In this document: in pieces, positions 1 through 64,000 of the stretch
Numbering within the stretch: position 1 is the first letter of the stretch
Layout of the letters: the number at the start of each line of letters is the position of its first letter
DNA from: Kocuria palustris
Lineage (GTDB): Bacteria > Actinomycetota > Actinomycetes > Actinomycetales > Micrococcaceae
DNA: 64,000 nt
Reading direction: 5' to 3'
Assembly (NCBI RefSeq): GCF_007666205.1
Contig: NZ_VDOR01000012.1
Location: 1 to 64,000, forward strand
The notes under the pieces: model-generated
Database searches by the model: none
Seen by the model: only the letters and a program-made list of their open reading frames with translations
Told to the model about the DNA's origin: nothing
Translations under genes and position numbers: made by a program

Positions 1-71
1 CACCGTTTCAGCGCTGAAACGGTGAGCAATCGGCCGCTCGCAGTCGTACGAGTGAGGAATCGGTCACTCGT
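1..71. repeat. Palindromic intergenic repeat, copy A (partial, cut by window start)
   Basis: Begins with a perfect 24-bp palindrome at 1-24 (CACCGTTTCAGC and its complement), followed by two forward copies of a 20-nt unit at 22-41 and 52-71, spaced 30 nt start to start (10-nt spacer). Positions 1-63 are identical to 844-906 in copy B, so the left half of the palindrome probably lies upstream of the window. Function unknown; see copies B and C. Confidence 0.85.
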
Positions 72-149
72 GGCAGGGATGGCGGGCCCGCCGACGACGG
101 ACTCCCGCCGTCAGCGGACAGGGCCCAGGACGACGGGGCCAGGGCGCGA

Positions 150-155
150 TACGGT
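150..155 (+). promoter_or_regulatory. Candidate -10 box for the 237-701 gene
   Basis: TACGGT fits the actinobacterial TAnnnT -10 pattern and would start a leader of about 75 nt. No clear -35 is visible. Weak assignment. Confidence 0.35.
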
Positions 156-236
156 GCGACCGACAGAGGAAGCCGCCGGTGGACGGCGACGATCGGCGGA
201 TCCTGCACCTCACCCTCGGCCTCAGGAGCGCTCTCG

Positions 237-701
237 ATGTCGCACGAACATCCTCGCGAAAAGGTGCCGTTCGCCAGAGCCTGCTGGATCCTCTTCGCGC
301 TGATGTGGCTCTCCGCCGGGCTCGGCGCCGTTGCGGTCCAACTCATGCTCGACGACGCCGCCCATGAAGGCGTCGCCATGACGCTGTTCGTCCTCTGCGC
401 CCCGGTGTCGGTGCTGCTGTGGTTCGTCCTGCGTGCGGTCGCCGGCTTCACGATGGCGGGGCACCCGCTCGGGCGATGGCTCGCGGCAGTTCTCGCCCGA
501 CCTCGCGCCCTGGCCTCGGCCGCCGCCCTCGCGACGGCCGGGCTCCTGCTGCCGCGCGCCGTCGTCGTGAACTCCTCCTGGGTCGAATGGGCCGTCGACG
601 GACTCGTGATCGGGGCTGTGGCCCTCGTCGTCACGACGGTCGCGGCGGCCGCCTTCCGCAGGGCAGTCCCTTCGGACGGCTCGGACCCCCCTCCGCAGTG
701 A
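237..701 (+). CDS. Small multi-pass membrane protein, unknown function
   Basis: This 154-residue protein is not recognised. It has about four hydrophobic segments (roughly residues 12-35, 46-70, 90-105 and 120-140), consistent with an integral membrane protein. It has no signal peptide, catalytic motif or charged domain. The ATG at 237 is chosen because an AGGAG lies 9 nt upstream. The gene stands alone, and nearly identical 63-nt repeat segments lie on both sides of it (1-63 and 844-906). The repeats are more likely intergenic elements than ends of a mobile cassette, because no transposase or target duplication is seen. Confidence 0.65.
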
Positions 702-745
702 CCTCGACGCGCAGCCCCGAGCGCCGGGACTGACCGCTGCGTCGC

Positions 746-761
746 GGGGGGGGGGGGGGGG
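746..761 (+). repeat. Poly-G tract of 16 bases
   Basis: An uninterrupted run of 16 G followed by CACCACCAC, in non-coding DNA between the membrane protein gene and repeat copy B. Such tracts slip during replication and also during sequencing, so the exact length is unsure. Confidence 0.9.
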
Positions 762-796
762 CACCACCACGCCCTCCTCACCCCCTCCGTTTCCCC

Positions 797-914
797 GCGA
801 GTGGCCGCTGATGCCCCTCCCACCCCGCGAGCGGCCGATTGCTCACCGTTTCAGCGCTGAAACGGTGAGCAATCGGCCGCTCGCAGTCGTACGAGTGAGG
901 AATCGGCCGGTCGA
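797..914. repeat. Palindromic intergenic repeat, copy B (complete)
   Basis: A perfect 58-bp palindrome at 827-884 forms the centre. Outward from it lie 20-nt units: reverse units at about 797-816 (degenerate) and 827-846, and forward units at 865-884 and 895-914. Unit starts are 30 nt apart with 10-nt spacers (AGTCGTACGA at 885-894, the same as in copy A). It lies between two plus-strand genes. As RNA it would form a very stable hairpin and could stop or protect transcripts; as DNA it could be a protein-binding array. Confidence 0.85.
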
Positions 915-957
915 CGCTCCGGGGGCGGCCTGTGGCACGGGCGAGAGGCCGACACGG

Positions 958-969
958 GATACTGGGGCC
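958..969 (+). promoter_or_regulatory. Leaderless-type promoter of the nucleoside hydrolase gene
   Basis: GATACT at 958-963 is followed by 6 nt and then the ATG at 970. This spacing places the predicted transcription start at the A of the start codon. There is no Shine-Dalgarno sequence. Confidence 0.5.
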
Positions 970-2010
970 ATGACTCGACGCGTGATCATCGACTGCGACC
1001 CCGGTGTCGACGACGCCCTGGCCCTCATGCTCGCCCACGGCAGCCCCGAGCTCGACGTGGCGGCGGTGACCGTGGTGGGCGGCAATCAGACCCTCGAGAA
1101 GGTCACCCGCAATGCCCTCGCGCTCACCGAGGCCATCGGCCTGGAGGCGCCCGTGGCGGCGGGGGCGGCGAACCCGCTCGAGCGCGCCCCGCAGACCGCC
1201 GGCCACGTCCACGGGGACTCGGGCCTGGGGCAGCTCGTGCTCGCCGAGCCGCAGACCCGGCTGTCCGAGGAGCACGCCGTGGATCTGATCACCCGCGAGC
1301 TCCTCGACTCGGAGCCGGACTCGCTGACGATCATCGCCCTCGGCCCGCTGACCAATCTGGCGCTGGCCGCGCAGAAGGCCCCGGAGATCGTCGAGCGCGT
1401 CCACGAGATCGTGCTCATGGGCGGGGCGATCGCCGACGGCAACATCACCCCCGTCGCCGAGTTCAACGTCGCCGTGGACCCCGAAGCCGCCCGCATCGTC
1501 TTCGGGGCCGGCTGGCCCGTGACCATGATCGGGCTCGACGTCACGCACCGGGCGGTCGCGACCCTGGATGTCGAACGCTCGTTCGCGCACCTGGGCACCG
1601 ACGCCGGTCAGATCGCCGTCGACCTCATCGCCAGCTATCGGGCCTCCTACCAGGACAACCAGGACTTCTCGGACCCGCCCTGCCACGACCCCGTCGCGGT
1701 GGCGCGCGTCATCCGTCCCGAGCTCGTCACGGTCCGCCGCGCGCCCATCGGCATCGAATGCTCGGGGGAGCTGACCACCGGCATGACCGTCGTCGACCTG
1801 CGCGGCCCCGAGGACCCGGACCTGCCCACGGCGGCGGCCACCGGGCTGGACGTCGAGGGCTTCTGGGACCTCGTCGTGCAGGCCACCGCGAGGATCGACG
1901 TCCGGGCCGGCGCCCTGCAGGCCGCCGAGCAGCGCATCCCGGAGATGGTCGAGACCACCGAGGACGCGGGCGATCAGGCCGCGCACGACCACGAGGAGAC
2001 CCCGCGATGA
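970..2010 (+). CDS. Inosine/uridine-preferring nucleoside hydrolase
   Basis: Hydrolyses the N-glycosidic bond of ribonucleosides to base plus ribose in the cytoplasm, for purine or pyrimidine salvage. The 346-residue length fits the family. The calcium- and ribose-binding signature DCDPGVDDA is at residues 8-16, and the conserved NVAVDPEA segment (the distal ribose/Ca site region) is present. An in-frame open stretch continues upstream through repeat copy B, but the family N-terminus [12 protein letters not shown] fixes the start at 970, right after a leaderless-type -10 box. Its last bases overlap ribokinase (ATGA). The pair makes metabolic sense: ribose released here is phosphorylated by the next gene. 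Confidence 0.93.
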
Positions 2011-2975
2011 CCGACCGCTTCCCCGCCACCGACGGCGACGTCTGCATCATCGGCTCGCTCAACGCCGACCTCGTGGTGCGCACGCAGCGCCACCCCAAGC
2101 CGGGCGAGACCGTCCAGGGCGGCCCTCTCCGGACGACCCCCGGCGGCAAGTCGGCCAACCAGGCCGTGGCCGCCGCCCGCCTGGGCGCCCGCGTGCGGAT
2201 GGTCGGCGCCGTGGGCGAGGACCCCCACGGCACGCTGCTGCTGCGATCCCTGGACGCCCAGGGCGTGGACACCACCCGCGTGCGCACGCTGACGACCACG
2301 GCCACGGGCACCGCCGTCATCATCGTCTCGGCCGACGGCGAGAACTCGATCGTGATCTCCCCCGGCGCCAACGGAGAGGTCACCGCCGAGCAGGTCACCC
2401 CGGAGCTGTTCGACGGCGTCGGGACGCTCACGCTGACCTTCGAGATCCCCGCCCCCACCGTCCTCGCAGCCGCCCGGGCGGCCCGCGCCGCCGGCGTGAC
2501 CGTGGTGCTCAACCCGTCCCCCTTCCGCCTGCCCGAGCCCGAGCTGCTGGCCTGCACCGACCTGCTCGTGGTCAACGCGCACGAGATGGGCCAGCTGATC
2601 GGCGACGAGACCACCGACTTCGGGACGGTCCCCGCCGCGGACTGGGATGTCGAGGGCCACCGCCTCTTCCGGGCCACCGGCGTCGCGGACGCCGTCGTGA
2701 CCCTGGGAGCCGGGGGCGCGGTGCTCCTGCGCACGCGCGAGGACCGGACCCGCCAGGAGTGGCTCTCCGGCTATGCCGTGCGCGCCCTGGACACGACCGG
2801 CGCCGGCGATGCCGTGACGGGGACCCTGGCCGCCGCGCTGGCCGCCGGCACCGATCTCCCGGAGGCCACCGCCCTGGCCATGCGGGTGGGTGCGATCGCC
2901 ACGCAGAGCGAGGGCGCGCAGCCGTCGTACCCCTCCCGCGAGGATCTGGAGTCCCTGGCCGCGCCGAACCGGTGA
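2007..2975 (+). CDS. rbsK: Ribokinase (PfkB family)
   Basis: Phosphorylates D-ribose to ribose 5-phosphate with ATP. At 322 residues it is typical in length. Features are the N-terminal GSLNADLVV substrate region, the [15 protein letters not shown] glycine-rich motif (PfkB signature 1) and the C-terminal DTTGAGDA anion-hole motif, with catalytic Asp268. It is translationally coupled to the nucleoside hydrolase by a 4-nt ATGA overlap, so it most likely salvages ribose from nucleosides. No rbs transporter is nearby. A kinase for a related sugar or nucleoside cannot be excluded. Confidence 0.9.
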
Positions 2976-3023
2976 TGTGACGGCGGCTCGGGATGGGGCG
3001 TGACCCGGCCCACCAGGGCTGAC

Positions 3024-3036
3024 TAACGTGTGGGGC
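3024..3036 (+). promoter_or_regulatory. Leaderless-type promoter of pgm
   Basis: TAACGT at 3024-3029 is followed by 7 nt and the ATG at 3037, so transcription is predicted to start at the ATG. A GTG at 3028 lies inside the -10 box and is not a plausible start. Confidence 0.6.
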
Positions 3037-4671
<1,635 letters not shown>

Positions 4672-4716
4672 GGCGCCCGGGGGCTGCGACGAGCCGAGCC
4701 GGCCTGTCGCGGCGGA

Positions 4717-4749
4717 AGCGCCCTCCCGCCCTCGCGGCGGGAGGGCGCT
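4717..4749. terminator. Bidirectional intrinsic terminator between pgm and dctM
   Basis: Perfect 14-bp arms, AGCGCCCTCCCGCC at 4717-4730 and its complement at 4736-4749, with a 5-nt loop and a pyrimidine-rich CTTCTCC tail. It sits between the convergent pgm and dctM stops. Confidence 0.85.
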
Positions 4750-4786
4750 CTTCTCCTGTCCGGGCCCGCGGGCCGTCAGCGGACCG

Positions 4787-6094
4787 TCACTGCTCCAGCA
4801 GGCCGAGGACGTCCGGCAGCCACAGGCTCAGCGCCGGGACGAACGTCACGATCAGCAGCCCGATCAGCAGCGCGGCGAAGAACGGCAGCAGGGCCTTGAT
4901 CACCGGCTCGATGCGCATGTTCGCGACCTTGGCGGAGACGAACAGGACGTTGCCGACCGGCGGGGTGATGGTGCCCAGCGACAGCGCGAACACCACGATG
5001 AGGCCGAAGTGGATCGGGTCCACGCCGAACTCGACGACGATCGGCAGGAAGATCGGCGTGAAGATCAGGATCGCCGGGGTGGGATCCAGGAACGTGCCGA
5101 CGGCCACGAGCAGCACCAGGATGAGCAGCAGGATCAGCACGGGCGACTCCGTGAGCCCCAGCATGGCCTCGGCGATCAGCTGCGGGATGCGCGAGTACGA
5201 CATCACCCAGGACATGATCGTCGCCACGCCCACCAGGAGCATGACGATCGACGTCGTCCTGGTGGCCGAGAGCAGGATCTCCGGCAGCTGGCGCACGGAG
5301 ATCTGCCGGTAGGCCATCCCCAGCACCAGGCTGTAGAGCACCGCGATCACGGCGGACTCGGTGGGGGTGAAGATGCCGGTGAGGATGCCGCCGATCACGA
5401 TGACGATCATCAGCAGCGGCAGCAGCGCGCGCAGCAGCGTGACGCCCACGACCTTCAGGGGCACGCCCTCCCCGCCGCCGATCCGGTGCTTCCGCGAGTA
5501 CAGGAACACGACGACCATGCAGAGCAGCGCCCAGAGCAGGCCGGGGCCGTAGCCGGCCATGAACAGCGTGGCGATCGACGTCGAGGACACGAGCGAGTAG
5601 ACGATCAGCGTGTTCGACGGCGGCAGGAGCATGCCCGCCGGGGCCGAGGCCGCGTTGACCGCGGTCGAGAAGGCGCGGTCGTAGCCCTCGGCGCGCTGGC
5701 GGGGGCCCATGACGGTGCCGACCGCCGCGGCCGAGGCCACGGCGGCGCCGGAGACCGAGCCGAACAGGGCGTTGGCGACCACGTTGGTCTGCGCCAGGGA
5801 CGCAGGCATGCGCCCCACGAGCACCTTGGCGGCGTCGACGAGCCGGGCGGCGATGCCTCCCGTGTTCATCAGCTCGCCCGCCAGCACGAAGAACGGGATG
5901 GCCAGCAGCGTGAACGAGTTGATGCCGGTGAACAGGCGCTGGGCGCCCACGAACGACGCGGTCTCGGGGCCGATCACGTAGGCCAGCGCCACGAAGGAGG
6001 ACGTGCCCACGGCCACGGCCACGGGGACGCCGACGAACAGCAGGACGACGATGCCGATGAGCAGGATGAGCCCTGCGATGATGACGGGATCCAT
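4787..6094 (-). CDS. dctM: TRAP transporter, large permease subunit (DctM)
   Basis: The 12-TM-type membrane subunit of a TRAP transporter, which uses the sodium or proton gradient for uptake of an organic acid delivered by the DctP partner. The 435-residue protein is hydrophobic throughout and starts directly with a TM segment (MDPVIIAGLILL). It carries family segments such as LNTGGIAARLVDAAKVLVGRMP-type and SLGTITPPVGN. The ATG at 6094 is preceded by AGGGGCGG. A GTG at 6103 overlapping the dctQ stop is an alternative. It is the last gene of dctPQM. The substrate is not identifiable from sequence; dicarboxylates or related carboxylates are usual. Confidence 0.92.
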   Translation of the reverse strand: MDPVIIAGLILLIGIVVLLFVGVPVAVAVGTSSFVALAYVIGPETASFVGAQRLFTGINSFTLLAIPFFVLAGELMNTGGIAARLVDAAKVLVGRMPASLAQTNVVANALFGSVSGAAVASAAAVGTVMGPRQRAEGYDRAFSTAVNAASAPAGMLLPPSNTLIVYSLVSSTSIATLFMAGYGPGLLWALLCMVVVFLYSRKHRIGGGEGVPLKVVGVTLLRALLPLLMIVIVIGGILTGIFTPTESAVIAVLYSLVLGMAYRQISVRQLPEILLSATRTTSIVMLLVGVATIMSWVMSYSRIPQLIAEAMLGLTESPVLILLLILVLLVAVGTFLDPTPAILIFTPIFLPIVVEFGVDPIHFGLIVVFALSLGTITPPVGNVLFVSAKVANMRIEPVIKALLPFFAALLIGLLIVTFVPALSLWLPDVLGLLEQ

Positions 6095-6099
6095 GATCG

Positions 6100-6774
6100 T
6101 CACCGCCCCTTCGTGGTGTCGGTGCCGTCGGCCGGGGCGGCGGAGCCCGGGGAGACGGCGCTCGAGCCGCCCGGGAGGGTCGTGCCCGGCGGGATGACGG
6201 GCTCCACGACCTCCATGCCCCGGGTCTGCCAGGGGGCCGAGGCGATCTGCGGGTTCGCCGTGGTCTGCCGGCCGATCTCGTCGTCCTCGGCGATGGGCAG
6301 CCCGGCCTCGCGGCCGGCCAGGATCTTCACGATGTGGAACACCGCGTAGAAGACGATCAGCGCTCCGGAGATCGGCAGCGCCAGGTACATCTGCCCCACG
6401 GTCACGGGGATGCCGGAGACCTGCTGGGTCCACGAGATCTCCGTGGCCCGGATCCCGCCCCAGATCAGGACCAGGATCGCGAACGCGGCCACGACGGCCA
6501 GCGTCAGGACGCCGATGACCCGCTGGCCCCCGGCGCCGGCCTTGCGGGCCAGGAAGTCGACCGCGATGTGGCCGCGGTCGGAGAACACGTAGGCCGAGCC
6601 GAACAGCGCCAGCCACACGAAGAGGTACTGCGCGGCCACGGAGGTCCACGTGCTGGGCGAGTCCAGGACCTGCCGGGTGAAGACCTGCCAGCTCACCACG
6701 ATCACCAGCAGGGCGAACAGCACGACGCACAGCGTCGCCAGGATCGCGTCGATCACGCGCTTGAGCGGGCTCAC
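6100..6774 (-). CDS. dctQ: TRAP transporter, small permease subunit (DctQ)
   Basis: The 4-TM small subunit that pairs with DctM. TM segments lie at about residues 8-28, 42-62, 85-108 and 125-150, with the family motif DRGHIAVDF near residue 66. At 224 residues it is longer than usual (about 160-180), because of a hydrophilic Pro/Gly/Ser-rich C-terminal tail from about residue 160 (cytoplasmic side not certain). The start is a GTG that overlaps the dctP stop (GTGA), and SPLKRVIDAILA resembles family N-termini. Confidence 0.9.
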   Translation of the reverse strand: MSPLKRVIDAILATLCVVLFALLVIVVSWQVFTRQVLDSPSTWTSVAAQYLFVWLALFGSAYVFSDRGHIAVDFLARKAGAGGQRVIGVLTLAVVAAFAILVLIWGGIRATEISWTQQVSGIPVTVGQMYLALPISGALIVFYAVFHIVKILAGREAGLPIAEDDEIGRQTTANPQIASAPWQTRGMEVVEPVIPPGTTLPGGSSAVSPGSAAPADGTDTTKGR

Positions 6775-7793
6775 GGCTGCGCCTCCCTGCGGATCGCGTC
6801 GAACAGCTCCTGGTCCTCGGGGCTGTCGAGGTACTTCTCGACGACCGGGCGCAGGGCGTCGCGGAAGGCAGCCTCGTCGACGTCGTTGAACTCGGTGCCG
6901 GACTCCTCGGCCTCGGCGATGACGGCCTCGGTCTCGGACTCCCACAGGGACGCGTGGTTCTCCGAGGCGCGCTGCCACTCCTGCTCGAAGATCTCGCGAT
7001 CCTCCGCCGGCAGCGACTCGAGCAGGTCGGTGTTCATGACCACGTAGTCCAGCCCGACGAGGTGGTTGGTCTGCGCCACGTGGGGCGCGACCTCGTTGTG
7101 GTTCTGGGACATGTACGAGATCTCGTTGTTCTCGGCGCCGTCGAGCACGCCGGACTGCATGGCGGTGTAGACCTCGCCGTAGGCCATCGGGGTGGCCGAG
7201 GCGCCCATGGCGTTGATCATGTCGATGTGGATGTCCGACTCCTGCACGCGGACCTTCATGCCGCGCAGGTCCGCCGGCTCCTCGATCGGGCCCTGCGCCG
7301 TGTAGAGGTGGCGCGAGCCCTGGGTCAGGCCGCCGAGCACCGTGAGGTTGTTGGAGTCCTCGACCGAGGTGAACAGCTCGCCCACGATGGCCTCGTCGTT
7401 GACCACGCGCAGCTGGTGATCGATGTCCTCGAAGGCGGTCGGGAGGTTGAGGACCTGGAACCCCTCGCTGATGTTCTCCATCTGGGTCCCGGAGACGACG
7501 GCCATGTCGACCGCGCCGTCGCCGACCAGCTGGACGACCTCCTGCTGGGCGCCGAGCGTCTCGTTGGGGTAGACCTCGACGTCGAGGCGCCCGTCGGTGG
7601 CCTCGTGCAGGTCGTCGCCGAACTGCTCGAGGGCGATGTAGGAGGGGTGCTCCTCGGTCTGGTTCAGCGACAGCACCAGCGTCCTGGTCTCGGCCTGCTC
7701 GATGGCTCCACCCCCGGTGCAGGCGGTCAGGGCCAGGGCGGCCGCCGCGGTCATCGCCAGGAACGGCGATCTGGACAGTTGTGCGCGCATCAT
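6771..7793 (-). CDS. dctP: TRAP transporter substrate-binding lipoprotein (DctP)
   Basis: The extracytoplasmic solute receptor of the TRAP system, 340 residues. A type II signal peptide ends in the lipobox LTAC with Cys25, so the mature protein is membrane-anchored. DctP-family segments include LGAQQEVVQLVGDGAVDMAV, DLRGMKVRVQES (conserved Arg near the carboxylate-binding site) and MAYGEVYTAMQSGVLDGAEN. It starts at the first of two tandem ATGs (7793), next to a GAGG ribosome site. That site lies inside the 3' arm of an 11-bp inverted repeat (7794-7839), suggesting translational control. Confidence 0.93.
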   Translation of the reverse strand: MMRAQLSRSPFLAMTAAAALALTACTGGGAIEQAETRTLVLSLNQTEEHPSYIALEQFGDDLHEATDGRLDVEVYPNETLGAQQEVVQLVGDGAVDMAVVSGTQMENISEGFQVLNLPTAFEDIDHQLRVVNDEAIVGELFTSVEDSNNLTVLGGLTQGSRHLYTAQGPIEEPADLRGMKVRVQESDIHIDMINAMGASATPMAYGEVYTAMQSGVLDGAENNEISYMSQNHNEVAPHVAQTNHLVGLDYVVMNTDLLESLPAEDREIFEQEWQRASENHASLWESETEAVIAEAEESGTEFNDVDEAAFRDALRPVVEKYLDSPEDQELFDAIRREAQP

Positions 7794-7839
7794 GCACCTC
7801 GTCTGCCGGGGAGGGGCGGGCGCGGCGGAGACGAGGTGC
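7794..7839 (-). promoter_or_regulatory. Inverted repeat covering the dctP ribosome-binding site
   Basis: On the minus strand GCACCTCGTCT (7839-7829) and AGACGAGGTGC (7804-7794) form a perfect 11-bp stem around a 24-nt C-rich loop. The second arm contains the Shine-Dalgarno GAGG and abuts the ATG. In mRNA this would hide the ribosome site; as DNA it could be an operator. Confidence 0.65.
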
Positions 7840-8285
7840 GCTCGGACGGAGATCGCGGACTCATTCCCCAGGCGCCGTTGCCGGGATATTCTGGGCATCC
7901 TCTCAGCATCGTCCTGGGCGGGGAAATCGAGGCCGCTTGTTGCCCCGGGGGGGGGCTCCGAGCGGCCTCGGCCGCGGCTCTTCGCGCCATCGGCGCTGAT
8001 GAGGCGGGGATCTGCGCACAGCCGTCCGCCGGGCGACGCCGGCCGGCGCGGACCTGCGCCGCGCCCGGGCCTGCGGCCGCCGAATGCCCTCCGCGCATCG
8101 TCGGACGAGGCCGTGCGACCCCGTGTGACGCCGCGTGACGTGCGATGACCCCGCAGAGGCGCGCCTGAGTAGCGTGGAATACCCGGTCCGGGCGCGCGGT
8201 TATGCCGCTCGGACCCGCGGGAGGCGCGACGGCCTCGGGATGACGCCGGCGCTCCCGCCACGCAGACCACACAGGAGGCACGAAC
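7840..8285. other. Non-coding region between divergent dctP and the DUF4242 operon
   Basis: About 450 nt without a credible gene. It holds a weak minus-strand -10 candidate (GAATAT, 7891-7886) for dctP, a G9 run near 7948, and a plus-strand -10 candidate TAGCGT at 8170-8175. In the downstream leader there is a short hairpin GGTCCG/CGGACC (8185-8190 / 8210-8215). No regulator gene is present. Confidence 0.5.
8170..8175 (+). promoter_or_regulatory. Candidate -10 box of the DUF4242/ABC operon
   Basis: TAGCGT fits TAnnnT. Transcription from about 8182 would give a leader of about 104 nt with a small hairpin and an AGGAGG site just before the start codon. Confidence 0.4.
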
Positions 8286-8825
8286 ATGTCGCTGTTCCTC
8301 ATCGAGACCGTCCCCGCCGACAAGGACAAGGACGCCGTCAACGGACTCGTCGAGACCGTGGGCAAGGCCCTGCCGGACTCCGGTGCCGAGCTCATCGAGT
8401 CCCAGGTGACCGCCGGCGCCGAGCGCATCTTCACGATCATCGAGGCCGGCTCCGCCGACGGACTGGCCGATGCCGTCACGTCGGCCGCGGGCGACGCCGC
8501 CGTCGAGGTCGACGGCCCGCACGAGGTCCGCCTCGTGGGCGCGGAGCTCGAGGACATCAAGAACCTCAAGGCCAAGAACTCCGCGGACTACCTGGTCGAG
8601 TGGGACATCCCCGCCGAGATCACCATGGACCAGTACCTGGCGCGCAAGAAGGCCAACGCCCCCAAGTACGCCGAGGTCCCGGAGGTCCAGTTCCTGCGCA
8701 CCTACGTGCGCGAGGACACGGTCAAGTGCCTGTGCTTCTACGACGCTCCCGACGAGGAGACCGTCACCCGCGCCCGCAAGGCCGTGGACACCCCGATCGA
8801 CCGCGTGCACAAGCTCGGCAGCTGA
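8286..8825 (+). CDS. DUF4242 (SCO4226-like nickel-binding fold) protein
   Basis: A 179-residue cytoplasmic protein. Residues about 95-179 match the DUF4242 pattern (YLVEWDIPAEITMDQY, LRTYVREDTVKCLCFYDAPDEE, DTPIDRVHKL). That family includes the Streptomyces coelicolor nickel-binding protein SCO4226, with a ferredoxin-like fold. The first half (1-90) also looks like an alpha/beta ferredoxin-like unit, so the protein may be a tandem of two such domains. ACAGGAGGCACGAAC gives a strong ribosome site for the ATG at 8286. It is the first gene of a run with a flavoprotein and an ABC importer. Its real role (metal carrier, monooxygenase-like partner or substrate binder) is unknown. Confidence 0.8.
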   Translation: MSLFLIETVPADKDKDAVNGLVETVGKALPDSGAELIESQVTAGAERIFTIIEAGSADGLADAVTSAAGDAAVEVDGPHEVRLVGAELEDIKNLKAKNSADYLVEWDIPAEITMDQYLARKKANAPKYAEVPEVQFLRTYVREDTVKCLCFYDAPDEETVTRARKAVDTPIDRVHKLGS

Positions 8826-8843
8826 CCCGCTCGGCGATCGCGG

Positions 8844-8875
8844 ACGGCCCCAGGTCAGCATCGGCCTGGGGCCGT
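8844..8875 (+). terminator. Hairpin between the DUF4242 gene and the acyl-CoA dehydrogenase-like gene
   Basis: ACGGCCCCAGG (8844-8854) pairs with CCTGGGGCCGT (8865-8875) around a 10-nt loop, with no T-run. It could partly terminate transcription so that the small first gene is expressed more strongly than the rest. Confidence 0.6.
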
Positions 8876-8927
8876 TCGCCGCCCGGCACCCGCCGCGTCG
8901 TCATCCGCCCCGTCCCGGAAGGAACCC

Positions 8928-10013
8928 ATGTCCGCCTCCGCCCCTGAGATCCCCGCTCCCGGCGAGCCGTTCGAGCTGCGCCCGCTGGCGGACTACGCCC
9001 AGCGCGAGACCGTGCTCGAGGCCGCCGCGCGGCGCGCCCGCGCGGTGGACGAGAACGAGCGCTCCCCGTTCGACACCCTCCGGGAGCTCGGCGGGATGGG
9101 CCTGCTGGACCTCGGACTCGAGGGGCCGCTCGTGGAGCAGGCCGCCGTCGTGCACGATCTGGCCACGGAGTGCACGGCCACGGCCTTCTCCCTGTGGGCC
9201 CACCGCTCCTCGATCGAGTACCTCTCGGCCACCGGGCGGGAGATCCCCCGAGGCATGCGCGAGGGCACCGAGCCCGCCAGCTCCGCGATGGCCCCGGCCT
9301 TCAAGGCCGCGGCGGGCATCGGCGAGATCACCGTGACCCTCACGGAGCAGGACGGATCGCTCGTGCTCGACGGAACGATCCCGTGGGCCTCCAACCTCTA
9401 CCCCCAGGGCTGGATCGTGCTGCCCGCGATCCGCCGGGACGACGACGGCGCCGAGACCCCCGTCATCGTGCTCACGCGCGATCAGGCCGAGGGCGTGAGC
9501 GTGCATCCGCTGCAGGACCTGATGGCCCTGGATGCGACCGCCTCCGGGATCCTCCGGTTCGAGTCCTCCCCGATCCGTCCCGAGGACGTCCTGACCGACG
9601 ACGTCCCCGGCTTCCTGGCCGCGGTGCGCGGGCCGTTCCTGCTGCTGCAGTCCTCGTTCTGCCTGGGTCTCTCCGGAGCGGCGCTGGCCTCCGCGGACGC
9701 CGCCATGACGGGAGTGGCCGAGGTCTTCCGCCCGGAGCGCGACGAGATCGTCGCCGAGTACGAGCGCGTCCGCGCCGCTGTGCTCGAGATGGCCGCCGCG
9801 CCGCGGGAGCAGGAGGCCAGGGACCTGCTGCAGGTCCGGCTGGACGCCGCCCTGCTGACCGGGGCCGCGACCCGCCTGGAGGGCAAGACCGTCGGCGGCA
9901 AGGGCTACGCGATGGGCTCGCCGACGGCCCGCCGCGCCCGGGAGGCGGCGTTCCTGCCGGTGCAGTCGCCCACGGAGTCGCACCTGCGCTGGGAGCTGCA
10001 GAAGCTCGGATGA
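8928..10013 (+). CDS. Acyl-CoA dehydrogenase-family flavoprotein
   Basis: A 361-residue protein of the acyl-CoA dehydrogenase superfamily. The N-terminal helical domain (about 1-105), middle beta domain (about 115-215, LDGTIPWASNLYPQGWIVLPA) and C-terminal helical bundle (about 225-361) can be followed. It is shorter than classic acyl-CoA dehydrogenases (380-400), and the usual catalytic Glu is not obvious to me. Relatives in this superfamily include flavin-dependent monooxygenases of sulfur and amine metabolism (DszC/SfnB-like). Directly coupled (ATGA) to an ABC importer of the nitrate/sulfonate/taurine class, it may oxidise the imported compound. The ATG follows GGAAGGAACCC. Confidence 0.82.
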   Translation: MSASAPEIPAPGEPFELRPLADYAQRETVLEAAARRARAVDENERSPFDTLRELGGMGLLDLGLEGPLVEQAAVVHDLATECTATAFSLWAHRSSIEYLSATGREIPRGMREGTEPASSAMAPAFKAAAGIGEITVTLTEQDGSLVLDGTIPWASNLYPQGWIVLPAIRRDDDGAETPVIVLTRDQAEGVSVHPLQDLMALDATASGILRFESSPIRPEDVLTDDVPGFLAAVRGPFLLLQSSFCLGLSGAALASADAAMTGVAEVFRPERDEIVAEYERVRAAVLEMAAAPREQEARDLLQVRLDAALLTGAATRLEGKTVGGKGYAMGSPTARRAREAAFLPVQSPTESHLRWELQKLG

Positions 10014-10759
10014 GCCAGCCCACCGGACCCCGGACGCCGCGCCCCGCCCTGAGCATCCGGGGCGTCTCCAAGACCTACCCGGGCGCCGATGCCCCCGCCC
10101 TCGACGACGTCTCGATGACCCTGCGCAAGGGCGAGGTGCTCGCCGTGCTGGGCCCGTCGGGCTCCGGCAAGTCCACGCTGCTGCGCGCGATCGCCGGCCT
10201 GGACACGATCGACTCCGGGACCGTCGAGGCGGGCAGCCCCGACGACCGGATCGCGGTCGTGTTCCAGTCCGCCGGACTGTTCCCCTGGCTGTCGGTCCGG
10301 GAGAACATCGCCCTCGGCGGGCGCTACCGCGCCAACCGCGATCGCTTCGACCCCGCCGAGGTGGATCGGCTGCTCGAGGTCCTGGGCCTGGCCGAGCTGG
10401 CCGGCGCCGCGGTCACCGAGCTCTCCGGCGGGCAGGCCCAGCGCGTGGCCGTCGGGCGCACCCTGGCCATCCAGCCGGACCTGCTGCTGCTGGACGAGCC
10501 CTTCTCCGCGCTCGACCCGGCGACCCGCCAGGACCTGCAGGTCTGGCTGCGGGACCTGGCCACGCAGCTCGAGCTGACGATCTTCCTGGTCACCCACGAC
10601 GTGGACGAGGCGATGGCCCTCGGCGACCGGATCGGCTTCTTCGGCGGGCCGGCCGGCTTCAGCCGCGAATGGGTCCCCGCCCGCGACGGCACCACAGCCG
10701 CCGAGATCATCGCCCACTACCGCGGCGGCGCCGACGCGCCCGGATCGTGGGTCATCTGA
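10010..10759 (+). CDS. ABC transporter ATP-binding protein (nitrate/sulfonate/taurine class)
   Basis: The ATPase subunit of an SsuB/TauB/NrtD-type importer, 249 residues. Walker A GPSGSGKST is at residues 48-56, followed by the Q-loop FQSAGLFPW, the signature LSGGQAQR, Walker B LLLLDEPFSALD and the switch VTHDVDEA. The Q-loop and DEPFSALDPATRQ wording is typical of this class. It starts by a 4-nt overlap with the preceding flavoprotein gene and ends one base into the next gene (TGATG), so the operon is tightly coupled. Substrate unknown. Confidence 0.92.
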   Translation: MSQPTGPRTPRPALSIRGVSKTYPGADAPALDDVSMTLRKGEVLAVLGPSGSGKSTLLRAIAGLDTIDSGTVEAGSPDDRIAVVFQSAGLFPWLSVRENIALGGRYRANRDRFDPAEVDRLLEVLGLAELAGAAVTELSGGQAQRVAVGRTLAIQPDLLLLDEPFSALDPATRQDLQVWLRDLATQLELTIFLVTHDVDEAMALGDRIGFFGGPAGFSREWVPARDGTTAAEIIAHYRGGADAPGSWVI

Positions 10760-11937
10760 TGACGGGCCGGGATCTGACCCGCCGCCGCCTGCTCGGCGCG
10801 GGCGCGGCCGGGCTGGGGCTGACGGGGCTGGCCTGGGGCGCCGGCTCGGCCTACACCTCCGCGCGCGAGCAGACCCTGGCCTCGGCGGATCCGTCCACGC
10901 CCGTGCGGGTGGGGTACCTGCCGATCACCGATGCGACCCCGCTGCTGATCGGGCACGCCAACGGCTACTACGAGCAGGCCGGGGTCCCGGTCGAGGCGCC
11001 GGTGCTCTTCCGCAGCTGGTCGTCGCTGGCCGAGGCCTTCCTGGCGGGTCAGGTCGACGTCATCCACCTCCTGATGCCCATGGCCCTCTACATGCGCTAC
11101 GGCCTGGAGGCCGACGTGCGGATCACCGCCTGGAACCACACCAACGGCTCGGCGCTGACCGTGCGCCCCGACGTCCCGGACCTGCAGGGCCTGGCCGGCG
11201 AGTCGATCGCGATCCCGGCCTGGTGGTCCGTGCACAACGTGGTCGTGCAGAAGATGCTGCGCGGTGCCGGGCTCACCCCGATCATGCGCCGCACCCCCTC
11301 GGCCGGCGAGGGGACCGTGCAGCTGCTGCCCATGGCCCCGGCGGACATGCTCCCGGCGCTGAACAACGGGGTGATCGGCGGCTACACGGTCGCCGATCCC
11401 TTCAACGCGGCCGCCGAGGCGCAGTCCGTGGGCGGGATCCGGCGCTTCCTGGGCGACTCGTGGCGCGATCACGTGTGCTGCGTGACCATGATGCGCGGGG
11501 ACCTGCTGCGCCGGCGCCCCGAGCAGGCCGCCGGGTTCATGGACGGGCTGGTCCGCGCCCAGGCCTGGTCGCGCGGCAACCGCCCGGAGGCCGCCGCGAT
11601 CCTGGCCGAGCGCTACCTCCCGCAGCCGCGGCCGGTGATCCTCACGGCCCTGACCCACGACCAGGCCCACGCCGAGGTCACGGTCCACCCGCCCTGGCAC
11701 GGCGAGCGCATCGACTTCCGCCCCTGGCCCTTCGCCTCGACGACCGAGCTGCTGGTGCGCTCCATGCAGGAGACCGTGGTCGACGCGCCGTCCGACTTCC
11801 TGCAGGGACTGGATCCGGCCCGGGCCCACGAGGAGCTGGTCGACGACCGGCTGGTCCGTGAGAGCATCCGACGAGCCGGGGGGCTCGAGGCCTTCGGCCT
11901 GTCCTCGACCGAGCGCACCGAGGAGTTCAGCGCATGA
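10759..11937 (+). CDS. ABC transporter substrate-binding protein, Tat-exported (SsuA/NMT1-like)
   Basis: The 392-residue periplasmic-type binding protein of the importer. A twin-arginine signal is evident: RDLTRRRLLGAGAAGLGLTG (residues 4-23). The body has NMT1/SsuA-like segments, such as VRVGYLPITDATPLLIGHANGYYEQAGVPVEA-type (written in part) and DVIHLLMPMALYMRYG. There is no lipobox Cys after the hydrophobic stretch, so it may be released or signal-anchored. Tat export implies folding, perhaps with a bound cofactor or metal, before secretion. The start shares one base with the previous stop. Confidence 0.9.
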   Translation: MTGRDLTRRRLLGAGAAGLGLTGLAWGAGSAYTSAREQTLASADPSTPVRVGYLPITDATPLLIGHANGYYEQAGVPVEAPVLFRSWSSLAEAFLAGQVDVIHLLMPMALYMRYGLEADVRITAWNHTNGSALTVRPDVPDLQGLAGESIAIPAWWSVHNVVVQKMLRGAGLTPIMRRTPSAGEGTVQLLPMAPADMLPALNNGVIGGYTVADPFNAAAEAQSVGGIRRFLGDSWRDHVCCVTMMRGDLLRRRPEQAAGFMDGLVRAQAWSRGNRPEAAAILAERYLPQPRPVILTALTHDQAHAEVTVHPPWHGERIDFRPWPFASTTELLVRSMQETVVDAPSDFLQGLDPARAHEELVDDRLVRESIRRAGGLEAFGLSSTERTEEFSA

Positions 11938-12860
11938 GCAGCACGGCACCCGGCCCCGGCAGGAGCACGGACCTCGACGACGACCGCCCCGCCTCCGCCT
12001 CCGCCTCCCGCGGGCGGAGCGCAGGCACGGGCGAGGACGCCTCCGCCGCGGACCTCGATGCCCAGGGCCGCCGCGGCCCGGTGCGCCGCCGCCGCGCCCC
12101 GCAGGGCCCGTCCCGGGCCGTGCGCTGGGGCTGGGGGCTGTTCGGGCTCATCGTCACGATCGCGGTGTGGTGGGCGTTCACCCATGCGGCGGCCGGTGCG
12201 AACTCCATGATCGCGGCCTTCCAGCCCGAGCGCCTGCCCGGCGCGATCGGCTCGCTGTGGGAGCGCGGCGTGATCCTGCAGGACACCGCCACGAGCCTGT
12301 GGCGGCTGATCTGCGGGATGGCGATCGCAGCGGCCGTCGGCTTCCCGCTGGGGCTGCTGATCGGCTCCTCCGCCCGGTTCCGGTGGTCGTCGACGCCTCC
12401 CGTCCAGTTCCTGCGCATGGTCTCGCCGCTGTCCTGGGCGCCTGTCGCGGTGGCCCTGTTCGGCGTGGGGCACGCGCCCGTGATCTTCCTTGTCGCGATC
12501 GCGGCGATCTGGCCGGTCGCCATGAACACGGCCTCCGGCGTGGCCGCCCTGGATCCGCTGCACCTCCAGGTGGCCCGCACCCTGGGGGCCACCCGCCCCG
12601 AGATCCTGCGCACCGTCGTGCTGCCGAGCATCCGCCCGTTCACGATGACGGGCGTGCGGCTGGCCCTGGGCATCGCGTGGGTGGTCATCGTCCCCGCCGA
12701 GATGCTCGGCGTCTCCTCGGGACTGGGCTACGAGATCCTCAACGCCCGCGACCGCCTCGCCTACGACGAGATGCTCGTCGTCATCCTGGTCATCGGGCTC
12801 ATCGGCATCGCCCTGGACTCACTGGCCCAGTGGATCCTGCGCGACCGCTCGCGGGGCTGA
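11934..12860 (+). CDS. ABC transporter permease (SsuC/TauC-like)
   Basis: The membrane subunit of the same importer, 308 residues. A long polar N-terminus (about 1-60, rich in Asp, Arg, Ala) precedes about six TM helices. The EAA-type cytoplasmic loop that contacts the ATPase is seen as ARTLGATRPEILRTVVLPSIRP. The start overlaps the binding-protein stop by ATGA, completing an order of flavoprotein-ATPase-binding protein-permease. Confidence 0.92.
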   Translation: MSSTAPGPGRSTDLDDDRPASASASRGRSAGTGEDASAADLDAQGRRGPVRRRRAPQGPSRAVRWGWGLFGLIVTIAVWWAFTHAAAGANSMIAAFQPERLPGAIGSLWERGVILQDTATSLWRLICGMAIAAAVGFPLGLLIGSSARFRWSSTPPVQFLRMVSPLSWAPVAVALFGVGHAPVIFLVAIAAIWPVAMNTASGVAALDPLHLQVARTLGATRPEILRTVVLPSIRPFTMTGVRLALGIAWVVIVPAEMLGVSSGLGYEILNARDRLAYDEMLVVILVIGLIGIALDSLAQWILRDRSRG

Positions 12861-12864
12861 GCCC

Positions 12865-13527
12865 GTGGACCTCGCGCAGCTGCCCGGGCTCGCCCTGATC
12901 TGGTGCGTGGCCGTGTCCGCTCCCGGGCCGGACATGGTCCTGGTGCTCCAGCAGTCCATCGCCCGCTCGCGCCGGGCGGGGCTGCTCGCGGCGGCGGGCG
13001 TCACCACCGGGGCGACCGTCTGGCTGATGGGCGCCCTGTTCGGGCTCTCGGCGCTGCTGCAGGCGCTGCCGTGGCTCATGGCGTGGCTCGAGCTGCTCGG
13101 CGGCCTCCTTCTCGTCGTGATCGGAGCCACCGGCCTGCGCTCCTGGCGGGCCGCGCGGCGGGAGCGCGCGGTCCGGGATGTCACGGATGCCGCCCCGGCG
13201 CCGGCTCCGACGGCCTCGTCCTCCCGCGCGTTCCTGCGCGGACTGGCCACCAACCTGTCCAACCCGAAGGCCCTCGTGTTCTTCGGGGCGATCTTCACCC
13301 CGTTCCTCACCGGCCGGATCCTCAGCCTCGAGACCGCGATCGTCGTGGCGGTCCTGATCCTGCTGACCGCCGGATGGTTCTGCCTGGTGGCCATCACGGC
13401 CTCGGCGCCGCGCTTCGCCCCGGTGATCGACCGCTTCCGCTCGGGCTTCGACGTCGTGGCGAGCTGCTTCTTCGTCGCGGTCGGCCTGGGGTTCGTGCTC
13501 ACCGCGCTCGTGCATCTGCTCGGCTGA
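12865..13527 (+). CDS. LysE/RhtB-family amino acid or metabolite exporter
   Basis: A 220-residue integral membrane protein of the LysE/RhtB superfamily, with about six TM helices. The N-terminal signature SAPGPDMVLVLQQSI-like and GVTTGATVWLMGA are characteristic, and NLSNPKALVFFGA is the conserved middle motif. A polar insert at about residues 100-118 separates TM3 and TM4. The start is GTG at 12865, 4 nt after the permease stop, with only a weak ribosome site. It is probably co-transcribed with the importer operon and could export a breakdown product of the imported compound; the substrate is not known. Confidence 0.85.
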   Translation: MDLAQLPGLALIWCVAVSAPGPDMVLVLQQSIARSRRAGLLAAAGVTTGATVWLMGALFGLSALLQALPWLMAWLELLGGLLLVVIGATGLRSWRAARRERAVRDVTDAAPAPAPTASSSRAFLRGLATNLSNPKALVFFGAIFTPFLTGRILSLETAIVVAVLILLTAGWFCLVAITASAPRFAPVIDRFRSGFDVVASCFFVAVGLGFVLTALVHLLG

Positions 13528-13596
13528 GGCCGCCGCCCTCCGGTCGCAGCGCACCCGCGGCGCAGGCCGGCCGAGCACCCGGTCTCGCAGCGGGGC

Positions 13597-13602
13597 TACT
13601 CT
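13597..13602 (+). promoter_or_regulatory. Candidate -10 box of the uracil permease gene
   Basis: TACTCT fits TAnnnT and would give a leader of about 57 nt, with AGGAG 8 nt before the ATG at 13666. Confidence 0.45.
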
Positions 13603-13665
13603 GGTCGGCGATCATCGCCCGGCCAGCCGCGGCCGCGCCCCGCTCCCCCACCAGGAGATCGCCCC

Positions 13666-15126
13666 ATGAGCAGCTCCGCTCCCCGCCCTGATCGGCACCC
13701 TGATCGGCACGGCGCCGAGACCGCGGCGGCCGGGACCGGAACGGCCGAGGCCCCCTCGGCGGGCGGCTCCGCCGATCGCGGCCTCCTGGCCCGCGCCGGG
13801 CTGGCCTGGTCGCTGCACGGCGACGGCCGCGGCGTCGCGCCCGGGGCCGTGGTCCATCCGCAGGAGCGGCTGTCGTGGCCGCGGACTATCGGCATCGGCG
13901 CCCAGCACGTCGTGGCGATGTTCGGCGCGACCTTCCTGGTGCCGCTGATCACCGGGTTCCCGCCGTCGACCACGCTGTTCTTCTCCGGCATCGGCACGAT
14001 CCTCTTCCTCGTGATCACCCGGGGACTGGTGCCGTCGTACCTGGGCTCCTCGTTCGCGTTCATCGCCCCGATCTCCGCGGCCATCGGCCAGTACGGGCCC
14101 GGCGGCGCCCTGGGCGGCGTCGTCATGGCCGGCGCCGCGCTGCTCCTGATCGGCGTGCTCGTGCAGCTGCTGGGCGCGCGCTGGCTCTCGGCGCTCATGC
14201 CGCCGCTGGTCACCGGCACGATCGTGGCGCTGATCGGCTTCAACCTGGCCCCGGCGGCCAAGGACAACTTCATGCGCGCGCCCACCACGGCGCTGGTGAC
14301 CCTGCTGGCCATCGTCCTGACCTCGGTGCTCTTCCGCGGCATCCTGGGTCGCCTGTCGATCCTGGTGGGTGTCGTGATCGGCTACCTCACCGCCGTCCTG
14401 CGCGGCGAGGTCGACTTCTCGGCGATCGGCGCCGCGTGGGAGGCCGAGGGGCTGGTGGGGCTGCCGCAGTTCCACGCCCCGGAGTTCCATGTCTCGCTGA
14501 TCGGGCTGTTCGTGCCGGTCATCCTGGTGCTCGTGGCCGAGAACATCGGGCATGTGAAGTCCGTCGGGCTGATGACCCAGCAGGACCTCGACCCGCTGCT
14601 CGGGCGCACGATCATGTCCGACGGGCTGGCCACGGTGCTCGCCGGCTCCGGCGGCGGCTCCGGCACCACGACCTATGCCGAGAACATCGGCGTCATGGCG
14701 GCCACCAAGGTCTACTCGACGGCGGCGTACTGGGTGGCCGCGATCGTGGCCCTGCTGCTGTCGTTCCTCCCCGTCTTCGGCGCCGCGATCGCGACCGTGC
14801 CCGCGGGCGTGCTGGGCGGGGCGGCCACGGTCCTCTACGGCATGATCGGCATGCTCGGCGTGCGCATCTGGGTGCAGAACCGCGTGGACTTCTCCCACCC
14901 CGTGAACCTCACGACGGCCGCCGTGGCCATGATCATCGGCATCGCCGACTACACCTGGGATGCGTTCGGCATCCAGTTCGCGGGCATCGCCCTGGGCACC
15001 GCGGCGACGCTGATCGTCTTCCACGGGATGCGCGGCATCGCCCTGCGGCGCGGGACCGCCGGCGGCGACCCGCTGACCCCGGACGCCGCGGCGGGTCCGC
15101 ACGAGCAGGTCTCGGGCCTGGGCTGA
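13666..15126 (+). CDS. uraA: NCS2-family uracil/xanthine permease (UraA-like)
   Basis: Proton-coupled uptake of uracil or a related base. The 486-residue protein has about 65 polar residues at the N-terminus, then some 14 TM segments. Family landmarks are GIGAQHVVAMFGATFLVP near residue 82, the substrate-binding AENIGHVKSVGL (with the conserved Glu) near 285, and GGSGTTTYAENIGVMAATKVYS near 325, which is typical of the uracil branch. The ATG at 13666 follows AGGAG. It is monocistronic and convergent with the next gene. Pyrimidine salvage genes are not adjacent, so the precise base is inferred from family only. Confidence 0.9.
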   Translation: MSSSAPRPDRHPDRHGAETAAAGTGTAEAPSAGGSADRGLLARAGLAWSLHGDGRGVAPGAVVHPQERLSWPRTIGIGAQHVVAMFGATFLVPLITGFPPSTTLFFSGIGTILFLVITRGLVPSYLGSSFAFIAPISAAIGQYGPGGALGGVVMAGAALLLIGVLVQLLGARWLSALMPPLVTGTIVALIGFNLAPAAKDNFMRAPTTALVTLLAIVLTSVLFRGILGRLSILVGVVIGYLTAVLRGEVDFSAIGAAWEAEGLVGLPQFHAPEFHVSLIGLFVPVILVLVAENIGHVKSVGLMTQQDLDPLLGRTIMSDGLATVLAGSGGGSGTTTYAENIGVMAATKVYSTAAYWVAAIVALLLSFLPVFGAAIATVPAGVLGGAATVLYGMIGMLGVRIWVQNRVDFSHPVNLTTAAVAMIIGIADYTWDAFGIQFAGIALGTAATLIVFHGMRGIALRRGTAGGDPLTPDAAAGPHEQVSGLG

Positions 15127-15150
15127 GTCCCGGGGCCGCGGCGAGGCGGC

Positions 15151-16230
15151 TCAGCCGCGGGTGCGCAGCTGCCCGCGCTGATCCAGCACGCGGCGCACGG
15201 CCACGACGTCGACCTCGGCCACCGTGGGCGGGGTCCACTGCGGGTCGTCCTCCTTGTCGACCATCGCGCAGCGCACGCCCTCGGCGAAGTCCGGGGAGGC
15301 GACCGTGTCGGCGGCCAGGGCCAGCTCACGCTCGAGGCACTCGGTCAGCGACTCGGCCTCGGCCCCGCGCTCGAGCAGCTCCCACGTGCGCACGAGCGAC
15401 GTGGGCGACGCCCCCTCCAGGTCCTCCGCCGGCGCCCTGACGAGCACCTCGCCCAGGGTGTCGGCGCCGTAGACGTCCTCGATCTCGTCCCAGCGCTCGG
15501 GCAGCTCGGCCTCGGGGATGCCGTCGTTCTCGCCCGGCCCCGCGCAGTGCTCGGCGACGGCCGCGGCGACCCCGTCGCTGATCACGGCCTCCGTGAAGGC
15601 CTCCAGCCGCGAGCTCGGGACGAAGTTGTCCGCCAGGCCGACGGCCAGGGCGTCGGCGCCCGAGAGGCGTGCCCCGGTCAGCCCCAGCCAGCGTCCGACG
15701 GCCAGCGAGGGCCCGCGGCCCAGCAGGGAGACCCGCGGCAGGAACCACGAGGCGCCGATGTCCGGGAAGAAGCCGATCGCCGCCTCCGGCATGGCCATCA
15801 CGGTGTCGTCCGTGACGATGCGGTGCGAGCCGTGGACCGACAGGCCCATGCCGCCGCCCATCGTGATCCCCTGCATGATCGCGACGAACGGCTTGGGGTA
15901 CCGGGCGATGAGCGCGTCGACCGTGTACTCGTCGGCGAAGGCGCTCACCGCGTCCCCGTGCCGGTCGTCGAGCACGGCCTCGCGGATCTGGCGGATGTCG
16001 CCGCCGGCGCAGAACGCGCGCGGGGACGAGGACGTGATCAGCACCTGGGTGACGGCGTCGTCGTCCTGCCAGGCCCACAGGGTCTCCAAGAGGTCCCGGT
16101 ACATGCGCGCGGTCAGAGCGTTGAGGGCCTTGGGGCGGTCCAGCGTGATCACGCCGGTGCCGCCGCGCACCTCGGTGCGGACGTGCTGCTCGGGGTCGGG
16201 TGCGGGTTCGGTCGCGGGGGTCTGCGTCAT
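15151..16230 (-). CDS. Enoyl-CoA hydratase/isomerase family protein (3-hydroxyisobutyryl-CoA hydrolase-like)
   Basis: A 359-residue crotonase-fold enzyme. The oxyanion-hole segments SPRAFCAGGDIRQIRE and MQGITMGGGMGLSVHGSHRI, and the catalytic-region MPEAAIGFFPDIGASWFLPR, follow the 3-hydroxyisobutyryl-CoA hydrolase pattern (valine degradation) better than simple hydratases. The length (about 350 rather than 260) fits as well. The ATG at 16230 is chosen over a GTG three codons upstream, because a TACAGT -10 box sits 7 nt before it, as in other leaderless genes here. No other valine pathway genes are adjacent. Confidence 0.85.
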   Translation of the reverse strand: MTQTPATEPAPDPEQHVRTEVRGGTGVITLDRPKALNALTARMYRDLLETLWAWQDDDAVTQVLITSSSPRAFCAGGDIRQIREAVLDDRHGDAVSAFADEYTVDALIARYPKPFVAIMQGITMGGGMGLSVHGSHRIVTDDTVMAMPEAAIGFFPDIGASWFLPRVSLLGRGPSLAVGRWLGLTGARLSGADALAVGLADNFVPSSRLEAFTEAVISDGVAAAVAEHCAGPGENDGIPEAELPERWDEIEDVYGADTLGEVLVRAPAEDLEGASPTSLVRTWELLERGAEAESLTECLERELALAADTVASPDFAEGVRCAMVDKEDDPQWTPPTVAEVDVVAVRRVLDQRGQLRTRG

Positions 16231-16243
16231 GGTCCCCACTGTA
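16231..16243 (-). promoter_or_regulatory. Leaderless-type promoter of the enoyl-CoA hydratase family gene
   Basis: On the minus strand TACAGT (16243-16238) is followed by 7 nt and the ATG at 16230. No Shine-Dalgarno is present. Confidence 0.6.
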
Positions 16244-16366
16244 GGAGCGGCCCGGCTCGCGCAGGAGACTCCGCCCCGCGGTTGCCGCCCCTGTCATCGG
16301 CGCCGGCCCCGCCTCCTTCTGCCGGCACCGTCCGCCGGCCCGGCCGCGGGGCCCGCGCCGCGGTCC

Positions 16367-17746
16367 TCAGCCGATCAGCCGGCCCTTCATCTCCGGCAGC
16401 AGCAGCCCCGCGATCGCCGCGACGGCGAAGGCCGCGGAGAACACCCCGAAGACCACCGGCATGCCGCCTGCCGCGAACATCACGGGCACGGTCAGGGGAG
16501 CCAGGATCGAAGCGATGCGCCCCACCCCCGCGGCCAGCCCGGTCCCCGTCCCGCGCACGGAGGTGGGGTACAGCTCGGGCCCGATCGCGTAGAGCGTGCC
16601 CCACGCGCCGAGGTTGAAGAAGGACAGGCAGCACCCGGCCGCGATGACCGCGGCCTCGGAGCCGGCCAGACCGAAGCCGATGGCCGAGGCGGCCGAGCCC
16701 GCCAGGAAGATCACCAGGGTCACGCGCCGGCCCAGCACCTCGATCAGCCAGGCCGCCATCGCATAGCCGGGCAGCTGGGCCAGGGTGATGATGAGGGTGA
16801 AGCCGAACGAGCGCACCAGGCTGTAGCCCTGCTCCACGAGCAGCGACGGGATCCACGTGAACGCCCCGTAGTACGCGAGGTTGATGCAGAACCACACCGT
16901 CCACAGGGCGAGCGTGCGCCGCCGCAGCCCGGGGGCGAAGATCGACGTCGGCTGCCCCTCGGCGGCGGGGTCCTGCGCCTCGGCGGCCCGGCTCCCAGCG
17001 GCCCGGGCCTCCGCCGCGCGGGGGCCGGACTCGCCGGGCTCAGGGGCGCAGCGCCGCCCGCCGTCGGTCTCGAAGTCGCGCACGACCCGCTCGGCCTCGT
17101 CGTGGCGCCCCCTGGACTCCAGGAAGCGCACCGACTCGGGCAGCCCGAACCGGACCACGAGGGCGTAGAGGGCGGGCACCGCGCCGAGGGCGAGCGCCCA
17201 GCGCCAGCCGGAGTCCGAGGCCGCGACGACGAAGTAGCCGATCACTGCGGCGGCGATCCAGCCCAGGGCCCAGAAGGCCTCGAGCCACACGACCACGCGC
17301 CCGCGGATGCGCCGCGGCGCGAACTCCGAGACCAGGGTGGAGGCCACCGGCAGCTCCGAGCCGAGGCCGAGCCCCACGATGAAGCGCAGGACCAGCAGCG
17401 CGCCCACGGAGGCCACGAGCGCGCTGGCCCCCGTGGCCAGCCCGTACACGAGCAGGGTCAGGCTGAACACGGCGCGGCGTCCGATGCGATCGGCCAGCAG
17501 CCCGCCCAGGCTCGCGCCCAGCGCCATGCCCAGGAAGCCCGCCGAGATGATCCACGACTTCGTCTGCCCGTCCAGGCCCCACTGCTGGCCCAGGGCCGCG
17601 ATGACGAAGGAGATCAGCCCGACGTCCATGGCATCCAGCGCCCACCCGATGCCGGAGGCGCCGAGCAGCCGCCGGTGGCGCCCGTTGAACGGCAGCTCGT
17701 CGAGCCGCTCGGTGCGGGTGGGGGCGGTGATGCTCTGTGTGCTCAT
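16367..17746 (-). CDS. MFS transporter (sugar/aromatic-acid:H+ symporter type)
   Basis: A 459-residue, 12-TM major facilitator. Residues about 35-60 (GWALDAMDVGLISFVIAAL) and the loop motif GGLLADRIGRRAVF are typical of the metabolite:H+ symporter/SV2-like branch. The second-half PELYPTSVRGTGTGLAAGVGR is the conserved MFS loop of that branch. A 45-residue hydrophilic central loop rich in Ala, Glu and Pro (about 225-270) separates the halves. The start at 17746 is followed by MSTQSITAPTRTERLDELPF, a usual amphipathic N-terminus. Substrate unknown. Confidence 0.87.
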   Translation of the reverse strand: MSTQSITAPTRTERLDELPFNGRHRRLLGASGIGWALDAMDVGLISFVIAALGQQWGLDGQTKSWIISAGFLGMALGASLGGLLADRIGRRAVFSLTLLVYGLATGASALVASVGALLVLRFIVGLGLGSELPVASTLVSEFAPRRIRGRVVVWLEAFWALGWIAAAVIGYFVVAASDSGWRWALALGAVPALYALVVRFGLPESVRFLESRGRHDEAERVVRDFETDGGRRCAPEPGESGPRAAEARAAGSRAAEAQDPAAEGQPTSIFAPGLRRRTLALWTVWFCINLAYYGAFTWIPSLLVEQGYSLVRSFGFTLIITLAQLPGYAMAAWLIEVLGRRVTLVIFLAGSAASAIGFGLAGSEAAVIAAGCCLSFFNLGAWGTLYAIGPELYPTSVRGTGTGLAAGVGRIASILAPLTVPVMFAAGGMPVVFGVFSAAFAVAAIAGLLLPEMKGRLIG

Positions 17747-17940
17747 CTCTCGGCTCTCGTGCGGGCCCGCGGACGCAAGCGTCCCGGGCGCGGTTCGGTG
17801 GGGTGCGGAAGGGGGATCGGCGGGGGCCCGGGCGGGATGCCGACGCGGCGCGGCGGCCGCCCGATGTCGCGGCGGCCCTGCGGAGCCGCTGCGACGGCCG
17901 AGCGCTGCCGGCCCGGTGCCGCGCGCTCGGCCGGAGGGAC
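17747..17940. other. Intergenic stretch between ABC ATPase and MFS gene
   Basis: About 190 nt of very GC-rich DNA. I see no convincing promoter, hairpin or small gene. Confidence 0.4.
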
Positions 17941-19839
17941 TCACAGGGTCAGCACGTGCTCGAGCAGATCCCGCGTGTACGCGCTGCCGGGACGGGCCAG
18001 GACGTCCTCGGTGGGTCCGTGATCCACGATCCGCCCCTTCTGCAGCACCGCCAGACGGTGGGCGATGTGCCGGGAGAGCGTGATGTTGTGCGTCACGAAC
18101 AGCATGGCCATGCCCGTCTCGTCCTGGATCTCGCGCAGCAGCTCGATCACGGCGGCCTGCACGGAGACGTCGAGCGCGGAGGTCACCTCATCGCACACGA
18201 GCACCGACGGGGCGCTGACCAGGGCCCGGGCGATCGCGGCGCGCTGGCGCTCGCCGCCCGAGAGATCGCCCGGGCGGCGGTCGATGTACGACCGGCCCAG
18301 CCGGACCCGATCCAGCGCCGTGGACACCGCTTCGCGACGCTGGGCGGACGACATCCCGCCCGTCATCCGCAGCGGGACGGCGAGGGAGTCCCCGATGCTC
18401 CGCCGCGGGTTCAGCGAGGAGAACGGCGACTGGAAGATGTACTGGACCCGCTGCCGCTGCTCGGCCGTGCGCCGGCGGGTGGTCTCCGCCAGCGGCCGGC
18501 CGTCCAGCAGCACCTGCCCGGTCCACGACGCCGCCGACAGCCCCGCGATCGCCCGCGCCAGCGTCGTCTTGCCGGAGCCGGACTCGCCCAGCAGCATCGT
18601 GGTCCGCCCGGCGTGCAGCTCGAGGCGCAGGTCGTCGAGCACCGTCGTGGAGCCGTAGGACAGGCTCAGATCCTCGACCGCCAGCAGCGGCCGCGACGAC
18701 GTGCCCGCCGCAGCGCCGGTCGCGGTCGCGGATCCGGGCTCCGGCACGGACGCGGACCCGCGCCCGGGCTCGGGCCCGGCCGCAGGCCCCGTCCCCTCGT
18801 CGCCGCGGGCCCACGGCAGGCTGCGCCGATCCGCGGCGGAGGCGCCGGCGACGCGGTCTCCGTCCGGCGATGCCCCCTGCTGCGGCGAGGCCGCGCTGCG
18901 CTCCTCGGCCGGGGCGCCCGCGCCGCGCCGGGAGACCGGCAGGCCCCCGCCGATGCGCTTGCGCCCCTCCAGGTCGGGCACGGCCGCGACGAGGCGCCGG
19001 GTGTAGTCGTGGCGCGGCGCGCGCAGCACCTGCTCGGTCTCCCCCGCCTCCACGATGCGGCCCTTGAGCATGACCGCGACCTCGTCGGCGATCTGGGCGA
19101 CCACCGCGATGTCGTGGGTGATGTAGAGCCCGGCGGCATCGTGGCGGCGGGTCAGATCCGTGACGGTGTCGAGCACCAGGTCCTGCGTGGCCACGTCCAG
19201 CCCGGTCGTGGGCTCGTCCAGGATGATCACGGCCGGGCGGGTCGCGAAGGCCATGGCGATGCCGATGCGCTGCTGCTGGCCGCCCGAGAGCTGATGCGGG
19301 TAGCGGCGCTGCGCGGCGCGGTCGGACGGCAGGCCGACCTCCTCGAGCACCTCGGCCGCGCGCGCCGCCCGGGAGGCCTCGCCGTCGCCGTAGTCGTGGA
19401 TGCGCAGCACCTCGGCGATCTGCTCGCCCACGCGCATGGAGCCGTTGAGCGACAGCGCCGGGTCCTGCGGCACGTAGGCGATCGTGGAGCCGCGCAGACG
19501 CCGCACCCGCCCCGCGTCCAGGGTGGTCAGCTCGGTGCGCTCGGGCACGAACCGGGAGGCCCCCTCGTGCAGCACGATCGAGCCCCCGCGCAGCTCGAGC
19601 CCCGGGCGCAGGTGCGCCATGCAGGCCAGGGCCGCCGTGGTCTTGCCCGAGCCGGACTCCCCCACGAGCGCCAGGATGCGCCCGGGGCGCAGCTCGAAGG
19701 ACAGGTCGTGCAGGATCTGCCGTCCGCCGATCACGCCGAGACCCAGCCCCGAGACGCTCAGCGCGGTCTCGACGGCGGCGGCCGAGGCAGGGTCCGGGCC
19801 CCGCCGGCCCTCGGTGCGCGGTGCTGTGCTCGGGCTCAT
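17941..19839 (-). CDS. Peptide/nickel-type ABC transporter, fused double ATPase
   Basis: 632 residues containing both ATPases (DppD- and DppF-like) in one chain. Domain 1 is about 25-285, with GESGSGKTT, the signature LSGGQQQR, DEPTTGLDVATQ and THDIAVV. Domain 2 is about 385-630, with a second GESGSGKTT, LSGGERQR, a Walker B-like segment CDEVTSALDVS and THNITLS. A linker of about 90 residues, rich in Ala, Gly, Pro and Ser, lies between. Both sites look catalytically intact. It is last in the operon, overlapping the permease stop by ATGA. Confidence 0.93.
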   Translation of the reverse strand: MSPSTAPRTEGRRGPDPASAAAVETALSVSGLGLGVIGGRQILHDLSFELRPGRILALVGESGSGKTTAALACMAHLRPGLELRGGSIVLHEGASRFVPERTELTTLDAGRVRRLRGSTIAYVPQDPALSLNGSMRVGEQIAEVLRIHDYGDGEASRAARAAEVLEEVGLPSDRAAQRRYPHQLSGGQQQRIGIAMAFATRPAVIILDEPTTGLDVATQDLVLDTVTDLTRRHDAAGLYITHDIAVVAQIADEVAVMLKGRIVEAGETEQVLRAPRHDYTRRLVAAVPDLEGRKRIGGGLPVSRRGAGAPAEERSAASPQQGASPDGDRVAGASAADRRSLPWARGDEGTGPAAGPEPGRGSASVPEPGSATATGAAAGTSSRPLLAVEDLSLSYGSTTVLDDLRLELHAGRTTMLLGESGSGKTTLARAIAGLSAASWTGQVLLDGRPLAETTRRRTAEQRQRVQYIFQSPFSSLNPRRSIGDSLAVPLRMTGGMSSAQRREAVSTALDRVRLGRSYIDRRPGDLSGGERQRAAIARALVSAPSVLVCDEVTSALDVSVQAAVIELLREIQDETGMAMLFVTHNITLSRHIAHRLAVLQKGRIVDHGPTEDVLARPGSAYTRDLLEHVLTL

Positions 19840-20909
19840 CGCCGTCCCTCCCCGGGGGTCGTGTCGGTGCCGGTCGAGGCGCTGCGGTCGGGGGCGCTTC
19901 CGGACGAGCGCCCCTCGGCCGCCGAGGCGGACCCGGACGAGGCCTCGGCCTCCGGGATCGGCGCGGCGGCGGCGTCGCTGCCCTGCGCCCCGGCGCGGAC
20001 CCCCTCGAGGTCCTCCTCGACCACGGAGCTGCCCCCGGCGGAGGCGGCCGCGACGCCGTCGGCGATCAGATTGGTCCCGACCGTGAGCACCGCGATCGCC
20101 AGGACCGGCAGGATCACGCCCCAGGGCTGGACCGCGAGCGCGATGCGGTTCTCGTTGATCATCAGGCCCCAGTCCGCGGTGGGCGGCTGCATGCCCAGTC
20201 CCAGGAAGGACAGCGAGGCGAGGGCGCCGATCGAGTACGTCATGCGCAGGCCGAGCTCGACCATGAGCGGGCCGGTGACGTTCGGCAGGATGTCCTGGGC
20301 CAGGATCCGCCGCTGCGGCACCGCGTACATGTGCGAGGCCAGCACGTAGTCCTCGCCCACCACGCTCACGGCGGCCGAGCGCATCACGCGCGCCGTGCGC
20401 GGGGCGTGGGTCAGACCGACCACCAGGATCAGCACCCAGCCCTGGGGCCCCAGCACCGTCACCGCGAGCATCGCGAACACGAGCTGCGGCAGGGCCAGGC
20501 CGATGTCCCCCAGGCGCATGATCAGCGCGTCGAGCCAGCCGCCGCGCATCGCCGCGATCATGCCCAGGACGGCCCCCAGGCCCACGCCCAGGGCGGTGGC
20601 CGCCGCGGACCACAGCAGCAGGCGCCAGCCGCCGGCCAGCCAGCGGGAGAGGACGTCGCGGCCGAGGTTGTCGGTGCCCGCGGCGGCGTCGCCGAACACC
20701 AGGGGCCGGCCCACGAACTCGGTCGTGGTGTGCCCGGTCAGCGGCGCGGCCAGGAACGGCCCCAGGACCGCGATGAGCAGCACGACGGCCGTGAGGATCA
20801 GCCCGATCCGCGACTCGGGGCGGGCCAGGAAGCGGCGCAGCAGGCTGTCGCGGGCTGGCGCGGGCCCGATCGCGCCGGTGGAAGGGCTTCGCCCGGTGGA
20901 GGTGCTCAT
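19836..20909 (-). CDS. Peptide/nickel-type ABC transporter permease (DppC-like)
   Basis: A 357-residue membrane subunit. One TM near residue 35-58 is followed by the conserved TDNLGRDVLSRWLAGG region, then five further TMs with the EAA-loop (EDYVLASHMYAVPQRRILAQDILPN, cited in part) and ASLSFLGLGMQPPTADWG, which is diagnostic for DppC/OppC. The last about 55 residues form a Glu/Ser/Ala-rich hydrophilic tail not usual in the family. The start overlaps the upstream permease stop (ATGA). Confidence 0.93.
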   Translation of the reverse strand: MSTSTGRSPSTGAIGPAPARDSLLRRFLARPESRIGLILTAVVLLIAVLGPFLAAPLTGHTTTEFVGRPLVFGDAAAGTDNLGRDVLSRWLAGGWRLLLWSAAATALGVGLGAVLGMIAAMRGGWLDALIMRLGDIGLALPQLVFAMLAVTVLGPQGWVLILVVGLTHAPRTARVMRSAAVSVVGEDYVLASHMYAVPQRRILAQDILPNVTGPLMVELGLRMTYSIGALASLSFLGLGMQPPTADWGLMINENRIALAVQPWGVILPVLAIAVLTVGTNLIADGVAAASAGGSSVVEEDLEGVRAGAQGSDAAAAPIPEAEASSGSASAAEGRSSGSAPDRSASTGTDTTPGEGRR

Positions 20910-21862
20910 CGTCCGGACTCCGTCCGCAGCTTGGGGTCGGCCAGGATGCCGACGACGTCGGCCAGCAGGTTCACCACGACGTAGAACGCCGCGATCAGCA
21001 GCGAGATCGTCTGCACGACCTGGACGTCGCGGTTGCTCACCGCATCGACCATGGCCTGCCCGACCCCGGGGTAGCGGAACAGGACCTCGACGACCACGAT
21101 GCCGCCGGCCAGCCAGGCGAGCTGCATGGCCACGACCTGGGCCACCGGCCCGATCGCGTGGGGCAGCGCGTGGCGCACGATGACCCGCCGCTCGGGCACG
21201 CCCTTGAGCCGCGCCATCTCGACGTAGCCGCTCGAGAGGACCTCGGTCATGGTCTGGCGCATCATGCGCACCATGTACGGCACGACGACGAGCACGAGCG
21301 TGGCCACCGGGAGCACGAGCTGCAGCGGGAACTCCCACACCCGCGTGCCCGGCGCGGCCATGGTCACCGAAGGCAGGATCTGCAGCACGGTCGTGGAGAA
21401 CAGGGCCACGAGCACGATGCCGATCACGAACTCGGGCAGCGAAGCCAGGACCATGGCCCCGGTGTTCAGCGCGGTGTCGGAGGCCCGCCCGCGGCGCAGC
21501 GCGGCCCAGGTGCCCAGTGCGAGGCCCAGCGGCACCGCGATCACCGCGGCGATGGCCATGAGCACGAGCGAGTTCACGATCCGCTCGCCGAGCAGCTCGC
21601 TGATCGGGCCGCCCGTGGCCGCGGAGACGCCCAGGTCGCCGGACAGGATGCCGCCGAGCCAGCCCAGGTAGCGCTCCCACCAGGGCCGGTCGAGCTCGAG
21701 CTCGCTGCGCAGCGCCTCGAGGCGCTCCGGGGTGGCCTGCTGGCCCAGGATCGCCTGGGCGGGGTCGCCGGGCAGCAGCAGGGTGAAGACGAAGACGACG
21801 AAGGACACCGCGAGCAGGACCAGGGCGGAGACCGCCAGGCGCTTGAGGATCAGGCTCACCAC
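20906..21862 (-). CDS. Peptide/nickel-type ABC transporter permease (DppB-like)
   Basis: A 318-residue permease with six TM helices. Family landmarks are FVFTLLLPGDPAQAILG near residue 25-41, the EAA loop MARLKGVPERRVIVRHALPHAIGP and VVEVLFRYPGVGQAMVDAV. The start is one of two consecutive GTG codons (21862 or 21859), just 3 nt after the binding-protein stop, so translation is coupled. Confidence 0.92.
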   Translation of the reverse strand: MVSLILKRLAVSALVLLAVSFVVFVFTLLLPGDPAQAILGQQATPERLEALRSELELDRPWWERYLGWLGGILSGDLGVSAATGGPISELLGERIVNSLVLMAIAAVIAVPLGLALGTWAALRRGRASDTALNTGAMVLASLPEFVIGIVLVALFSTTVLQILPSVTMAAPGTRVWEFPLQLVLPVATLVLVVVPYMVRMMRQTMTEVLSSGYVEMARLKGVPERRVIVRHALPHAIGPVAQVVAMQLAWLAGGIVVVEVLFRYPGVGQAMVDAVSNRDVQVVQTISLLIAAFYVVVNLLADVVGILADPKLRTESGR

Positions 21863-21865
21863 GGC

Positions 21866-23527
21866 TCAGCCCTCCCCGTCGGCGTCGTCGGAGGCATCGG
21901 AGGCCGCCGGGGCCCCCGCACCGTCCCCGGTGTCGATCCACAGGTCGCGGAAGCGGAACGAGGCCACCGGCATGCCGGAGCGGTCGGAGACGCCGCCGCC
22001 CACGTAGCGCTGGTAGGCGTCGGCGACGTCGAAGAAGCCGAAGACGATGTTGCCGCCCTCGTCGCGGTGCAGCCGCATCGCCCGGCGGATCAGCTCGTCG
22101 CGCTCGGCGTCGTCCAGGGTCTCGCGGGCCTGGGCCACCAGCCGCGTGAACTCGGGCTCGTCCCAGTGCGTCTCGTTGTACGGCGAGTCGGGCAGCGAGG
22201 TGTCGGCGGCCTGCGTCAGGAAGTTGCGCGTGTAGTAGAAGGACTGCGCGAACGGGAACTCGAGGTACCCGGAGCCGAAGAAGGTCGTGGCGTCGACCCG
22301 GCGCAGGGAGACGTCGATGCCGGCGTCGGCGGCCTGCTCGGCGAACACCGTGGCGGCCTCGACGGCCCCGGCCTGGATGGGCGCGGTGACGAGCTCGACG
22401 CTCAGGCCGTCGGGGTGCCCGGCCTCGGCGAGCAGCCGCTTGGCGCCCTCGACGTCGCGCTCGCGCTGCGGCAGGTCCTCCGGGTAGCCCGCGTCGAACG
22501 GCGAGTACATGTCGTTGCCCGGGCGGCCCTGGCCCGCGAAGGCGACCTCGATCATCTGCTCCCGATCGATGACGAGCTTGAAGGCCTCCCGGACGCGGGG
22601 ATCGTCGAACGGCGCCGTGTCCGTGCGCATGGTGAAGGGGATCCAGTTGCCGGTCTCGGAGGTGACCACGCGGATGCGGGGATCCTCCGAGATCACGTGG
22701 ACCAGCGGCAGCGGCACCTGCGCGATGACGTCCACCTGCGAGGACAGCAGGGAGTTCATCAGGGCGTCCTCGTCGTCGAAGTTGATGAGGAGCACGTCGT
22801 CGACGTGCGGACGGCCCTGCCAGTAGTCGTCGAAGGCACGGAGATGGGTCGTGCCGCCGGGCTCGAAGTCGGCCAGCGAGAACGGGCCGGTGCCCACCGG
22901 GGCCTCGGGGTCGTAGTCCTGCGGGACGATGCCCATGACGTACTGCGCCAGGGCGTCGGGCAGCACGGCATCGGGGGCGCCCAGGACGAACCTGGCCGTG
23001 AGCTCGTCGACTTCCTCGACGCGCTCGAGGGCCCCGAGCTTGCTCGCCCCGTCCTTGGGGTCCTCGGGATTCAGGATCCGCTCGAAGGTCGCGCGCACGT
23101 CCGCCGAGGTGAGGGGACGGCCGTCGTGGAAGGTCACGCCCTCGCGCAGCCGGACCGTCCACACGTCGCCGGTCTCGTTCGGCTCGCCCGACGCTGCGAG
23201 CGAGGGCACCACGCGGTACTCGCCGTCGTAGGCGAACAGCGTGTCGTAGAGGTTGAACATGCGCGCGGCATCGCCGGTGCCCAGCGGGACGTGGGCGTCG
23301 ACGGTGTCCGAGGCGCCGCCGCCGGTGATCCCGACGCGCAGCGAGCCGCCCCGGACGGGCGTGTCGCCGGCCTCGATGACGGCGGCCTGCGTGCCGCCGC
23401 AGCCGCTCAGGGCGAGCCCGGCGCCGCCGGCGACCGCCGCGCCGAGCAGGCCGCGGCGCGTGAGCTGAGCCGCTCGGGGGCGGCGGGGAGTGCGATGGGA
23501 CAGGGAAGGTGCGAGGTCCGAGGGCAT
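21866..23527 (-). CDS. Peptide/nickel-type ABC transporter substrate-binding lipoprotein (family 5)
   Basis: A 553-residue solute-binding protein (SBP_bac_5). It carries a twin-arginine signal (LTRRGLLGAAVAGGAG) followed by the lipobox LSGC with Cys43, so it is a Tat-exported lipoprotein. Family segments include VRLREGVTFHDGRPLTSADVRATFER-type and VGTGPFSLADFEPGGTTHLRA-type. The C-terminus is acidic (DASDDADGEG). First gene of the binding protein-permease-permease-ATPase operon. The ligand could be a peptide, metal complex or other; not resolvable here. Confidence 0.92.
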   Translation of the reverse strand: MPSDLAPSLSHRTPRRPRAAQLTRRGLLGAAVAGGAGLALSGCGGTQAAVIEAGDTPVRGGSLRVGITGGGASDTVDAHVPLGTGDAARMFNLYDTLFAYDGEYRVVPSLAASGEPNETGDVWTVRLREGVTFHDGRPLTSADVRATFERILNPEDPKDGASKLGALERVEEVDELTARFVLGAPDAVLPDALAQYVMGIVPQDYDPEAPVGTGPFSLADFEPGGTTHLRAFDDYWQGRPHVDDVLLINFDDEDALMNSLLSSQVDVIAQVPLPLVHVISEDPRIRVVTSETGNWIPFTMRTDTAPFDDPRVREAFKLVIDREQMIEVAFAGQGRPGNDMYSPFDAGYPEDLPQRERDVEGAKRLLAEAGHPDGLSVELVTAPIQAGAVEAATVFAEQAADAGIDVSLRRVDATTFFGSGYLEFPFAQSFYYTRNFLTQAADTSLPDSPYNETHWDEPEFTRLVAQARETLDDAERDELIRRAMRLHRDEGGNIVFGFFDVADAYQRYVGGGVSDRSGMPVASFRFRDLWIDTGDGAGAPAASDASDDADGEG

Positions 23528-23900
23528 GGAGGCATCCGACGGTCGGCCCGGTGGTGCGGGAGTGCTGCGCCCGGACGATCACGGGGACCTGACCGGGTCG
23601 AGGGCAGTGGCTGCCCCAGCTACGGGATGCTGCCGGCGCTGCGCTCGTGGAAGCGCCAGCCGCGGCGGCGGGCGAGCAGGTCCCGTGCGGTCGCTGCCGT
23701 CATGGTCCTGCCCTCCGTCCTCGGTGTCTGCGGCGTCCTCGATGCCCGCGACCGCGGGCACCGGGAGCGGCACCTCGCCGCGGAGCCGACGAGCGCCGCC
23801 TCCTGAGTCGCACCTCACACAGTAGGCCCAGTCCCGGCCCGCGGCCAGTCGCATGTCGCGCCGCGACCCGGGCCGCCCGAGGTGCACGGGCGCGGCGGCC
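23528..23900 (-). other. Long leader of the ABC operon and intergenic region
   Basis: No recognised gene. On the minus strand, TACTGT (23824-23819) is a good -10 and would give a leader of about 285 nt. In it lie an Arg-rich small frame starting GTG at 23813 and, overlapping its stop, a 26-codon frame (ATG at about 23702) encoding MTAATARDLLARRRGWRFHE and six further residues. Close after that frame is a 6-bp hairpin (23602-23607 / 23611-23616). This could be a leader peptide with attenuation or an RNA switch; it is inference only. Confidence 0.35.
23819..23824 (-). promoter_or_regulatory. Candidate -10 box of the peptide/nickel-type ABC operon
   Basis: TACTGT on the minus strand fits TAnnnT. 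It lies about 290 nt before the substrate-binding protein start. Confidence 0.4.
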
Positions 23901-24785
23901 TCAGGCGGCGGCCGTGCGCCGCCGCACCGCGCGCAGGCCGAGATCGGCCCGATCGGTCACGATCGAGGCGACGCCGTCGTCGATCAGGTCCTGCATGTCC
24001 GAGGGCTCGTCGACCGTCCAGGCATGCACCTGGACGCCCGCGGCATGCGCCCGCTCGATGAGGCGGCGGGTCACCAGCCGGGCCTCCCGCAGCCGCTGGC
24101 CGAGCCACGGCAGCCGGCGCAGCCCGGGGACGGCCCACCGCACGTACAGGGGAAGCTGGACGACGTCGAAGGGAGCCACCCAGCGCCGGGTCGCCGCGCG
24201 CACGAGCGGCCAGGCCCGCGGCGCCGCGAGCATGCACCCGATGAACAGCGCCGAGCCGGTCGTCCCGGCGGAGGACGACGGCCGGGCCAGCCCGCGGGCG
24301 TCGAGCTGCCGCAGGGTGCCGCGACGGCGGCGCTCCGAGAACGACGCGATCCGCACCCGGTCCGCCGCGCTCGAGCGCTCGAGCAGCTCGGCCAGCGGCT
24401 CGACGGAGGCCGCGTCCTTCACGTCGACGTTGAAGCGGGCCTCCGGCAGCTCCTCGAGGAGATCCGCGAAGGTCAGCGGGAGCTCGGCCCCGGCGATGCT
24501 CAGCTCCATGATCTGCGCGAGCGTGTGCTCCCCGACCGGCCCCGAGCCCTCCGTCACGCGGTCCAGGCTGCCGTCGTGGAACACCAGGACGATGCCGTCG
24601 CGCGTGGTGTGGACGTCGAGCTCGAGCCACCGGCAACCGAGGTCCCAGGCCGCGCGGAAGGCGCGCAGGGTGTTCTCGGCGCCGTCGCGCGAGAAGCCGC
24701 GGTGGGCCATGATCGACGGGACCGAGCCGTCCCGGTTGGTGTCGAGGGTCGGCGCATGATGCGGCCCTCCGGCGGGGGAATCCAT
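23901..24785 (-). CDS. Glycerophosphodiester phosphodiesterase
   Basis: Hydrolyses glycerophosphodiesters to glycerol 3-phosphate plus an alcohol. 294 residues. GDPD-fold motifs are AHRGFSRDGAENTLRAF near residue 27 (catalytic His and Glu/Asn), ELDVHTTRDGIVLVFHD near 55 (metal ligands and second His), FNVDVKD and VHAWTVDEPSDMQDLIDDG near the C-terminus. There is no signal peptide, so it is cytoplasmic. The ATG at 24785 follows a TAGCAT -10 box by 7 nt (leaderless type). Confidence 0.92.
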   Translation of the reverse strand: MDSPAGGPHHAPTLDTNRDGSVPSIMAHRGFSRDGAENTLRAFRAAWDLGCRWLELDVHTTRDGIVLVFHDGSLDRVTEGSGPVGEHTLAQIMELSIAGAELPLTFADLLEELPEARFNVDVKDAASVEPLAELLERSSAADRVRIASFSERRRRGTLRQLDARGLARPSSSAGTTGSALFIGCMLAAPRAWPLVRAATRRWVAPFDVVQLPLYVRWAVPGLRRLPWLGQRLREARLVTRRLIERAHAAGVQVHAWTVDEPSDMQDLIDDGVASIVTDRADLGLRAVRRRTAAA

Positions 24786-24798
24786 GGCCGCGATGCTA
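24786..24798 (-). promoter_or_regulatory. Leaderless-type promoter of the GDPD gene
   Basis: TAGCAT (24798-24793, minus strand), then 7 nt, then ATG at 24785. Confidence 0.6.
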
Positions 24799-24874
24799 CG
24801 TGCTCGGTTACCCGCGAGTCACCGAGGGCCTGGGCGAGCGGAGGCGCCCGGCGGGCGCGGACGACGCGGCCGGG

Positions 24875-25741
24875 TCACAGGGCGGCGCGCTGCGCCAAGA
24901 GCTGCTCGAGGACCTGGGCCACGCCGTCGTCGTCGAATCCGGGGGCCGTGCGCTCGACCGCCGCGACCACCGCCGGATCCCCCGAGCGCAGCGCGTAGCC
25001 GTAGCCGGCCCACTGCAGCATGCGCAGGTCGTTCTGCATGTCGCCGAAGGCCAGCACCTCGTGGGCGGAGATGCCGCGCTGCGCGCAGTGCTCGGCCAGG
25101 GCCTCGGCCTTGGACAGCCCGGGCAGCGCGAGCTCCGCCAGCGGCTCGCGGGGCACGGAGTGCGTCACCGAGACCAGGTCGGAGACCTCCGCCCGGACGC
25201 CCTCCACGAACTCCTCCGGCACCGCGCCGTCCAGTCGGGAGAGCAGCTTCACGATCCGGTCGTCGGGCTCGAGGATCTGCTCGAGGGGCCCGATGCGGGC
25301 ATCGCGGATCCGGGTGCGGTCACGGGTGAGCCACCGCGGCTCCGCGGCCACGCCGCGCAGCGTCTCCGCGCTGAACAGCGCCCCCGGGAAGCGAGCGCGC
25401 AGCCGTGCGACCGCCTCGAGCGCCGCCGGGGCGCCGAGCGTGGAGCTCGAGAGCACGGTGTCGCCGGCCAGGTCGTACACGAGCGCGCCGTTGGAGCAGA
25501 TGACGGCCCCGATCGGCGTCTGCTCCCGGCCCCCCGCGCGCGGCGCGACCGACTCGCGCAGCCGATGCAGATCCCGCAGCGGGTGCAGCCAGCGCGAGGG
25601 CCGGCCGGTCACGAACACGATCGGGATGCCGGCCTGCTCGAGGGAGGTCAGGGCCTCCTGGGTCCGCGGGCGGAAGCGGAAGTCCGGCCCGATCAGGGTG
25701 CCGTCGAGGTCGCTGGCGACGAGCCGGACCTCTCGGGCCAT
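24875..25741 (-). CDS. Cof-type HAD-IIB family hydrolase
   Basis: A haloacid-dehalogenase phosphatase of the Cof subfamily, 288 residues. Motif I is ASDLDGTLIG (nucleophile Asp at about residue 10), motif II FVTGRP, motif III the SKAEAL lysine, and motif IV AFGDMQNDLRML. A cap domain (type IIB) lies between II and III. Such enzymes remove phosphate from sugar phosphates, pyridoxal phosphate or flavin precursors. ATG 25741 places motif I at the usual distance. A GTG at 25780, overlapping the stop of the upstream gene, would add 13 residues and is also possible. Confidence 0.88.
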   Translation of the reverse strand: MAREVRLVASDLDGTLIGPDFRFRPRTQEALTSLEQAGIPIVFVTGRPSRWLHPLRDLHRLRESVAPRAGGREQTPIGAVICSNGALVYDLAGDTVLSSSTLGAPAALEAVARLRARFPGALFSAETLRGVAAEPRWLTRDRTRIRDARIGPLEQILEPDDRIVKLLSRLDGAVPEEFVEGVRAEVSDLVSVTHSVPREPLAELALPGLSKAEALAEHCAQRGISAHEVLAFGDMQNDLRMLQWAGYGYALRSGDPAVVAAVERTAPGFDDDGVAQVLEQLLAQRAAL

Positions 25742-25776
25742 CCGCTGCGGGTCCGGACCCAGGAGGCCAACCGAGC

Positions 25777-26277
25777 TCACTTCTCCTCGTGCGTGCCCGT
25801 GATGAAGGCCCGGGCGATGCCGTGGGAGAACAGGTTGAAGTTCAGCACGGCAGGGGTGGCGCCCTCGACGTCCAGCTTCTCGGTGTCCACGGCGGTGACG
25901 CAGAAGATGTAGCGGTGGGGACCGTGGCCGGGGGGCGGAGCCGCTCCCTCGAAGGCATCGGAGCCGCCGTCGGTCTGATGGCGGGTGGCGCCCTGCGGCG
26001 GATTCGCGGCGGCGCCGGAGTCCAGCGAGGTGACGTCGGCGGGGATGTTGGACAGGGCCCAGTGCCAGTAGCCCGACGGGGTGGGGGCGTCCGGATCGAA
26101 TGCCGTGACGACGTAGGACCTGGTGCCCTCCGGGGCTCCGGACCACGACAGCTGGGGGGAGACGTCCTGGCCGCTCACCTGGGCGGCCGCCAGCGGCTGG
26201 CCGTCGACGACGTCCTCCGAGCGCAGCTCGAACGTGGGCAGCTCGGGGAGTCCTGCATAGGGGTCGCGATCGAGCAT
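25777..26277 (-). CDS. PEBP-like protein, YbhB/YbcL family
   Basis: A 166-residue phosphatidylethanolamine-binding-protein fold. The anion-binding pocket motifs AFDPDAPTPSGYWHW (DPDxP) near residue 63 and GPHRYIFCVTAVD (GxHR) near 121 are present. The start at 26277 has an ideal ribosome site (AGGAGG then 5 nt). The bacterial members have no settled function. No signal peptide is seen, so it is likely cytoplasmic. It is followed closely by the HAD hydrolase, perhaps in one operon. Confidence 0.9.
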   Translation of the reverse strand: MLDRDPYAGLPELPTFELRSEDVVDGQPLAAAQVSGQDVSPQLSWSGAPEGTRSYVVTAFDPDAPTPSGYWHWALSNIPADVTSLDSGAAANPPQGATRHQTDGGSDAFEGAAPPPGHGPHRYIFCVTAVDTEKLDVEGATPAVLNFNLFSHGIARAFITGTHEEK

Positions 26278-26363
26278 GGGATCCTCCTGATCCGTCGATT
26301 CGTCGTTGCGGTCGGTTCCGGTCCCCGCCGACGACCCGCCGCGACGGGCGTCGCCGGGACCTC

Positions 26364-27377
26364 TCATTCTGCCTGCTGGACCGGGGGCCGCGCATCGTCC
26401 CGGCAACCCGGGGCGTCCTGATCGGCGCCGCCCCGGGGCCGCATCCGCGCCAGGTCCTCAAGCTCCGCGCGGCGGGGCAGATCCGCGCCGGCGCGCGAGA
26501 CGGTCACGGCGGCGGCATCCGAGGCGCGGGCCAGGATCGCGCAGACCTGCGCCTCGTCCAGGGCGGCGAGCTTCTGGGCGGCGCCCGGCCCCGTGATGCC
26601 GAGGTCGACGGCCTGCGAGATCAGCGCGGCCATGAAGGTGTCGCCGGCGCCCACGGTGTCGACCACGTCCGTGCTCGTGGCCGGGACCTGCGCTCCCACG
26701 GGGCCGGTGGCGTCGGTGACCGCCCACGGGCCCAGCTCGCCGCGGGTCACGACGACCATGCCCGCGCCCATCCGCTGCCAGGACCGGGCCGACTCCTGCA
26801 GGGTCGAGCCCGGATAGAGCCACAGCAGGTCCTCGTCCGAGGCCTTGATGAGATCGGCCCGGGCCGCGAGCTCCTCGATGCGCGCGCGGACGCGCTCGAC
26901 GTCCTGGGTGATCGTGGGCCGGCAGTTGGGATCCAGCGAGATCAGCGCCCGTCCCCGGGCGGCCTCGACGAGCCGCAGGACGGTGTCGGCGCCCGGCTCC
27001 AGGGCCGCGGCGATCGACCCGGTGTGCACGGCGTCGGAGGAGCCCGCGATGCGCTGCAGGTCCTCGTCGGAGAGCCGGGGGTCCCAGCTCAGCGAGAAGT
27101 CGTAGTCCGCAGAGCCGTCCTCCCCCAGGACGGCTTCGGCGGTCGAGGTGGGATCGACCTGCCGCGGCAGCGGGATCTCGACGCCCTCGGCCTCGAGGCT
27201 CTGCTCGAGGAGGCGGCCGTCGTCGTCGTCCCCCCAGGTGCCCAGGAATGTCACCGGGTGCTCGAGGCGCGCCAGCCCGACGGCCACGTTGAACGGGCTC
27301 CCGCCGGGGTGGCGCACCGCCTGTCCCCCCGGGCGGGAGACCACGTCCACGAGCGCCTCGCCGATGACTGTCAGCAT
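26364..27377 (-). CDS. PfkB-family carbohydrate kinase (fructokinase-like)
   Basis: A sugar kinase of 337 residues. The N-terminal MLTVIGEALVDVV and GGSPFNVAVGLARL substrate/PfkB-1 region, and the C-terminal VDTVGAGDTFMAAL with catalytic Asp, are intact. The overall pattern (GEALVD, NCRPT, KASDEDL) resembles fructokinases and 2-keto-3-deoxygluconate-type kinases more than ribokinase. The ATG at 27377 follows a leaderless-type TACTGT box. About 30 hydrophilic residues form a C-terminal tail beyond the fold. It is divergent from the GAPDH gene. Confidence 0.87.
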   Translation of the reverse strand: MLTVIGEALVDVVSRPGGQAVRHPGGSPFNVAVGLARLEHPVTFLGTWGDDDDGRLLEQSLEAEGVEIPLPRQVDPTSTAEAVLGEDGSADYDFSLSWDPRLSDEDLQRIAGSSDAVHTGSIAAALEPGADTVLRLVEAARGRALISLDPNCRPTITQDVERVRARIEELAARADLIKASDEDLLWLYPGSTLQESARSWQRMGAGMVVVTRGELGPWAVTDATGPVGAQVPATSTDVVDTVGAGDTFMAALISQAVDLGITGPGAAQKLAALDEAQVCAILARASDAAAVTVSRAGADLPRRAELEDLARMRPRGGADQDAPGCRDDARPPVQQAE

Positions 27378-27389
27378 GGCGCCACAGTA
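27378..27389 (-). promoter_or_regulatory. Leaderless-type promoter of the PfkB kinase gene
   Basis: TACTGT (27389-27384, minus strand), 6 nt, then ATG at 27377. Confidence 0.6.
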
Positions 27390-27425
27390 GCAGTGGGCCA
27401 TGGCGCCCCCGGGGCCGGATCCGGC

Positions 27426-27431
27426 TAGGAT
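27426..27431 (+). promoter_or_regulatory. Candidate -10 box of the GapB-type gene
   Basis: TAGGAT fits TAnnnT. Transcription from about 27438 would give a GC-rich leader of about 140 nt before the GTG start. The divergent PfkB promoter lies about 40 bp away. Confidence 0.45.
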
Positions 27432-27579
27432 CATGCGCGGAGCGGGGTCCCGAGCCCCCGCCGCCCCCGTCCTCACGAGCACCGGTCCCGCGCCGCGGGA
27501 TGCGATGGTGCGAGCCGTGCCGCGACGCACGCAGCAGCGGTCCGGACAGAGTCGTCCGCACCGAGGAAGCAGGTCACCC

Positions 27580-29037
27580 GTGAACCCTGTCGAGCCCTGG
27601 AACGAGCGCGAGGCCCGCGTCGAAGCCATGATCCCCGTGATCGGCCGTCTCCACCGCGAGAACAAGGTCGTCCTGAGCATCCACGGACGCTCCCTGGTCC
27701 ACAAGTCCGTGCTGGAGATCCTCAAGGCCCATCGCTTCGCCCGCCGCATCGTGGGCCACGAGCTGTCCACGTCCGTCACCGAGCAGCTGATCGGCATCAT
27801 CGACACCCTCGAGCTCGGCGCCTGCCGGATCGACCTCGGCCGGCTCGCCGCCCTGCTCGAGGACTCCCAGCGCGAGGACGTCCAGCTGTTCGTGCGCGAG
27901 CAGCTGGCCGCCGTCATCGACCGCAAGGGACAGAACATCCCCCCGTCGCAGGACGTGGTGCTCTACGGCTTCGGCCGCATCGGCCGTCTGCTGACCCGCA
28001 TCCTGGTGGAGCGCAACGACGGCACGGGCCTGAACCTGCGCGCCGTCGTGGTGCGCCGCAAGCCCGGCAACGACCTGGTCAAGCGCGCCTCCCTGCTGCG
28101 CCGCGACTCGATCCACGGCAAGTTCAACGGCTCGATCGTGGTGGACGAGCAGCGCAGCGTCATCTCGGCCAACGGCGTCGACATCCAGGTGATCTACGCC
28201 GACAGCCCCGCCGAGGTCGACTACACCGCCTACGGGATCGACGACGCGATCCTGATCGACAACACCGGCGTCTGGCGCGACGTCGACGGCCTGTCCCGTC
28301 ACCTGCAGGCCAAGGGCATCGCCAAGGTCCTGCTGACCGCTCCGGGCAAGGGCGAGATGAAGAACATCGTCTGCGGCGTCAACGACTCCGACATCCTCCC
28401 CGAGGACACGATCATCTCCGCGGCCTCCTGCACCACCAACGCGATCACCCCCGTGGTGAAGGTCCTCGACGACGAGTACGGCATCGAGCAGGGCCATGTC
28501 GAGACCGTGCACGCGTTCACCAACGACCAGAACCTCACGGACAACTACCACAACGGCCCCCGTCGCGGCCGCGCCGCCGGGCTCAACATGGTGCTCACCG
28601 AGACGGGCGCCGCCAAGGCCGTCTCCAAGGCGCTGCCCCGGCTCGAGGGCCGGCTGACCGGCAACGCCATCCGCGTCCCCGTCCCCGACGTCTCCATGGC
28701 CGTGCTGACGCTGCAGCTCGACCGCGCGCCGGCGGACAAGGACGAGCTGAACGGCTTCCTGCGCGGCATCTCCCTGGACTCGCCGCTCAGCCGCCAGATC
28801 GACTACACGGATTCGCCCGAGACCGTGTCCTCCGACCTGATCGGCTCGCGCTACGCCTCGATCGTCGACGGGCTCGCGACCGTCGTGAACCGCAAGACCG
28901 TCGTGGTCTACGTCTGGTACGACAACGAGTTCGGCTACTCCTCGCAGGTGGTCCGCGTGGCCGCCAAGATGGCGAACATCAAGCAGCCGTCGTTCCCGTC
29001 GGACTGGACGCACGCGAGCGCGCTGCCGTCGAACTGA
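27580..29037 (+). CDS. Glyceraldehyde-3-phosphate dehydrogenase, long GapB type
   Basis: Oxidises glyceraldehyde 3-phosphate to 1,3-bisphosphoglycerate or runs the reverse, gluconeogenic reaction. At 485 residues it carries an N-terminal helical extension of about 125 residues (MIPVIGRLHRENKVVLSIHGRSL-type) before the NAD(P)-binding GFGRIGRLLTR. Catalytic Cys284 is in AASCTTNAITP, and the C-terminal WYDNEFGYSSQVVRVA is conserved. The long form resembles Corynebacterium GapB (about 480 residues), which works with NADP in gluconeogenesis. The start is GTG 27580; in-frame sequence continues upstream, but MNPVEPWNERE matches family N-termini. Confidence 0.92.
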   Translation: MNPVEPWNEREARVEAMIPVIGRLHRENKVVLSIHGRSLVHKSVLEILKAHRFARRIVGHELSTSVTEQLIGIIDTLELGACRIDLGRLAALLEDSQREDVQLFVREQLAAVIDRKGQNIPPSQDVVLYGFGRIGRLLTRILVERNDGTGLNLRAVVVRRKPGNDLVKRASLLRRDSIHGKFNGSIVVDEQRSVISANGVDIQVIYADSPAEVDYTAYGIDDAILIDNTGVWRDVDGLSRHLQAKGIAKVLLTAPGKGEMKNIVCGVNDSDILPEDTIISAASCTTNAITPVVKVLDDEYGIEQGHVETVHAFTNDQNLTDNYHNGPRRGRAAGLNMVLTETGAAKAVSKALPRLEGRLTGNAIRVPVPDVSMAVLTLQLDRAPADKDELNGFLRGISLDSPLSRQIDYTDSPETVSSDLIGSRYASIVDGLATVVNRKTVVVYVWYDNEFGYSSQVVRVAAKMANIKQPSFPSDWTHASALPSN

Positions 29038-29058
29038 CGCCGACCGCACCACCGCTGC

Positions 29059-29097
29059 GGGCGGGGGCTCACTCGCGCTGCGGGTGAGCCCCCGCCC
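29059..29097 (+). terminator. Intrinsic terminator of the GapB-type gene
   Basis: Perfect 14-bp arms GGGCGGGGGCTCAC (29059-29072) and its complement (29084-29097), 22 nt after the stop codon. The tail is TCGTCGTC, without a T-run. Confidence 0.8.
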
Positions 29098-29119
29098 TCG
29101 TCGTCGGGGGAGCGTTCAC

Positions 29120-29267
29120 GCGAGCGGCCGTTTTCTCACCCCAACGACCGCGACCGGCCGATTCCTCACCGTTTCGCGGCTGAAACGGTGAGGAATCGGC
29201 CACTCGCGTGGGGAAGGGTGAGGAATCGGCCACTCGCGTGGGGAGGGGTGAGGAAGCGGCCGCTCGC
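29120..29267. repeat. Palindromic intergenic repeat, copy C (largest)
   Basis: Five 20-nt units with consensus GTGAGGAATCGGCCACTCGC: reverse units at 29120-29139 and 29150-29169, forward units at 29188-29207, 29218-29237 and 29248-29267. Unit starts within each arm are exactly 30 nt apart, with variable 10-nt spacers. The centre is an inverted repeat (29156-29175 / 29182-29201, 20-bp arms). It lies between the convergent GapB-type and M18 peptidase genes. Read on the plus strand the forward arm gives the peptide VRNRPLAWGR repeated, but there is no gene-like context. Confidence 0.88.
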
Positions 29268-29299
29268 GGGGCAGCGGGATGCGGCCGCAGGGCGGGAGC

Positions 29300-30664
29300 T
29301 CAGCCGAGCAGCCACTCCTGCACCGCCAGGCCCAGGGCATGCAGGTCGTCGACATGCACCATCTCGCGGGCGGAGTGCATCGAGAGCAGCCCGACGCCCA
29401 CGTCGAGGGTCCGCATGCCCAGCCGCCCGGCCGTGATGGGCCCGATCGTGGATCCGCACGGCACCGCGTTGTGGGAGACGAACTCCTGCGTGGGCACGCC
29501 CGCCCGCCGGCACGCGAGCCGCCACTGCGCGGCGCCGTCGGCGTCGGTCGTGTAGTGCTGGTCCGCGTTGATCTTCAGCAGCGGACCGCCGCCGGGGCGG
29601 GGGCGGTTCGCGGGATCGTGGTGGCCGGGGTGATTGGGGTGCACCAGATGCCCGGCATCCGCGGACAGGCACGACGACGACGCGAGGACGGCACGGCGGC
29701 GGTCCTCGTCCCAGCCGAGAGCGGCCCCCACGCGCACCAGCACGTCCTCGAGGAACGGACCGGCGGCGCCGGAGCGGGTGCGCGAGCCGACCTCCTCGTG
29801 ATCGAAGGCGGCGAGCATCGCGATGTGCTCGGCCCCGCGCAGCTCCTCGAGCCGCTGGGTCAGCGCGGTGAGACCCGCATGCACCGAGGTGAGGTTGTCG
29901 AGGCGGCCCGAGGCCAGCAGCTCCCGGTCGGTGCCGAACAGCCGCGGAGGCTGCGTGTCCGCCAGGACCACGTCCCAGCCCAGCAGGTCCTCGCCCCTCA
30001 GCGCGGTCCCCGACGCTCCGCTCGCACTGCGGGCCAGCAGGTCGAGGATGTCGCCGGGCTCGTCCCCGCAGCCCCAGACAGGCTGCATGTGCTGCTGGGG
30101 GTCCAGGGCGAGTCCCTTGTTGGCGGTGCGGTCCAGGTGGATCGCCAGCTGCGGGATGCGGGCCACGGGCTCCGTGGCCACCAGGCGGGTGGCGACGCCG
30201 TCGTCGGTCTGCACGGCGACCCGCCCGGCCAGCCGCAGCTCGCGGTCCAGCCAGGAGTTCAGCAGCGGCCCCCCGTAGACCTCGACGCCGATCTGCCGCC
30301 ATCCGGAGTGCCCCGTGCTCGGGCGCGGCTTGAGCTTGAACGACGGCGAATCGGTGTGCGCGCCCAGGACGCGGAAGCCCGTCCGCTCGTCCAGCCGCTC
30401 CGGGACCGCCCAGGCGATGAGCGCCCCGTCGCGGAGGACGTACGACGGCTGCCGGACGTCGTCGCCCGTCCACCGGCGCCGCTCGTCGAGCCGCTGGAAG
30501 CCTGCGGCCTCGAGCCTGCGAGCGCCCTCTGCCGCCGCGTGGAACGAGCTCGGCGACGCCATGACGCAGCGGCCGAGATCCTCGGCGGTGCGTCCCGCCG
30601 GCGTCTGCGGCCAGTCCGGATCGGCGGGGACGGAGGGGGTCAGCTCTGCCAGCGGTTCAGCCAT
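29300..30664 (-). CDS. M18 family aminopeptidase
   Basis: A cytoplasmic zinc aminopeptidase (aspartyl aminopeptidase family), 454 residues, within the usual 430-480. Metal ligands and family motifs are GAHTDSPSFKLKP near residue 96, the DHEEVGSRTRSGA metal-binding segment and the C-terminal CGSTIGPITAGRLGMRTLDVGVGLLSMHS-type region including the last His ligand. The ATG at 30664 follows the TAGACT leaderless-type box by 7 nt. Removes N-terminal acidic or other residues from peptides in turnover. Confidence 0.93.
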   Translation of the reverse strand: MAEPLAELTPSVPADPDWPQTPAGRTAEDLGRCVMASPSSFHAAAEGARRLEAAGFQRLDERRRWTGDDVRQPSYVLRDGALIAWAVPERLDERTGFRVLGAHTDSPSFKLKPRPSTGHSGWRQIGVEVYGGPLLNSWLDRELRLAGRVAVQTDDGVATRLVATEPVARIPQLAIHLDRTANKGLALDPQQHMQPVWGCGDEPGDILDLLARSASGASGTALRGEDLLGWDVVLADTQPPRLFGTDRELLASGRLDNLTSVHAGLTALTQRLEELRGAEHIAMLAAFDHEEVGSRTRSGAAGPFLEDVLVRVGAALGWDEDRRRAVLASSSCLSADAGHLVHPNHPGHHDPANRPRPGGGPLLKINADQHYTTDADGAAQWRLACRRAGVPTQEFVSHNAVPCGSTIGPITAGRLGMRTLDVGVGLLSMHSAREMVHVDDLHALGLAVQEWLLG

Positions 30665-30677
30665 GCGACCCAGTCTA
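30665..30677 (-). promoter_or_regulatory. Leaderless-type promoter of the M18 aminopeptidase gene
   Basis: TAGACT (30677-30672, minus strand), 7 nt, then ATG at 30664. Confidence 0.6.
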
Positions 30678-30747
30678 GGGACGGGGCGTGCCTCCTCCGT
30701 CGGGCGCCTCACTTCGAGATGTGGTCTGCTCGCATCGGCGTGCGCGG

Positions 30748-30759
30748 TAGGTTCATGCC
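30748..30759 (+). promoter_or_regulatory. Leaderless-type promoter of the 30760 gene
   Basis: TAGGTT at 30748-30753, 6 nt, then ATG at 30760. Confidence 0.55.
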
Positions 30760-31170
30760 ATGACCCCCATCGCATCGGAAGCGCAGCCCGGCACGGCGCC
30801 TCCGGAGCTCCCCGAGCCCGGGACGCGCCGCGGCCCCGCCCTGGGCCACGCCGCCCTGGGCATCGCCCTGGTCGCGCTGGTCCTGTCGACCCTCTGCGCG
30901 GCCCTCGTGGGCGTCGTGCTGATCGAGGCGCAGCAGCTCAGCGACGGCACCTGGACCGGGATGTCCCCCGATGCCCGGGCCAGGGCATGGGTGCTGCTCT
31001 CCTCGCAGGTGGCGTGCGGCCTCCTGGGCCTGGGGGGCCTGGTGCTGGGAGTGATCGCGTTCCTGCGCGGGCAGGGCCGCGGCGCGGCGCGCTCGGCGAT
31101 CGTCGTGGCCTCGCTCGGCCCCCTGGTCGCCTGGGCCACCTGGGGCGTGGCCTCCGAGGTCGCGGCCTGA
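30760..31170 (+). CDS. Small DUF4190-like membrane protein
   Basis: A 136-residue protein with a polar N-terminus (1-26) and three hydrophobic stretches (about 28-54, 78-104 and 115-130). The arrangement GHAALGIALVALVLSTLC and LLGLGGLVLGVIAFLRGQGRGAARSAIVVA resembles DUF4190-type membrane proteins, which have no assigned role. It is transcribed alone, convergent with the CPBP protease gene and divergent from the aminopeptidase gene. Confidence 0.75.
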   Translation: MTPIASEAQPGTAPPELPEPGTRRGPALGHAALGIALVALVLSTLCAALVGVVLIEAQQLSDGTWTGMSPDARARAWVLLSSQVACGLLGLGGLVLGVIAFLRGQGRGAARSAIVVASLGPLVAWATWGVASEVAA

Positions 31171-31200
31171 GGCCTCCGGCACCCGGAGCCGATCCGGCGC

Positions 31201-32541
31201 TCAGCGGCGCGCGCCCGGCCCGGACATCCCCCGTCCCTGCGGCGGGACGAGATCGTCTGCCCCGGACCGAGGTGCCGGGCCGGCCTGGGCGCCGAGCGGA
31301 GGTGCAGCCGGAGGCCCGACCTGCTGCCCGAGCGGGAGACCGGCCCGGGGACCGGCGCCCTGCGGCATCCTGCCTGCACCCGAGCGCCACGCGGCCAGCA
31401 TGTCCGCGATCTCGGCGGCCGCCGGCAGCTCCCGGACCTCCGAGGCCCGCAGGCCGGTGAAGCGCTCCCAGTCCCGGCGCGCGCCGCTCGGCCACACCGG
31501 GCTGCGCCGGGTCACCGCCAGCCCGGAGCGCTTGGCGATCCGGATCGCGATCAGCGCGAAGGCGATCTGCATCACTGCGCTCGAGGTGAAGCCGAACCAG
31601 CCCACGGACTCGGACTGCGCCGCAGGGTCGTAGGGGACGAACAGCATGATCACCGTGGCGAAGAGGTTGTTGACCACGTGCAGCGAGATCGCGGCCTCGA
31701 GCCCGCCGGTGCGCCAGGTCACCCATCCGGCCACGACGGCCATCATGCCCACCGAGAGCTGGCCCCAGATGTCGTAGATGTGACCGAGCATGAACAGCGG
31801 CGCCGGCAGCAGGATCGCGAAGAGCGGGTGCCGCAGCCACCGCCCCAGCATCTGCGCCAGGTAGCCGCGGAACACGACCTCCTCGGCCGTGCACTGGATC
31901 GGGACGATGAGCAGGATCAGGATCAGCGAGAGCCACCACCAGGGCTGCGGCTCGAAGGGGGGCGTCTCCTCGGCGGGGGCCAGCACGGCCAGCAGCGCGC
32001 CGAGGCCGAACTGAACGACGGCGTAGATCGCGATCGCGACGCCCGCGGTCAGCAGCAGGTACTTCCACCGGATCCGACCGGTCACCGACCAGATCAGCGC
32101 CAGCGGGCGGGGACGCATGACCCAGCGTGCGAACAGCGCGATGGGCAGCCAGATGGCGACCGATCCGAACAGCAGGACCAGCAGCCACGGATCCGCCATG
32201 TTCATCTGGTTGGGATCGCCGACGAGGAAGGAGTCGGCTGCCTCGGGGTCGAACGCCAGGATCCCCAGCATCAGGAAGAGCACGAACACGATGCTCGCCC
32301 CGAGGTAGAGCACCCCGCTCAGGACGCCCTCCACGATCGGGCTCCACGGCCGATGCCGATGATCCGCGAGCGCGAGCCGGTGATACGGCAGGGCCCGCAC
32401 CTCGGCCCCCAGCGGGAGGCGCCGCTGCGGGCCGGCGGTCGGGCCCGCAGGGCCCCGGGAGTCCGGCGGGGCGACGTCCCAGGGCGCTGCCGACGGGACG
32501 GGGGCCGGCGGGGAGGGCCGCCCCGCGATCGCTGTGCTCAT
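31201..32541 (-). CDS. CPBP-family intramembrane metalloprotease
   Basis: A Type II CAAX/ABI-like intramembrane protease, 446 residues. An N-terminal disordered region (1-60, Pro-rich) is followed by about eight TM helices. Motif 1 EEVVFRGYL (EExxxR) lies near residue 217, motif 2 FMLGH near 252, and motif 3 HVVNN near 288, so the catalytic set looks complete. About 100 residues of hydrophilic, Pro/Gly-rich C-terminal tail follow the membrane domain. Substrate unknown; family members process or protect small peptides. The ATG at 32541 is preceded by a leaderless-type box. Confidence 0.88.
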   Translation of the reverse strand: MSTAIAGRPSPPAPVPSAAPWDVAPPDSRGPAGPTAGPQRRLPLGAEVRALPYHRLALADHRHRPWSPIVEGVLSGVLYLGASIVFVLFLMLGILAFDPEAADSFLVGDPNQMNMADPWLLVLLFGSVAIWLPIALFARWVMRPRPLALIWSVTGRIRWKYLLLTAGVAIAIYAVVQFGLGALLAVLAPAEETPPFEPQPWWWLSLILILLIVPIQCTAEEVVFRGYLAQMLGRWLRHPLFAILLPAPLFMLGHIYDIWGQLSVGMMAVVAGWVTWRTGGLEAAISLHVVNNLFATVIMLFVPYDPAAQSESVGWFGFTSSAVMQIAFALIAIRIAKRSGLAVTRRSPVWPSGARRDWERFTGLRASEVRELPAAAEIADMLAAWRSGAGRMPQGAGPRAGLPLGQQVGPPAAPPLGAQAGPAPRSGADDLVPPQGRGMSGPGARR

Positions 32542-32554
32542 GGCCTCCACGGTA
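32542..32554 (-). promoter_or_regulatory. Leaderless-type promoter of the CPBP protease gene
   Basis: TACCGT (32554-32549, minus strand), 7 nt, then ATG at 32541. Confidence 0.55.
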
Positions 32555-32584
32555 TCCAACGCGGACGACGACGCCCTCCCCCGC

Positions 32585-32614
32585 GAGGAGGGGCCGCTCC
32601 GGGGCGGCCTCCTC
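32585..32614 (-). terminator. Hairpin terminator downstream of the glutamine amidotransferase gene
   Basis: GAGGAGG (32585-32591) pairs with CCTCCTC (32608-32614), with further G-C pairing inside. It lies 30 nt beyond the stop of the last gene in the ptsI unit. Confidence 0.6.
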
Positions 32615-32643
32615 CTTTCGGAGGCACGACGCCGCCGCGCCGC

Positions 32644-33393
32644 TCAGCGGGCGAAGACCTCGGCGAACCGAGCGAGCAGCCGTCTCGGCTGATCGGCCTG
32701 CGGGCCGTCGATGACCCGGGACCGGACCTCCGCGGCGTCCTCGGGCCGGAAGTACCCGTGGTGCTTGTAGGCCTCGATCCGGCTGAGCAGGGCGACGTCG
32801 TCGAGCTCGGGATGGAACTGCGTGGCCCAGGCCCGCTCGCCCACCCGGAACATCTGCACGGGGCAGTCCTCTCCCGTGGCCAGCAGGACCGCGCCCTCCG
32901 GGAGATCGCGGATGGCCTCCTGATGCCCCACGTATCCCCAGAACTGCTCGGGCATCCCCTCCAGCAGGACGTCGCGGGCCCCCTCCTCGGTCACCGTGAT
33001 GCGGATCGGGCCCACCTCCTCGGCGTAGGTCCCGTCCACGACGCCGCCCTGATGCACACCCAGGGTGCCGACCCCGTAGCACGCGCCGAAGAACGGGGTG
33101 CCGTGCCGCATCACGCGGTCGAGCAGTGCGCGCAGGTCCTTCTCGACGCGGACCTGCACCGCGGACTTCCGGTCGGCGGGCGTGGACGTGGTGAACGGGG
33201 AGCCGCCGACGAAGATCCCGGAGATCTCGTCCAGATCCGTCTGCGCGAGCTCGCGGGAGGCCTCCGGCCCCTGCTCGAGGCGGATCTGCCGCAGCCGCTG
33301 CTCGTCGAGCCCCGTGAACCGGCGGAAGGTCTCGTACTCCTCCGCCGAGATGACGTCCTCGGGGCGGGTGGAGATCAGGAGGAAGGGCTTCAT
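32644..33393 (-). CDS. Class I glutamine amidotransferase-like protein
   Basis: A 249-residue stand-alone GATase (GuaA N-terminal type). The nucleophile is in FFGACYGVG near residue 102, and the His-Glu dyad is in ATQFHPEL near 197. No synthase domain is attached, as in the GMP synthase-like GATase proteins of unknown acceptor. The ATG at 33393 lies 11 nt after the ptsI stop, so the two are most likely co-transcribed, an association I cannot explain by known pathways. Confidence 0.85.
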   Translation of the reverse strand: MKPFLLISTRPEDVISAEEYETFRRFTGLDEQRLRQIRLEQGPEASRELAQTDLDEISGIFVGGSPFTTSTPADRKSAVQVRVEKDLRALLDRVMRHGTPFFGACYGVGTLGVHQGGVVDGTYAEEVGPIRITVTEEGARDVLLEGMPEQFWGYVGHQEAIRDLPEGAVLLATGEDCPVQMFRVGERAWATQFHPELDDVALLSRIEAYKHHGYFRPEDAAEVRSRVIDGPQADQPRRLLARFAEVFAR

Positions 33394-33404
33394 CCCCGTG
33401 CTCC

Positions 33405-35150
33405 TCAGGCAGCCGCGCCCGCGAGCACGGCCGTCGCCGCATCCCGGGCGGCCTCGGGGGAGCCGGCCCGGACGGCGGCCTCGGCGGCGCGCTTCATCTG
33501 ATCGTCCGTGGCCTCGCCGAGCTTCACGCCGACGGCGGCCAGCGCCGGGGCCGCCGCCGACAGCGACGTGATGCCGAGCCCGATCAGCACGCAGGCCAGC
33601 AGCGGGTCGGCGGCGGCCTCGCCGCACACCCCCACGGGCTTGCCAACGCGCTGCCCCGCTCGGGCGGCCATCTGCACGAGCCTGAGCACGGCGGGCTGCC
33701 ACGGATCCGTCAGCTGGGCCAGCCCGGAGGCCATGCGGTCGGCCGCCATGGCGTACTGGGTGAGGTCGTTCGTGCCGATCGAGAAGAAGTCCACGTGCTC
33801 GAGCAGCTGATCGCTCAGCAGCGCCGCCGACGGCACCTCGATCATCACCCCGGGCTTGAGGCCGCGCTCGCGGCACAGGTCTCCGAACCAGCGGGCCTCG
33901 TCGACGGTCGCGATCATGGGGGCCATGACCCAGGGCTCGGCGCCCGATCCCTCCGCGGCCCGGGCGATGGCATCGAGCTGGCGGGTCAGGACGCCGTCGT
34001 CCTGGAAGGCGATGCGCACGCCGCGCACGCCGAGGGACGGGTTCGGCTCGTCCGGCATGGTCGCGAAGGCCAGCGGCTTGTCCGAGCCGGCGTCGAGGGT
34101 GCGCACGACGACCTTCGAGCCCTCGAACGCGTCGAAGACCTCGCGGTAGAGCGCCGCCTGGTCCTCGACCGTGGGCTCGGAGTGCGCCTTGAGGAACGAC
34201 AGCTCGGTGCGGAACAGGCCGACCCCCTCCGGCAGGCCGGTGGCCACGGCCGTGCGGGCGCCGGCGCCGTCCTGGACATTGGCCAGCAGCTGGATGCGGG
34301 TGCCGTCGGCGGAGACGGCCGGGCCGGTCCAGGTGCGGATCCTGGCCAGGGTCTCGGCCGACTCGGCGGCGCGGGCGGCAGCGGAATCGGCCTCCGGCTC
34401 GAGCTCGATCACGCCGGACTCGCCGTCGACCAGGATCAGCTGGCCGTCCTGGACCCCGCGCAGCCCGGAGCCGGCGCCGACGACGCAGGGGATGCCGAAC
34501 TGGCGGGCGATGATCGCGGTGTGGCTGGTCTTGCCGCCCAACTCGGTCACGATGCCCTGCACGAGCTCGGGGTCCAGCCCGGCGGTGTCGGCCGGAGCGA
34601 GGTCGTCGGCCAGCAGGACGATGGGCTCCGCGGGGCTCGGCACGCCGGGCTCGGGCTCGTCGCGCAGCTCGGCGATCACGCGGTCGCGGATGTCCTTGAG
34701 GTCGGTCGTGCGCTCGGCCATGACGCCGCCGAGCTTCTCGAACTTGGCGACGAACGCGTCGGTGGCGCGCGCCGCGGCGAGCTCGGCCGACGCGCCGCCG
34801 TCGATGTGCTTGCCGACGGCGCGGCGCCAGCCCTTGTCGGTCACGAGCGCGGCGGTCGCGGCGAGGACCTCTGCCGCGTGGCCCTCCGCGTGCTGGGCGC
34901 GGCCGTCCAGCCGCCCGGCGACGGTGGCGGCCGCGACGTCGAAGCGCTCCTTCTGCGCCTCGCGGTCCGCCTCCGGGACCTCCGGGCCGTCCGCGGGCAG
35001 GGCCGGGCGCGGCCGGACCCACATGGCCGGACGGGCGGCGACGCCGGCGACGACGCCGATGCCCTTCAGATCGTCGGCCCGGGCTGCGGGATCTCCCGAG
35101 CCGGCAGAGGCTGCGACATCAGCAGGGGCGAAACGGGCATCTTCGGACAT
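33405..35150 (-). CDS. ptsI: PTS Enzyme I (phosphoenolpyruvate-protein phosphotransferase)
   Basis: The first phosphoryl carrier of the sugar PTS: takes phosphate from PEP and passes it to HPr. 581 residues. The active His210 lies in GGKTSHTAIIAR. The C-terminal PEP-binding barrel shows GVGLFRTELSF, RTLDAGSDKPL, SIGTNDLTQY and the conserved Cys loop GVCGEAAADP. An N-terminal extension of about 28 residues precedes the normal KGIGVVAGVA start; ATG 35150 is the best start I see. Divergent from fruR, with shared promoter DNA. HPr (ptsH) lies at the other end of the fru block. Confidence 0.95.
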   Translation of the reverse strand: MSEDARFAPADVAASAGSGDPAARADDLKGIGVVAGVAARPAMWVRPRPALPADGPEVPEADREAQKERFDVAAATVAGRLDGRAQHAEGHAAEVLAATAALVTDKGWRRAVGKHIDGGASAELAAARATDAFVAKFEKLGGVMAERTTDLKDIRDRVIAELRDEPEPGVPSPAEPIVLLADDLAPADTAGLDPELVQGIVTELGGKTSHTAIIARQFGIPCVVGAGSGLRGVQDGQLILVDGESGVIELEPEADSAAARAAESAETLARIRTWTGPAVSADGTRIQLLANVQDGAGARTAVATGLPEGVGLFRTELSFLKAHSEPTVEDQAALYREVFDAFEGSKVVVRTLDAGSDKPLAFATMPDEPNPSLGVRGVRIAFQDDGVLTRQLDAIARAAEGSGAEPWVMAPMIATVDEARWFGDLCRERGLKPGVMIEVPSAALLSDQLLEHVDFFSIGTNDLTQYAMAADRMASGLAQLTDPWQPAVLRLVQMAARAGQRVGKPVGVCGEAAADPLLACVLIGLGITSLSAAAPALAAVGVKLGEATDDQMKRAAEAAVRAGSPEAARDAATAVLAGAAA

Positions 35151-35218
35151 GAAGAGCGCTCCTCATCATCGAGTCGCTGCGACGCATGGCGATGCGCGTC
35201 ACAGCAGGGCCTGCCCGC

Positions 35219-35248
35219 AGTCTAGTGAAGTGCGCCACAGATTGACAA
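35219..35248 (-). promoter_or_regulatory. ptsI promoter, overlapping the fruR promoter
   Basis: On the minus strand TTGTCA (35248-35243), an 18-bp spacer and TAGACT (35224-35219). The leader is about 60 nt. The -35 overlaps the fruR -35 on the other strand. Confidence 0.65.
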
Positions 35249-35277
35249 TCCACTCACCCGGGCATGATCATGCTCAT
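35242..35277 (+). promoter_or_regulatory. fruR promoter with embedded 12-bp palindrome
   Basis: TTGACA (35242-35247), an 18-bp spacer and GATCAT (35266-35271), then 6 nt to the ATG at 35278 (leaderless type). The perfect palindrome GCATGATCATGC (35262-35273) covers the -10 and is a candidate operator for FruR itself. Confidence 0.6.
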
Positions 35278-36150
35278 ATGGGCGTAACGAATGTCACAGG
35301 ACGTCCTCCCTCGGCGGAGGACGGAAGCGCGGCGGGCGGCCCCGACCCCGAGGCCGGCCAGTCGCTGTTCGCGCCCGAGCGCCGCCTCGCGATCTCGCAG
35401 CAGGCCGTGATCCAGGGGCGGGTCTCCGTCGCCGAGCTGGCCGCCCGGTTCGCGGTGGCCCCGGAGACCATCCGACGGGATCTCGACGTCCTGGAGCGCC
35501 AGGGGCGCATCCAGCGCGTGCACGGCGGAGCGATCCCGCCCATCGGGCGCAGCGGCAGGGAGGCGGCCGTCGACGACCGCCGGGCCACCCGGATCGAGGC
35601 CAAGACCGCGATCGCCCGCGCCGCGATGTCCCATCTGCCGCCGGCGCACGGCTCGATCCTGCTCGACGGCGGCAGCACCACCGGGCAGCTCGCGGCCGCC
35701 ATGGCCGCCGCCGCGCGGGAGGACGCCCTGGACCCCGTGACGGTCGTGACCAACTTCCCGGCCGCCGGGGTCGAGCTCTCGCAGGCCGAGGCCGCGGACG
35801 TCCTCCTGCTGGGAGGGCGCCTGCGCCGCGTCACCGAGACCGTCGTGGGCGCGCAGACCAATGCCGCGCTCGGGTCCATCTCGGCGGACGTCGCGTTCCT
35901 GGGCGCCAACGGCATCTCCGCGGCCCTCGGGCTGACCACCCCGGATGCGGAGGAGGCCGCCGCCAAGCGCCTGATCGCCGCTCGGTCCCAGCGGGTGATC
36001 GCCCTGACCGACTCGTCCAAGTTCGGCCTCGAGCACCTGTGCACGTTCGCCGAGCTCGCCTGGGTCGACGTCCTCATCACCGATGCAGCCCCCCCACCAC
36101 CCCTGGCCGAGGCCATGGACCGAGCAGAGATCGAGGTCGTGATCGCATGA
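35278..36150 (+). CDS. fruR: DeoR-family regulator of the fructose operon
   Basis: A 290-residue repressor-type protein. A helix-turn-helix lies at about residues 35-85 (RVSVAELAARFAVAPETIRRDLDVLE), followed by the DeoR C-terminal sensor domain (ILLDGGSTTGQLA, VTNFPAA, LGGRLRRVTETVVG, ALTDSSKFG). The family usually binds a phosphorylated sugar; here fructose 1-phosphate or fructose 1,6-bisphosphate is likely. Overlaps fruK by ATGA. An N-terminal tail of about 25 residues precedes the DNA-binding domain. Confidence 0.92.
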   Translation: MGVTNVTGRPPSAEDGSAAGGPDPEAGQSLFAPERRLAISQQAVIQGRVSVAELAARFAVAPETIRRDLDVLERQGRIQRVHGGAIPPIGRSGREAAVDDRRATRIEAKTAIARAAMSHLPPAHGSILLDGGSTTGQLAAAMAAAAREDALDPVTVVTNFPAAGVELSQAEAADVLLLGGRLRRVTETVVGAQTNAALGSISADVAFLGANGISAALGLTTPDAEEAAAKRLIAARSQRVIALTDSSKFGLEHLCTFAELAWVDVLITDAAPPPPLAEAMDRAEIEVVIA

Positions 36151-37112
36151 TCGTCACCTTCACCGCCAGCCCCAGCATCGACCGCACGGCCGCTCTGAGC
36201 GCCCCGCTCGAGCGCGGCGGGGTCAACCGCATCTCCTCCGTCCAGGACGGCCCGGGCGGCAAGGGGATCAACGTCTCCCGAGCCCTGACCCTCGCCGGGG
36301 CGCCCACCCTGGCCGTGCTGCCCGCTGCGAGCGGCGACCCCCTCCTGGCCGCCCTGGACGAGGCGGGCGTGGCGCACCGGGCCGTCGAGCTGCCGGGGCG
36401 GGTGCGCACCAACCTCACCCTGAGCGAGCCCGACGGCACGACCACCAAGCTCAACGAGCCCGGCGCCCGGCTCGACGACGCGGCGCAGCAGGCGTGCCGT
36501 GCCGCGCTGCGCGATGCCGCGTCCGACGGCGACTGGGTCGCGCTGTGCGGCTCGCTGCCCCCGGGCCCGTCGAGCGACTGGTACGCCCGCCTGGTCCGCG
36601 AGCTGCGCGGCAGCGGGGCCCGCATCGCCGTGGACACCTCGGACGCCCCCCTGGTCGCGCTGTCCGAGCAGCTCGAGACCGCCGCGCCCGAGATCCTCAA
36701 GCCCAACGGCCTCGAGCTCGGCCAGCTCGTGGGCGCCGACGGTCCCGCGATCGAGGCCGCCGCGGATGCCGGGGACTTCCTGCCCGCGGCGCGGGCCGCC
36801 CGCGAGCTCGTGCGCCGCGGGGTGGCGGAGGTCCTGGCCACGCTCGGCGGGGCCGGCGCCGTGCTCGCGACCGCCGAGGGCGCCTGGGTCGCCGCGCCCC
36901 CGCCCATCACCCCGGTGTCCACCGTGGGCGCCGGCGACTCGTCGCTGTCCGGGCTGCTCCTGGCGCACGCGGAGGGACTCGAGCCCGCCGAGCGCCTGCG
37001 CCGGGCCGTGGCCTTCGGCTCGGCGGCCACGGCTCTTCCGGGCACCGGCGTCCCCTCCCCCGAGCAGATCGACCTGGAGCGCACGGCCGTCACGCCGCTG
37101 GCGATCGGCTGA
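36147..37112 (+). CDS. fruK: 1-phosphofructokinase
   Basis: Converts fructose 1-phosphate from the PTS into fructose 1,6-bisphosphate. 321 residues, PfkB family. MIVTFTASPSIDRT, the GGKGINVSRAL region near residue 48 and VSTVGAGDSSLSG near 255, with catalytic Asp, are all typical of FruK. The start overlaps the fruR stop by 4 nt. Confidence 0.95.
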   Translation: MIVTFTASPSIDRTAALSAPLERGGVNRISSVQDGPGGKGINVSRALTLAGAPTLAVLPAASGDPLLAALDEAGVAHRAVELPGRVRTNLTLSEPDGTTTKLNEPGARLDDAAQQACRAALRDAASDGDWVALCGSLPPGPSSDWYARLVRELRGSGARIAVDTSDAPLVALSEQLETAAPEILKPNGLELGQLVGADGPAIEAAADAGDFLPAARAARELVRRGVAEVLATLGGAGAVLATAEGAWVAAPPPITPVSTVGAGDSSLSGLLLAHAEGLEPAERLRRAVAFGSAATALPGTGVPSPEQIDLERTAVTPLAIG

Positions 37113-37246
37113 GCGCCCACCGCATCCCCGCCCCTCGACTCCCCTGCCCGGCAGGCGCAGAACCCCTCCGGACCCTGCCCGGGCGCCCGATCCCCGGAGG
37201 CTGGCCCCACCGAGCGGCCGTCGGCCGCCGCACCGAAGGACTGGAC
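37113..37246 (+). other. Gap between fruK and fruA
   Basis: 134 nt, GC-rich, with a ribosome site GAAGGA 7 nt before the fruA ATG. I see no clear promoter; a separate signal cannot be ruled out. Confidence 0.35.
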
Positions 37247-39487
37247 ATGTCTGAGAACCCACCGCTGATCACCGCCGACCTGGTCTGCCTGGACCAGGAC
37301 CTCGGCTCCGCCAAGACCAAGGTCATCACGCGCCTGGCCGGGATCGTCGCCGCCACCGGGCGCGCCGACTCGGCCAAGGGGCTGGCCGCCGACGCCCTGG
37401 CCCGCGAGGAGCAGTCCGCCACCGGGCAGCCCGGCGGCATCGGCATCCCGCACTGCCGCTCCGCGCACGTGCAGACCACCTCCCTGGCCTTCGCCCGCCT
37501 GCCCGAGCCGGTGGACTTCGGGGCCAAGGACGGCCCGGCCGACCTCATCTTCCTGATCGCCGCGGCCGACGGCGAGGGCCAGGCCCACCTCAAGCTGCTG
37601 TCCAAGCTGGCGCGCGCCATGGCCCGGAAGTCGTTCCTCAGCGCCCTGCGGGAGGCCGGCTCCGCCGAGGAGGTCGTGGCGATCGTCGAGGAGGTCCTGG
37701 CCCCGCGGCCCAAGCCGGCCACGGATCAGCTCGACGCCGCTCCGACGACGGGCGCCGGGGCAACGGCGGCAGGCGCAGGCGCAGGCGCAGGCGCAGCGGC
37801 CGCCGCATCGCCCTCGGGCCCCCAGTACGGAGGCGCTGCCGCACCGGGCGGCTCGACGGCCGCCTCGGCGGCGGAGCCCTCGGGCGGGGCAGCCGGGACG
37901 GACGCCGACGGCGCGGCCGGGGCATCCGGCGCCCCCGGGCGCCGCCTCGTGGCCGTGACGTCGTGCCCCACGGGCATCGCCCACACCTACATGGCGGCCG
38001 AGGCGCTCGAGCAGAAGGCCGCCGAGATGGGCCACGAGCTCGTGGTCGAGACCCAGGGCTCCTCCGGCGGCACGCCGCTGACCCAGGAGCAGATCGACGC
38101 GGCGGACGCCGTCGTCTTCGCGGTGGGCGTGGGCGTGCGCGACCGCGAGCGCTTCGGCGGCAAGCCGGGGGTCGAGGCCGGAGTCAACGTCGGCGTCTCC
38201 GACCCCGAGGGCCTGATCACCAAGGCCCTGGCAGCGGCCGACGACCCGAACGGGCACCGGATCGCCGGGGGCGGCGGCTCGGCGGCGGAGTCCTCCGGCG
38301 CGGGCCAGGGGGCCACGAGCTGGCCGCGGCGCATCCAGCAGGCGCTGATGACCGGCGTGTCCTACATGATCCCGTTCGTCTCGGCGGGCGGTCTGCTGAT
38401 CGCGATCAGCTTCCTGATGGGCGATGCGGGCATCGCGAACATCGCCCCGGACATCGTGGCCGCGAACAGCCTCGCGAACCCGCCGAGCGCCGGGGACTTC
38501 CCCGACGTCGACCTGCTGCGCGGCGACGGCGCGTGGCTCTACCTGGCCGCCGTGCTCAACGTCGTCGGCGGCCTGGCCATGGGGTTCCTGGTCCCGGCGC
38601 TGTCGGGCTACATCGCCTACGCCCTGGCGGGCCGCCCCGGCATCGCCCCGGGCTTCGTGGGCGGGGCGATCGCCGTCGCGCTGAACGCCGGCTTCATCGG
38701 CGGCCTCGTCACCGGCCTCATCGCCGGCCTGATCGCCATGTGGATCGGCTCCCTGCGCGCCCCGCGCTGGCTGGCCGGGCTCATGCCCGTCGTCATCATC
38801 CCGCTGGCCACCACGCTGATCGTGGGCCTGCTGATGTACCTGCTGCTCGGCGCTCCGCTGGCCGCGCTGATGACCGCGCTGCAGAACGGGCTGTCGTCGA
38901 TGTCCGGGTCCTCCGCAGTGCTGCTCGGCGTGATCCTCGGCCTGATGATGTGCTTCGACCTGGGCGGGCCCGTCAACAAGGCGGCCTACCTCTTCGGCAC
39001 CGCGGGCCTCTCCGCCGGCGGCGAGGCGAATCAGATGATCATGGCCGCCGTCATGGCCTCCGGCATGGTCCCGCCGCTGGCGCTGGCGCTGTCCACGACC
39101 ATCCGCGGCCGCCTCTACAGCGAGGCCGAGCGCGAGAACGGCCGCTCCGCGTGGCTGCTCGGCGCGGCCTTCATCTCCGAGGGCGCGATCCCGTTCGCCG
39201 CGGCCGATCCGCTGCGCGTCATCCCCTCGATGATGGCCGGCGGCGCCGTGACCGGAGGCCTGATCGCAGCCCTGGGCGTCACGCAGAACGCCCCCCACGG
39301 CGGTCTCTTCGTGCTCGGCACGGTGGGGAACCCCCTGGGCTTCCTGATCGCGCTGGTGGCCGGCGTCCTCGTCTCCGCGGCGATCATCACGCTGCTCAAG
39401 GCCCAGCGCCAGCGCTCGCTCATGGCCCGGGCGAAGGCCGAGGCGGAGCATGCCGATGCCCCCACGGCACAGACAGCCGCGGTCTGA
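37247..39487 (+). CDS. fruA: PTS fructose transporter subunit IIABC
   Basis: Imports fructose as fructose 1-phosphate across the cell membrane. 746 residues with domains in order IIA (about 5-150, phospho-His69 in GIGIPHCRS), a flexible Ala/Gly/Pro/Ser linker (about 160-230), IIB (about 232-330, phospho-Cys240 in TSCPTGIAHTYMAAEAL) and the membrane domain IIC (about 350-725). The linker DNA contains four tandem AGGCGC hexamers (37771-37794). The ATG at 37247 is 134 nt after fruK, a longer gap than elsewhere in the operon. Confidence 0.95.
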   Translation: MSENPPLITADLVCLDQDLGSAKTKVITRLAGIVAATGRADSAKGLAADALAREEQSATGQPGGIGIPHCRSAHVQTTSLAFARLPEPVDFGAKDGPADLIFLIAAADGEGQAHLKLLSKLARAMARKSFLSALREAGSAEEVVAIVEEVLAPRPKPATDQLDAAPTTGAGATAAGAGAGAGAAAAASPSGPQYGGAAAPGGSTAASAAEPSGGAAGTDADGAAGASGAPGRRLVAVTSCPTGIAHTYMAAEALEQKAAEMGHELVVETQGSSGGTPLTQEQIDAADAVVFAVGVGVRDRERFGGKPGVEAGVNVGVSDPEGLITKALAAADDPNGHRIAGGGGSAAESSGAGQGATSWPRRIQQALMTGVSYMIPFVSAGGLLIAISFLMGDAGIANIAPDIVAANSLANPPSAGDFPDVDLLRGDGAWLYLAAVLNVVGGLAMGFLVPALSGYIAYALAGRPGIAPGFVGGAIAVALNAGFIGGLVTGLIAGLIAMWIGSLRAPRWLAGLMPVVIIPLATTLIVGLLMYLLLGAPLAALMTALQNGLSSMSGSSAVLLGVILGLMMCFDLGGPVNKAAYLFGTAGLSAGGEANQMIMAAVMASGMVPPLALALSTTIRGRLYSEAERENGRSAWLLGAAFISEGAIPFAAADPLRVIPSMMAGGAVTGGLIAALGVTQNAPHGGLFVLGTVGNPLGFLIALVAGVLVSAAIITLLKAQRQRSLMARAKAEAEHADAPTAQTAAV

Positions 39488-39493
39488 ACCGCC

Positions 39494-39499
39494 TAAACT
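39494..39499 (+). promoter_or_regulatory. Candidate -10 box of ptsH
   Basis: TAAACT lies just after the fruA stop and would give a leader of about 43 nt, with an AGGAGGAAG site before the ATG. HPr may thus be expressed separately from fruA. Confidence 0.5.
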
Positions 39500-39548
39500 G
39501 GACAGCACCACGACCAGCGGTGCGACGACGCACCCGACAGGAGGAAGC

Positions 39549-39818
39549 ATGCCCAGCAAGAAGGTCATCGTCGGCTCGGCCGTCGGCCTGCACGCCCGTC
39601 CCGCTGCGATCATCTCCGAGGCCGCCGGGGAGTACGACGAGGAGATCCTGATCGGCCTCGTCGCCGATCCCGACGAGGAGCCCGCCGATGCCTCGTCCTC
39701 GCTGCTGATCATGGCGCTCGGCGCCGAGAAGGGCACCGAGGTCGAGGTCTCCTCCGACAGCGCCGAGGCCGTCGAGAAGATCGCCGGCCTGATCGAGCAG
39801 GACCTCGACGCCGGCTGA
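39549..39818 (+). CDS. ptsH: Phosphocarrier protein HPr
   Basis: The small soluble phosphate shuttle between Enzyme I and the EII proteins, 89 residues. Active His15 is in VGLHARPAA. The equivalent of the regulatory Ser46 lies in the SSSLLIMALGA segment (Ser49-51). Sequence begins MPSKKVIVGSAVG after a strong AGGAGG-like site. It ends the fructose PTS cluster and precedes a terminator. Confidence 0.96.
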   Translation: MPSKKVIVGSAVGLHARPAAIISEAAGEYDEEILIGLVADPDEEPADASSSLLIMALGAEKGTEVEVSSDSAEAVEKIAGLIEQDLDAG

Positions 39819-39849
39819 CCCGACCGCTCCCTCGCACGGAGCCCGCAGC

Positions 39850-39888
39850 ACGAGACCCGCGCAGCCGACCTGGCTGCGCGGGTCTCGT
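39850..39888. terminator. Bidirectional terminator after ptsH
   Basis: Perfect 17-bp arms at 39850-39866 and 39872-39888 with a 5-nt loop (GACCT), between the convergent ptsH and the 39938-41290 gene. The plus-strand tail is CGTCGTCC. Confidence 0.85.
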
Positions 39889-39937
39889 CGTCCCCGGCCC
39901 CGCCCCGGCTGGCGCGACGGCCGCCGTCGGGCGGGCG

Positions 39938-41290
39938 TCAGGAGGCGACGGCCTGCTGTTCGAGGGGCTGCCGCCGATCGGCGACCTTGACCGCCGCGAC
40001 CCAGGTCAGCAGCAGGATGAACAGGACCAGGTAGGGGATGATCCAGATGGTCTCGGCGGCGTGCATGTGGACGCCGAACTTGTCGACGATCCAGAGCCCG
40101 CGCATGGGCCCGATGTAGGCGCCGATCAGCCAGATCCACGCCATGATCTGCGCCGGCCGTCGGAACCGCCCGCGCAGGACGTGCGGGAAGGCCTCGGTCC
40201 ACAGGGCCACCGCGATGACCGGGAAGTAGACCTGGTGGTGCGACCAGGAGATCGGCGACATGAACAGCATCACGAGCGCGTTCATGGAGATCGCCGAGAG
40301 GGTCATGCCGCGGCGCAGCAGCGACGGCAGCGCGATCGCCACGGCCACCAGCATGATCAGCACGAGCGGGTAGCGGATGGGATCCACGAGCTCGTCGGGG
40401 AAGCCGAGCTTGATCACCACGCCGGTCAGGGCCGTGTTGTCGATGTACTTGATCGAGCCCACGCGGTCCGACGAGGACACGGCATCGGTCCAGAACTGGA
40501 TCGAGTCCTGGAACAGGATCAGGAAGCCCAGTCCGACGGTGGCCGCGAAGGTCACGCCCATGGCCACGATCGCCCGGACGTTGCGCCCCATCAGGAAGAT
40601 CAGGCCGAAGGCCAGCGGCGTCAGCTTGATGCCGGCCGCGATGCCGATCAGCACGCCGCGCGGGATGAAGGCGACGGCCCGCTCGATGCCGGAGCCGGTG
40701 CCGTCGGTGCGGCGCACGAGGTCCAGGAAGATCAGCGCGAAGAGCAGGATGTTGACCTGTCCCAGCGAGATCGTGCGGATCCACGGTCCGCAGAAGAGGA
40801 TCACGGCGGTGATCAGCGCGACCGAGGCCGCGGTGCCCAGCGCGCGGCTGCCCGGCAGCGGGCGGCCGCGCCGCTCGGCGACGGCCAGCAGCGCACGGCC
40901 GAGCACGACGGCGCAGACGATGTCCAGCAGCAGGAGCAGGAAGCGCGTGACGTCGAACGGGATCCAGGCCAGCAGCCCGAACAGCAGGGCCGCGAACGGC
41001 GGATACGTGAAGGGCAGCGTGTCGGGCCCGCCCCACGGGACGGGGAACTCGAGGTCGTAGAGCGGCTGGGCGCGGGTCTCGGGATGAGCGACCCACTGAG
41101 CGCCCATGTTGTAGACCATCAGGTCCAGCGAGCCCTCCATCACGAGCCGGATGGACCAGGCCAGCACGGCGGCCAGGGCGATCCAGGCGAGCGCCTTGGC
41201 CCAGGCGGGGCCATGGCCCGCCGCGGGGGCGGGGGCTGCGCGGTCCGCGGCCTGGGGCGCGACGGCGCTGGAACGGGCGGATGAAGACAA
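39938..41290 (-). CDS. GT87-like integral membrane glycosyltransferase
   Basis: A 450-residue protein with about ten or more TM helices. It resembles the polyprenol-phosphate-mannose-dependent mannosyltransferases (GT87/DUF2029) of actinobacteria: TYPPFAALLFGLLAWIP, SLGQVNILLFALI, AAGIKLTPLAFGL and SPISWSHHQVYF are recognisable, and a catalytic Asp in the first extracellular loop is plausible (PETRAQPLYDLEF). The start is put at a TTG (41290) with AGGAGG 5 nt upstream; longer GTG starts lack a ribosome site. Likely adds mannose to cell-envelope glycolipids or glycans. Confidence 0.8.
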   Translation of the reverse strand: MSSSARSSAVAPQAADRAAPAPAAGHGPAWAKALAWIALAAVLAWSIRLVMEGSLDLMVYNMGAQWVAHPETRAQPLYDLEFPVPWGGPDTLPFTYPPFAALLFGLLAWIPFDVTRFLLLLLDIVCAVVLGRALLAVAERRGRPLPGSRALGTAASVALITAVILFCGPWIRTISLGQVNILLFALIFLDLVRRTDGTGSGIERAVAFIPRGVLIGIAAGIKLTPLAFGLIFLMGRNVRAIVAMGVTFAATVGLGFLILFQDSIQFWTDAVSSSDRVGSIKYIDNTALTGVVIKLGFPDELVDPIRYPLVLIMLVAVAIALPSLLRRGMTLSAISMNALVMLFMSPISWSHHQVYFPVIAVALWTEAFPHVLRGRFRRPAQIMAWIWLIGAYIGPMRGLWIVDKFGVHMHAAETIWIIPYLVLFILLLTWVAAVKVADRRQPLEQQAVAS

Positions 41291-41374
41291 CCGGACCTCC
41301 TGGAGGGGACTGCGGCCCGGGCAGGGCCGCGACCAGGGTAGCGGCCCCGGTCCTCGCACTTCCGACGACCGGCC

Positions 41375-43420
41375 TCAGCGCCGTCGCAGACCCCGCATCA
41401 TCGCCCTCACCGCCAGCGCGCCGGCGGCCGTCAGCACCGCGCCCCAGCGATCGGGTCGCACGACGCCGTGGGCGTCCTCGGAGGGGCCCAGCCCGGTGCT
41501 CTGGGCCGCGCCCGACTCGCCGCCGCCGGCCTCCCCCGGCGCCGGCGCGGCCGCCGGGGCCGGGGCTGCGATCGCCGCATCGGCGCCCAGCCGGTCGGTC
41601 TGCAGCCAGGTGGTCCGGGAGCGCAGGGACACCGGCAGCACGAGCTGATGCGGGTCGGCCCAGCCGCCCGGGGGCTCCGGCTCCTCCCGGGCTCCGGAGC
41701 GCCGCTGCTCGAGCTGCTCGGCAGGGGCGTGGGCGTCGGGGTCGAAGCTGTCGAGCAGCGGCGAGTAGGTGGTGATCCGCACCTCGCCGGCCTCGGCGCG
41801 GAACTGCAGCAGGCGCAGGAAGCCGGTGCGCCGCTCCCCCGCGGCCGCGACCGGGTCGGCCTCCGCTCCGCCGTCCGCACCCGAGGCGGCGCTCACCTCG
41901 CCCTCGTGCCCGTCGGCGGCCTTCTCGATCTCCTCTGCCGGCTCGGGCAGCCGGTGCGACTGGTAGTCGGCGAGCACGGCCGTCGTGGGGTGGACGGGAT
42001 CGCTGCGCTCGACGCGCCAGCCGGTGCCGGAGATGTGGCCGCTGAGCACCAGGACCACGTTCGCGTTGCGGGCCACGATCCCCTCCTGGATCCGCAGGCC
42101 GTCGTCGGGCCCGAAGCTGCGGGGGCCGCCCCAGGGCGCGCCGGAGCCGTCGGGGCGCGTGCCCCGATCCAGGAAGTGATGGGTGCACAGGATCGCGTCC
42201 CGGTCGGAGTGCTCCTGGAGGACGTCGTTGGCCCACGCGATCTGCTCGTCGTCGACCCCGTAGCCCAGGTGGAGCATGAGCAGGCGCACGCTGCCGATCG
42301 TGAGCAGGTCGTAGTGGCAGCTCGCGTCCTCGGGGCGCCAGGGCCGGCCGCGCTGCGCGGTGACGCGCGGCGCCCCGGCAGCGGCGTCGCCCGCCGACGG
42401 GGCCCACGTCCCGGCGGCGTCGCGCAGCCGCTGCGGCCCGAAGAACCTGTTGTACAGGCTCAGCTCGGGCGCCGCGCCGCCATCCTGGTCATCCGAGCCC
42501 CAGCGGTTGTCGTGATTGCCCGGGAGCACGCCCCAGGGCAGCCCGATCCGCTCGAACCGCTCGAACATCTCCGAGGCCGCGGCGAACTCGCGCTCGGCGA
42601 CGGCGCGGCGATCCCACCACCAGCACCAGTTCTGCACGACGTCGCCGGTGTGCGCGAGGTAGACGATCCTGCGAGTCCCCGCGCTGTCCTCGATCCAGTC
42701 CGTGATCGCGTCGATGGCGGCCTGGAAGCGCTCCCGCTTCTGCGGATCGCGCGTCTGCGCGGCCCCCTCGGCGAGGTACTGGGTATCGGTGAGGTGCACG
42801 ATCGCGAAGTCGTAGTCCTCCGGATCCGCGAAGCCCGCCTCCGCCTCGCGCACGGGAGCAGCGAAGTCGTCCTCCCCGAGCACGAGCAGCCGCACCTCGG
42901 CGGGACCGTCAGCACCGGGGCCGACGTCGGCGCGGCCGGCAGCGCCTGCGGCACCGGCGGGGCCGTCAGCACGCTCGGCGCCGCGATCGCCCTCGGCCCC
43001 GCGGTGGAGCAGCTCGGGGGGCAGCTGCGCGCGCAGCTCGATGCGCCGCCCGCCGCGGCCCTCGGCCCGCGCGAGCATCCGCCAGGATCCGGCGTCACCG
43101 GTCTGCTGCGCCCACAGGGACACGCTGCGGCCCTCCGGCGCCGTCCCCGACCAGACGGCCTCCGCGCCGCGCCCCGGCGCGAGGCGCACGCTCGCGCGCA
43201 CGTACGGCAGGTCGTGGCAGGGGCCCGTGTCGAGCAGGATGCCGTCGGCGCGCTGGACCTCGACGGCCCCGGCCTGCCGCTCGGAGGCCGGGTCGAGGTC
43301 GAAGAGCTCGGAGTCCGGGCGCAGCGCGGTGCGGCCCAGCCTCACCTCCCGCACCTGCCCGGGCGCGGGCCGCTGATCGTCGGGACGGGACATCGAGGTG
43401 GTCGGCACTGGCTCCCCCAT
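41375..43420 (-). CDS. Large metallophosphoesterase with C-terminal hydrophobic segment
   Basis: 681 residues. An N-terminal non-catalytic region (about 1-195) precedes a calcineurin-like phosphoesterase domain (about 200-480) with its metal motifs in order: HLTDTQY, AHTGDVVQNW, LPGNHDN, CTHHFLD and LSGHISG. The C-terminal region (about 500-660) is rich in Ala, Glu and Pro, and a last hydrophobic stretch AVLTAAGALAVRAMM followed by RGLRRR could be a tail anchor. No signal peptide is seen. ATG 43420 is used; ATG 43393 is an alternative and neither has a good ribosome site. Substrate unknown. Confidence 0.82.
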   Translation of the reverse strand: MGEPVPTTSMSRPDDQRPAPGQVREVRLGRTALRPDSELFDLDPASERQAGAVEVQRADGILLDTGPCHDLPYVRASVRLAPGRGAEAVWSGTAPEGRSVSLWAQQTGDAGSWRMLARAEGRGGRRIELRAQLPPELLHRGAEGDRGAERADGPAGAAGAAGRADVGPGADGPAEVRLLVLGEDDFAAPVREAEAGFADPEDYDFAIVHLTDTQYLAEGAAQTRDPQKRERFQAAIDAITDWIEDSAGTRRIVYLAHTGDVVQNWCWWWDRRAVAEREFAAASEMFERFERIGLPWGVLPGNHDNRWGSDDQDGGAAPELSLYNRFFGPQRLRDAAGTWAPSAGDAAAGAPRVTAQRGRPWRPEDASCHYDLLTIGSVRLLMLHLGYGVDDEQIAWANDVLQEHSDRDAILCTHHFLDRGTRPDGSGAPWGGPRSFGPDDGLRIQEGIVARNANVVLVLSGHISGTGWRVERSDPVHPTTAVLADYQSHRLPEPAEEIEKAADGHEGEVSAASGADGGAEADPVAAAGERRTGFLRLLQFRAEAGEVRITTYSPLLDSFDPDAHAPAEQLEQRRSGAREEPEPPGGWADPHQLVLPVSLRSRTTWLQTDRLGADAAIAAPAPAAAPAPGEAGGGESGAAQSTGLGPSEDAHGVVRPDRWGAVLTAAGALAVRAMMRGLRRR

Positions 43421-43559
43421 GGCTGCTCGGAGACGGCGCCTGCGCGGAGGCCGCGCTGATCCGGGCGCCGTCGCGGGGCCGATCCTGCCACCGGCGGGTG
43501 AATTCCGGGTGGACGCGGGCCGACGGCCGATCGTGTCCGAGGCCGCGGCGGCGGCCCCG
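43421..43559. other. Gap between moeZ-like gene and metallophosphoesterase gene
   Basis: 139 nt, same-strand genes on both sides. No terminator or promoter that I can support. Confidence 0.35.
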
Positions 43560-44822
43560 TCAGTCCCCGAGCGTGGGCAGCCCGGCCCCGCTCCACGACG
43601 ACAGCCCGCCGTCGAGATGCCGGATCCGGCGCGAGATGCCCGCCGACTCGTCGGCGGCGCGCAGCAGGCTCAGCGCCTCGGCGGAGCGGATCCCCGCCTG
43701 GCAGTGCAGGACGAGGTCCCCGCACCCCGCCAGCGCGTCAGCGGCCTGCCCGGCAGTGAACTCCCCCAGCGGCATCGACCGGGCGCCGTCGATGCGCTCG
43801 AGCCGGTGCTCCCAGGGCTCGCGCACGTCCACGAGCTCGAAGGCCGCGCGGCCCGCCCGGCGCTCGCGCAGCAGCGCGTCGAGCTGCCGGGGGCTCACCA
43901 GGTCGGGGTCGGCGGCAGCGGCTTCCGCCGTCTCGTCACCCGGCGCACCGCTCGACGCTCGAGCGACGGGCGGCGGCCCCGGGGCGGCGGGCGCTGCGGG
44001 GTAGCCGTCGCGGAGGGGGTCCGCGAACGGCGACATGCGCGTCACGGGCGCCGCATCCAGCGATCGTCGCAGCGGGATCTGGGTCCATGTGCCGTCGAGC
44101 CCGTCGCAGATCGAGACCCGGCCCAGCAGCGGCGTCCCGACCCCCATGATCAGCTTCATGGTCTCCATCGCCAGGGCCGAGCCCAGCATGCCGGGCAGCG
44201 CTCCGAGCACCCCTGCTTCCGCGCAGCTCGGCACCGATCCGGGCTGCGGCGGCACCGGGTGCAGGTCGCGGTAGGTGGGGCCGTGCTGCGCCCAGAACAC
44301 CGAGGCCTGCCCGTCGAAGCGCAGGATCGAGCCCCACACGTGCGGCAGGCCCGCGATCTCGCAGGCATCGGAGACGACGTAGCGGGTCGCGAAGTTGTCC
44401 GACCCGTCGATCACCACATCGCAGCCGCCCACGAGCTCCAGAGCGCTGCCGGCCTCGATCCGCTCCCGGTGCTCGATCACGCGGACGTCGGGGTTCAGCT
44501 CCCGGATCCGGGCGGCGGCCGAGGCGGTCTTGGCCCTGCCTATGCCGCCCGCGGCATGGATGACCTGGCGCTGCAGATTCGACAGCTCGACGGCGTCGTC
44601 GTCCACGATCCCCACGGTCCCCACCCCGGCGGCCGCGAGGTAGAGCAGGGCCGGGGAGCCGAGGGCGCCGGCCCCGATGCACAGCACCCGGGCGGCGCGC
44701 AGGCGCCGCTGCCCGAGCTCGCCGATCTGGGGCACGCGCAGATTGCGGGCGTAGCGGCGCAGCTCGTCCGCACTGAGCTCCGGGCCGGGCTCGACCAGGG
44801 GCGGGAGGCCCTCGGCGCTCAC
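43560..44822 (-). CDS. moeZ: ThiF/MoeB adenylyltransferase with rhodanese domain (MoeZ-type)
   Basis: Activates the C-terminal glycine of MoaD (and related carriers) by adenylation, and supplies sulfur through its rhodanese domain. 420 residues. The E1-like domain (about 15-265) has nucleotide motif CIGAGALGSPALLYLAAAGVG and LSNLQRQVIH. The rhodanese domain (about 320-415) has active-site Cys in HCQAGIRSAEAL. The two zinc CxxC pairs of E. coli MoeB are absent, while PSCAEAGVLG, typical of actinobacterial MoeZ, is kept. Starts by GTGA overlap with the mog-moaE gene. Confidence 0.9.
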   Translation of the reverse strand: MSAEGLPPLVEPGPELSADELRRYARNLRVPQIGELGQRRLRAARVLCIGAGALGSPALLYLAAAGVGTVGIVDDDAVELSNLQRQVIHAAGGIGRAKTASAAARIRELNPDVRVIEHRERIEAGSALELVGGCDVVIDGSDNFATRYVVSDACEIAGLPHVWGSILRFDGQASVFWAQHGPTYRDLHPVPPQPGSVPSCAEAGVLGALPGMLGSALAMETMKLIMGVGTPLLGRVSICDGLDGTWTQIPLRRSLDAAPVTRMSPFADPLRDGYPAAPAAPGPPPVARASSGAPGDETAEAAAADPDLVSPRQLDALLRERRAGRAAFELVDVREPWEHRLERIDGARSMPLGEFTAGQAADALAGCGDLVLHCQAGIRSAEALSLLRAADESAGISRRIRHLDGGLSSWSGAGLPTLGD

Positions 44823-45949
44823 AGATTCACCCACTGGCTGCCGCCGTCGCCCAGATGCTGCTCCTTCCAGATCGGGACGGCCGCCTTGATCCGGTCCACG
44901 AGCTCGTCGCAGGCCTCGAACGCCGCCTTGCGGTGCGAGGCGCCCACGGCCACCTCCATGGCGGAGTCGCCGACGGACAGGTGACCGATGCGGTGCGCCG
45001 CCGCGATCCGCAGGCCGGGGCGGGCGTCGGCGATCTCCTGGCAGGCGGCTCGCAGCGCGTCGGCGGCCTGCGGGTGCGCGGTGTAGTCGAGGGAGGCGAC
45101 CTCGCGTCCGCCGTCGTGGTCGCGCACGATGCCGCTGAACCCGACGACCGCGCCCACGGTCCGCGCCGCCGCGAGCGCGCGGACGCCGACGGGGTCCAGG
45201 GGCTGGTCCGTGACCCAGGAGTCGACGACCGCGGAGGGCGCCAGATCGGCGGGGTGATCGCCCTGCCGGCCCGAGGGCTGGAACCCGCCGTCGGCGGGGA
45301 CGACCGCCGCCGCGTCCGACGGGGACCCGCTCGACGGGATCGTGCCCGGCGTCTGCGCGCCGGCAGGGACGGCCGGCGCCCGGGATGCCTCGGGCTTCGA
45401 GTGCCCCGCGTTCCGATCGCCCTCGAGCTGATGCAGGATGTGCTCGAGCAGCGGGAGGATCACGGCCATCCCGTCCTTCACCCCGCCGCGCGAGCCCGGG
45501 AGGTTCACCACGAGCGTGCGCCCGGAGACGCCGGCCAGACCGCGGGAGAGCACCGCGGTGCGCACGCTGCGCAGCCCCTCGGCCCACAGCGCATGCACGA
45601 TCCCGGGCAGCTGCAGATCGAGCAGCTCGGCCGTGATCTCGGGGGTGCGGTCATCGGGCATCACCCCCGTGCCGCCCGAGGTCACGAGCAGGTCGGGGCG
45701 CTCGTCCGCCGGCAGCTCCCGCAGCCGGCGGTGCAGCTCCCGGCGCAGGGGCTCGCCGTCGGCCACCACGATCGGGTCCGGACAGTCCAGGCCGGCTGCG
45801 CGCAGCAGCTCCACGCCGGCCGGCCCCGCGGTGTCCTGATAGGTGCCCGCGGCCGCCCGGGTCGAGGAGACGACGACCACCGCTCGGCGCGGCGGCAGCT
45901 CGGGATCCCGCTGCCCCCAGGGCCTCGTGCGCTCGGACGTCGGGCTCAT
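44819..45949 (-). CDS. Mog-MoaE fusion protein (molybdenum cofactor synthesis)
   Basis: 376 residues with two enzyme domains. Residues about 20-175 are a MogA/MoaB-type molybdopterin adenylyltransferase ([35 protein letters not shown]). A disordered linker (about 176-237) is followed by MoaE, the large subunit of molybdopterin synthase (about 238-376; [34 protein letters not shown] with Lys355 and Lys362 matching the catalytic lysines). It thus joins sulfur insertion into the pterin with later adenylation. ATGA overlap with moaC. Confidence 0.92.
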
Positions 45950-46467
45950 GGCTGCGGCTCCTCTCGTCTCCAGTCGCCCGACTTGCCGCCGGACTTGGCC
46001 GTCACGCGGATGCCGCCGATCTCGGCATGCCGGTCCACCGCCTTGATCATGTCGTACAGCGTCAGCACGGCCACGGAGACCGCGGTCAGGGCCTCCATCT
46101 CCACTCCGGTCACGCCGCGGGTCCGCACGCTCGCCCGCAGCCGCACCTCGGTCTCGCCCCGCTCGAAGTCGACGGCGACCTGGGAGATCGGCAGCGGGTG
46201 GCACAGCGGGACCAGGTCCGGGGTGCGCTTGGCCGCCATGATGCCGGCCACGCGCGCGACGGGCAGCGCATCGCCCTTGGGCAGATCGGCCGCGAAGATC
46301 ATGGCGATCACATCGGGGCGCGTGCTCAGCCGCGCCTCGGCGGCGGCTTCCCTCGAGGTCTCGGCCTTCGCGGAGACGTCGACCATGTGCGCCGATCCAT
46401 CGGCCCGCACGTGGGTCAGTCCCCCTGCCGGCCCGGTCTCCTCCGGGTGATGCTGCTCATCGCTCAT
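45946..46467 (-). CDS. moaC: Cyclic pyranopterin monophosphate synthase accessory protein MoaC
   Basis: Converts the MoaA product into cyclic pyranopterin monophosphate in step one of cofactor synthesis. 173 residues. [29 protein letters not shown] and [22 protein letters not shown] are the family hallmarks. Ribosome site AGGAGAG precedes the ATG. First gene of the moaC, mog-moaE, moeZ unit. Confidence 0.95.
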
Positions 46468-46511
46468 GCGTGGTGCGCTCTCCTGCCTCTGCTCTGCCTG
46501 CGGCAGCCTCC

Positions 46512-46517
46512 ACCGTA
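46512..46517 (-). promoter_or_regulatory. Candidate -10 box of the moaC operon
   Basis: TACGGT on the minus strand (46517-46512), with a leader of about 37 nt to the moaC ATG. Confidence 0.45.
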
Positions 46518-46584
46518 GGGGCTCGTCGCAGGCGCTGCCGTCGCATCGGCCGCCGGGCCGGCCGGTTCCGTGTCCGGGCTGCTC

Positions 46585-46631
46585 GCGGCCGTCGTCCCGG
46601 GGCCGCGGAAGGGGCCGGGGACGACGGCCGC
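46585..46631 (-). terminator. Terminator after narK
   Basis: Perfect 14-bp arms, GCGGCCGTCGTCCC (46585-46598) and its complement (46618-46631), with a 19-nt loop that itself can pair. It begins 5 nt beyond the narK stop and separates narK from the moaC unit. Confidence 0.75.
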
Positions 46632-46636
46632 CGGGC

Positions 46637-47878
46637 TCAGGCGGCCGCGACCCGGCGCTCGTCGATCCGGCCGCCGTTGCGCAGCACGAGGGCCACGAGC
46701 AGCCCCAGGACGCAGAACAGGGCCAGCAGCATCAGCCCGATGAAGTAGGAGTTGTGCTCCGGGCTGTAGGTCGCTCCCATGACCAGCGGCGGGAAGTAGC
46801 CGCCCAGGCCGCCGGCGGCCGCGATCACGCCCGAGACGGTGCCGACGGTCCGCGAGTCCGAGGCCCGGGAGACCCAGGCGAACACGCCGCCGGTGCCCAG
46901 GCCCAGGAACACGGCCATGATCAGGAACAGCGGGCCGTAGACGAACTCGTGCGAGGGCTGGAAGGCGATGATCGTCGCAAGGACGGCACCGCCGACGTAG
47001 GCGGTGATCGAGACGACCCTGGGCCCGAGCTTGTCGGCCAGGGTGCCGCCGATCGGGCGGGCGATCACGGCCGCCAGCGCGAAGCCGGCGGTGCGGGTCC
47101 CGGCCTCGGTGGCCGCGTAGCCGTAGACGTTGCCGAGGTAGGTCGGCAGGTAGTTGGAGAAGGCCACGAACGCGCCGAAGACGATCGCGTACATGAAGCA
47201 CAGCATCCAGGTCTCCTTCAGCGCGAAGGCGGCCTTGAGCTTGGGCATCATCGGCGTGGGCTCGAGCCCGCGGCGCGTGGGCGACTCGCGCAGCAGCAGC
47301 CAGCAGATCGCGGCCGTCGCCGCGACGAGCACGGCGATCAGCACGTGGGCGCCCATGTAGCCCATGCCGCTGACGATGCGCGGGGTCACGAAGGCCGAGA
47401 CGGCCGTTCCGGCCATGCCGGCGCCGAACACGCCGGTCGCGAATCCCTTGCGGTTGGCCTCGTACCAGGCGGAGCAGAACGGGATGCCGATCGCGAAGAC
47501 GGTGCCCGCGATGCCCAGGAAGAACGAGACGAGGACGAGCAGGCCGAAGCTGTTCATCCGGCCCACGAGCGCCGTGAGCAGCACGAGCGGGGCGGTGATG
47601 CCCAGGATCGCGGTGAACATGACGCGCCCGCCGTAGCGGTCGGTCAGGGCGCCGACCGGGACGCGGGCCACCGATCCCACCAGGATCGGCATGGCCACGA
47701 GGATCGAGGTCTGCCCCGCGCTCAGGTCCATGGCCTCGGAGTACCGCGAGGACAGCGGCCCGATGATGGTCCAGGCCCAGAAGCCCATGACCGAGGCCAG
47801 GGTGGCGATGATGAGGTTGCGGGTCTGGCCGGCCTTCATCTCGGCGTCGACGGACGCCCGGGTGTCCGGAGAGGACAT
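46637..47878 (-). CDS. narK: Nitrate/nitrite transporter NarK
   Basis: MFS protein of 413 residues, 12 TM, for nitrate uptake and/or nitrite export in nitrate respiration. The N-terminal [22 protein letters not shown], the loop [16 protein letters not shown] and the nitrate signature-like [37 protein letters not shown] (cited in part) are typical. ATG 47878 has AGGAG 7 nt upstream; an in-frame upstream ATG gives only seven more residues. Lies downstream of narI beyond a strong hairpin. Confidence 0.92.
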
Positions 47879-47949
47879 GGGTGATCTCCTGATGATCATG
47901 CCGCGCTCGCCGCGGCGGAGGATGGTGGTGAGGCGTTCTTCGGGAAGGG

Positions 47950-47982
47950 CCCGGGCGCGCGGGGCTGCCCCGCGCGCCCGGG
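47950..47982 (-). terminator. Strong hairpin between narI and narK
   Basis: 15-bp perfect G/C-only arms (47950-47964 and 47968-47982) with a 3-nt loop CTG. It starts immediately after the narI stop codon. There is no T-run, so it may protect narGHJI mRNA or reduce read-through into narK. Confidence 0.6.
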
Positions 47983-48792
47983 TCAGCGCCGCCCGGCGGA
48001 GCTCGGCTGGCGGGGCTGCCGCTTGGGCCGCTGGGCGCCGGAGGGCGCGCGGTCCTGCGTGCCGATCGGGTCCCAGCCGCGGCGGACCGGCGCGTGGCCC
48101 GTGGTGCGGCCCCGGTCGCGGGAGCGGTACACGATGTACGGGCGGAACAGGTAGTGCACGGGCGCGGTGAACGCGTGGATCAGCCGGGTGAAGGGCCAGG
48201 CGATGAACAGCGCGAAGGCGAAGAGCACGTGGACCTTGAACGACGGCGACGACGCGGCCATGGCCCCGATGTCCGGCTGCAGGATCCAGATCGAGCGGAA
48301 CCACGGGGAGACGGTCTCGCGGTAGTTGACCACCGTGTGGTCGAAGACCGAGATCAGGGTCGTGGCCAGGCCGGCCAGCAGGGCCAGGACCAGCAGCACG
48401 TACATGAGCTTGTCGTTGGCGGTCGTGGCCATGAACACCGGGCCGGTGGTGCGACGGCGGTAGATCAGCAGAGCGATCCCCACGAGGGTGCCGAAGCCCG
48501 CGAACAGCCCGATCGTCAGCGCCATGATGTGGTACATGTGCTCGGTCACGCCGGCGGCGTCGGTCCAGGACTTGGGGATGACCAGGCCGACGATGTGCCC
48601 GATCAGCACCGCCAGGATCCCGAAGTGGAACAGCGGCGAGGCGATCCGCAGCAGCTTGCCCTCGTAGAGCGACGACGAGCGGGTGGTCCACCCGAACTGG
48701 TCGTACTTGTAGCGCCAGATCGTGCCGCCGATGAAGATCAGCAGCACCACGTAGGGCAGCACTCCCCAGAGGAGGATGTCGATGAGGTTCAT
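47983..48792 (-). CDS. narI: Respiratory nitrate reductase subunit gamma (cytochrome b)
   Basis: Membrane di-heme cytochrome b that takes electrons from menaquinol and feeds NarH. 269 residues, five TM helices. Heme-ligand histidines are expected in LFHFGILAVLIGHIVGL (helix 2), TEHMYHIMALTIGLF and HVLFAFALFIAWPFTRLIHAF. A basic C-terminal tail (about 230-269) is longer than in E. coli NarI (225 residues in all). ATG 48792 fits MNLIDILLWGVLPYV. Confidence 0.93.
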   Translation of the reverse strand: MNLIDILLWGVLPYVVLLIFIGGTIWRYKYDQFGWTTRSSSLYEGKLLRIASPLFHFGILAVLIGHIVGLVIPKSWTDAAGVTEHMYHIMALTIGLFAGFGTLVGIALLIYRRRTTGPVFMATTANDKLMYVLLVLALLAGLATTLISVFDHTVVNYRETVSPWFRSIWILQPDIGAMAASSPSFKVHVLFAFALFIAWPFTRLIHAFTAPVHYLFRPYIVYRSRDRGRTTGHAPVRRGWDPIGTQDRAPSGAQRPKRQPRQPSSAGRR

Positions 48793-48799
48793 GGCGGCG

Positions 48800-49627
48800 T
48801 CAGTCCCTGGAGGTCGAGGAGGCGGCGGCCTCGCGGCGGTGGGAGGGGGCACAGCCGGCCGCGGTGTGCGCGGCCGTGGGGTGTGAGGCGGGATCCACGG
48901 GGACGGCGCCCGCCCGTCCGCCGGTCATCCCGGAGGCCGAGGCGTCGGACAGCGGGAGCAGCCTCGGATCGAAGGGCTGCAGGCCGACGGTCTCGGTGGG
49001 CGGCCCGTAGCCGGCCATCCTCATGACGGCGTCGCGGTCCTCGGGGGAGGCTCCGGGAAGCGTGGTGCACACGAGCTCGACGATCCCCAGATGCGGCAGG
49101 TCGTCGTCCTGCAGCGCCAGGCGCAGCAGCTCGAGCGAGGGCCGGTAGCGCTGGAGCAGCTCGGCGCCGTCGTCGGGGGCCACCAGGGCGGCGAACTCGA
49201 GCACCACCGGCAGATGATCCGGCAGCTCCGCGTCGTCCAGGCGGTAGCCGTGCTCCGCGTAGAGGGCCTTGAACGACAGCAGCGACTCGCCCCGGCGGCG
49301 GGTGTCGCCGTCGGTCCAGTACGTCAGGTGGAAGCTGTGCCGGCGGGAGAGGTCGTACTCCTGCACCCAGTCGCCCTGGATCTCGGACAGCGGCTTGGAG
49401 AGCATCCACCGCTCGATCCGATCGACCGGCGCGGTGTCCGCCCCGACCTCCGCGAGCGCGGCGCGGATCTGGGGGATCCGCTCGAGCAGCTCGCGGTCCG
49501 GGTAGCCCAGCAGCAGCGCGGCCGACTGGCGCACCACGGCGGAGCGCTGGGGGTCGCGGTCCTTCCACGGCTTCGTCTCGACCGTCCCCTTGCCGCCGAG
49601 GCCGAAGATCCTGGCCAGCAGGCTCAC
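48800..49627 (-). CDS. narJ: Nitrate reductase molybdenum cofactor assembly chaperone NarJ
   Basis: Cytoplasmic chaperone that holds NarGH during cofactor insertion and is not part of the final enzyme. 275 residues. LLLGYPDRELLERIPQI, YDLSRRHSFHLTYWTDGDTRRRG and PDHLPVVLEFAAL follow the NarJ/TorD pattern. About 60 extra hydrophilic residues at the C-terminus. Starts GTG overlapping the narH stop (GTGA). Confidence 0.92.
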   Translation of the reverse strand: MSLLARIFGLGGKGTVETKPWKDRDPQRSAVVRQSAALLLGYPDRELLERIPQIRAALAEVGADTAPVDRIERWMLSKPLSEIQGDWVQEYDLSRRHSFHLTYWTDGDTRRRGESLLSFKALYAEHGYRLDDAELPDHLPVVLEFAALVAPDDGAELLQRYRPSLELLRLALQDDDLPHLGIVELVCTTLPGASPEDRDAVMRMAGYGPPTETVGLQPFDPRLLPLSDASASGMTGGRAGAVPVDPASHPTAAHTAAGCAPSHRREAAASSTSRD

Positions 49628-51315
49628 GAGGCCCCTCCCTTCGACCCGCCGGCCGGGGTGTCGGCGCGGTCGGGGAACAGGCCGTACGGCGTGCCGTTGC
49701 CGTCCCAGTTCAGGAGGTTGACCCGGCCGGCCATCTCGGAGGCATCGGCGGGGGCGTCGGCGGTCTGCCGCGCCTTGAGCGCCGCGAAGTTCTCGACGGC
49801 CACCGGCATGGGCTTGCCGGAGGCCTCGCCCAGCCCGCCCATCTGGCCCATGCCCGGGCCGCCGTCGCCGTCCAGGGAGCAGCCCATCTCCTCGAGGTTG
49901 TGGGCGTCCTCGGTGTGGGCGGTGGGGATGACGTAGCGCTCCGAGTACTTGGCGATCGCCATGAGCCGGTACATCTCGTACATCTGCGAGCCCGTCATGC
50001 CCACGGCCCGCGCGATCGACTCGTCGGCCTGGTCGCCGAGCGTGATGTCGCGCATGTACGAGCGCATGGCCGCGAGCTTGCGCAGCACGTCCGTGATGAT
50101 CCCGGTGTCGCCTGCCGTGAACAGCTCCGCGAGGTACTCGACGGGGATGCGCAGCGAGTCGATCGCGCCGAAGAGCACGTCGATGTCCTGGCCGTCGTGG
50201 CCCTGCGAGGAGAGCAGGTCCACGATCGGCGACAGCGGCGGGACGTACCAGACCATGGGCATGGTGCGGTACTCGGGGTGCAGGGGCAGCGCGACCCGCA
50301 GCTCCTTGGCCAGCTTGTAGACCGGCGACCTCCGGGCGGCGTCCATCCAGTCGTCGGGGATGCCGTCGGCGCGGGCCTGGCGCTGGACCTCGGGGTCGTT
50401 CGGGTCGAGCATGAGGTCGAGCTGGGCCTCGTAGAGGTCCTACTCGTCGGGGGTCGCGGCGGCCTCGGTGACGCGGTCGGCGTCGTAGAGGAAGATGCCG
50501 ATGTAGCGCATGCGCCCCACGCAGGTCTCGGCGCACACCGTCGGGATGCCGACCTCCACGCGGGGGTAGCAGAACGTGCACTTCTCGGCCTTGCCGGTCT
50601 TGTGGTTGTAGTAGATCTTCTTGTACGGGCAGCCGGTGATGCACTGGCGCCAGCCGCGGCACTGGTTCTGATCCACCAGCACGATGCCGTCCTCGGAGCG
50701 CTTGTAGATCGCCCCGGACGGGCACGCCGCCATGCAGGACGGGTTCAGGCAGTGCTCGCAGATGCGCGGCAGGTGGAACATGAACGTCTTCTCGAAGTCC
50801 ATCTTCACGCGGTCCTCGGAGTCCCGGCGCAGCTTCTGCAGGACGGGGTCCTCGCGCTCCGTGGCCTCGACGCCGCCCAGGGAGTCGTCCCAGTTCGCGG
50901 ACCACTCGACCTTGGTGTCCTGGCCCGTGATCAGCGACTTGGGCTTGGCCACCGGGAAGTCGTCGGAGGCCGGGGCCGAGACGAGGTTCTCGTAGTCGTA
51001 CGTCCAGGGCTCGTAGTAGTCGTCCAGGTGGGGCTGGACGGGCGAGGAGAAGATCCCGAAGAGCTTCTGCAGCCGGTTGCCCGACTTGAGCTGCAGGTTG
51101 CCGCGGCGGTTGAGCATCCAGCCGCCGCGCCACTTCTCCTGGTCCTCGTAGCGGCGCGGATAGCCCTGCCCGGGGCGGGTCTCCACGTTGTTGAACCAGA
51201 CGTACTCGGTGCCGGCGCGGTTGGTCCACGCCTGCTTGCAGGTCACGGAGCACGTGTGGCACCCGAGGCACTTGTCGAGGGTCATGACCATCGCGGTCTG
51301 AGCCATGATGCGCAT
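49624..51315 (-). pseudogene. narH: Nitrate reductase beta subunit, interrupted by in-frame TAG
   Basis: Electron-transfer subunit with four Fe-S clusters. The reading frame 51315-49624 would encode 563 residues, but codon 292 (50442-50440) is TAG. On both sides the protein matches NarH without a frame change: AAATPDE before, DLYEAQLDL and LDPNDPEVQRQ after. E. coli NarH has Lys (NEKDLYQ) at this point, so a single change such as AAG to TAG explains it. All cysteine clusters (16/19/22/26 and the three later groups) are in the first 291 residues. The lost part (codons 293-563) contacts NarG/NarI. Re-initiation at ATG 50412 would make a 262-residue fragment. A sequencing error or read-through remains possible. 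The narH ATG shares one base with the narG stop. Confidence 0.9.
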
Positions 51316-54300
51316 CAGTACTGGACCTCCTGCGAGCGCTTGCGGACGACGGATGTGACGTCCCGGTTGTTGCCGGTCGGGCCGTGGTAGTTGAAGGCCC
51401 AGGACTGCTGGGCGTAGCCGCCGACCATGTGGGTGGGCTTGAGCATGATCCGGGTGACCGAGTTGTGGATGCCGCCGCGGCGGCCCGTGGCCTCGGACTT
51501 GGGGACGTCGATCGTGCGCTCCTGCGCGTGGTGGACGAACACCGCCCCGGCCCGCATGCGGTTGGTGACGATCGCGCGGCCCACGAACACGCCGTTGCTG
51601 TTGACGCACTCGACCCAGTCGTTGTCCCGCACGTCGATCAGCGCGGCGTCCTGATCGGACATCCACACCGAGGTGCCGCCGCGGGACAGCGAGAGCATGA
51701 ACAGGTTGTCCTGGTACTCCGAGTGGATCGACCACTTGTTGTGCGGGGTCAGGTAGCGCACGGCCACCGACAGCTCGCCCCGCTCCCCGAGCCGGGGCTC
51801 CCCGAACAGCGCCGCGTTGTTCAGCGGCGGCCGGTAGGTCGGGAGGTTCTCGCCCATCTCCGACATCCAGTCGTGGTCCAGGAAGAAGTGCATGCGCCCG
51901 GTCAGGGTGTGGAACGGCTTGAGCCGCTCGATGTTCACCGTGAAGGGCGCATAGCGCCGACCGCCGGTCTCCGAGCCGGACCACTCCGGGGAGGTGATGA
52001 CCGGCACCGGGGCGGCCTGGGTGTCGGCGAAGGTGATCTTCTTCTCCTCCGAGCCCAGCGCGAGGTCGTGCAGCTGCTTGCCCACGCGCTTCTCGAGGGT
52101 CTTGAAGCCCTGGACCGCCAGCTCGCCGTTCGTGGTCCCGGACAGGGCCAGGATGGCCTCGGCCATGCGGGCGTCGGTGTCCAGGGCCGGGCGGCCCTCC
52201 GCGGCCCCGGAGTCGTAGACGCCGTGCTTGCGGCCCAGCGAGTCGACCTCGTGGCTGACGTCGAACGTGACGTTCTTGGTGGTCAGCCCGAGCTTGTCGG
52301 CCAGGGGCCCGAGGGCCACGAACTTGTCGCCGATGGCCGTGTAGTCGCGCTCGACGATCTTGAGGTTCGGGAAGTTCTTCCCGGGCACGGCCGGCAGGTC
52401 CGTGCCGCGCCACTCGGGGGCGTGCCCGCCGGGCTGGTTGATCTGGCCCGGGGTGTCGTGGGTGATCGCGGTGGCCACGAGGTCGCGGCGGGTGTCCAGG
52501 CGCCCCTTGGACAGGCGCGAGACCTCGTCGGAGAGCAGCCGGAACAGCTCGTGGTCCGTCTTGGCCTCCCACGGCGGGGTGATCGCCGGGTTGAAGGCGT
52601 GGACGTACGGGTGCATGTCCGTGGAGGAGAGGTCGAACTTCTCGTACCAGGTGGCGGCCGGGAAGACGACGTCGGAGAGCAGCGTCGACGACGTCATGCG
52701 GAAGTCCGCCGAGACCAGCAGGTCGAGCTTCCCCTCCGGCGCCTCGTCGTGCCACTTCACGTCGCGCGGCTTGTGGTCCACGTGATCGGAGCCCAGGACG
52801 TTGTGGTGCGTGCCCAGCAGGTGCTTGAGGAAGTACTCCTCGCCCTTGGCCGAGGAGCCCAGCAGGTTGGAGCGCCACAGCACGAGCGTGCGCGCCCAGT
52901 TCTCGGGGGCGTCCGGATCCTCGACGGCGAACTGCAGCCTCTCCGCCTTGGCCTGATCCGCGATCCACTGCGCCTCGGACTCGGCCTCCCCGCGCTCGAC
53001 GGCCGCGACCGCGGCATCGGCCACGTCGAGCGGGTTCTGCGTGAACTGCGGGTAGAACGGCATCCATCCCAGGCGCGTGGACTGCGCCACGACGTCGGCC
53101 GTGTGCATGCCCTTGAGGTGGCCCTTGGCCAGCGGCGACTGCAGGTGCGCCGAGGAGTGGCCGTCCTGGCGGAACTGGTCGGTGTGCAGGTACCAGAACG
53201 CGGTGCCGATCATGAACCGGGGCGGGCGGCTCCAGTCGCCGGCCGAGGCCATCGTGGCCCAGCCGGTGATGGGACGGGCCTTCTCCTGGCCCACGTAGTG
53301 CGCCCAGCCGCCGCCGTTGCGGCCCTGGCAGCCGCACAGCATGATCATCGCGAGGATCGCCCGGTACGTGACGTCGCCGTGGTACCACTGGCACAGCCCG
53401 CCGCCCAGGATGATCATCGAGCGGCCCTCGGAGCGCTCGGCATTGGCCGCGAACTCGCGCGCCACGCGGATGGCGGCCTCGGCCGGCACCGAGGACACCG
53501 CCTCCTGCCACGCGGGGGTGTAGGCGGTCTCGGCGTCGTCGTAGCCCTGGGACCACTGCCCCGGCAGGCCGTCGCGCCCGACCGAGTACTGGGCGAGCAT
53601 CAGGTCGAAGACCGTGGTGACGGTCTTCCCGGCGACCGTGCGGGTCGGCACGCCGCGGCGGACCACGGTGCCCTCGCCGGAGGCCTCGACGAAGGCCGGC
53701 AGCGAGATCTCGGCGGCCGCCCCGTCCCAGTCGCCGAGGTCCATGATCGACAGCGCCGGGTCGTGGCCCTCGAGGTCCAGGTTCCAGTCGCCCTCGTCCT
53801 GGGCGTTGTAGCGGAAGCCCATGGAGCCCTTGGGGATGAACGCCTCGCTCGTTCCGCGCTCGAGCATCACGGTCTTGAAGGCGGGATCCGCCTGCTGCGA
53901 GCCGAGGTCCTGCGCGGTGAGGAACTTCCCGGGCACGAGCTGCCCGTCGTCGCTGCGGGTGAGCGTGACCAGGAACGGGAGGTCGGTGAACTGCTTGACG
54001 TAGCCCTCGAAGAACGGGGTGCGCTTCTGGACGAAGTGCTCCGTGAGGATGACGTGGCCCATGCTCATGGCCAGGGCGGCGTCCGAGCCGGGCTGGGCGG
54101 GCAGCCACTCGTCGGCGAACTTCGTGTTGTCGGCGTAGTCCGGGGACACCGAGACGACCTTGGTGCCGCGGTAGCGGACCTCCGCGACCCAGTGGGCGTC
54201 CGGGGTGCGGGTCACGGGGATGTTCGAGCCCCACATCATGAGGTAGGTGGCATCCCACCAGTCGCCGGACTCCGGGACGTCGGTCTGATCGCCGAAGACC

Positions 54301-55055
54301 TGCGGGGAGGCCACGGGCAGGTCCGCGTACCAGTCGTAGAAGCTGTTCATCACGCCGCCGATGAGGTTGATGAACCGGGCGCCGGCGGCGTGGGAGACCA
54401 TCGACATCGCGGGGATCGGCGAGAAGCCGACGCAGCGGTCGGGGCCGTACGCGCCGATGGTGTGCACGTGCGCGGCCGCGGTCATCTCGACGGCCTCCTG
54501 CCACGACGCCCGCACCAGACCGCCCTTGCCGCGGCTGCGCTGGAAGGCGCGGCGCTTCTCCGGGTCGTTCACGATCGACGCCCAGGCCGCCACGGCATCG
54601 CCGCCGTGGGCCGCGCGCGCCTCGCGGTACATCTCGAGCAGGACGCCGCGCACATAGGGGTAGCGCACGCGGGTGGGCGAGTACGTGTACCAGGAGAAGG
54701 CCGCGCCGCGGGGGCAGCCGCGGGGCTCGTACTCCGGGCTGTCCGGGCCGACGGACGGATAGTCGGTCTCCTGGGCCTCCCAGGTGATGATCCCGTCCTT
54801 GACGTAGACCTTCCACGAGCAGGAGCCGGTGCAGTTCACGCCGTGGGTCGAGCGCACGACCTTGTCGTGGCTCCAGCGGTTGCGGTAGAAGGCGTCGCCC
54901 GCGCGGCCGCCCTCGCGGAACTCCGCACGGCCGTCCGGGGTCTGCTCCCGGCGGGTGAAGAAGCGCCCCGTCTTCAGCAGCGCCTGGGAGGCGGGCCCGT
55001 CGACCCCCGCCGGTGCGGACGCGGCATGCGCCCCGGAACTCGTATTCGTGCTCAT
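51315..55055 (-). CDS. narG: Respiratory nitrate reductase alpha subunit
   Basis: Catalytic subunit reducing nitrate to nitrite at a bis-MGD molybdenum centre, on the cytoplasmic side of the membrane. 1246 residues, the normal size. FS0 cluster ligands are His71, Cys75, Cys79 (STHGVNCTGSCSWK) and Cys114 (PRGCPRG). Mo ligand Asp245 lies in WYADLPVASP. There is no twin-arginine signal beyond the vestigial N-terminus usual for NarG. Starts at ATG 55055, 6 nt after a TAGCCT box (leaderless type). An FNR/CRP-like dyad lies about 92 bp upstream. Confidence 0.96.
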   Translation of the reverse strand: MSTNTSSGAHAASAPAGVDGPASQALLKTGRFFTRREQTPDGRAEFREGGRAGDAFYRNRWSHDKVVRSTHGVNCTGSCSWKVYVKDGIITWEAQETDYPSVGPDSPEYEPRGCPRGAAFSWYTYSPTRVRYPYVRGVLLEMYREARAAHGGDAVAAWASIVNDPEKRRAFQRSRGKGGLVRASWQEAVEMTAAAHVHTIGAYGPDRCVGFSPIPAMSMVSHAAGARFINLIGGVMNSFYDWYADLPVASPQVFGDQTDVPESGDWWDATYLMMWGSNIPVTRTPDAHWVAEVRYRGTKVVSVSPDYADNTKFADEWLPAQPGSDAALAMSMGHVILTEHFVQKRTPFFEGYVKQFTDLPFLVTLTRSDDGQLVPGKFLTAQDLGSQQADPAFKTVMLERGTSEAFIPKGSMGFRYNAQDEGDWNLDLEGHDPALSIMDLGDWDGAAAEISLPAFVEASGEGTVVRRGVPTRTVAGKTVTTVFDLMLAQYSVGRDGLPGQWSQGYDDAETAYTPAWQEAVSSVPAEAAIRVAREFAANAERSEGRSMIILGGGLCQWYHGDVTYRAILAMIMLCGCQGRNGGGWAHYVGQEKARPITGWATMASAGDWSRPPRFMIGTAFWYLHTDQFRQDGHSSAHLQSPLAKGHLKGMHTADVVAQSTRLGWMPFYPQFTQNPLDVADAAVAAVERGEAESEAQWIADQAKAERLQFAVEDPDAPENWARTLVLWRSNLLGSSAKGEEYFLKHLLGTHHNVLGSDHVDHKPRDVKWHDEAPEGKLDLLVSADFRMTSSTLLSDVVFPAATWYEKFDLSSTDMHPYVHAFNPAITPPWEAKTDHELFRLLSDEVSRLSKGRLDTRRDLVATAITHDTPGQINQPGGHAPEWRGTDLPAVPGKNFPNLKIVERDYTAIGDKFVALGPLADKLGLTTKNVTFDVSHEVDSLGRKHGVYDSGAAEGRPALDTDARMAEAILALSGTTNGELAVQGFKTLEKRVGKQLHDLALGSEEKKITFADTQAAPVPVITSPEWSGSETGGRRYAPFTVNIERLKPFHTLTGRMHFFLDHDWMSEMGENLPTYRPPLNNAALFGEPRLGERGELSVAVRYLTPHNKWSIHSEYQDNLFMLSLSRGGTSVWMSDQDAALIDVRDNDWVECVNSNGVFVGRAIVTNRMRAGAVFVHHAQERTIDVPKSEATGRRGGIHNSVTRIMLKPTHMVGGYAQQSWAFNYHGPTGNNRDVTSVVRKRSQEVQY

Positions 55056-55067
55056 GGCCCGAGGCTA
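55056..55067 (-). promoter_or_regulatory. Leaderless-type promoter of narG
   Basis: TAGCCT (55067-55062, minus strand), 6 nt, then the narG ATG. A -35 is not obvious (CTTCGG at 55090-55085), as expected for an activator-dependent promoter. Confidence 0.55.
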
Positions 55068-55139
55068 ACGAGCGGCCGGCTTTCCCGAAGAATCGTTCCG
55101 GGAGGTTGCACGCAATTGCAGGATTCGTCCCGCAAATGA

Positions 55140-55155
55140 CTTGATATGCGTCAAG
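55140..55155. promoter_or_regulatory. FNR/CRP-type binding site upstream of narG
   Basis: TTGATATGCGTCAA (55141-55154), flanked by C and G, forms the dyad CTTGA-N6-TCAAG. It is close to the FNR consensus TTGAT-N4-ATCAA, centred about 92 bp before the predicted narG start. Suggests oxygen- or nitrate-linked control by a CRP/FNR-family activator. Confidence 0.65.
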
Positions 55156-55333
55156 GAAATGCGGATCCATACCTGCGTTCGGCATGAACACGGGGATTCA
55201 GACATCCCGGCGACCTCGCGCACCATCGCATCGAATTAGAGCACGGCGATGTATTCGAAATGCTTTCGGGCCCCGGTGGGCGACCGCGAGGAGAAAGCGC
55301 AAGGAGTTTCCGGAGATATCATCCGGACAGCAC
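55156..55333. other. Rest of the narG upstream region
   Basis: AT-richer than the surrounding DNA. Contains a TCCGGA-GATATC-A-TCCGGA dyad at 55309-55327 near the stop of the next gene. No gene seen. Confidence 0.4.
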
Positions 55334-55831
55334 TCACCGGATGCGCTCGTCACCCGCGTCCCGGAGACCTCGCGCCTCGGCGGCGTCGCTCCCCGGCCGG
55401 GCCTCGACGGTGCCGGCCCCCGTCGCCTGCTCGGCGTCCTCCTGCTCGGTCTCCTGCTCCCGCTGCGCCTCGCGCTCCTTCTGCCGCGCCGAGGGCGTCG
55501 AGGCGACCGCCAGCACCGCCGTGATCAGCAGCACGAGGAACGTGCCGTAGAACATCCACACGGACGGGTAGAACCAGAACAGCGCCATGCCCCACCCCAC
55601 GAGCGTGAGCACGAGCGCGATCACCGAGAGCACGAGCAGCCCCAGCCGGACGGTCGAGAAGCGCTCGGCGCGGCCGCGGAGGCCGTAGAACCCGGCGAGG
55701 CCGGCCAGGAACAGCGTGAAGAAGAGCTGGCCCGTCAGGGTGATCGCATCCTGGTGGTACTGATGCATCCCGAGCGCCTGGATCACTGCGGTGGTCGCGA
55801 GCAGTGCGGGGGTGATGACGGCGGACTTCAT
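55334..55831 (-). CDS. Small membrane protein upstream of narG
   Basis: 165 residues with four hydrophobic segments (about 5-22, 32-50, 62-82 and 88-110) and an acidic/basic mixed C-terminal tail (115-165, Glu- and Gln-rich). Not recognised by name. ATG 55831 has AGGAG 8 nt upstream and a TAGACT box at 55872-55867. It runs in the same direction as narG but is 278 nt away, and is divergent from the PadR gene, whose operator could act on it. Confidence 0.7.
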   Translation of the reverse strand: MKSAVITPALLATTAVIQALGMHQYHQDAITLTGQLFFTLFLAGLAGFYGLRGRAERFSTVRLGLLVLSVIALVLTLVGWGMALFWFYPSVWMFYGTFLVLLITAVLAVASTPSARQKEREAQREQETEQEDAEQATGAGTVEARPGSDAAEARGLRDAGDERIR

Positions 55832-55866
55832 GCGGGGATCTCCTGGGGCCGGTGACGGACCGGGCC

Positions 55867-55872
55867 AGTCTA
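55867..55872 (-). promoter_or_regulatory. Candidate -10 box of the 55334-55831 gene
   Basis: TAGACT on the minus strand, about 36 nt before the ATG; leader about 30 nt. Confidence 0.45.
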
Positions 55873-55919
55873 GGACCGCGCGCTCGGGCCCGCCTGGGCG
55901 CCGGCACCCCATCGGCGCA

Positions 55920-55959
55920 GTAGATAGACACGCCAACTAGTGTGTGTGACTATCTACTC
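55920..55959 (+). promoter_or_regulatory. padR promoter and inverted-repeat operator
   Basis: Arms GTAGATAG (55920-55927) and CTATCTAC (55950-55957) are perfect inverted repeats 22 nt apart. They frame TAGACA (55925-55930), a 17-bp spacer and GACTAT (55948-55953), followed by 6 nt and the ATG at 55960. Repressor binding here would block its own leaderless promoter. Confidence 0.65.
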
Positions 55960-56325
55960 ATGACTCCCCCAGCAGATTCCTCAGCCACCCGGCGCAGCGA
56001 ATGGCTGCGCGGCGTGCTGCAGCCGTGCGTGCTGCAGTGCCTGGCCGACGGCCCCGCCTACGGCTACGCGATCATCGCCCGACTGGCCGACTCCGGGCTC
56101 GGGGAGATCAAGGGCGGGACGCTCTACCCCCTGCTCGCCCGCCTGGAGGCCCGCGAGCTCGTGACGGTCGAATGGCGCACCGGGGAGGGCGGACCCGGGC
56201 GCAAGTACTTCCGCCTCACCGACGCCGGCAGGGCCGAGCTGGCCGATGCCCGCACCGCCTGGGCGGCCTTCGCACGCGCCGTCGGCACCCACCTGGAGAT
56301 CGACCGGGCGCCCGCCCGAGCCTGA
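55960..56325 (+). CDS. PadR-family transcriptional regulator
   Basis: 121-residue winged-helix regulator. The DNA-binding domain spans nearly all of it: CVLQCLADGPAYGYAIIARLA, GGTLYPLLARLEARELVTVEW and GPGRKYFRLTDAGRAEL are the PadR pattern. ATG 55960 is preferred to the in-frame GTG at 55942, which lies in the operator/promoter. It is 34 nt before a HAAS-type membrane protein gene, a common PadR partner. Confidence 0.92.
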   Translation: MTPPADSSATRRSEWLRGVLQPCVLQCLADGPAYGYAIIARLADSGLGEIKGGTLYPLLARLEARELVTVEWRTGEGGPGRKYFRLTDAGRAELADARTAWAAFARAVGTHLEIDRAPARA

Positions 56326-56359
56326 GATCACCCCACCCCCATCAGAGAGGAGGCCCGAT

Positions 56360-57115
56360 ATGAGCACAGCACCCGAGCCCCGGACCGAGAGCCACGACAT
56401 CTGGCAGCGCCCGTTCGTGCGGATGCACCGCCGCTGGTGCGACGACTTCATCCTCGAGCTGCGCCTGCGGGATGTCCCCGGCGCGCAGATCGGCGATCAC
56501 CTGGCCGAGGTCGAGTCGCACTGCATCGAGACGGGCACGGATCCGCGGGAGGCCTTCGGCGATCCGAGCGAGTACGCCCGGGACATGGCCGACGGCGATG
56601 CCCCCGCGAAGGATCAGGGCCTCGTGCGCGTCACCCTGATCTCGCTGGCCGCGCTGCTCGTCTTCCTCACGGGCAGCGACGCGACCACCCGCTGGGCTCG
56701 TGGGGAGGCGCTGTCCTACAACCTGGCCGAGCTGACCTCCCTGGGCCTGCTGGCCGCCGGCGTGGCCTCGCTGCCCTTCGTGCTCGGGCCGCTGCTGCGC
56801 CGGGCCCGGCTCGGCATCGTCTTCTTCGCAGGACTCTTCGTGCTGGGTGCGCTGCGCGCCCTGGCCAGGCTGCTGCCGCTGGCTCCCGTGGTCCAGGGCA
56901 TCCCGGCGGCGCCCGTCTCCGTGGGCGCCCTCCTGGTCCTGTGCGCGCTGTCGGTCCTCGAGATGCGCGAGCTCTCCGACGGAGACTGGGTCACCTCCCC
57001 CCTGCGCGCGCCGGCCGGTGCGCGCCCGCCGGCTCGTCGCGGCGTAGCGCTGATCGCCTGGATCCTCCCGATCGCCTTCGTCCTGCTGGGGGCGGTGTCC
57101 TCGCTCTTCGCCTGA
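56360..57115 (+). CDS. HAAS/DUF1700-like membrane protein, PadR partner
   Basis: 251 residues. An N-terminal cytoplasmic helical domain (about 20-90: LRLRDVPGAQIGDHLAEVESHCIETGTDPREAFGDPSEYARDM, cited in part) resembles the HAAS signalling domain found beside PadR regulators. It is followed by five hydrophobic segments between about 93 and 250. ATG 56360 has AGGAGG upstream. Probably forms a sensing or regulatory pair with the PadR protein; signal unknown. Confidence 0.78.
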   Translation: MSTAPEPRTESHDIWQRPFVRMHRRWCDDFILELRLRDVPGAQIGDHLAEVESHCIETGTDPREAFGDPSEYARDMADGDAPAKDQGLVRVTLISLAALLVFLTGSDATTRWARGEALSYNLAELTSLGLLAAGVASLPFVLGPLLRRARLGIVFFAGLFVLGALRALARLLPLAPVVQGIPAAPVSVGALLVLCALSVLEMRELSDGDWVTSPLRAPAGARPPARRGVALIAWILPIAFVLLGAVSSLFA

Positions 57116-57193
57116 GCCCCGGCCCGATGGCAGGCCGCGCCCGGCAGGACGCCGTGCCCCGGACACCCGCCCGACGAGCCCGAATGTGATGGG

Positions 57194-57199
57194 TACCAT
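57194..57199 (+). promoter_or_regulatory. Candidate -10 box of the universal stress protein gene
   Basis: TACCAT fits TAnnnT; leader about 48 nt with AGGAGG before the ATG. Confidence 0.45.
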
Positions 57200-57253
57200 A
57201 GTCCGCAGCACGGCGCGACCGCGCCTCAAAGCCCCCCCGCCCCAGGAGGACCC

Positions 57254-57613
57254 ATGACCATCATGATCGCCCGCGCCGGCACGGCCGAGGGCCAGGCCGC
57301 CCTGGACGCCGGACTGGCCGAGGCCGCCCGCCGCGACGAGGATGCCGTCATCTTCCACCTCGGCGGGGACGACAGCGATGCCGGCGCCTCCGAGCTCCGG
57401 GGCGTCAGGGTCGCGCATCGCACCCCGGAGGCCCGCGGCCGCGACGCCGTCGGCGATCTGCTCGACGCCGCGGAGGCGGTCGACGCCTCCCTGATCGTCG
57501 TGGGGATCAGGCACCGCAGCCCCATGGGCAAGCTGCTGCTCGGCAGCGCCGCGCAGCAGATCCTCCTCGAATCGGCCTGCCCCGTGCTGGCGGTCAAGCC
57601 CGAGCGCACCTGA
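57254..57613 (+). CDS. Short universal stress protein (UspA family)
   Basis: 119 residues, shorter than the usual 140-150. The C-terminal ATP-binding signature GIRHRSPMGKLLLGSAAQQILLESACPVLAV (cited in part; G-2x-G-9x-G type) is clear. The N-terminal strand MTIMIARAGTAEGQAALDAG lacks the usual Asp-Gly-S segment. Lies between the PadR pair and moeA, possibly oxygen- or stress-linked like other Usp proteins near nitrate respiration genes. Confidence 0.85.
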   Translation: MTIMIARAGTAEGQAALDAGLAEAARRDEDAVIFHLGGDDSDAGASELRGVRVAHRTPEARGRDAVGDLLDAAEAVDASLIVVGIRHRSPMGKLLLGSAAQQILLESACPVLAVKPERT

Positions 57614-57635
57614 GACCGCCGCTCCGGACAAGGGA

Positions 57636-58904
57636 TCAGAGCAGCCGGACCTCCACGGGGGCTCCGGCGGGCACCACGCCCTCCCCCGGCTCGAGCACGA
57701 TCAGGGCATCGGCCAGGGCCGCCGTGGCCAGCAGGTGGGATCCGTGCCCGCCGAGCTGCTGCGCTCGCCGCCCGTCCCAGCGCGCGCGCAGCACCCGGGT
57801 CCGGCCCGGCAGCCGCTCGAGGTCCGCGGCCGCCGGCGCCGTGAGCCTCCGGGGCTCCGCCGCGCCGGCCCCCGCCGCCGCGAGCGCCGGCCGCAGCAGG
57901 ATCTCGGTCGAGACCCAGGTCGAGACGGGATTGCCGGGCAGGCACACGACTGCAGTGCCCTCGAGCATCGCGAGCCCCTGCGGACCGCCGGGCTGCAGGC
58001 CCACATGCAGGAACTCGCCGTCCGCATCCGAGAGCACCCGTCGCACGACCTCGAAGGCGCCCTCGGAGATGCCTCCCGAGGTGACCCACAGATCCGGGGC
58101 CCCGAAGCTCTCGGAGCCGAGCAGACGCCGGAGGCCGTCATCGTCGTCGGTCACGTGCCGCGCGGCGACGACCTCGAGACCCAGGCGCTCCAGCTGGGCG
58201 CGCAGCAGCGCGGCATTGGCGTTGTAGATCTGGGCCCCCGAGGCTTCCTGCCCCGGCTCCACGACCTCATCGCCCGTCGTCAGGATGCCGACGCGCAGCC
58301 GCGGGCGCACGAGGACGCGCTCGAGGCCGAGTCCGGCGATCGCCCCGAGCGCGATCGGGCTCAGGAGCGCCCCCGCGGGGGCCACGACCTGTCCCCGGGC
58401 CACGTCCTCGCCGGCCCGGCGCACGAAGCGGCCCGGCTCCTGCCCGGCGGGAAGCCGCACGGTGGCCCCCTCGGGAAGGAACTCCGAAGGCAGGGCCTCC
58501 TCGATCGGCACGACGGCATCGGCCCCGGGCGGGATCGGGGCGCCCGTCATCACCGGTGCGGCGCCGGAGCCCGGCAGCGGTGCGGGCTCGTGCCCCGCGG
58601 CCCCCGCCGCGCCGGCGGTGGAGACGACCATGGCCACCGTCCCGGCGGTGCTCGGGCCGCGGGTGTCGGCTGCGCCGACCGCGTACCCGTCCATCTGGGA
58701 GTTGTCGAAGGGCGGCAGGGGCATCGGGGCGGTGACATCCGCCGCCAGAACCCGTCCGGCGGCGCGGGCGAGCTCGAGCTCCTCCGGCTCCCGTGCAGCC
58801 CAGCGGCTGCGTCCGATCAGATCCCGGATCGCCGCGACGTGCTCGGCGATGCCGCGCGTCCGGTGGCCGTGACCGCTCCCCTGAGCCTGGCCGTGTCCCG
58901 TCAT
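57636..58904 (-). CDS. moeA: Molybdopterin molybdotransferase MoeA
   Basis: Inserts molybdate into adenylylated molybdopterin. 422 residues. Family motifs are PPFDNSQMDGYAV near residue 83, the GAPIPPGADAVVPIE segment, ILTTGDEVVEPGQ, IYNANAALLRAQL, VTSGGISEGAFEVV and VCLPGNPVSTWV. ATG 58904 is downstream of a TAGCCT box; the ATG at 58967 lies upstream of that box and is rejected. Divergent from moaA. Confidence 0.92.
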   Translation of the reverse strand: MTGHGQAQGSGHGHRTRGIAEHVAAIRDLIGRSRWAAREPEELELARAAGRVLAADVTAPMPLPPFDNSQMDGYAVGAADTRGPSTAGTVAMVVSTAGAAGAAGHEPAPLPGSGAAPVMTGAPIPPGADAVVPIEEALPSEFLPEGATVRLPAGQEPGRFVRRAGEDVARGQVVAPAGALLSPIALGAIAGLGLERVLVRPRLRVGILTTGDEVVEPGQEASGAQIYNANAALLRAQLERLGLEVVAARHVTDDDDGLRRLLGSESFGAPDLWVTSGGISEGAFEVVRRVLSDADGEFLHVGLQPGGPQGLAMLEGTAVVCLPGNPVSTWVSTEILLRPALAAAGAGAAEPRRLTAPAAADLERLPGRTRVLRARWDGRRAQQLGGHGSHLLATAALADALIVLEPGEGVVPAGAPVEVRLL

Positions 58905-58956
58905 GCCGCTGCCCTCTCCCGCTGCCTCGCGTCCGCCCCGCCTCCACGACAAGTCC

Positions 58957-58996
58957 AGGCTACTCATGCGGACGGGCTTCCCACGGCCGCTAGCCT
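58957..58996. promoter_or_regulatory. Divergent moeA / moaA promoter pair
   Basis: TAGCCTGG occurs on the minus strand (58962-58955, for moeA) and on the plus strand (58991-58998, for moaA), back to back with 28 bp between the -10 boxes. The upstream elements must overlap, suggesting joint control of both cofactor units. Confidence 0.5.
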
Positions 58997-59081
58997 GGGA
59001 GCACGCCCCGGCGGGCGGCGCGGCCCGCCGGACTCCCGGCCGCCGCTCGGCGGCGCGACGACACGGAACGAGGTGGGCACC

Positions 59082-60203
59082 ATGGCGACCGCACTCGGGA
59101 TGCCGGGGCTGCGCACGCGGCTCGATCCCTCCCCCGCGGACCCGGCCGAGGGCCTGGTGGACCGGTTCGGCCGCCGGGCCGTCGACCTGCGGATCTCCCT
59201 GACCGACAAGTGCAATCTGCGCTGCACCTACTGCATGCCCGCCGAGGGGATGGACTGGCGGCCCTCCTCCGAGCTGCTCACCGCGCACGAGATCCGCCGC
59301 CTCGTGCGCATCGGCGTGCGGCATCTGGGCATCTGCGAGCTGCGGCTGACCGGCGGCGAGCCGCTGATCCGCCCGGATCTCGAGCAGATCATCGCCGGGG
59401 TGCGCCAGGATCACCCCGAGCTGCCGATCTCGATCACCACCAATGCGATCGGACTGGACCGGCGCGCGGCCCGGCTCGCCGCCGCCGGGCTGACCCGGCT
59501 CAACGTCTCCCTGGACACGCTCGAGCGCGAGACCTTCGCGGCCATGGCCCGCCGCGACCGCCTGCCCCAGGTCCTGGCCGGGATCGAGGCCGCCCAGGCG
59601 GCAGGGCTCGACCCCGTCAAGATCAACGCCGTCCTGCTGCGCGGGGTCAACGACCACGGGGCCGCCGATCTGCTCGAGTGGAGCCTGGAGCAGGGCCTCC
59701 AGCTGCGCTTCATCGAGCAGATGCCGCTGGACGCCGACCGCTCCTGGACGCGCCGGGGCATGATCACCGCCGCCGAGATCCGCGAGCTGCTGGGCGCCCG
59801 CTTCCGGCTCGATCCCCGGCCGGCCCCGCGCGCCGGGGCCCCCGCGGAGCTGTGGGACGTGCGGGCGCCGGATGCCGACCCGAGCAGCGCCCCGCTGGGG
59901 ACCGTGGGCATCATCGCGTCCGTGACCGAGCCGTTCTGCGGCGACTGCCGCCGCACCCGGCTGACGGCCGAGGGCGAGATCCGCTCGTGCCTGTTCTCGC
60001 ACGAGGAGTTCGGCCTGCGCGACCTGCTGCGCGACGAGTCCCCCGCCGGCGAGCTGCCCGAGGACGAGGCCGACGCCCTGATCGCGCAGCGCTGGCGGGC
60101 CGCCATGTGGATCAAGCCCGCGGCCCACGGCATGGACCGCACGGGGCTCGGGGCGGACGGCTTCGTGCAGCCCGAGCGCTCGATGTCCGCGATCGGCGGA
60201 TGA
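59082..60203 (+). CDS. moaA: GTP 3',8-cyclase MoaA
   Basis: Radical-SAM enzyme for the first step of molybdopterin synthesis from GTP. 373 residues. N-terminal [4Fe-4S] cysteines 44, 48 and 51 (CNLRCTYC) and the C-terminal cluster set FCGDCRRTRL...SCLF are intact, as is the LTGGEPLIR motif. ATG 59082 has GAGGTGG upstream; an in-frame GTG three codons earlier is possible. The stop is 61 nt before moaD. Confidence 0.95.
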   Translation: MATALGMPGLRTRLDPSPADPAEGLVDRFGRRAVDLRISLTDKCNLRCTYCMPAEGMDWRPSSELLTAHEIRRLVRIGVRHLGICELRLTGGEPLIRPDLEQIIAGVRQDHPELPISITTNAIGLDRRAARLAAAGLTRLNVSLDTLERETFAAMARRDRLPQVLAGIEAAQAAGLDPVKINAVLLRGVNDHGAADLLEWSLEQGLQLRFIEQMPLDADRSWTRRGMITAAEIRELLGARFRLDPRPAPRAGAPAELWDVRAPDADPSSAPLGTVGIIASVTEPFCGDCRRTRLTAEGEIRSCLFSHEEFGLRDLLRDESPAGELPEDEADALIAQRWRAAMWIKPAAHGMDRTGLGADGFVQPERSMSAIGG

Positions 60204-60264
60204 CACGCTGCGTGCCGCCCGCGCGGACGGCTCCCACGACCACGATCGACACCGGAGGTGCGCC

Positions 60265-60555
60265 ATGGCGCTGACCATCAACTACTACGCCGCCGCCAAG
60301 GCCGCGGTCGGGCACGGCTCGGAGCAGCTCGACCATGCGGATCTGCCCCGCGACGACGACGGCCGCGTGACCCGCGGCGCCGTCGAGAACGCGCTGATCG
60401 CGGCCCACCCGGAGGCGCCGACCGGCCAGCAGCCGCTGGTCGAGGTGCTCCCGCGCTGCTCGTTCCTGCTCGACGGCCAGGCCTGCCCCGAGCCCGATCA
60501 GCAGATCCCCGACGGCTCCGCCCTCGATGTCCTGCCGCCCTTCGCCGGGGGCTGA
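60265..60555 (+). CDS. moaD: MoaD/ThiS-family sulfur carrier
   Basis: Small ubiquitin-like subunit of molybdopterin synthase, 96 residues, ending in the required Gly-Gly (PPFAGG) that MoeZ activates and sulfurates. ALTINYYAAAKAAVG and GSALDVLPPFAGG match the family. AGGTG precedes the ATG. MoaE, its partner, is in the mog-moaE fusion. Confidence 0.9.
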   Translation: MALTINYYAAAKAAVGHGSEQLDHADLPRDDDGRVTRGAVENALIAAHPEAPTGQQPLVEVLPRCSFLLDGQACPEPDQQIPDGSALDVLPPFAGG

Positions 60556-60556
60556 G

Positions 60557-61231
60557 ATGGCGGACCGGGGCGGGACGGTCCCGCTGAGCGCGATCCTGGT
60601 GGCGGGCGGCCGCTCCTCCCGGCTGGGCGGGACGCCCAAGGTCCTCCTGCGCCCGCGCGAAGGCGAGGCCCGCACCCTCGTGGAGACCGCCGTGGACGGG
60701 CTGCTCGGGCTCGGCCTGCCGCCCGAGCGGGTCGTCGTCGTGGGCCCGCCGGGGCTGCCCCTGCCGGAGCGGGTGCGGCGGACCCGGGAGGAGCCGCCCT
60801 TCTCCGGCCCGGCCTCCGCTCTGGCCGCGGGCGCGGCGGCCCTGAGCGCCTCGCCTCCCGGGCCCGCGGCCGCCGGCGCCTGGACGCTGACGCTGGCCTG
60901 CGACATGCCCCGCTGCCGCGATGCCGCTCGGGCGCTGATCGAGGCAGTCGAGGAGATCGAGGCGGCCGAGGCCTCCACCGATGATCCGGGCGGATCCGGG
61001 CCGCCGCGCGGGATCGTGCTGCGGGACCGCGGCATCGTCCAGCCCCTGGCCGCCGCCTACCGCTCGTCGGCCCTCGAGGAGCGGCTGGCGGCGCAGCCCG
61101 TCGTCGACCGCTCCGTGCGCGGGGTGCTGGGCCCGCTGTGGAACCGGGAGCGGGAGGTCGGGGGCCTGACCGACGATGTCGACACATGGGACGATGTGAG
61201 CAGGTTCGGGCTCGTGCCCGGACAGGACTGA
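60557..61231 (+). CDS. mobA: Molybdenum cofactor guanylyltransferase MobA-like
   Basis: Adds GMP to the cofactor to form the guanine dinucleotide used by NarG. 224 residues. Nucleotide-binding LVAGGRSSRLGGTPKVLL near the start and ACDMPRC (metal-binding Asp) near residue 115 are conserved. Begins one base after the moaD stop. A MobA/MocA alternative (cytidylyl) is less likely beside narG. Confidence 0.88.
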   Translation: MADRGGTVPLSAILVAGGRSSRLGGTPKVLLRPREGEARTLVETAVDGLLGLGLPPERVVVVGPPGLPLPERVRRTREEPPFSGPASALAAGAAALSASPPGPAAAGAWTLTLACDMPRCRDAARALIEAVEEIEAAEASTDDPGGSGPPRGIVLRDRGIVQPLAAAYRSSALEERLAAQPVVDRSVRGVLGPLWNREREVGGLTDDVDTWDDVSRFGLVPGQD

Positions 61232-61238
61232 GGAGACC

Positions 61239-62588
61239 ATGCCCGAGCAGCAGAAGACCCCCGCCGCCCTCCGCCGCCCCGACTGGGCGACCGCCCGCCA
61301 GGCGGCCTATGACGTCGCAGCACCGCTTCCGCCGCACTGGCTCCCGCTCGAGGAGACCGTCGGGGAGACGCTGGCCGAGGATCTGCGCGCCGAGCGCCCG
61401 GTCCCCCACTACACCTCCTCCGCCATGGACGGGTGGGCCGTGCACGGCCCCGGCCCCTGGCGGATCAATCGCGGTCGGCTCGAGGAGGTGGACCAGCGGC
61501 TGGCATGGGCGCGCACCGAGGAGCCGCGGCTGGAGCCGGCGACGTCGATCGCCCCCGGGGAGGCCGCTCCGATCGTGACGGGCGGGCTGGTCCCGGAGGG
61601 AGCCACGGCGGTCCTGCGCTCGGAATGGGGCATCGAGGACGGGGAGCAGCTCGGGCTGAGCCCGCAGGCCCCCGAGGACGCCCCGCGGGAGGGGCAGCAC
61701 CTCCGCCGGGCCGGCAGGGAGGCCGAGACCGGGGAGCTGCTCATCCGCGCCAGGACCCGCCTGACCCCCGGCCACGTCGCCTTCGCGGCCACGACGGGCC
61801 AGGACATGCTCCCGCTGCTGCGCCGCCCGCGGGTGACCCTGCTGCTCACCGGCGACGAGGTCGACGAGGCCGGACTGCCCGAGCCGGGCCGGGTGCGCGA
61901 CGCCTTCGGCCCGCAGCTGCCGCAGTTCATCCACCAGCTCGGCGGACAGGTGGATGCCGCGCACCGGGTCGGCGACGACCGCGAGCAGATGCTCGAGCGG
62001 CTCTCCGGCAGCGCCACCGGGGCGGAGGGCCTCCTGGACTCCCGCGCGCACCTGATCATCACCACCGGCGGGACGGGCCGATCGACGGCCGATCATCTTC
62101 GCCCCTCGCTCGAGAGCAGCGGCGCCCAGCTGATCATCGACGAGCTCGGCCTGCGCCCGGGGCACCCGGCCCTGCTGGCCCGCATGCCCGACGACGGCCC
62201 GTACGTCCTGGGCCTGCCGGGCAATCCGCTGGCGGCCATGACCACCCTGATGCTGCTCGGCTCCGCCCTGCTCGCCGGGCTCGGCGGCAATGTCATCCCG
62301 CCGCTGACCGAGGTCGCCCTCACCCGGTCGCTGCCGGCCTCCACGACGGACCGCCTGGCACCGGGCCTGGCCTTCGTGGCCGGAGCCGCGGTCTCCGGGG
62401 CGACCATCACCGATCTGAGCGAGGGCGCCGCGGCGCGCGGGACGGAGCTGCCCAGCGCCGTGGCCCTGTCCCGGGCGGGCTCCGACGAGCTGCGCGGGTT
62501 CTCGCAGGCCAATGTGCTGCTGGTGATCCCCGCCGACGGGGTGCGACCGGGCGAGCCCGTCCAGGCCCTGCCGCTGCCCTGGCTGTGA
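61239..62588 (+). CDS. MoeA paralogue (molybdopterin molybdotransferase family)
   Basis: 449 residues, a second MoeA-like protein. TSSAMDGWAVHGPG, GEAAPIVTGGLVPEGATAVL, LLLTGDEVDEAG, ITTGGTGRSTADHL and LGLPGNPLAAMTTLMLLG follow the family, but the Asp/Asn before the Met in DNSQMDGYA is replaced (TSSAMDGW). It follows mobA by 7 nt. Might be a specialised isoenzyme or an assembly factor. Confidence 0.88.
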   Translation: MPEQQKTPAALRRPDWATARQAAYDVAAPLPPHWLPLEETVGETLAEDLRAERPVPHYTSSAMDGWAVHGPGPWRINRGRLEEVDQRLAWARTEEPRLEPATSIAPGEAAPIVTGGLVPEGATAVLRSEWGIEDGEQLGLSPQAPEDAPREGQHLRRAGREAETGELLIRARTRLTPGHVAFAATTGQDMLPLLRRPRVTLLLTGDEVDEAGLPEPGRVRDAFGPQLPQFIHQLGGQVDAAHRVGDDREQMLERLSGSATGAEGLLDSRAHLIITTGGTGRSTADHLRPSLESSGAQLIIDELGLRPGHPALLARMPDDGPYVLGLPGNPLAAMTTLMLLGSALLAGLGGNVIPPLTEVALTRSLPASTTDRLAPGLAFVAGAAVSGATITDLSEGAAARGTELPSAVALSRAGSDELRGFSQANVLLVIPADGVRPGEPVQALPLPWL

Positions 62589-62624
62589 GCCGGCCGCCCG
62601 GCCGGTGAGCCGGCCGCCCACCCC

Positions 62625-62652
62625 GCCGCCGCGGTCCGAGGACCGCGGCGGC
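62625..62652. terminator. Terminator between the second moeA and the DUF456 gene
   Basis: Perfect 13-bp arms GCCGCCGCGGTCC (62625-62637) and complement (62640-62652). The genes are convergent. Upstream, GAGCCGGCCGCCC is directly repeated at 62587-62599 and 62607-62619. Confidence 0.75.
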
Positions 62653-62659
62653 CGACGGC

Positions 62660-63160
62660 TCAGGCCGTGACGAAGTACGTGATCCCGCAGATCACGAACA
62701 CGGACGACGCCAGCAGCGCGCAGGCCAGCTCGATCGCGATGCCGATGCCCATGGCCTTGATCGCGACCCAGCTCGACTCGAGCGCAGCGCGCAGATCGCG
62801 CTGCCGGTAGGTCTCGGAGAGCAGCAGGCCCACCGCGAAGCCGATGAACAGGCCCAGCACCGGGATCACGAACAGGCCGATGACCGCGCCGACGACGCCG
62901 TAGAGCAGCGAGCGGTTGGGGATCTGCCGTCGTCGCAGCCGGGTGCCCGTGAGCACCATCGACGCCGACATCCCTGCGATCGCCAGCGGCACCCCGAGGG
63001 CCAGGGCGACCCAGCCCTCGGGCGCGCGCACCACCACGGCCCAGATCACCAGGCCGATCACGACGGTGATGGATCCGGGCAGGACCGGCACGACGATGCC
63101 GATGCAGCCGATGGCCAGGAGCAGGACGGCGACGACGGTCGCGATGATCTCGGGGAGCAT
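62660..63160 (-). CDS. DUF456-family membrane protein
   Basis: 166 residues, about five TM segments, Gly-rich. The pattern PVLPGSITVVIGLVIWAV (near residue 26) and FVIPVLGLFIGFAVGLLLSE matches DUF456, a family of small bacterial membrane proteins of unknown role. ATG 63160 follows CACAAT by 6 nt (leaderless type, weaker -10). Confidence 0.85.
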   Translation of the reverse strand: MLPEIIATVVAVLLLAIGCIGIVVPVLPGSITVVIGLVIWAVVVRAPEGWVALALGVPLAIAGMSASMVLTGTRLRRRQIPNRSLLYGVVGAVIGLFVIPVLGLFIGFAVGLLLSETYRQRDLRAALESSWVAIKAMGIGIAIELACALLASSVFVICGITYFVTA

Positions 63161-63172
63161 GACCCCATTGTG
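63161..63172 (-). promoter_or_regulatory. Possible leaderless-type promoter of the DUF456 gene
   Basis: CACAAT (63172-63167, minus strand), 6 nt, then ATG. The first base departs from the TAnnnT pattern. Confidence 0.4.
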
Positions 63173-63225
63173 CAGGGCCCGGGGCCCGAGACCGTGCGGG
63201 TCCGGGACTGCGGTGCGCCCTTTGC

Positions 63226-63231
63226 TACTCT
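63226..63231 (+). promoter_or_regulatory. Candidate -10 box of the BCCT transporter gene
   Basis: TACTCT fits TAnnnT; leader about 50 nt with AAGGAGA before the ATG. Confidence 0.45.
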
Positions 63232-63288
63232 GAGAAAAGTCTGGACGGATTCCGGTCCAGGCATTTCTTATGCAAGGAGACGAACATC

Positions 63289-64000
63289 ATGGGCAGCGCA
63301 ACGCAGGAACCGGGATCCTCCGCTCCGCCGGGCGGTTCCTCGGGTCAGGAGACGGCCGACGAGATCAGATCCACCCCGGCCACGGAGGCCGACAGCTTCT
63401 ACGATCGCCAGAACCACCTGCGCGGCACGCTGCGCGAGTCGCTGGCGCGCACCGAGCCCGAGCGTCGCAAGGGCCTCGACAAGGTCGTCTTCGGCTGCGC
63501 GGCCGTCCTTGCCGTGGCTTTTGTGGCCTGGGGCTTCATCAGCCCCGAGGGCCTGGGCTCCGTGGCCACCTCGATGCTCGACGGCACCATCACGAACTTC
63601 GGCTGGCTCTACGTCATCGCGGCCACGGTCTTCGTGGTCTTCGTGATCGCGCTGGCCTTCTCCAAGTTCGGCAAGATCCCCCTGGGCCGCGACGGCGAGA
63701 AGCCGCAGTTCACCACCGCGTCGTGGATCTCGATGATGTTCGCCACCGGCATGGGCATCGGCCTGGTGTTCTACGGCGTGGGCGAGCCGCTGTGGTTCTA
63801 CATGTCCCCGCCGCCCGAGACGGCCGAGCCCTCGACCTCCGAGGCGATGCGCACGGCCATGGGCACGACCCTGTTCCACTGGACCCTCTACCCCTGGGCC
63901 ATGTACGCGGTCGTGGGCCTGGGCATGGCCTACGGGACCTTCCGACTGGGCCGCTCCCAGCTCTTCTCGTCGATGTTCACCTCGGTCTTCGGCCGCCGCT
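63289..64000 (+). CDS. BCCT-family betaine/choline/carnitine transporter (5' part, runs off window)
   Basis: The first about 237 residues of a sodium- or proton-coupled osmolyte transporter. A long polar N-terminus (1-65) is followed by TM1, TM2 and the diagnostic glycine-rich segment ASWISMMFATGMGIGLVFYG and GVGEPLWFY in TM3. The frame remains open to the end of the window. The ATG at 63289 follows AAGGAGACGAACATC. The remainder is not in this window, so completeness cannot be judged. Confidence 0.88.
   Translation, partial: MGSATQEPGSSAPPGGSSGQETADEIRSTPATEADSFYDRQNHLRGTLRESLARTEPERRKGLDKVVFGCAAVLAVAFVAWGFISPEGLGSVATSMLDGTITNFGWLYVIAATVFVVFVIALAFSKFGKIPLGRDGEKPQFTTASWISMMFATGMGIGLVFYGVGEPLWFYMSPPPETAEPSTSEAMRTAMGTTLFHWTLYPWAMYAVVGLGMAYGTFRLGRSQLFSSMFTSVFGRR

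Follow-up and report, generated by a model that had tools for sequence, protein, structure and literature searches.

In the stretch of Kocuria palustris DNA analysed here (64,000 nucleotides, hereafter the window), the narH frame is interrupted by a single TAG, and the question is whether a working NarGHI nitrate reductase can still be made. A preliminary description of the locus had offered four options: a recent loss of nitrate respiration, an error in the base, read-through of the codon, or a subunit split in two. The first two of these stand as possible explanations, while read-through and the split subunit find no support in our analysis. The features that define the interruption are the following.

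49624–51315, minus strand: narH, a 563-residue frame with one in-frame TAG
50440–50442, minus strand: the in-frame TAG, narH codon 292
50443–51315, minus strand: narH 5′ part, 291 codons with 15 of the 16 Cys; matches TIGR01660 positions 1–288 with 483 bits
49624–50439, minus strand: in-frame 3′ part of narH; the ORF starting at ATG 50412 encodes 262 residues

When the TAG is read through, the NarH equivalog profile TIGR01660 aligns straight across it (741 bits against a cut-off of 524, with one TAG inside the match), and the whole-protein score places the product in the NarH family. The narGHJI gene context leads to the same assignment. Scored apart, the two parts reach 483 and 218 bits, each below the cut-off of 524; the second value is that of the 262-residue ORF (ATG 50412, stop end 49624), which covers profile positions 300–483. 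Escherichia coli NarH (1q16 chain B) resembles the Kocuria protein over aligned residues 1–488 and in the 15 Cys of the 5′ part, and differs in that the Kocuria frame is broken at codon 292. Its NEKDLYQ segment aligns opposite DE-stop-DLYE, with the stop opposite Lys. The preliminary description had placed the TAG at narH codon 292, had the stop replace this Lys, and gave the halves as 291 and 262 residues with an ATG at 50412; the profile match, the 1q16 alignment and the ORF coordinates agree with it on each point. Only Cys479 lies beyond codon 292. By analogy with E. coli NarH, we take the 15 preceding Cys to be Fe–S ligands, and the C-terminal half presumably binds NarG/NarI. The genome (a 2.82-Mb draft assembly in 61 contigs, 99.98% complete) contains a single NarH match and thus no second copy. 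A mis-framed ORF arising by chance is ruled out, because the frames on either side fall in the same protein family and a sister genome carries a sense codon at this site.

That sister (G010) is the nearest genome found. Its narH is open, with 94% protein identity on both sides of the site and a Lys in the stop column. Comparison with the same locus in relatives returned a sense codon in the sister and no stop at this column in any of 98 homologues (97 sense codons and one gap: K 32, Q 30, R 14, H 10, T 8, D 2, G 1, gap 1). Loci from the Kocuria genome itself, a frameshifted locus (G001), a partial one (G007) and loci with ferredoxin-like matches only were left out of this set, in which two entries (L008 and L035) probably represent a single locus. 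Since the column tolerates many residues, it is the stop, and not the residue, that matters. Relative to the intact homologues the stop is premature and in frame, as in a nonsense pseudogene. Across the family, 180 of 395 genomes match narH at E ≤ 1e-100. Four of the 150 family matches listed carry a stop, which in three (G004, G374 and G231) is a TGA at the natural C-terminal end; the only internal stop among those listed, which were screened for stop codons, is the one described here. Within the genus, all or part of narH is present in 18 of 27 genomes: the present one, G001 (frameshift), G007 (contig end) and 15 others. The remaining nine, one of them only 76% complete, have no NarH-grade match, so that absence of nar is common in the genus. 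The G001 locus (L118, contig G001:C44, about 7259–7280) carries a one-base frameshift, located a few codons 5′ of the homologous site. This frameshift is probably an assembly error, as that genome is 79% complete and in about 220 contigs. A disruption hotspot near codon 292 was considered and rejected, as two events do not make one.

The narH frame is embedded among the following nar genes.

51315–55055, minus strand: narG, open, 1246 residues; TIGR01580, 1548 bits
48800–49627, minus strand: narJ, open, GTG start
47983–48792, minus strand: narI, open; TIGR00351, 204 bits on the longer ORF 47983–48852
46637–47878, minus strand: narK-like MFS transporter gene, open

All four are open, in keeping with the earlier statement that narG, narJ, narI and narK look complete. 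The narG, narJ and narI genes match the sister over their full lengths (narG with 93.7% identity), and no decay is visible nearby. The narG stop and narH start codons overlap by one base, and the narH TGA and narJ GTG start by four bases. These overlaps make translational coupling likely, in which case the early narH stop would probably lower translation of narJ as well.

Genes for molybdenum-cofactor synthesis lie on both sides of the nar genes. The preliminary description counted at least seven that look complete; we find eight ORFs with the expected domains, the ThiS-family one barely above its cut-off.

45946–46467, minus strand: moaC
44819–46204, minus strand: ORF with MoaB/Mog and MoaE domains; the true start lies within the ORF
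43560–45587, minus strand: ORF containing a moeB-like ThiF–rhodanese gene; domains begin at residue 279 and the true start lies within the ORF
57636–60281, minus strand: ORF containing moeA; domains begin at residue 479 and the true start lies within the ORF
57735–60203, plus strand: ORF containing moaA; domain at residues 474–822, the true start lies within the ORF
60265–60555, plus strand: moaD-like gene, ThiS family, marginal (22.9 bits against a cut-off of 22.5)
60527–61231, plus strand: mobA-like NTP transferase gene
61239–62588, plus strand: second moeA/glp-like gene

The MoaB/Mog and MoaE domains are combined in one ORF, which has a full-length match in the sister at 72%. NarG is the sole PF00384 match in the genome, and profile searches of the genome with PF00174 and PF02738 gave no match. 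The cofactor gene set is kept though NarG is the only match among the three molybdopterin-oxidoreductase families searched, and, given those three families, NarGHI may be the sole client of the pathway. A full-length NirB match is located elsewhere in the genome.

Whether narH is decaying was approached through substitution patterns. Relative to the sister, dN/dS is 0.112 for the whole of narH, 0.104 before the stop, 0.065 for residues 293–499 and 0.254 for the last 58 codons, beside 0.136 for narG and 0.134 for narI. Polarized with five outgroups, the narH changes on the branch leading to this strain are 13 nonsynonymous to 10 synonymous, compared with 3:21 on the sister branch (p 0.002); the corresponding counts are 13:14 and 5:20 with four outgroups, and 11:9 and 3:21 with nine. 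For the four other nar genes together the ratios are 49:75 and 36:85 (p 0.14). Within the strain's own branch, narH (13:10) shows no difference from narG (25:41; p 0.15), nor from the other four nar genes combined (49:75; p 0.17). The four-outgroup list has 13 sites that changed on this branch, and for 11 of them the derived residue also occurs in other homologues. These counts amount at most to a hint of relaxed selection on narH, suggestive but unstable, with no clear decay. As narH has not clearly decayed, the stop would be young if the base is real.

We searched for comparable interruptions with a composition scan for in-frame stops, covering the whole window (64 kb) and a further 311 kb from other contigs (375 kb of the 2.82 Mb). 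The scan needs 80 codons on each side of a stop and may miss divided genes of unusual composition. It returned 36 matches, 10 of them within the window and the other 26 from the 311-kb sample; 30 had a lower GC1 than GC2 on one or both sides and were discarded as antisense shadows or frame changes. Among the six survivors narH is the only one in which the stop divides a single gene and family: the match at 21866 in the window is a gene boundary that is also present in the sister stretch, and the four remaining in the sample have different Pfam families on each side and are ordinary gene ends. A crude gene finder, which missed the sister narH and narK, called 73 ORFs in the sister, and 39 of these were matched to the window. 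No one-base frameshift was recognised among the 39. Two were flagged. One is a moeA ORF with an over-extended start that reaches into moaA; the other is a gene with two matched parts about 1 kb apart, at the edge of a stretch absent from the sister. In the opposite direction, five of 34 matched window ORFs meet stops in the sister, near one ORF end or in a long N-terminal extension (opposite residues 62 of 405, 6 of 545, 421 and 428 of 449, 82 of 997, and 16 and 168 of 192). Because a sister ORF matches the window without a stop for each of the five, we read these window ORFs as over-extended. None of the flagged genes or ORFs has the look of a disruption by a single base.

The explanation that we consider likely is a very recent ordinary nonsense mutation in narH. 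A point mutation would have changed codon 292 from sense to TAG, very recently on an evolutionary scale; translation would then end after residue 291, so that the Fe–S half of NarH is made and the C-terminal half is missing. The predicted outcome for the protein is that a working NarGHI is probably not assembled. We infer the reality of the base and, with it, a loss of respiratory nitrate reduction. This reading is supported by the presence of a single TAG in a frame that is otherwise 94% identical to that of the sister and by the single narH match. That the cofactor ORFs are still open, though NarG is the only PF00384 match, points to the recency of the change. The locus resembles known nonsense-mutation pseudogenes in its lone in-frame stop, its open neighbours, and the lack of a second copy and of visible decay. 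No feature of the Kocuria narH, taking the base as assembled, was found to differ from that class.

The main rival, and an unlikely one, is an error in the base call or consensus, or a minority variant of the sequenced culture, with the real narH intact. The intactness of everything else is equally expected under such an error: no other decay is visible in the operon, narH is the one gene in the scanned 375 kb that still counts as divided after filtering, and the genome is a draft in 61 contigs. Against it, the 39 genes matched to the sister give no sign of an error-rich assembly, and substitution errors are rare in a deep short-read consensus, a general expectation that may not apply to the technology used here. 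The outcome of the scan would fit either a genome with a handful of true nonsense mutations or a rare base error, and our preference for mutation over error comes from general consensus-error rates and not from data on this strain. The publications PMC4850849, PMC3916494 and PMC4611689 report neither a stop in narH nor a nitrate phenotype tied to the strain, and the same is true of the available portions of PMC12149201, PMC9584308, PMC12500396, PMC9241783 and PMC3856593.

It is highly improbable that active NarGHI is still made, whether by read-through that needs no dedicated suppressor or with NarH supplied as two chains via termination–reinitiation. Stop codons are recoded in nature by amber suppression and by pyrrolysine-type read-through, and narH resembles such cases in having an in-frame TAG with the frame and the protein conserved beyond it. 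TAG is also a minority stop codon here: the 163 composition-called genes of the 311-kb sample end in TGA (148), TAG (10) or TAA (5), and all 37 composition-called genes of at least 100 codons in the window, to which the narH 5′ part does not belong, end in TGA. The same counts, on the other hand, mean that TAG is in use as a terminator of other genes. The genome has 46 tRNA matches. ARAGORN names 41 of them, and the anticodons of the other five, all class II, were read by eye from the loop (GCU, CAG, GAG, GGA and CGA); one of the 46 is a second Glu-CUC tRNA, and a CUA anticodon occurs in none. The gene for release factor 1 is intact (444 bits, no stop). Unlike known recoded genes, the narH stop is conserved in none of the 98 homologues, and the 375-kb scan turned up no further gene split by an in-frame TAG. 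The RNA around the TAG folds with a z-score of −1.67 and the stop-free sister copy with −2.69; as the copy without a stop folds at least as strongly, there is no stop-specific RNA structure. Read-through at useful levels, yielding full-length NarH, accordingly seems very improbable. Translation of NarH as two chains, the second by reinitiation at ATG 50412, is more doubtful still and can be regarded as extremely improbable. The ATG lies 27 bases after the TAG, in principle near enough for reinitiation, and the break falls after the Fe–S ligand region. However, no well-placed Shine–Dalgarno sequence precedes this ATG, the nearest purine-rich motif being a GAGG about 14 bases before it, too far for the usual spacing, and its Met is an ordinary internal residue in the aligned relatives. 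A split conserved in relatives is likewise missing, none of the 98 homologues being stopped here and the Kocuria stop being the sole internal one among the 150 family matches listed, which were screened for stop codons.

The narH stop shows no new mechanism: it is most likely an ordinary loss-of-function mutation or a base-call error, and not a novel type of split or recoded enzyme. If the recent nonsense mutation is real, the locus would offer a snapshot of the first step of gene loss, with one visible break while the remaining genes of the pathway are undecayed, among them a molybdenum-cofactor set for which there may be no other client here. In that event, gene-presence calls (narG, narI and moa present) would wrongly predict nitrate respiration.

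The sister stretch is otherwise syntenic with the window, with one segment of about 7.8 kb (4672–12494) that has no match longer than 300 bases and represents either an insertion here or a loss in the sister. The gene at the right edge of this segment shares only its 3′ part with the sister.
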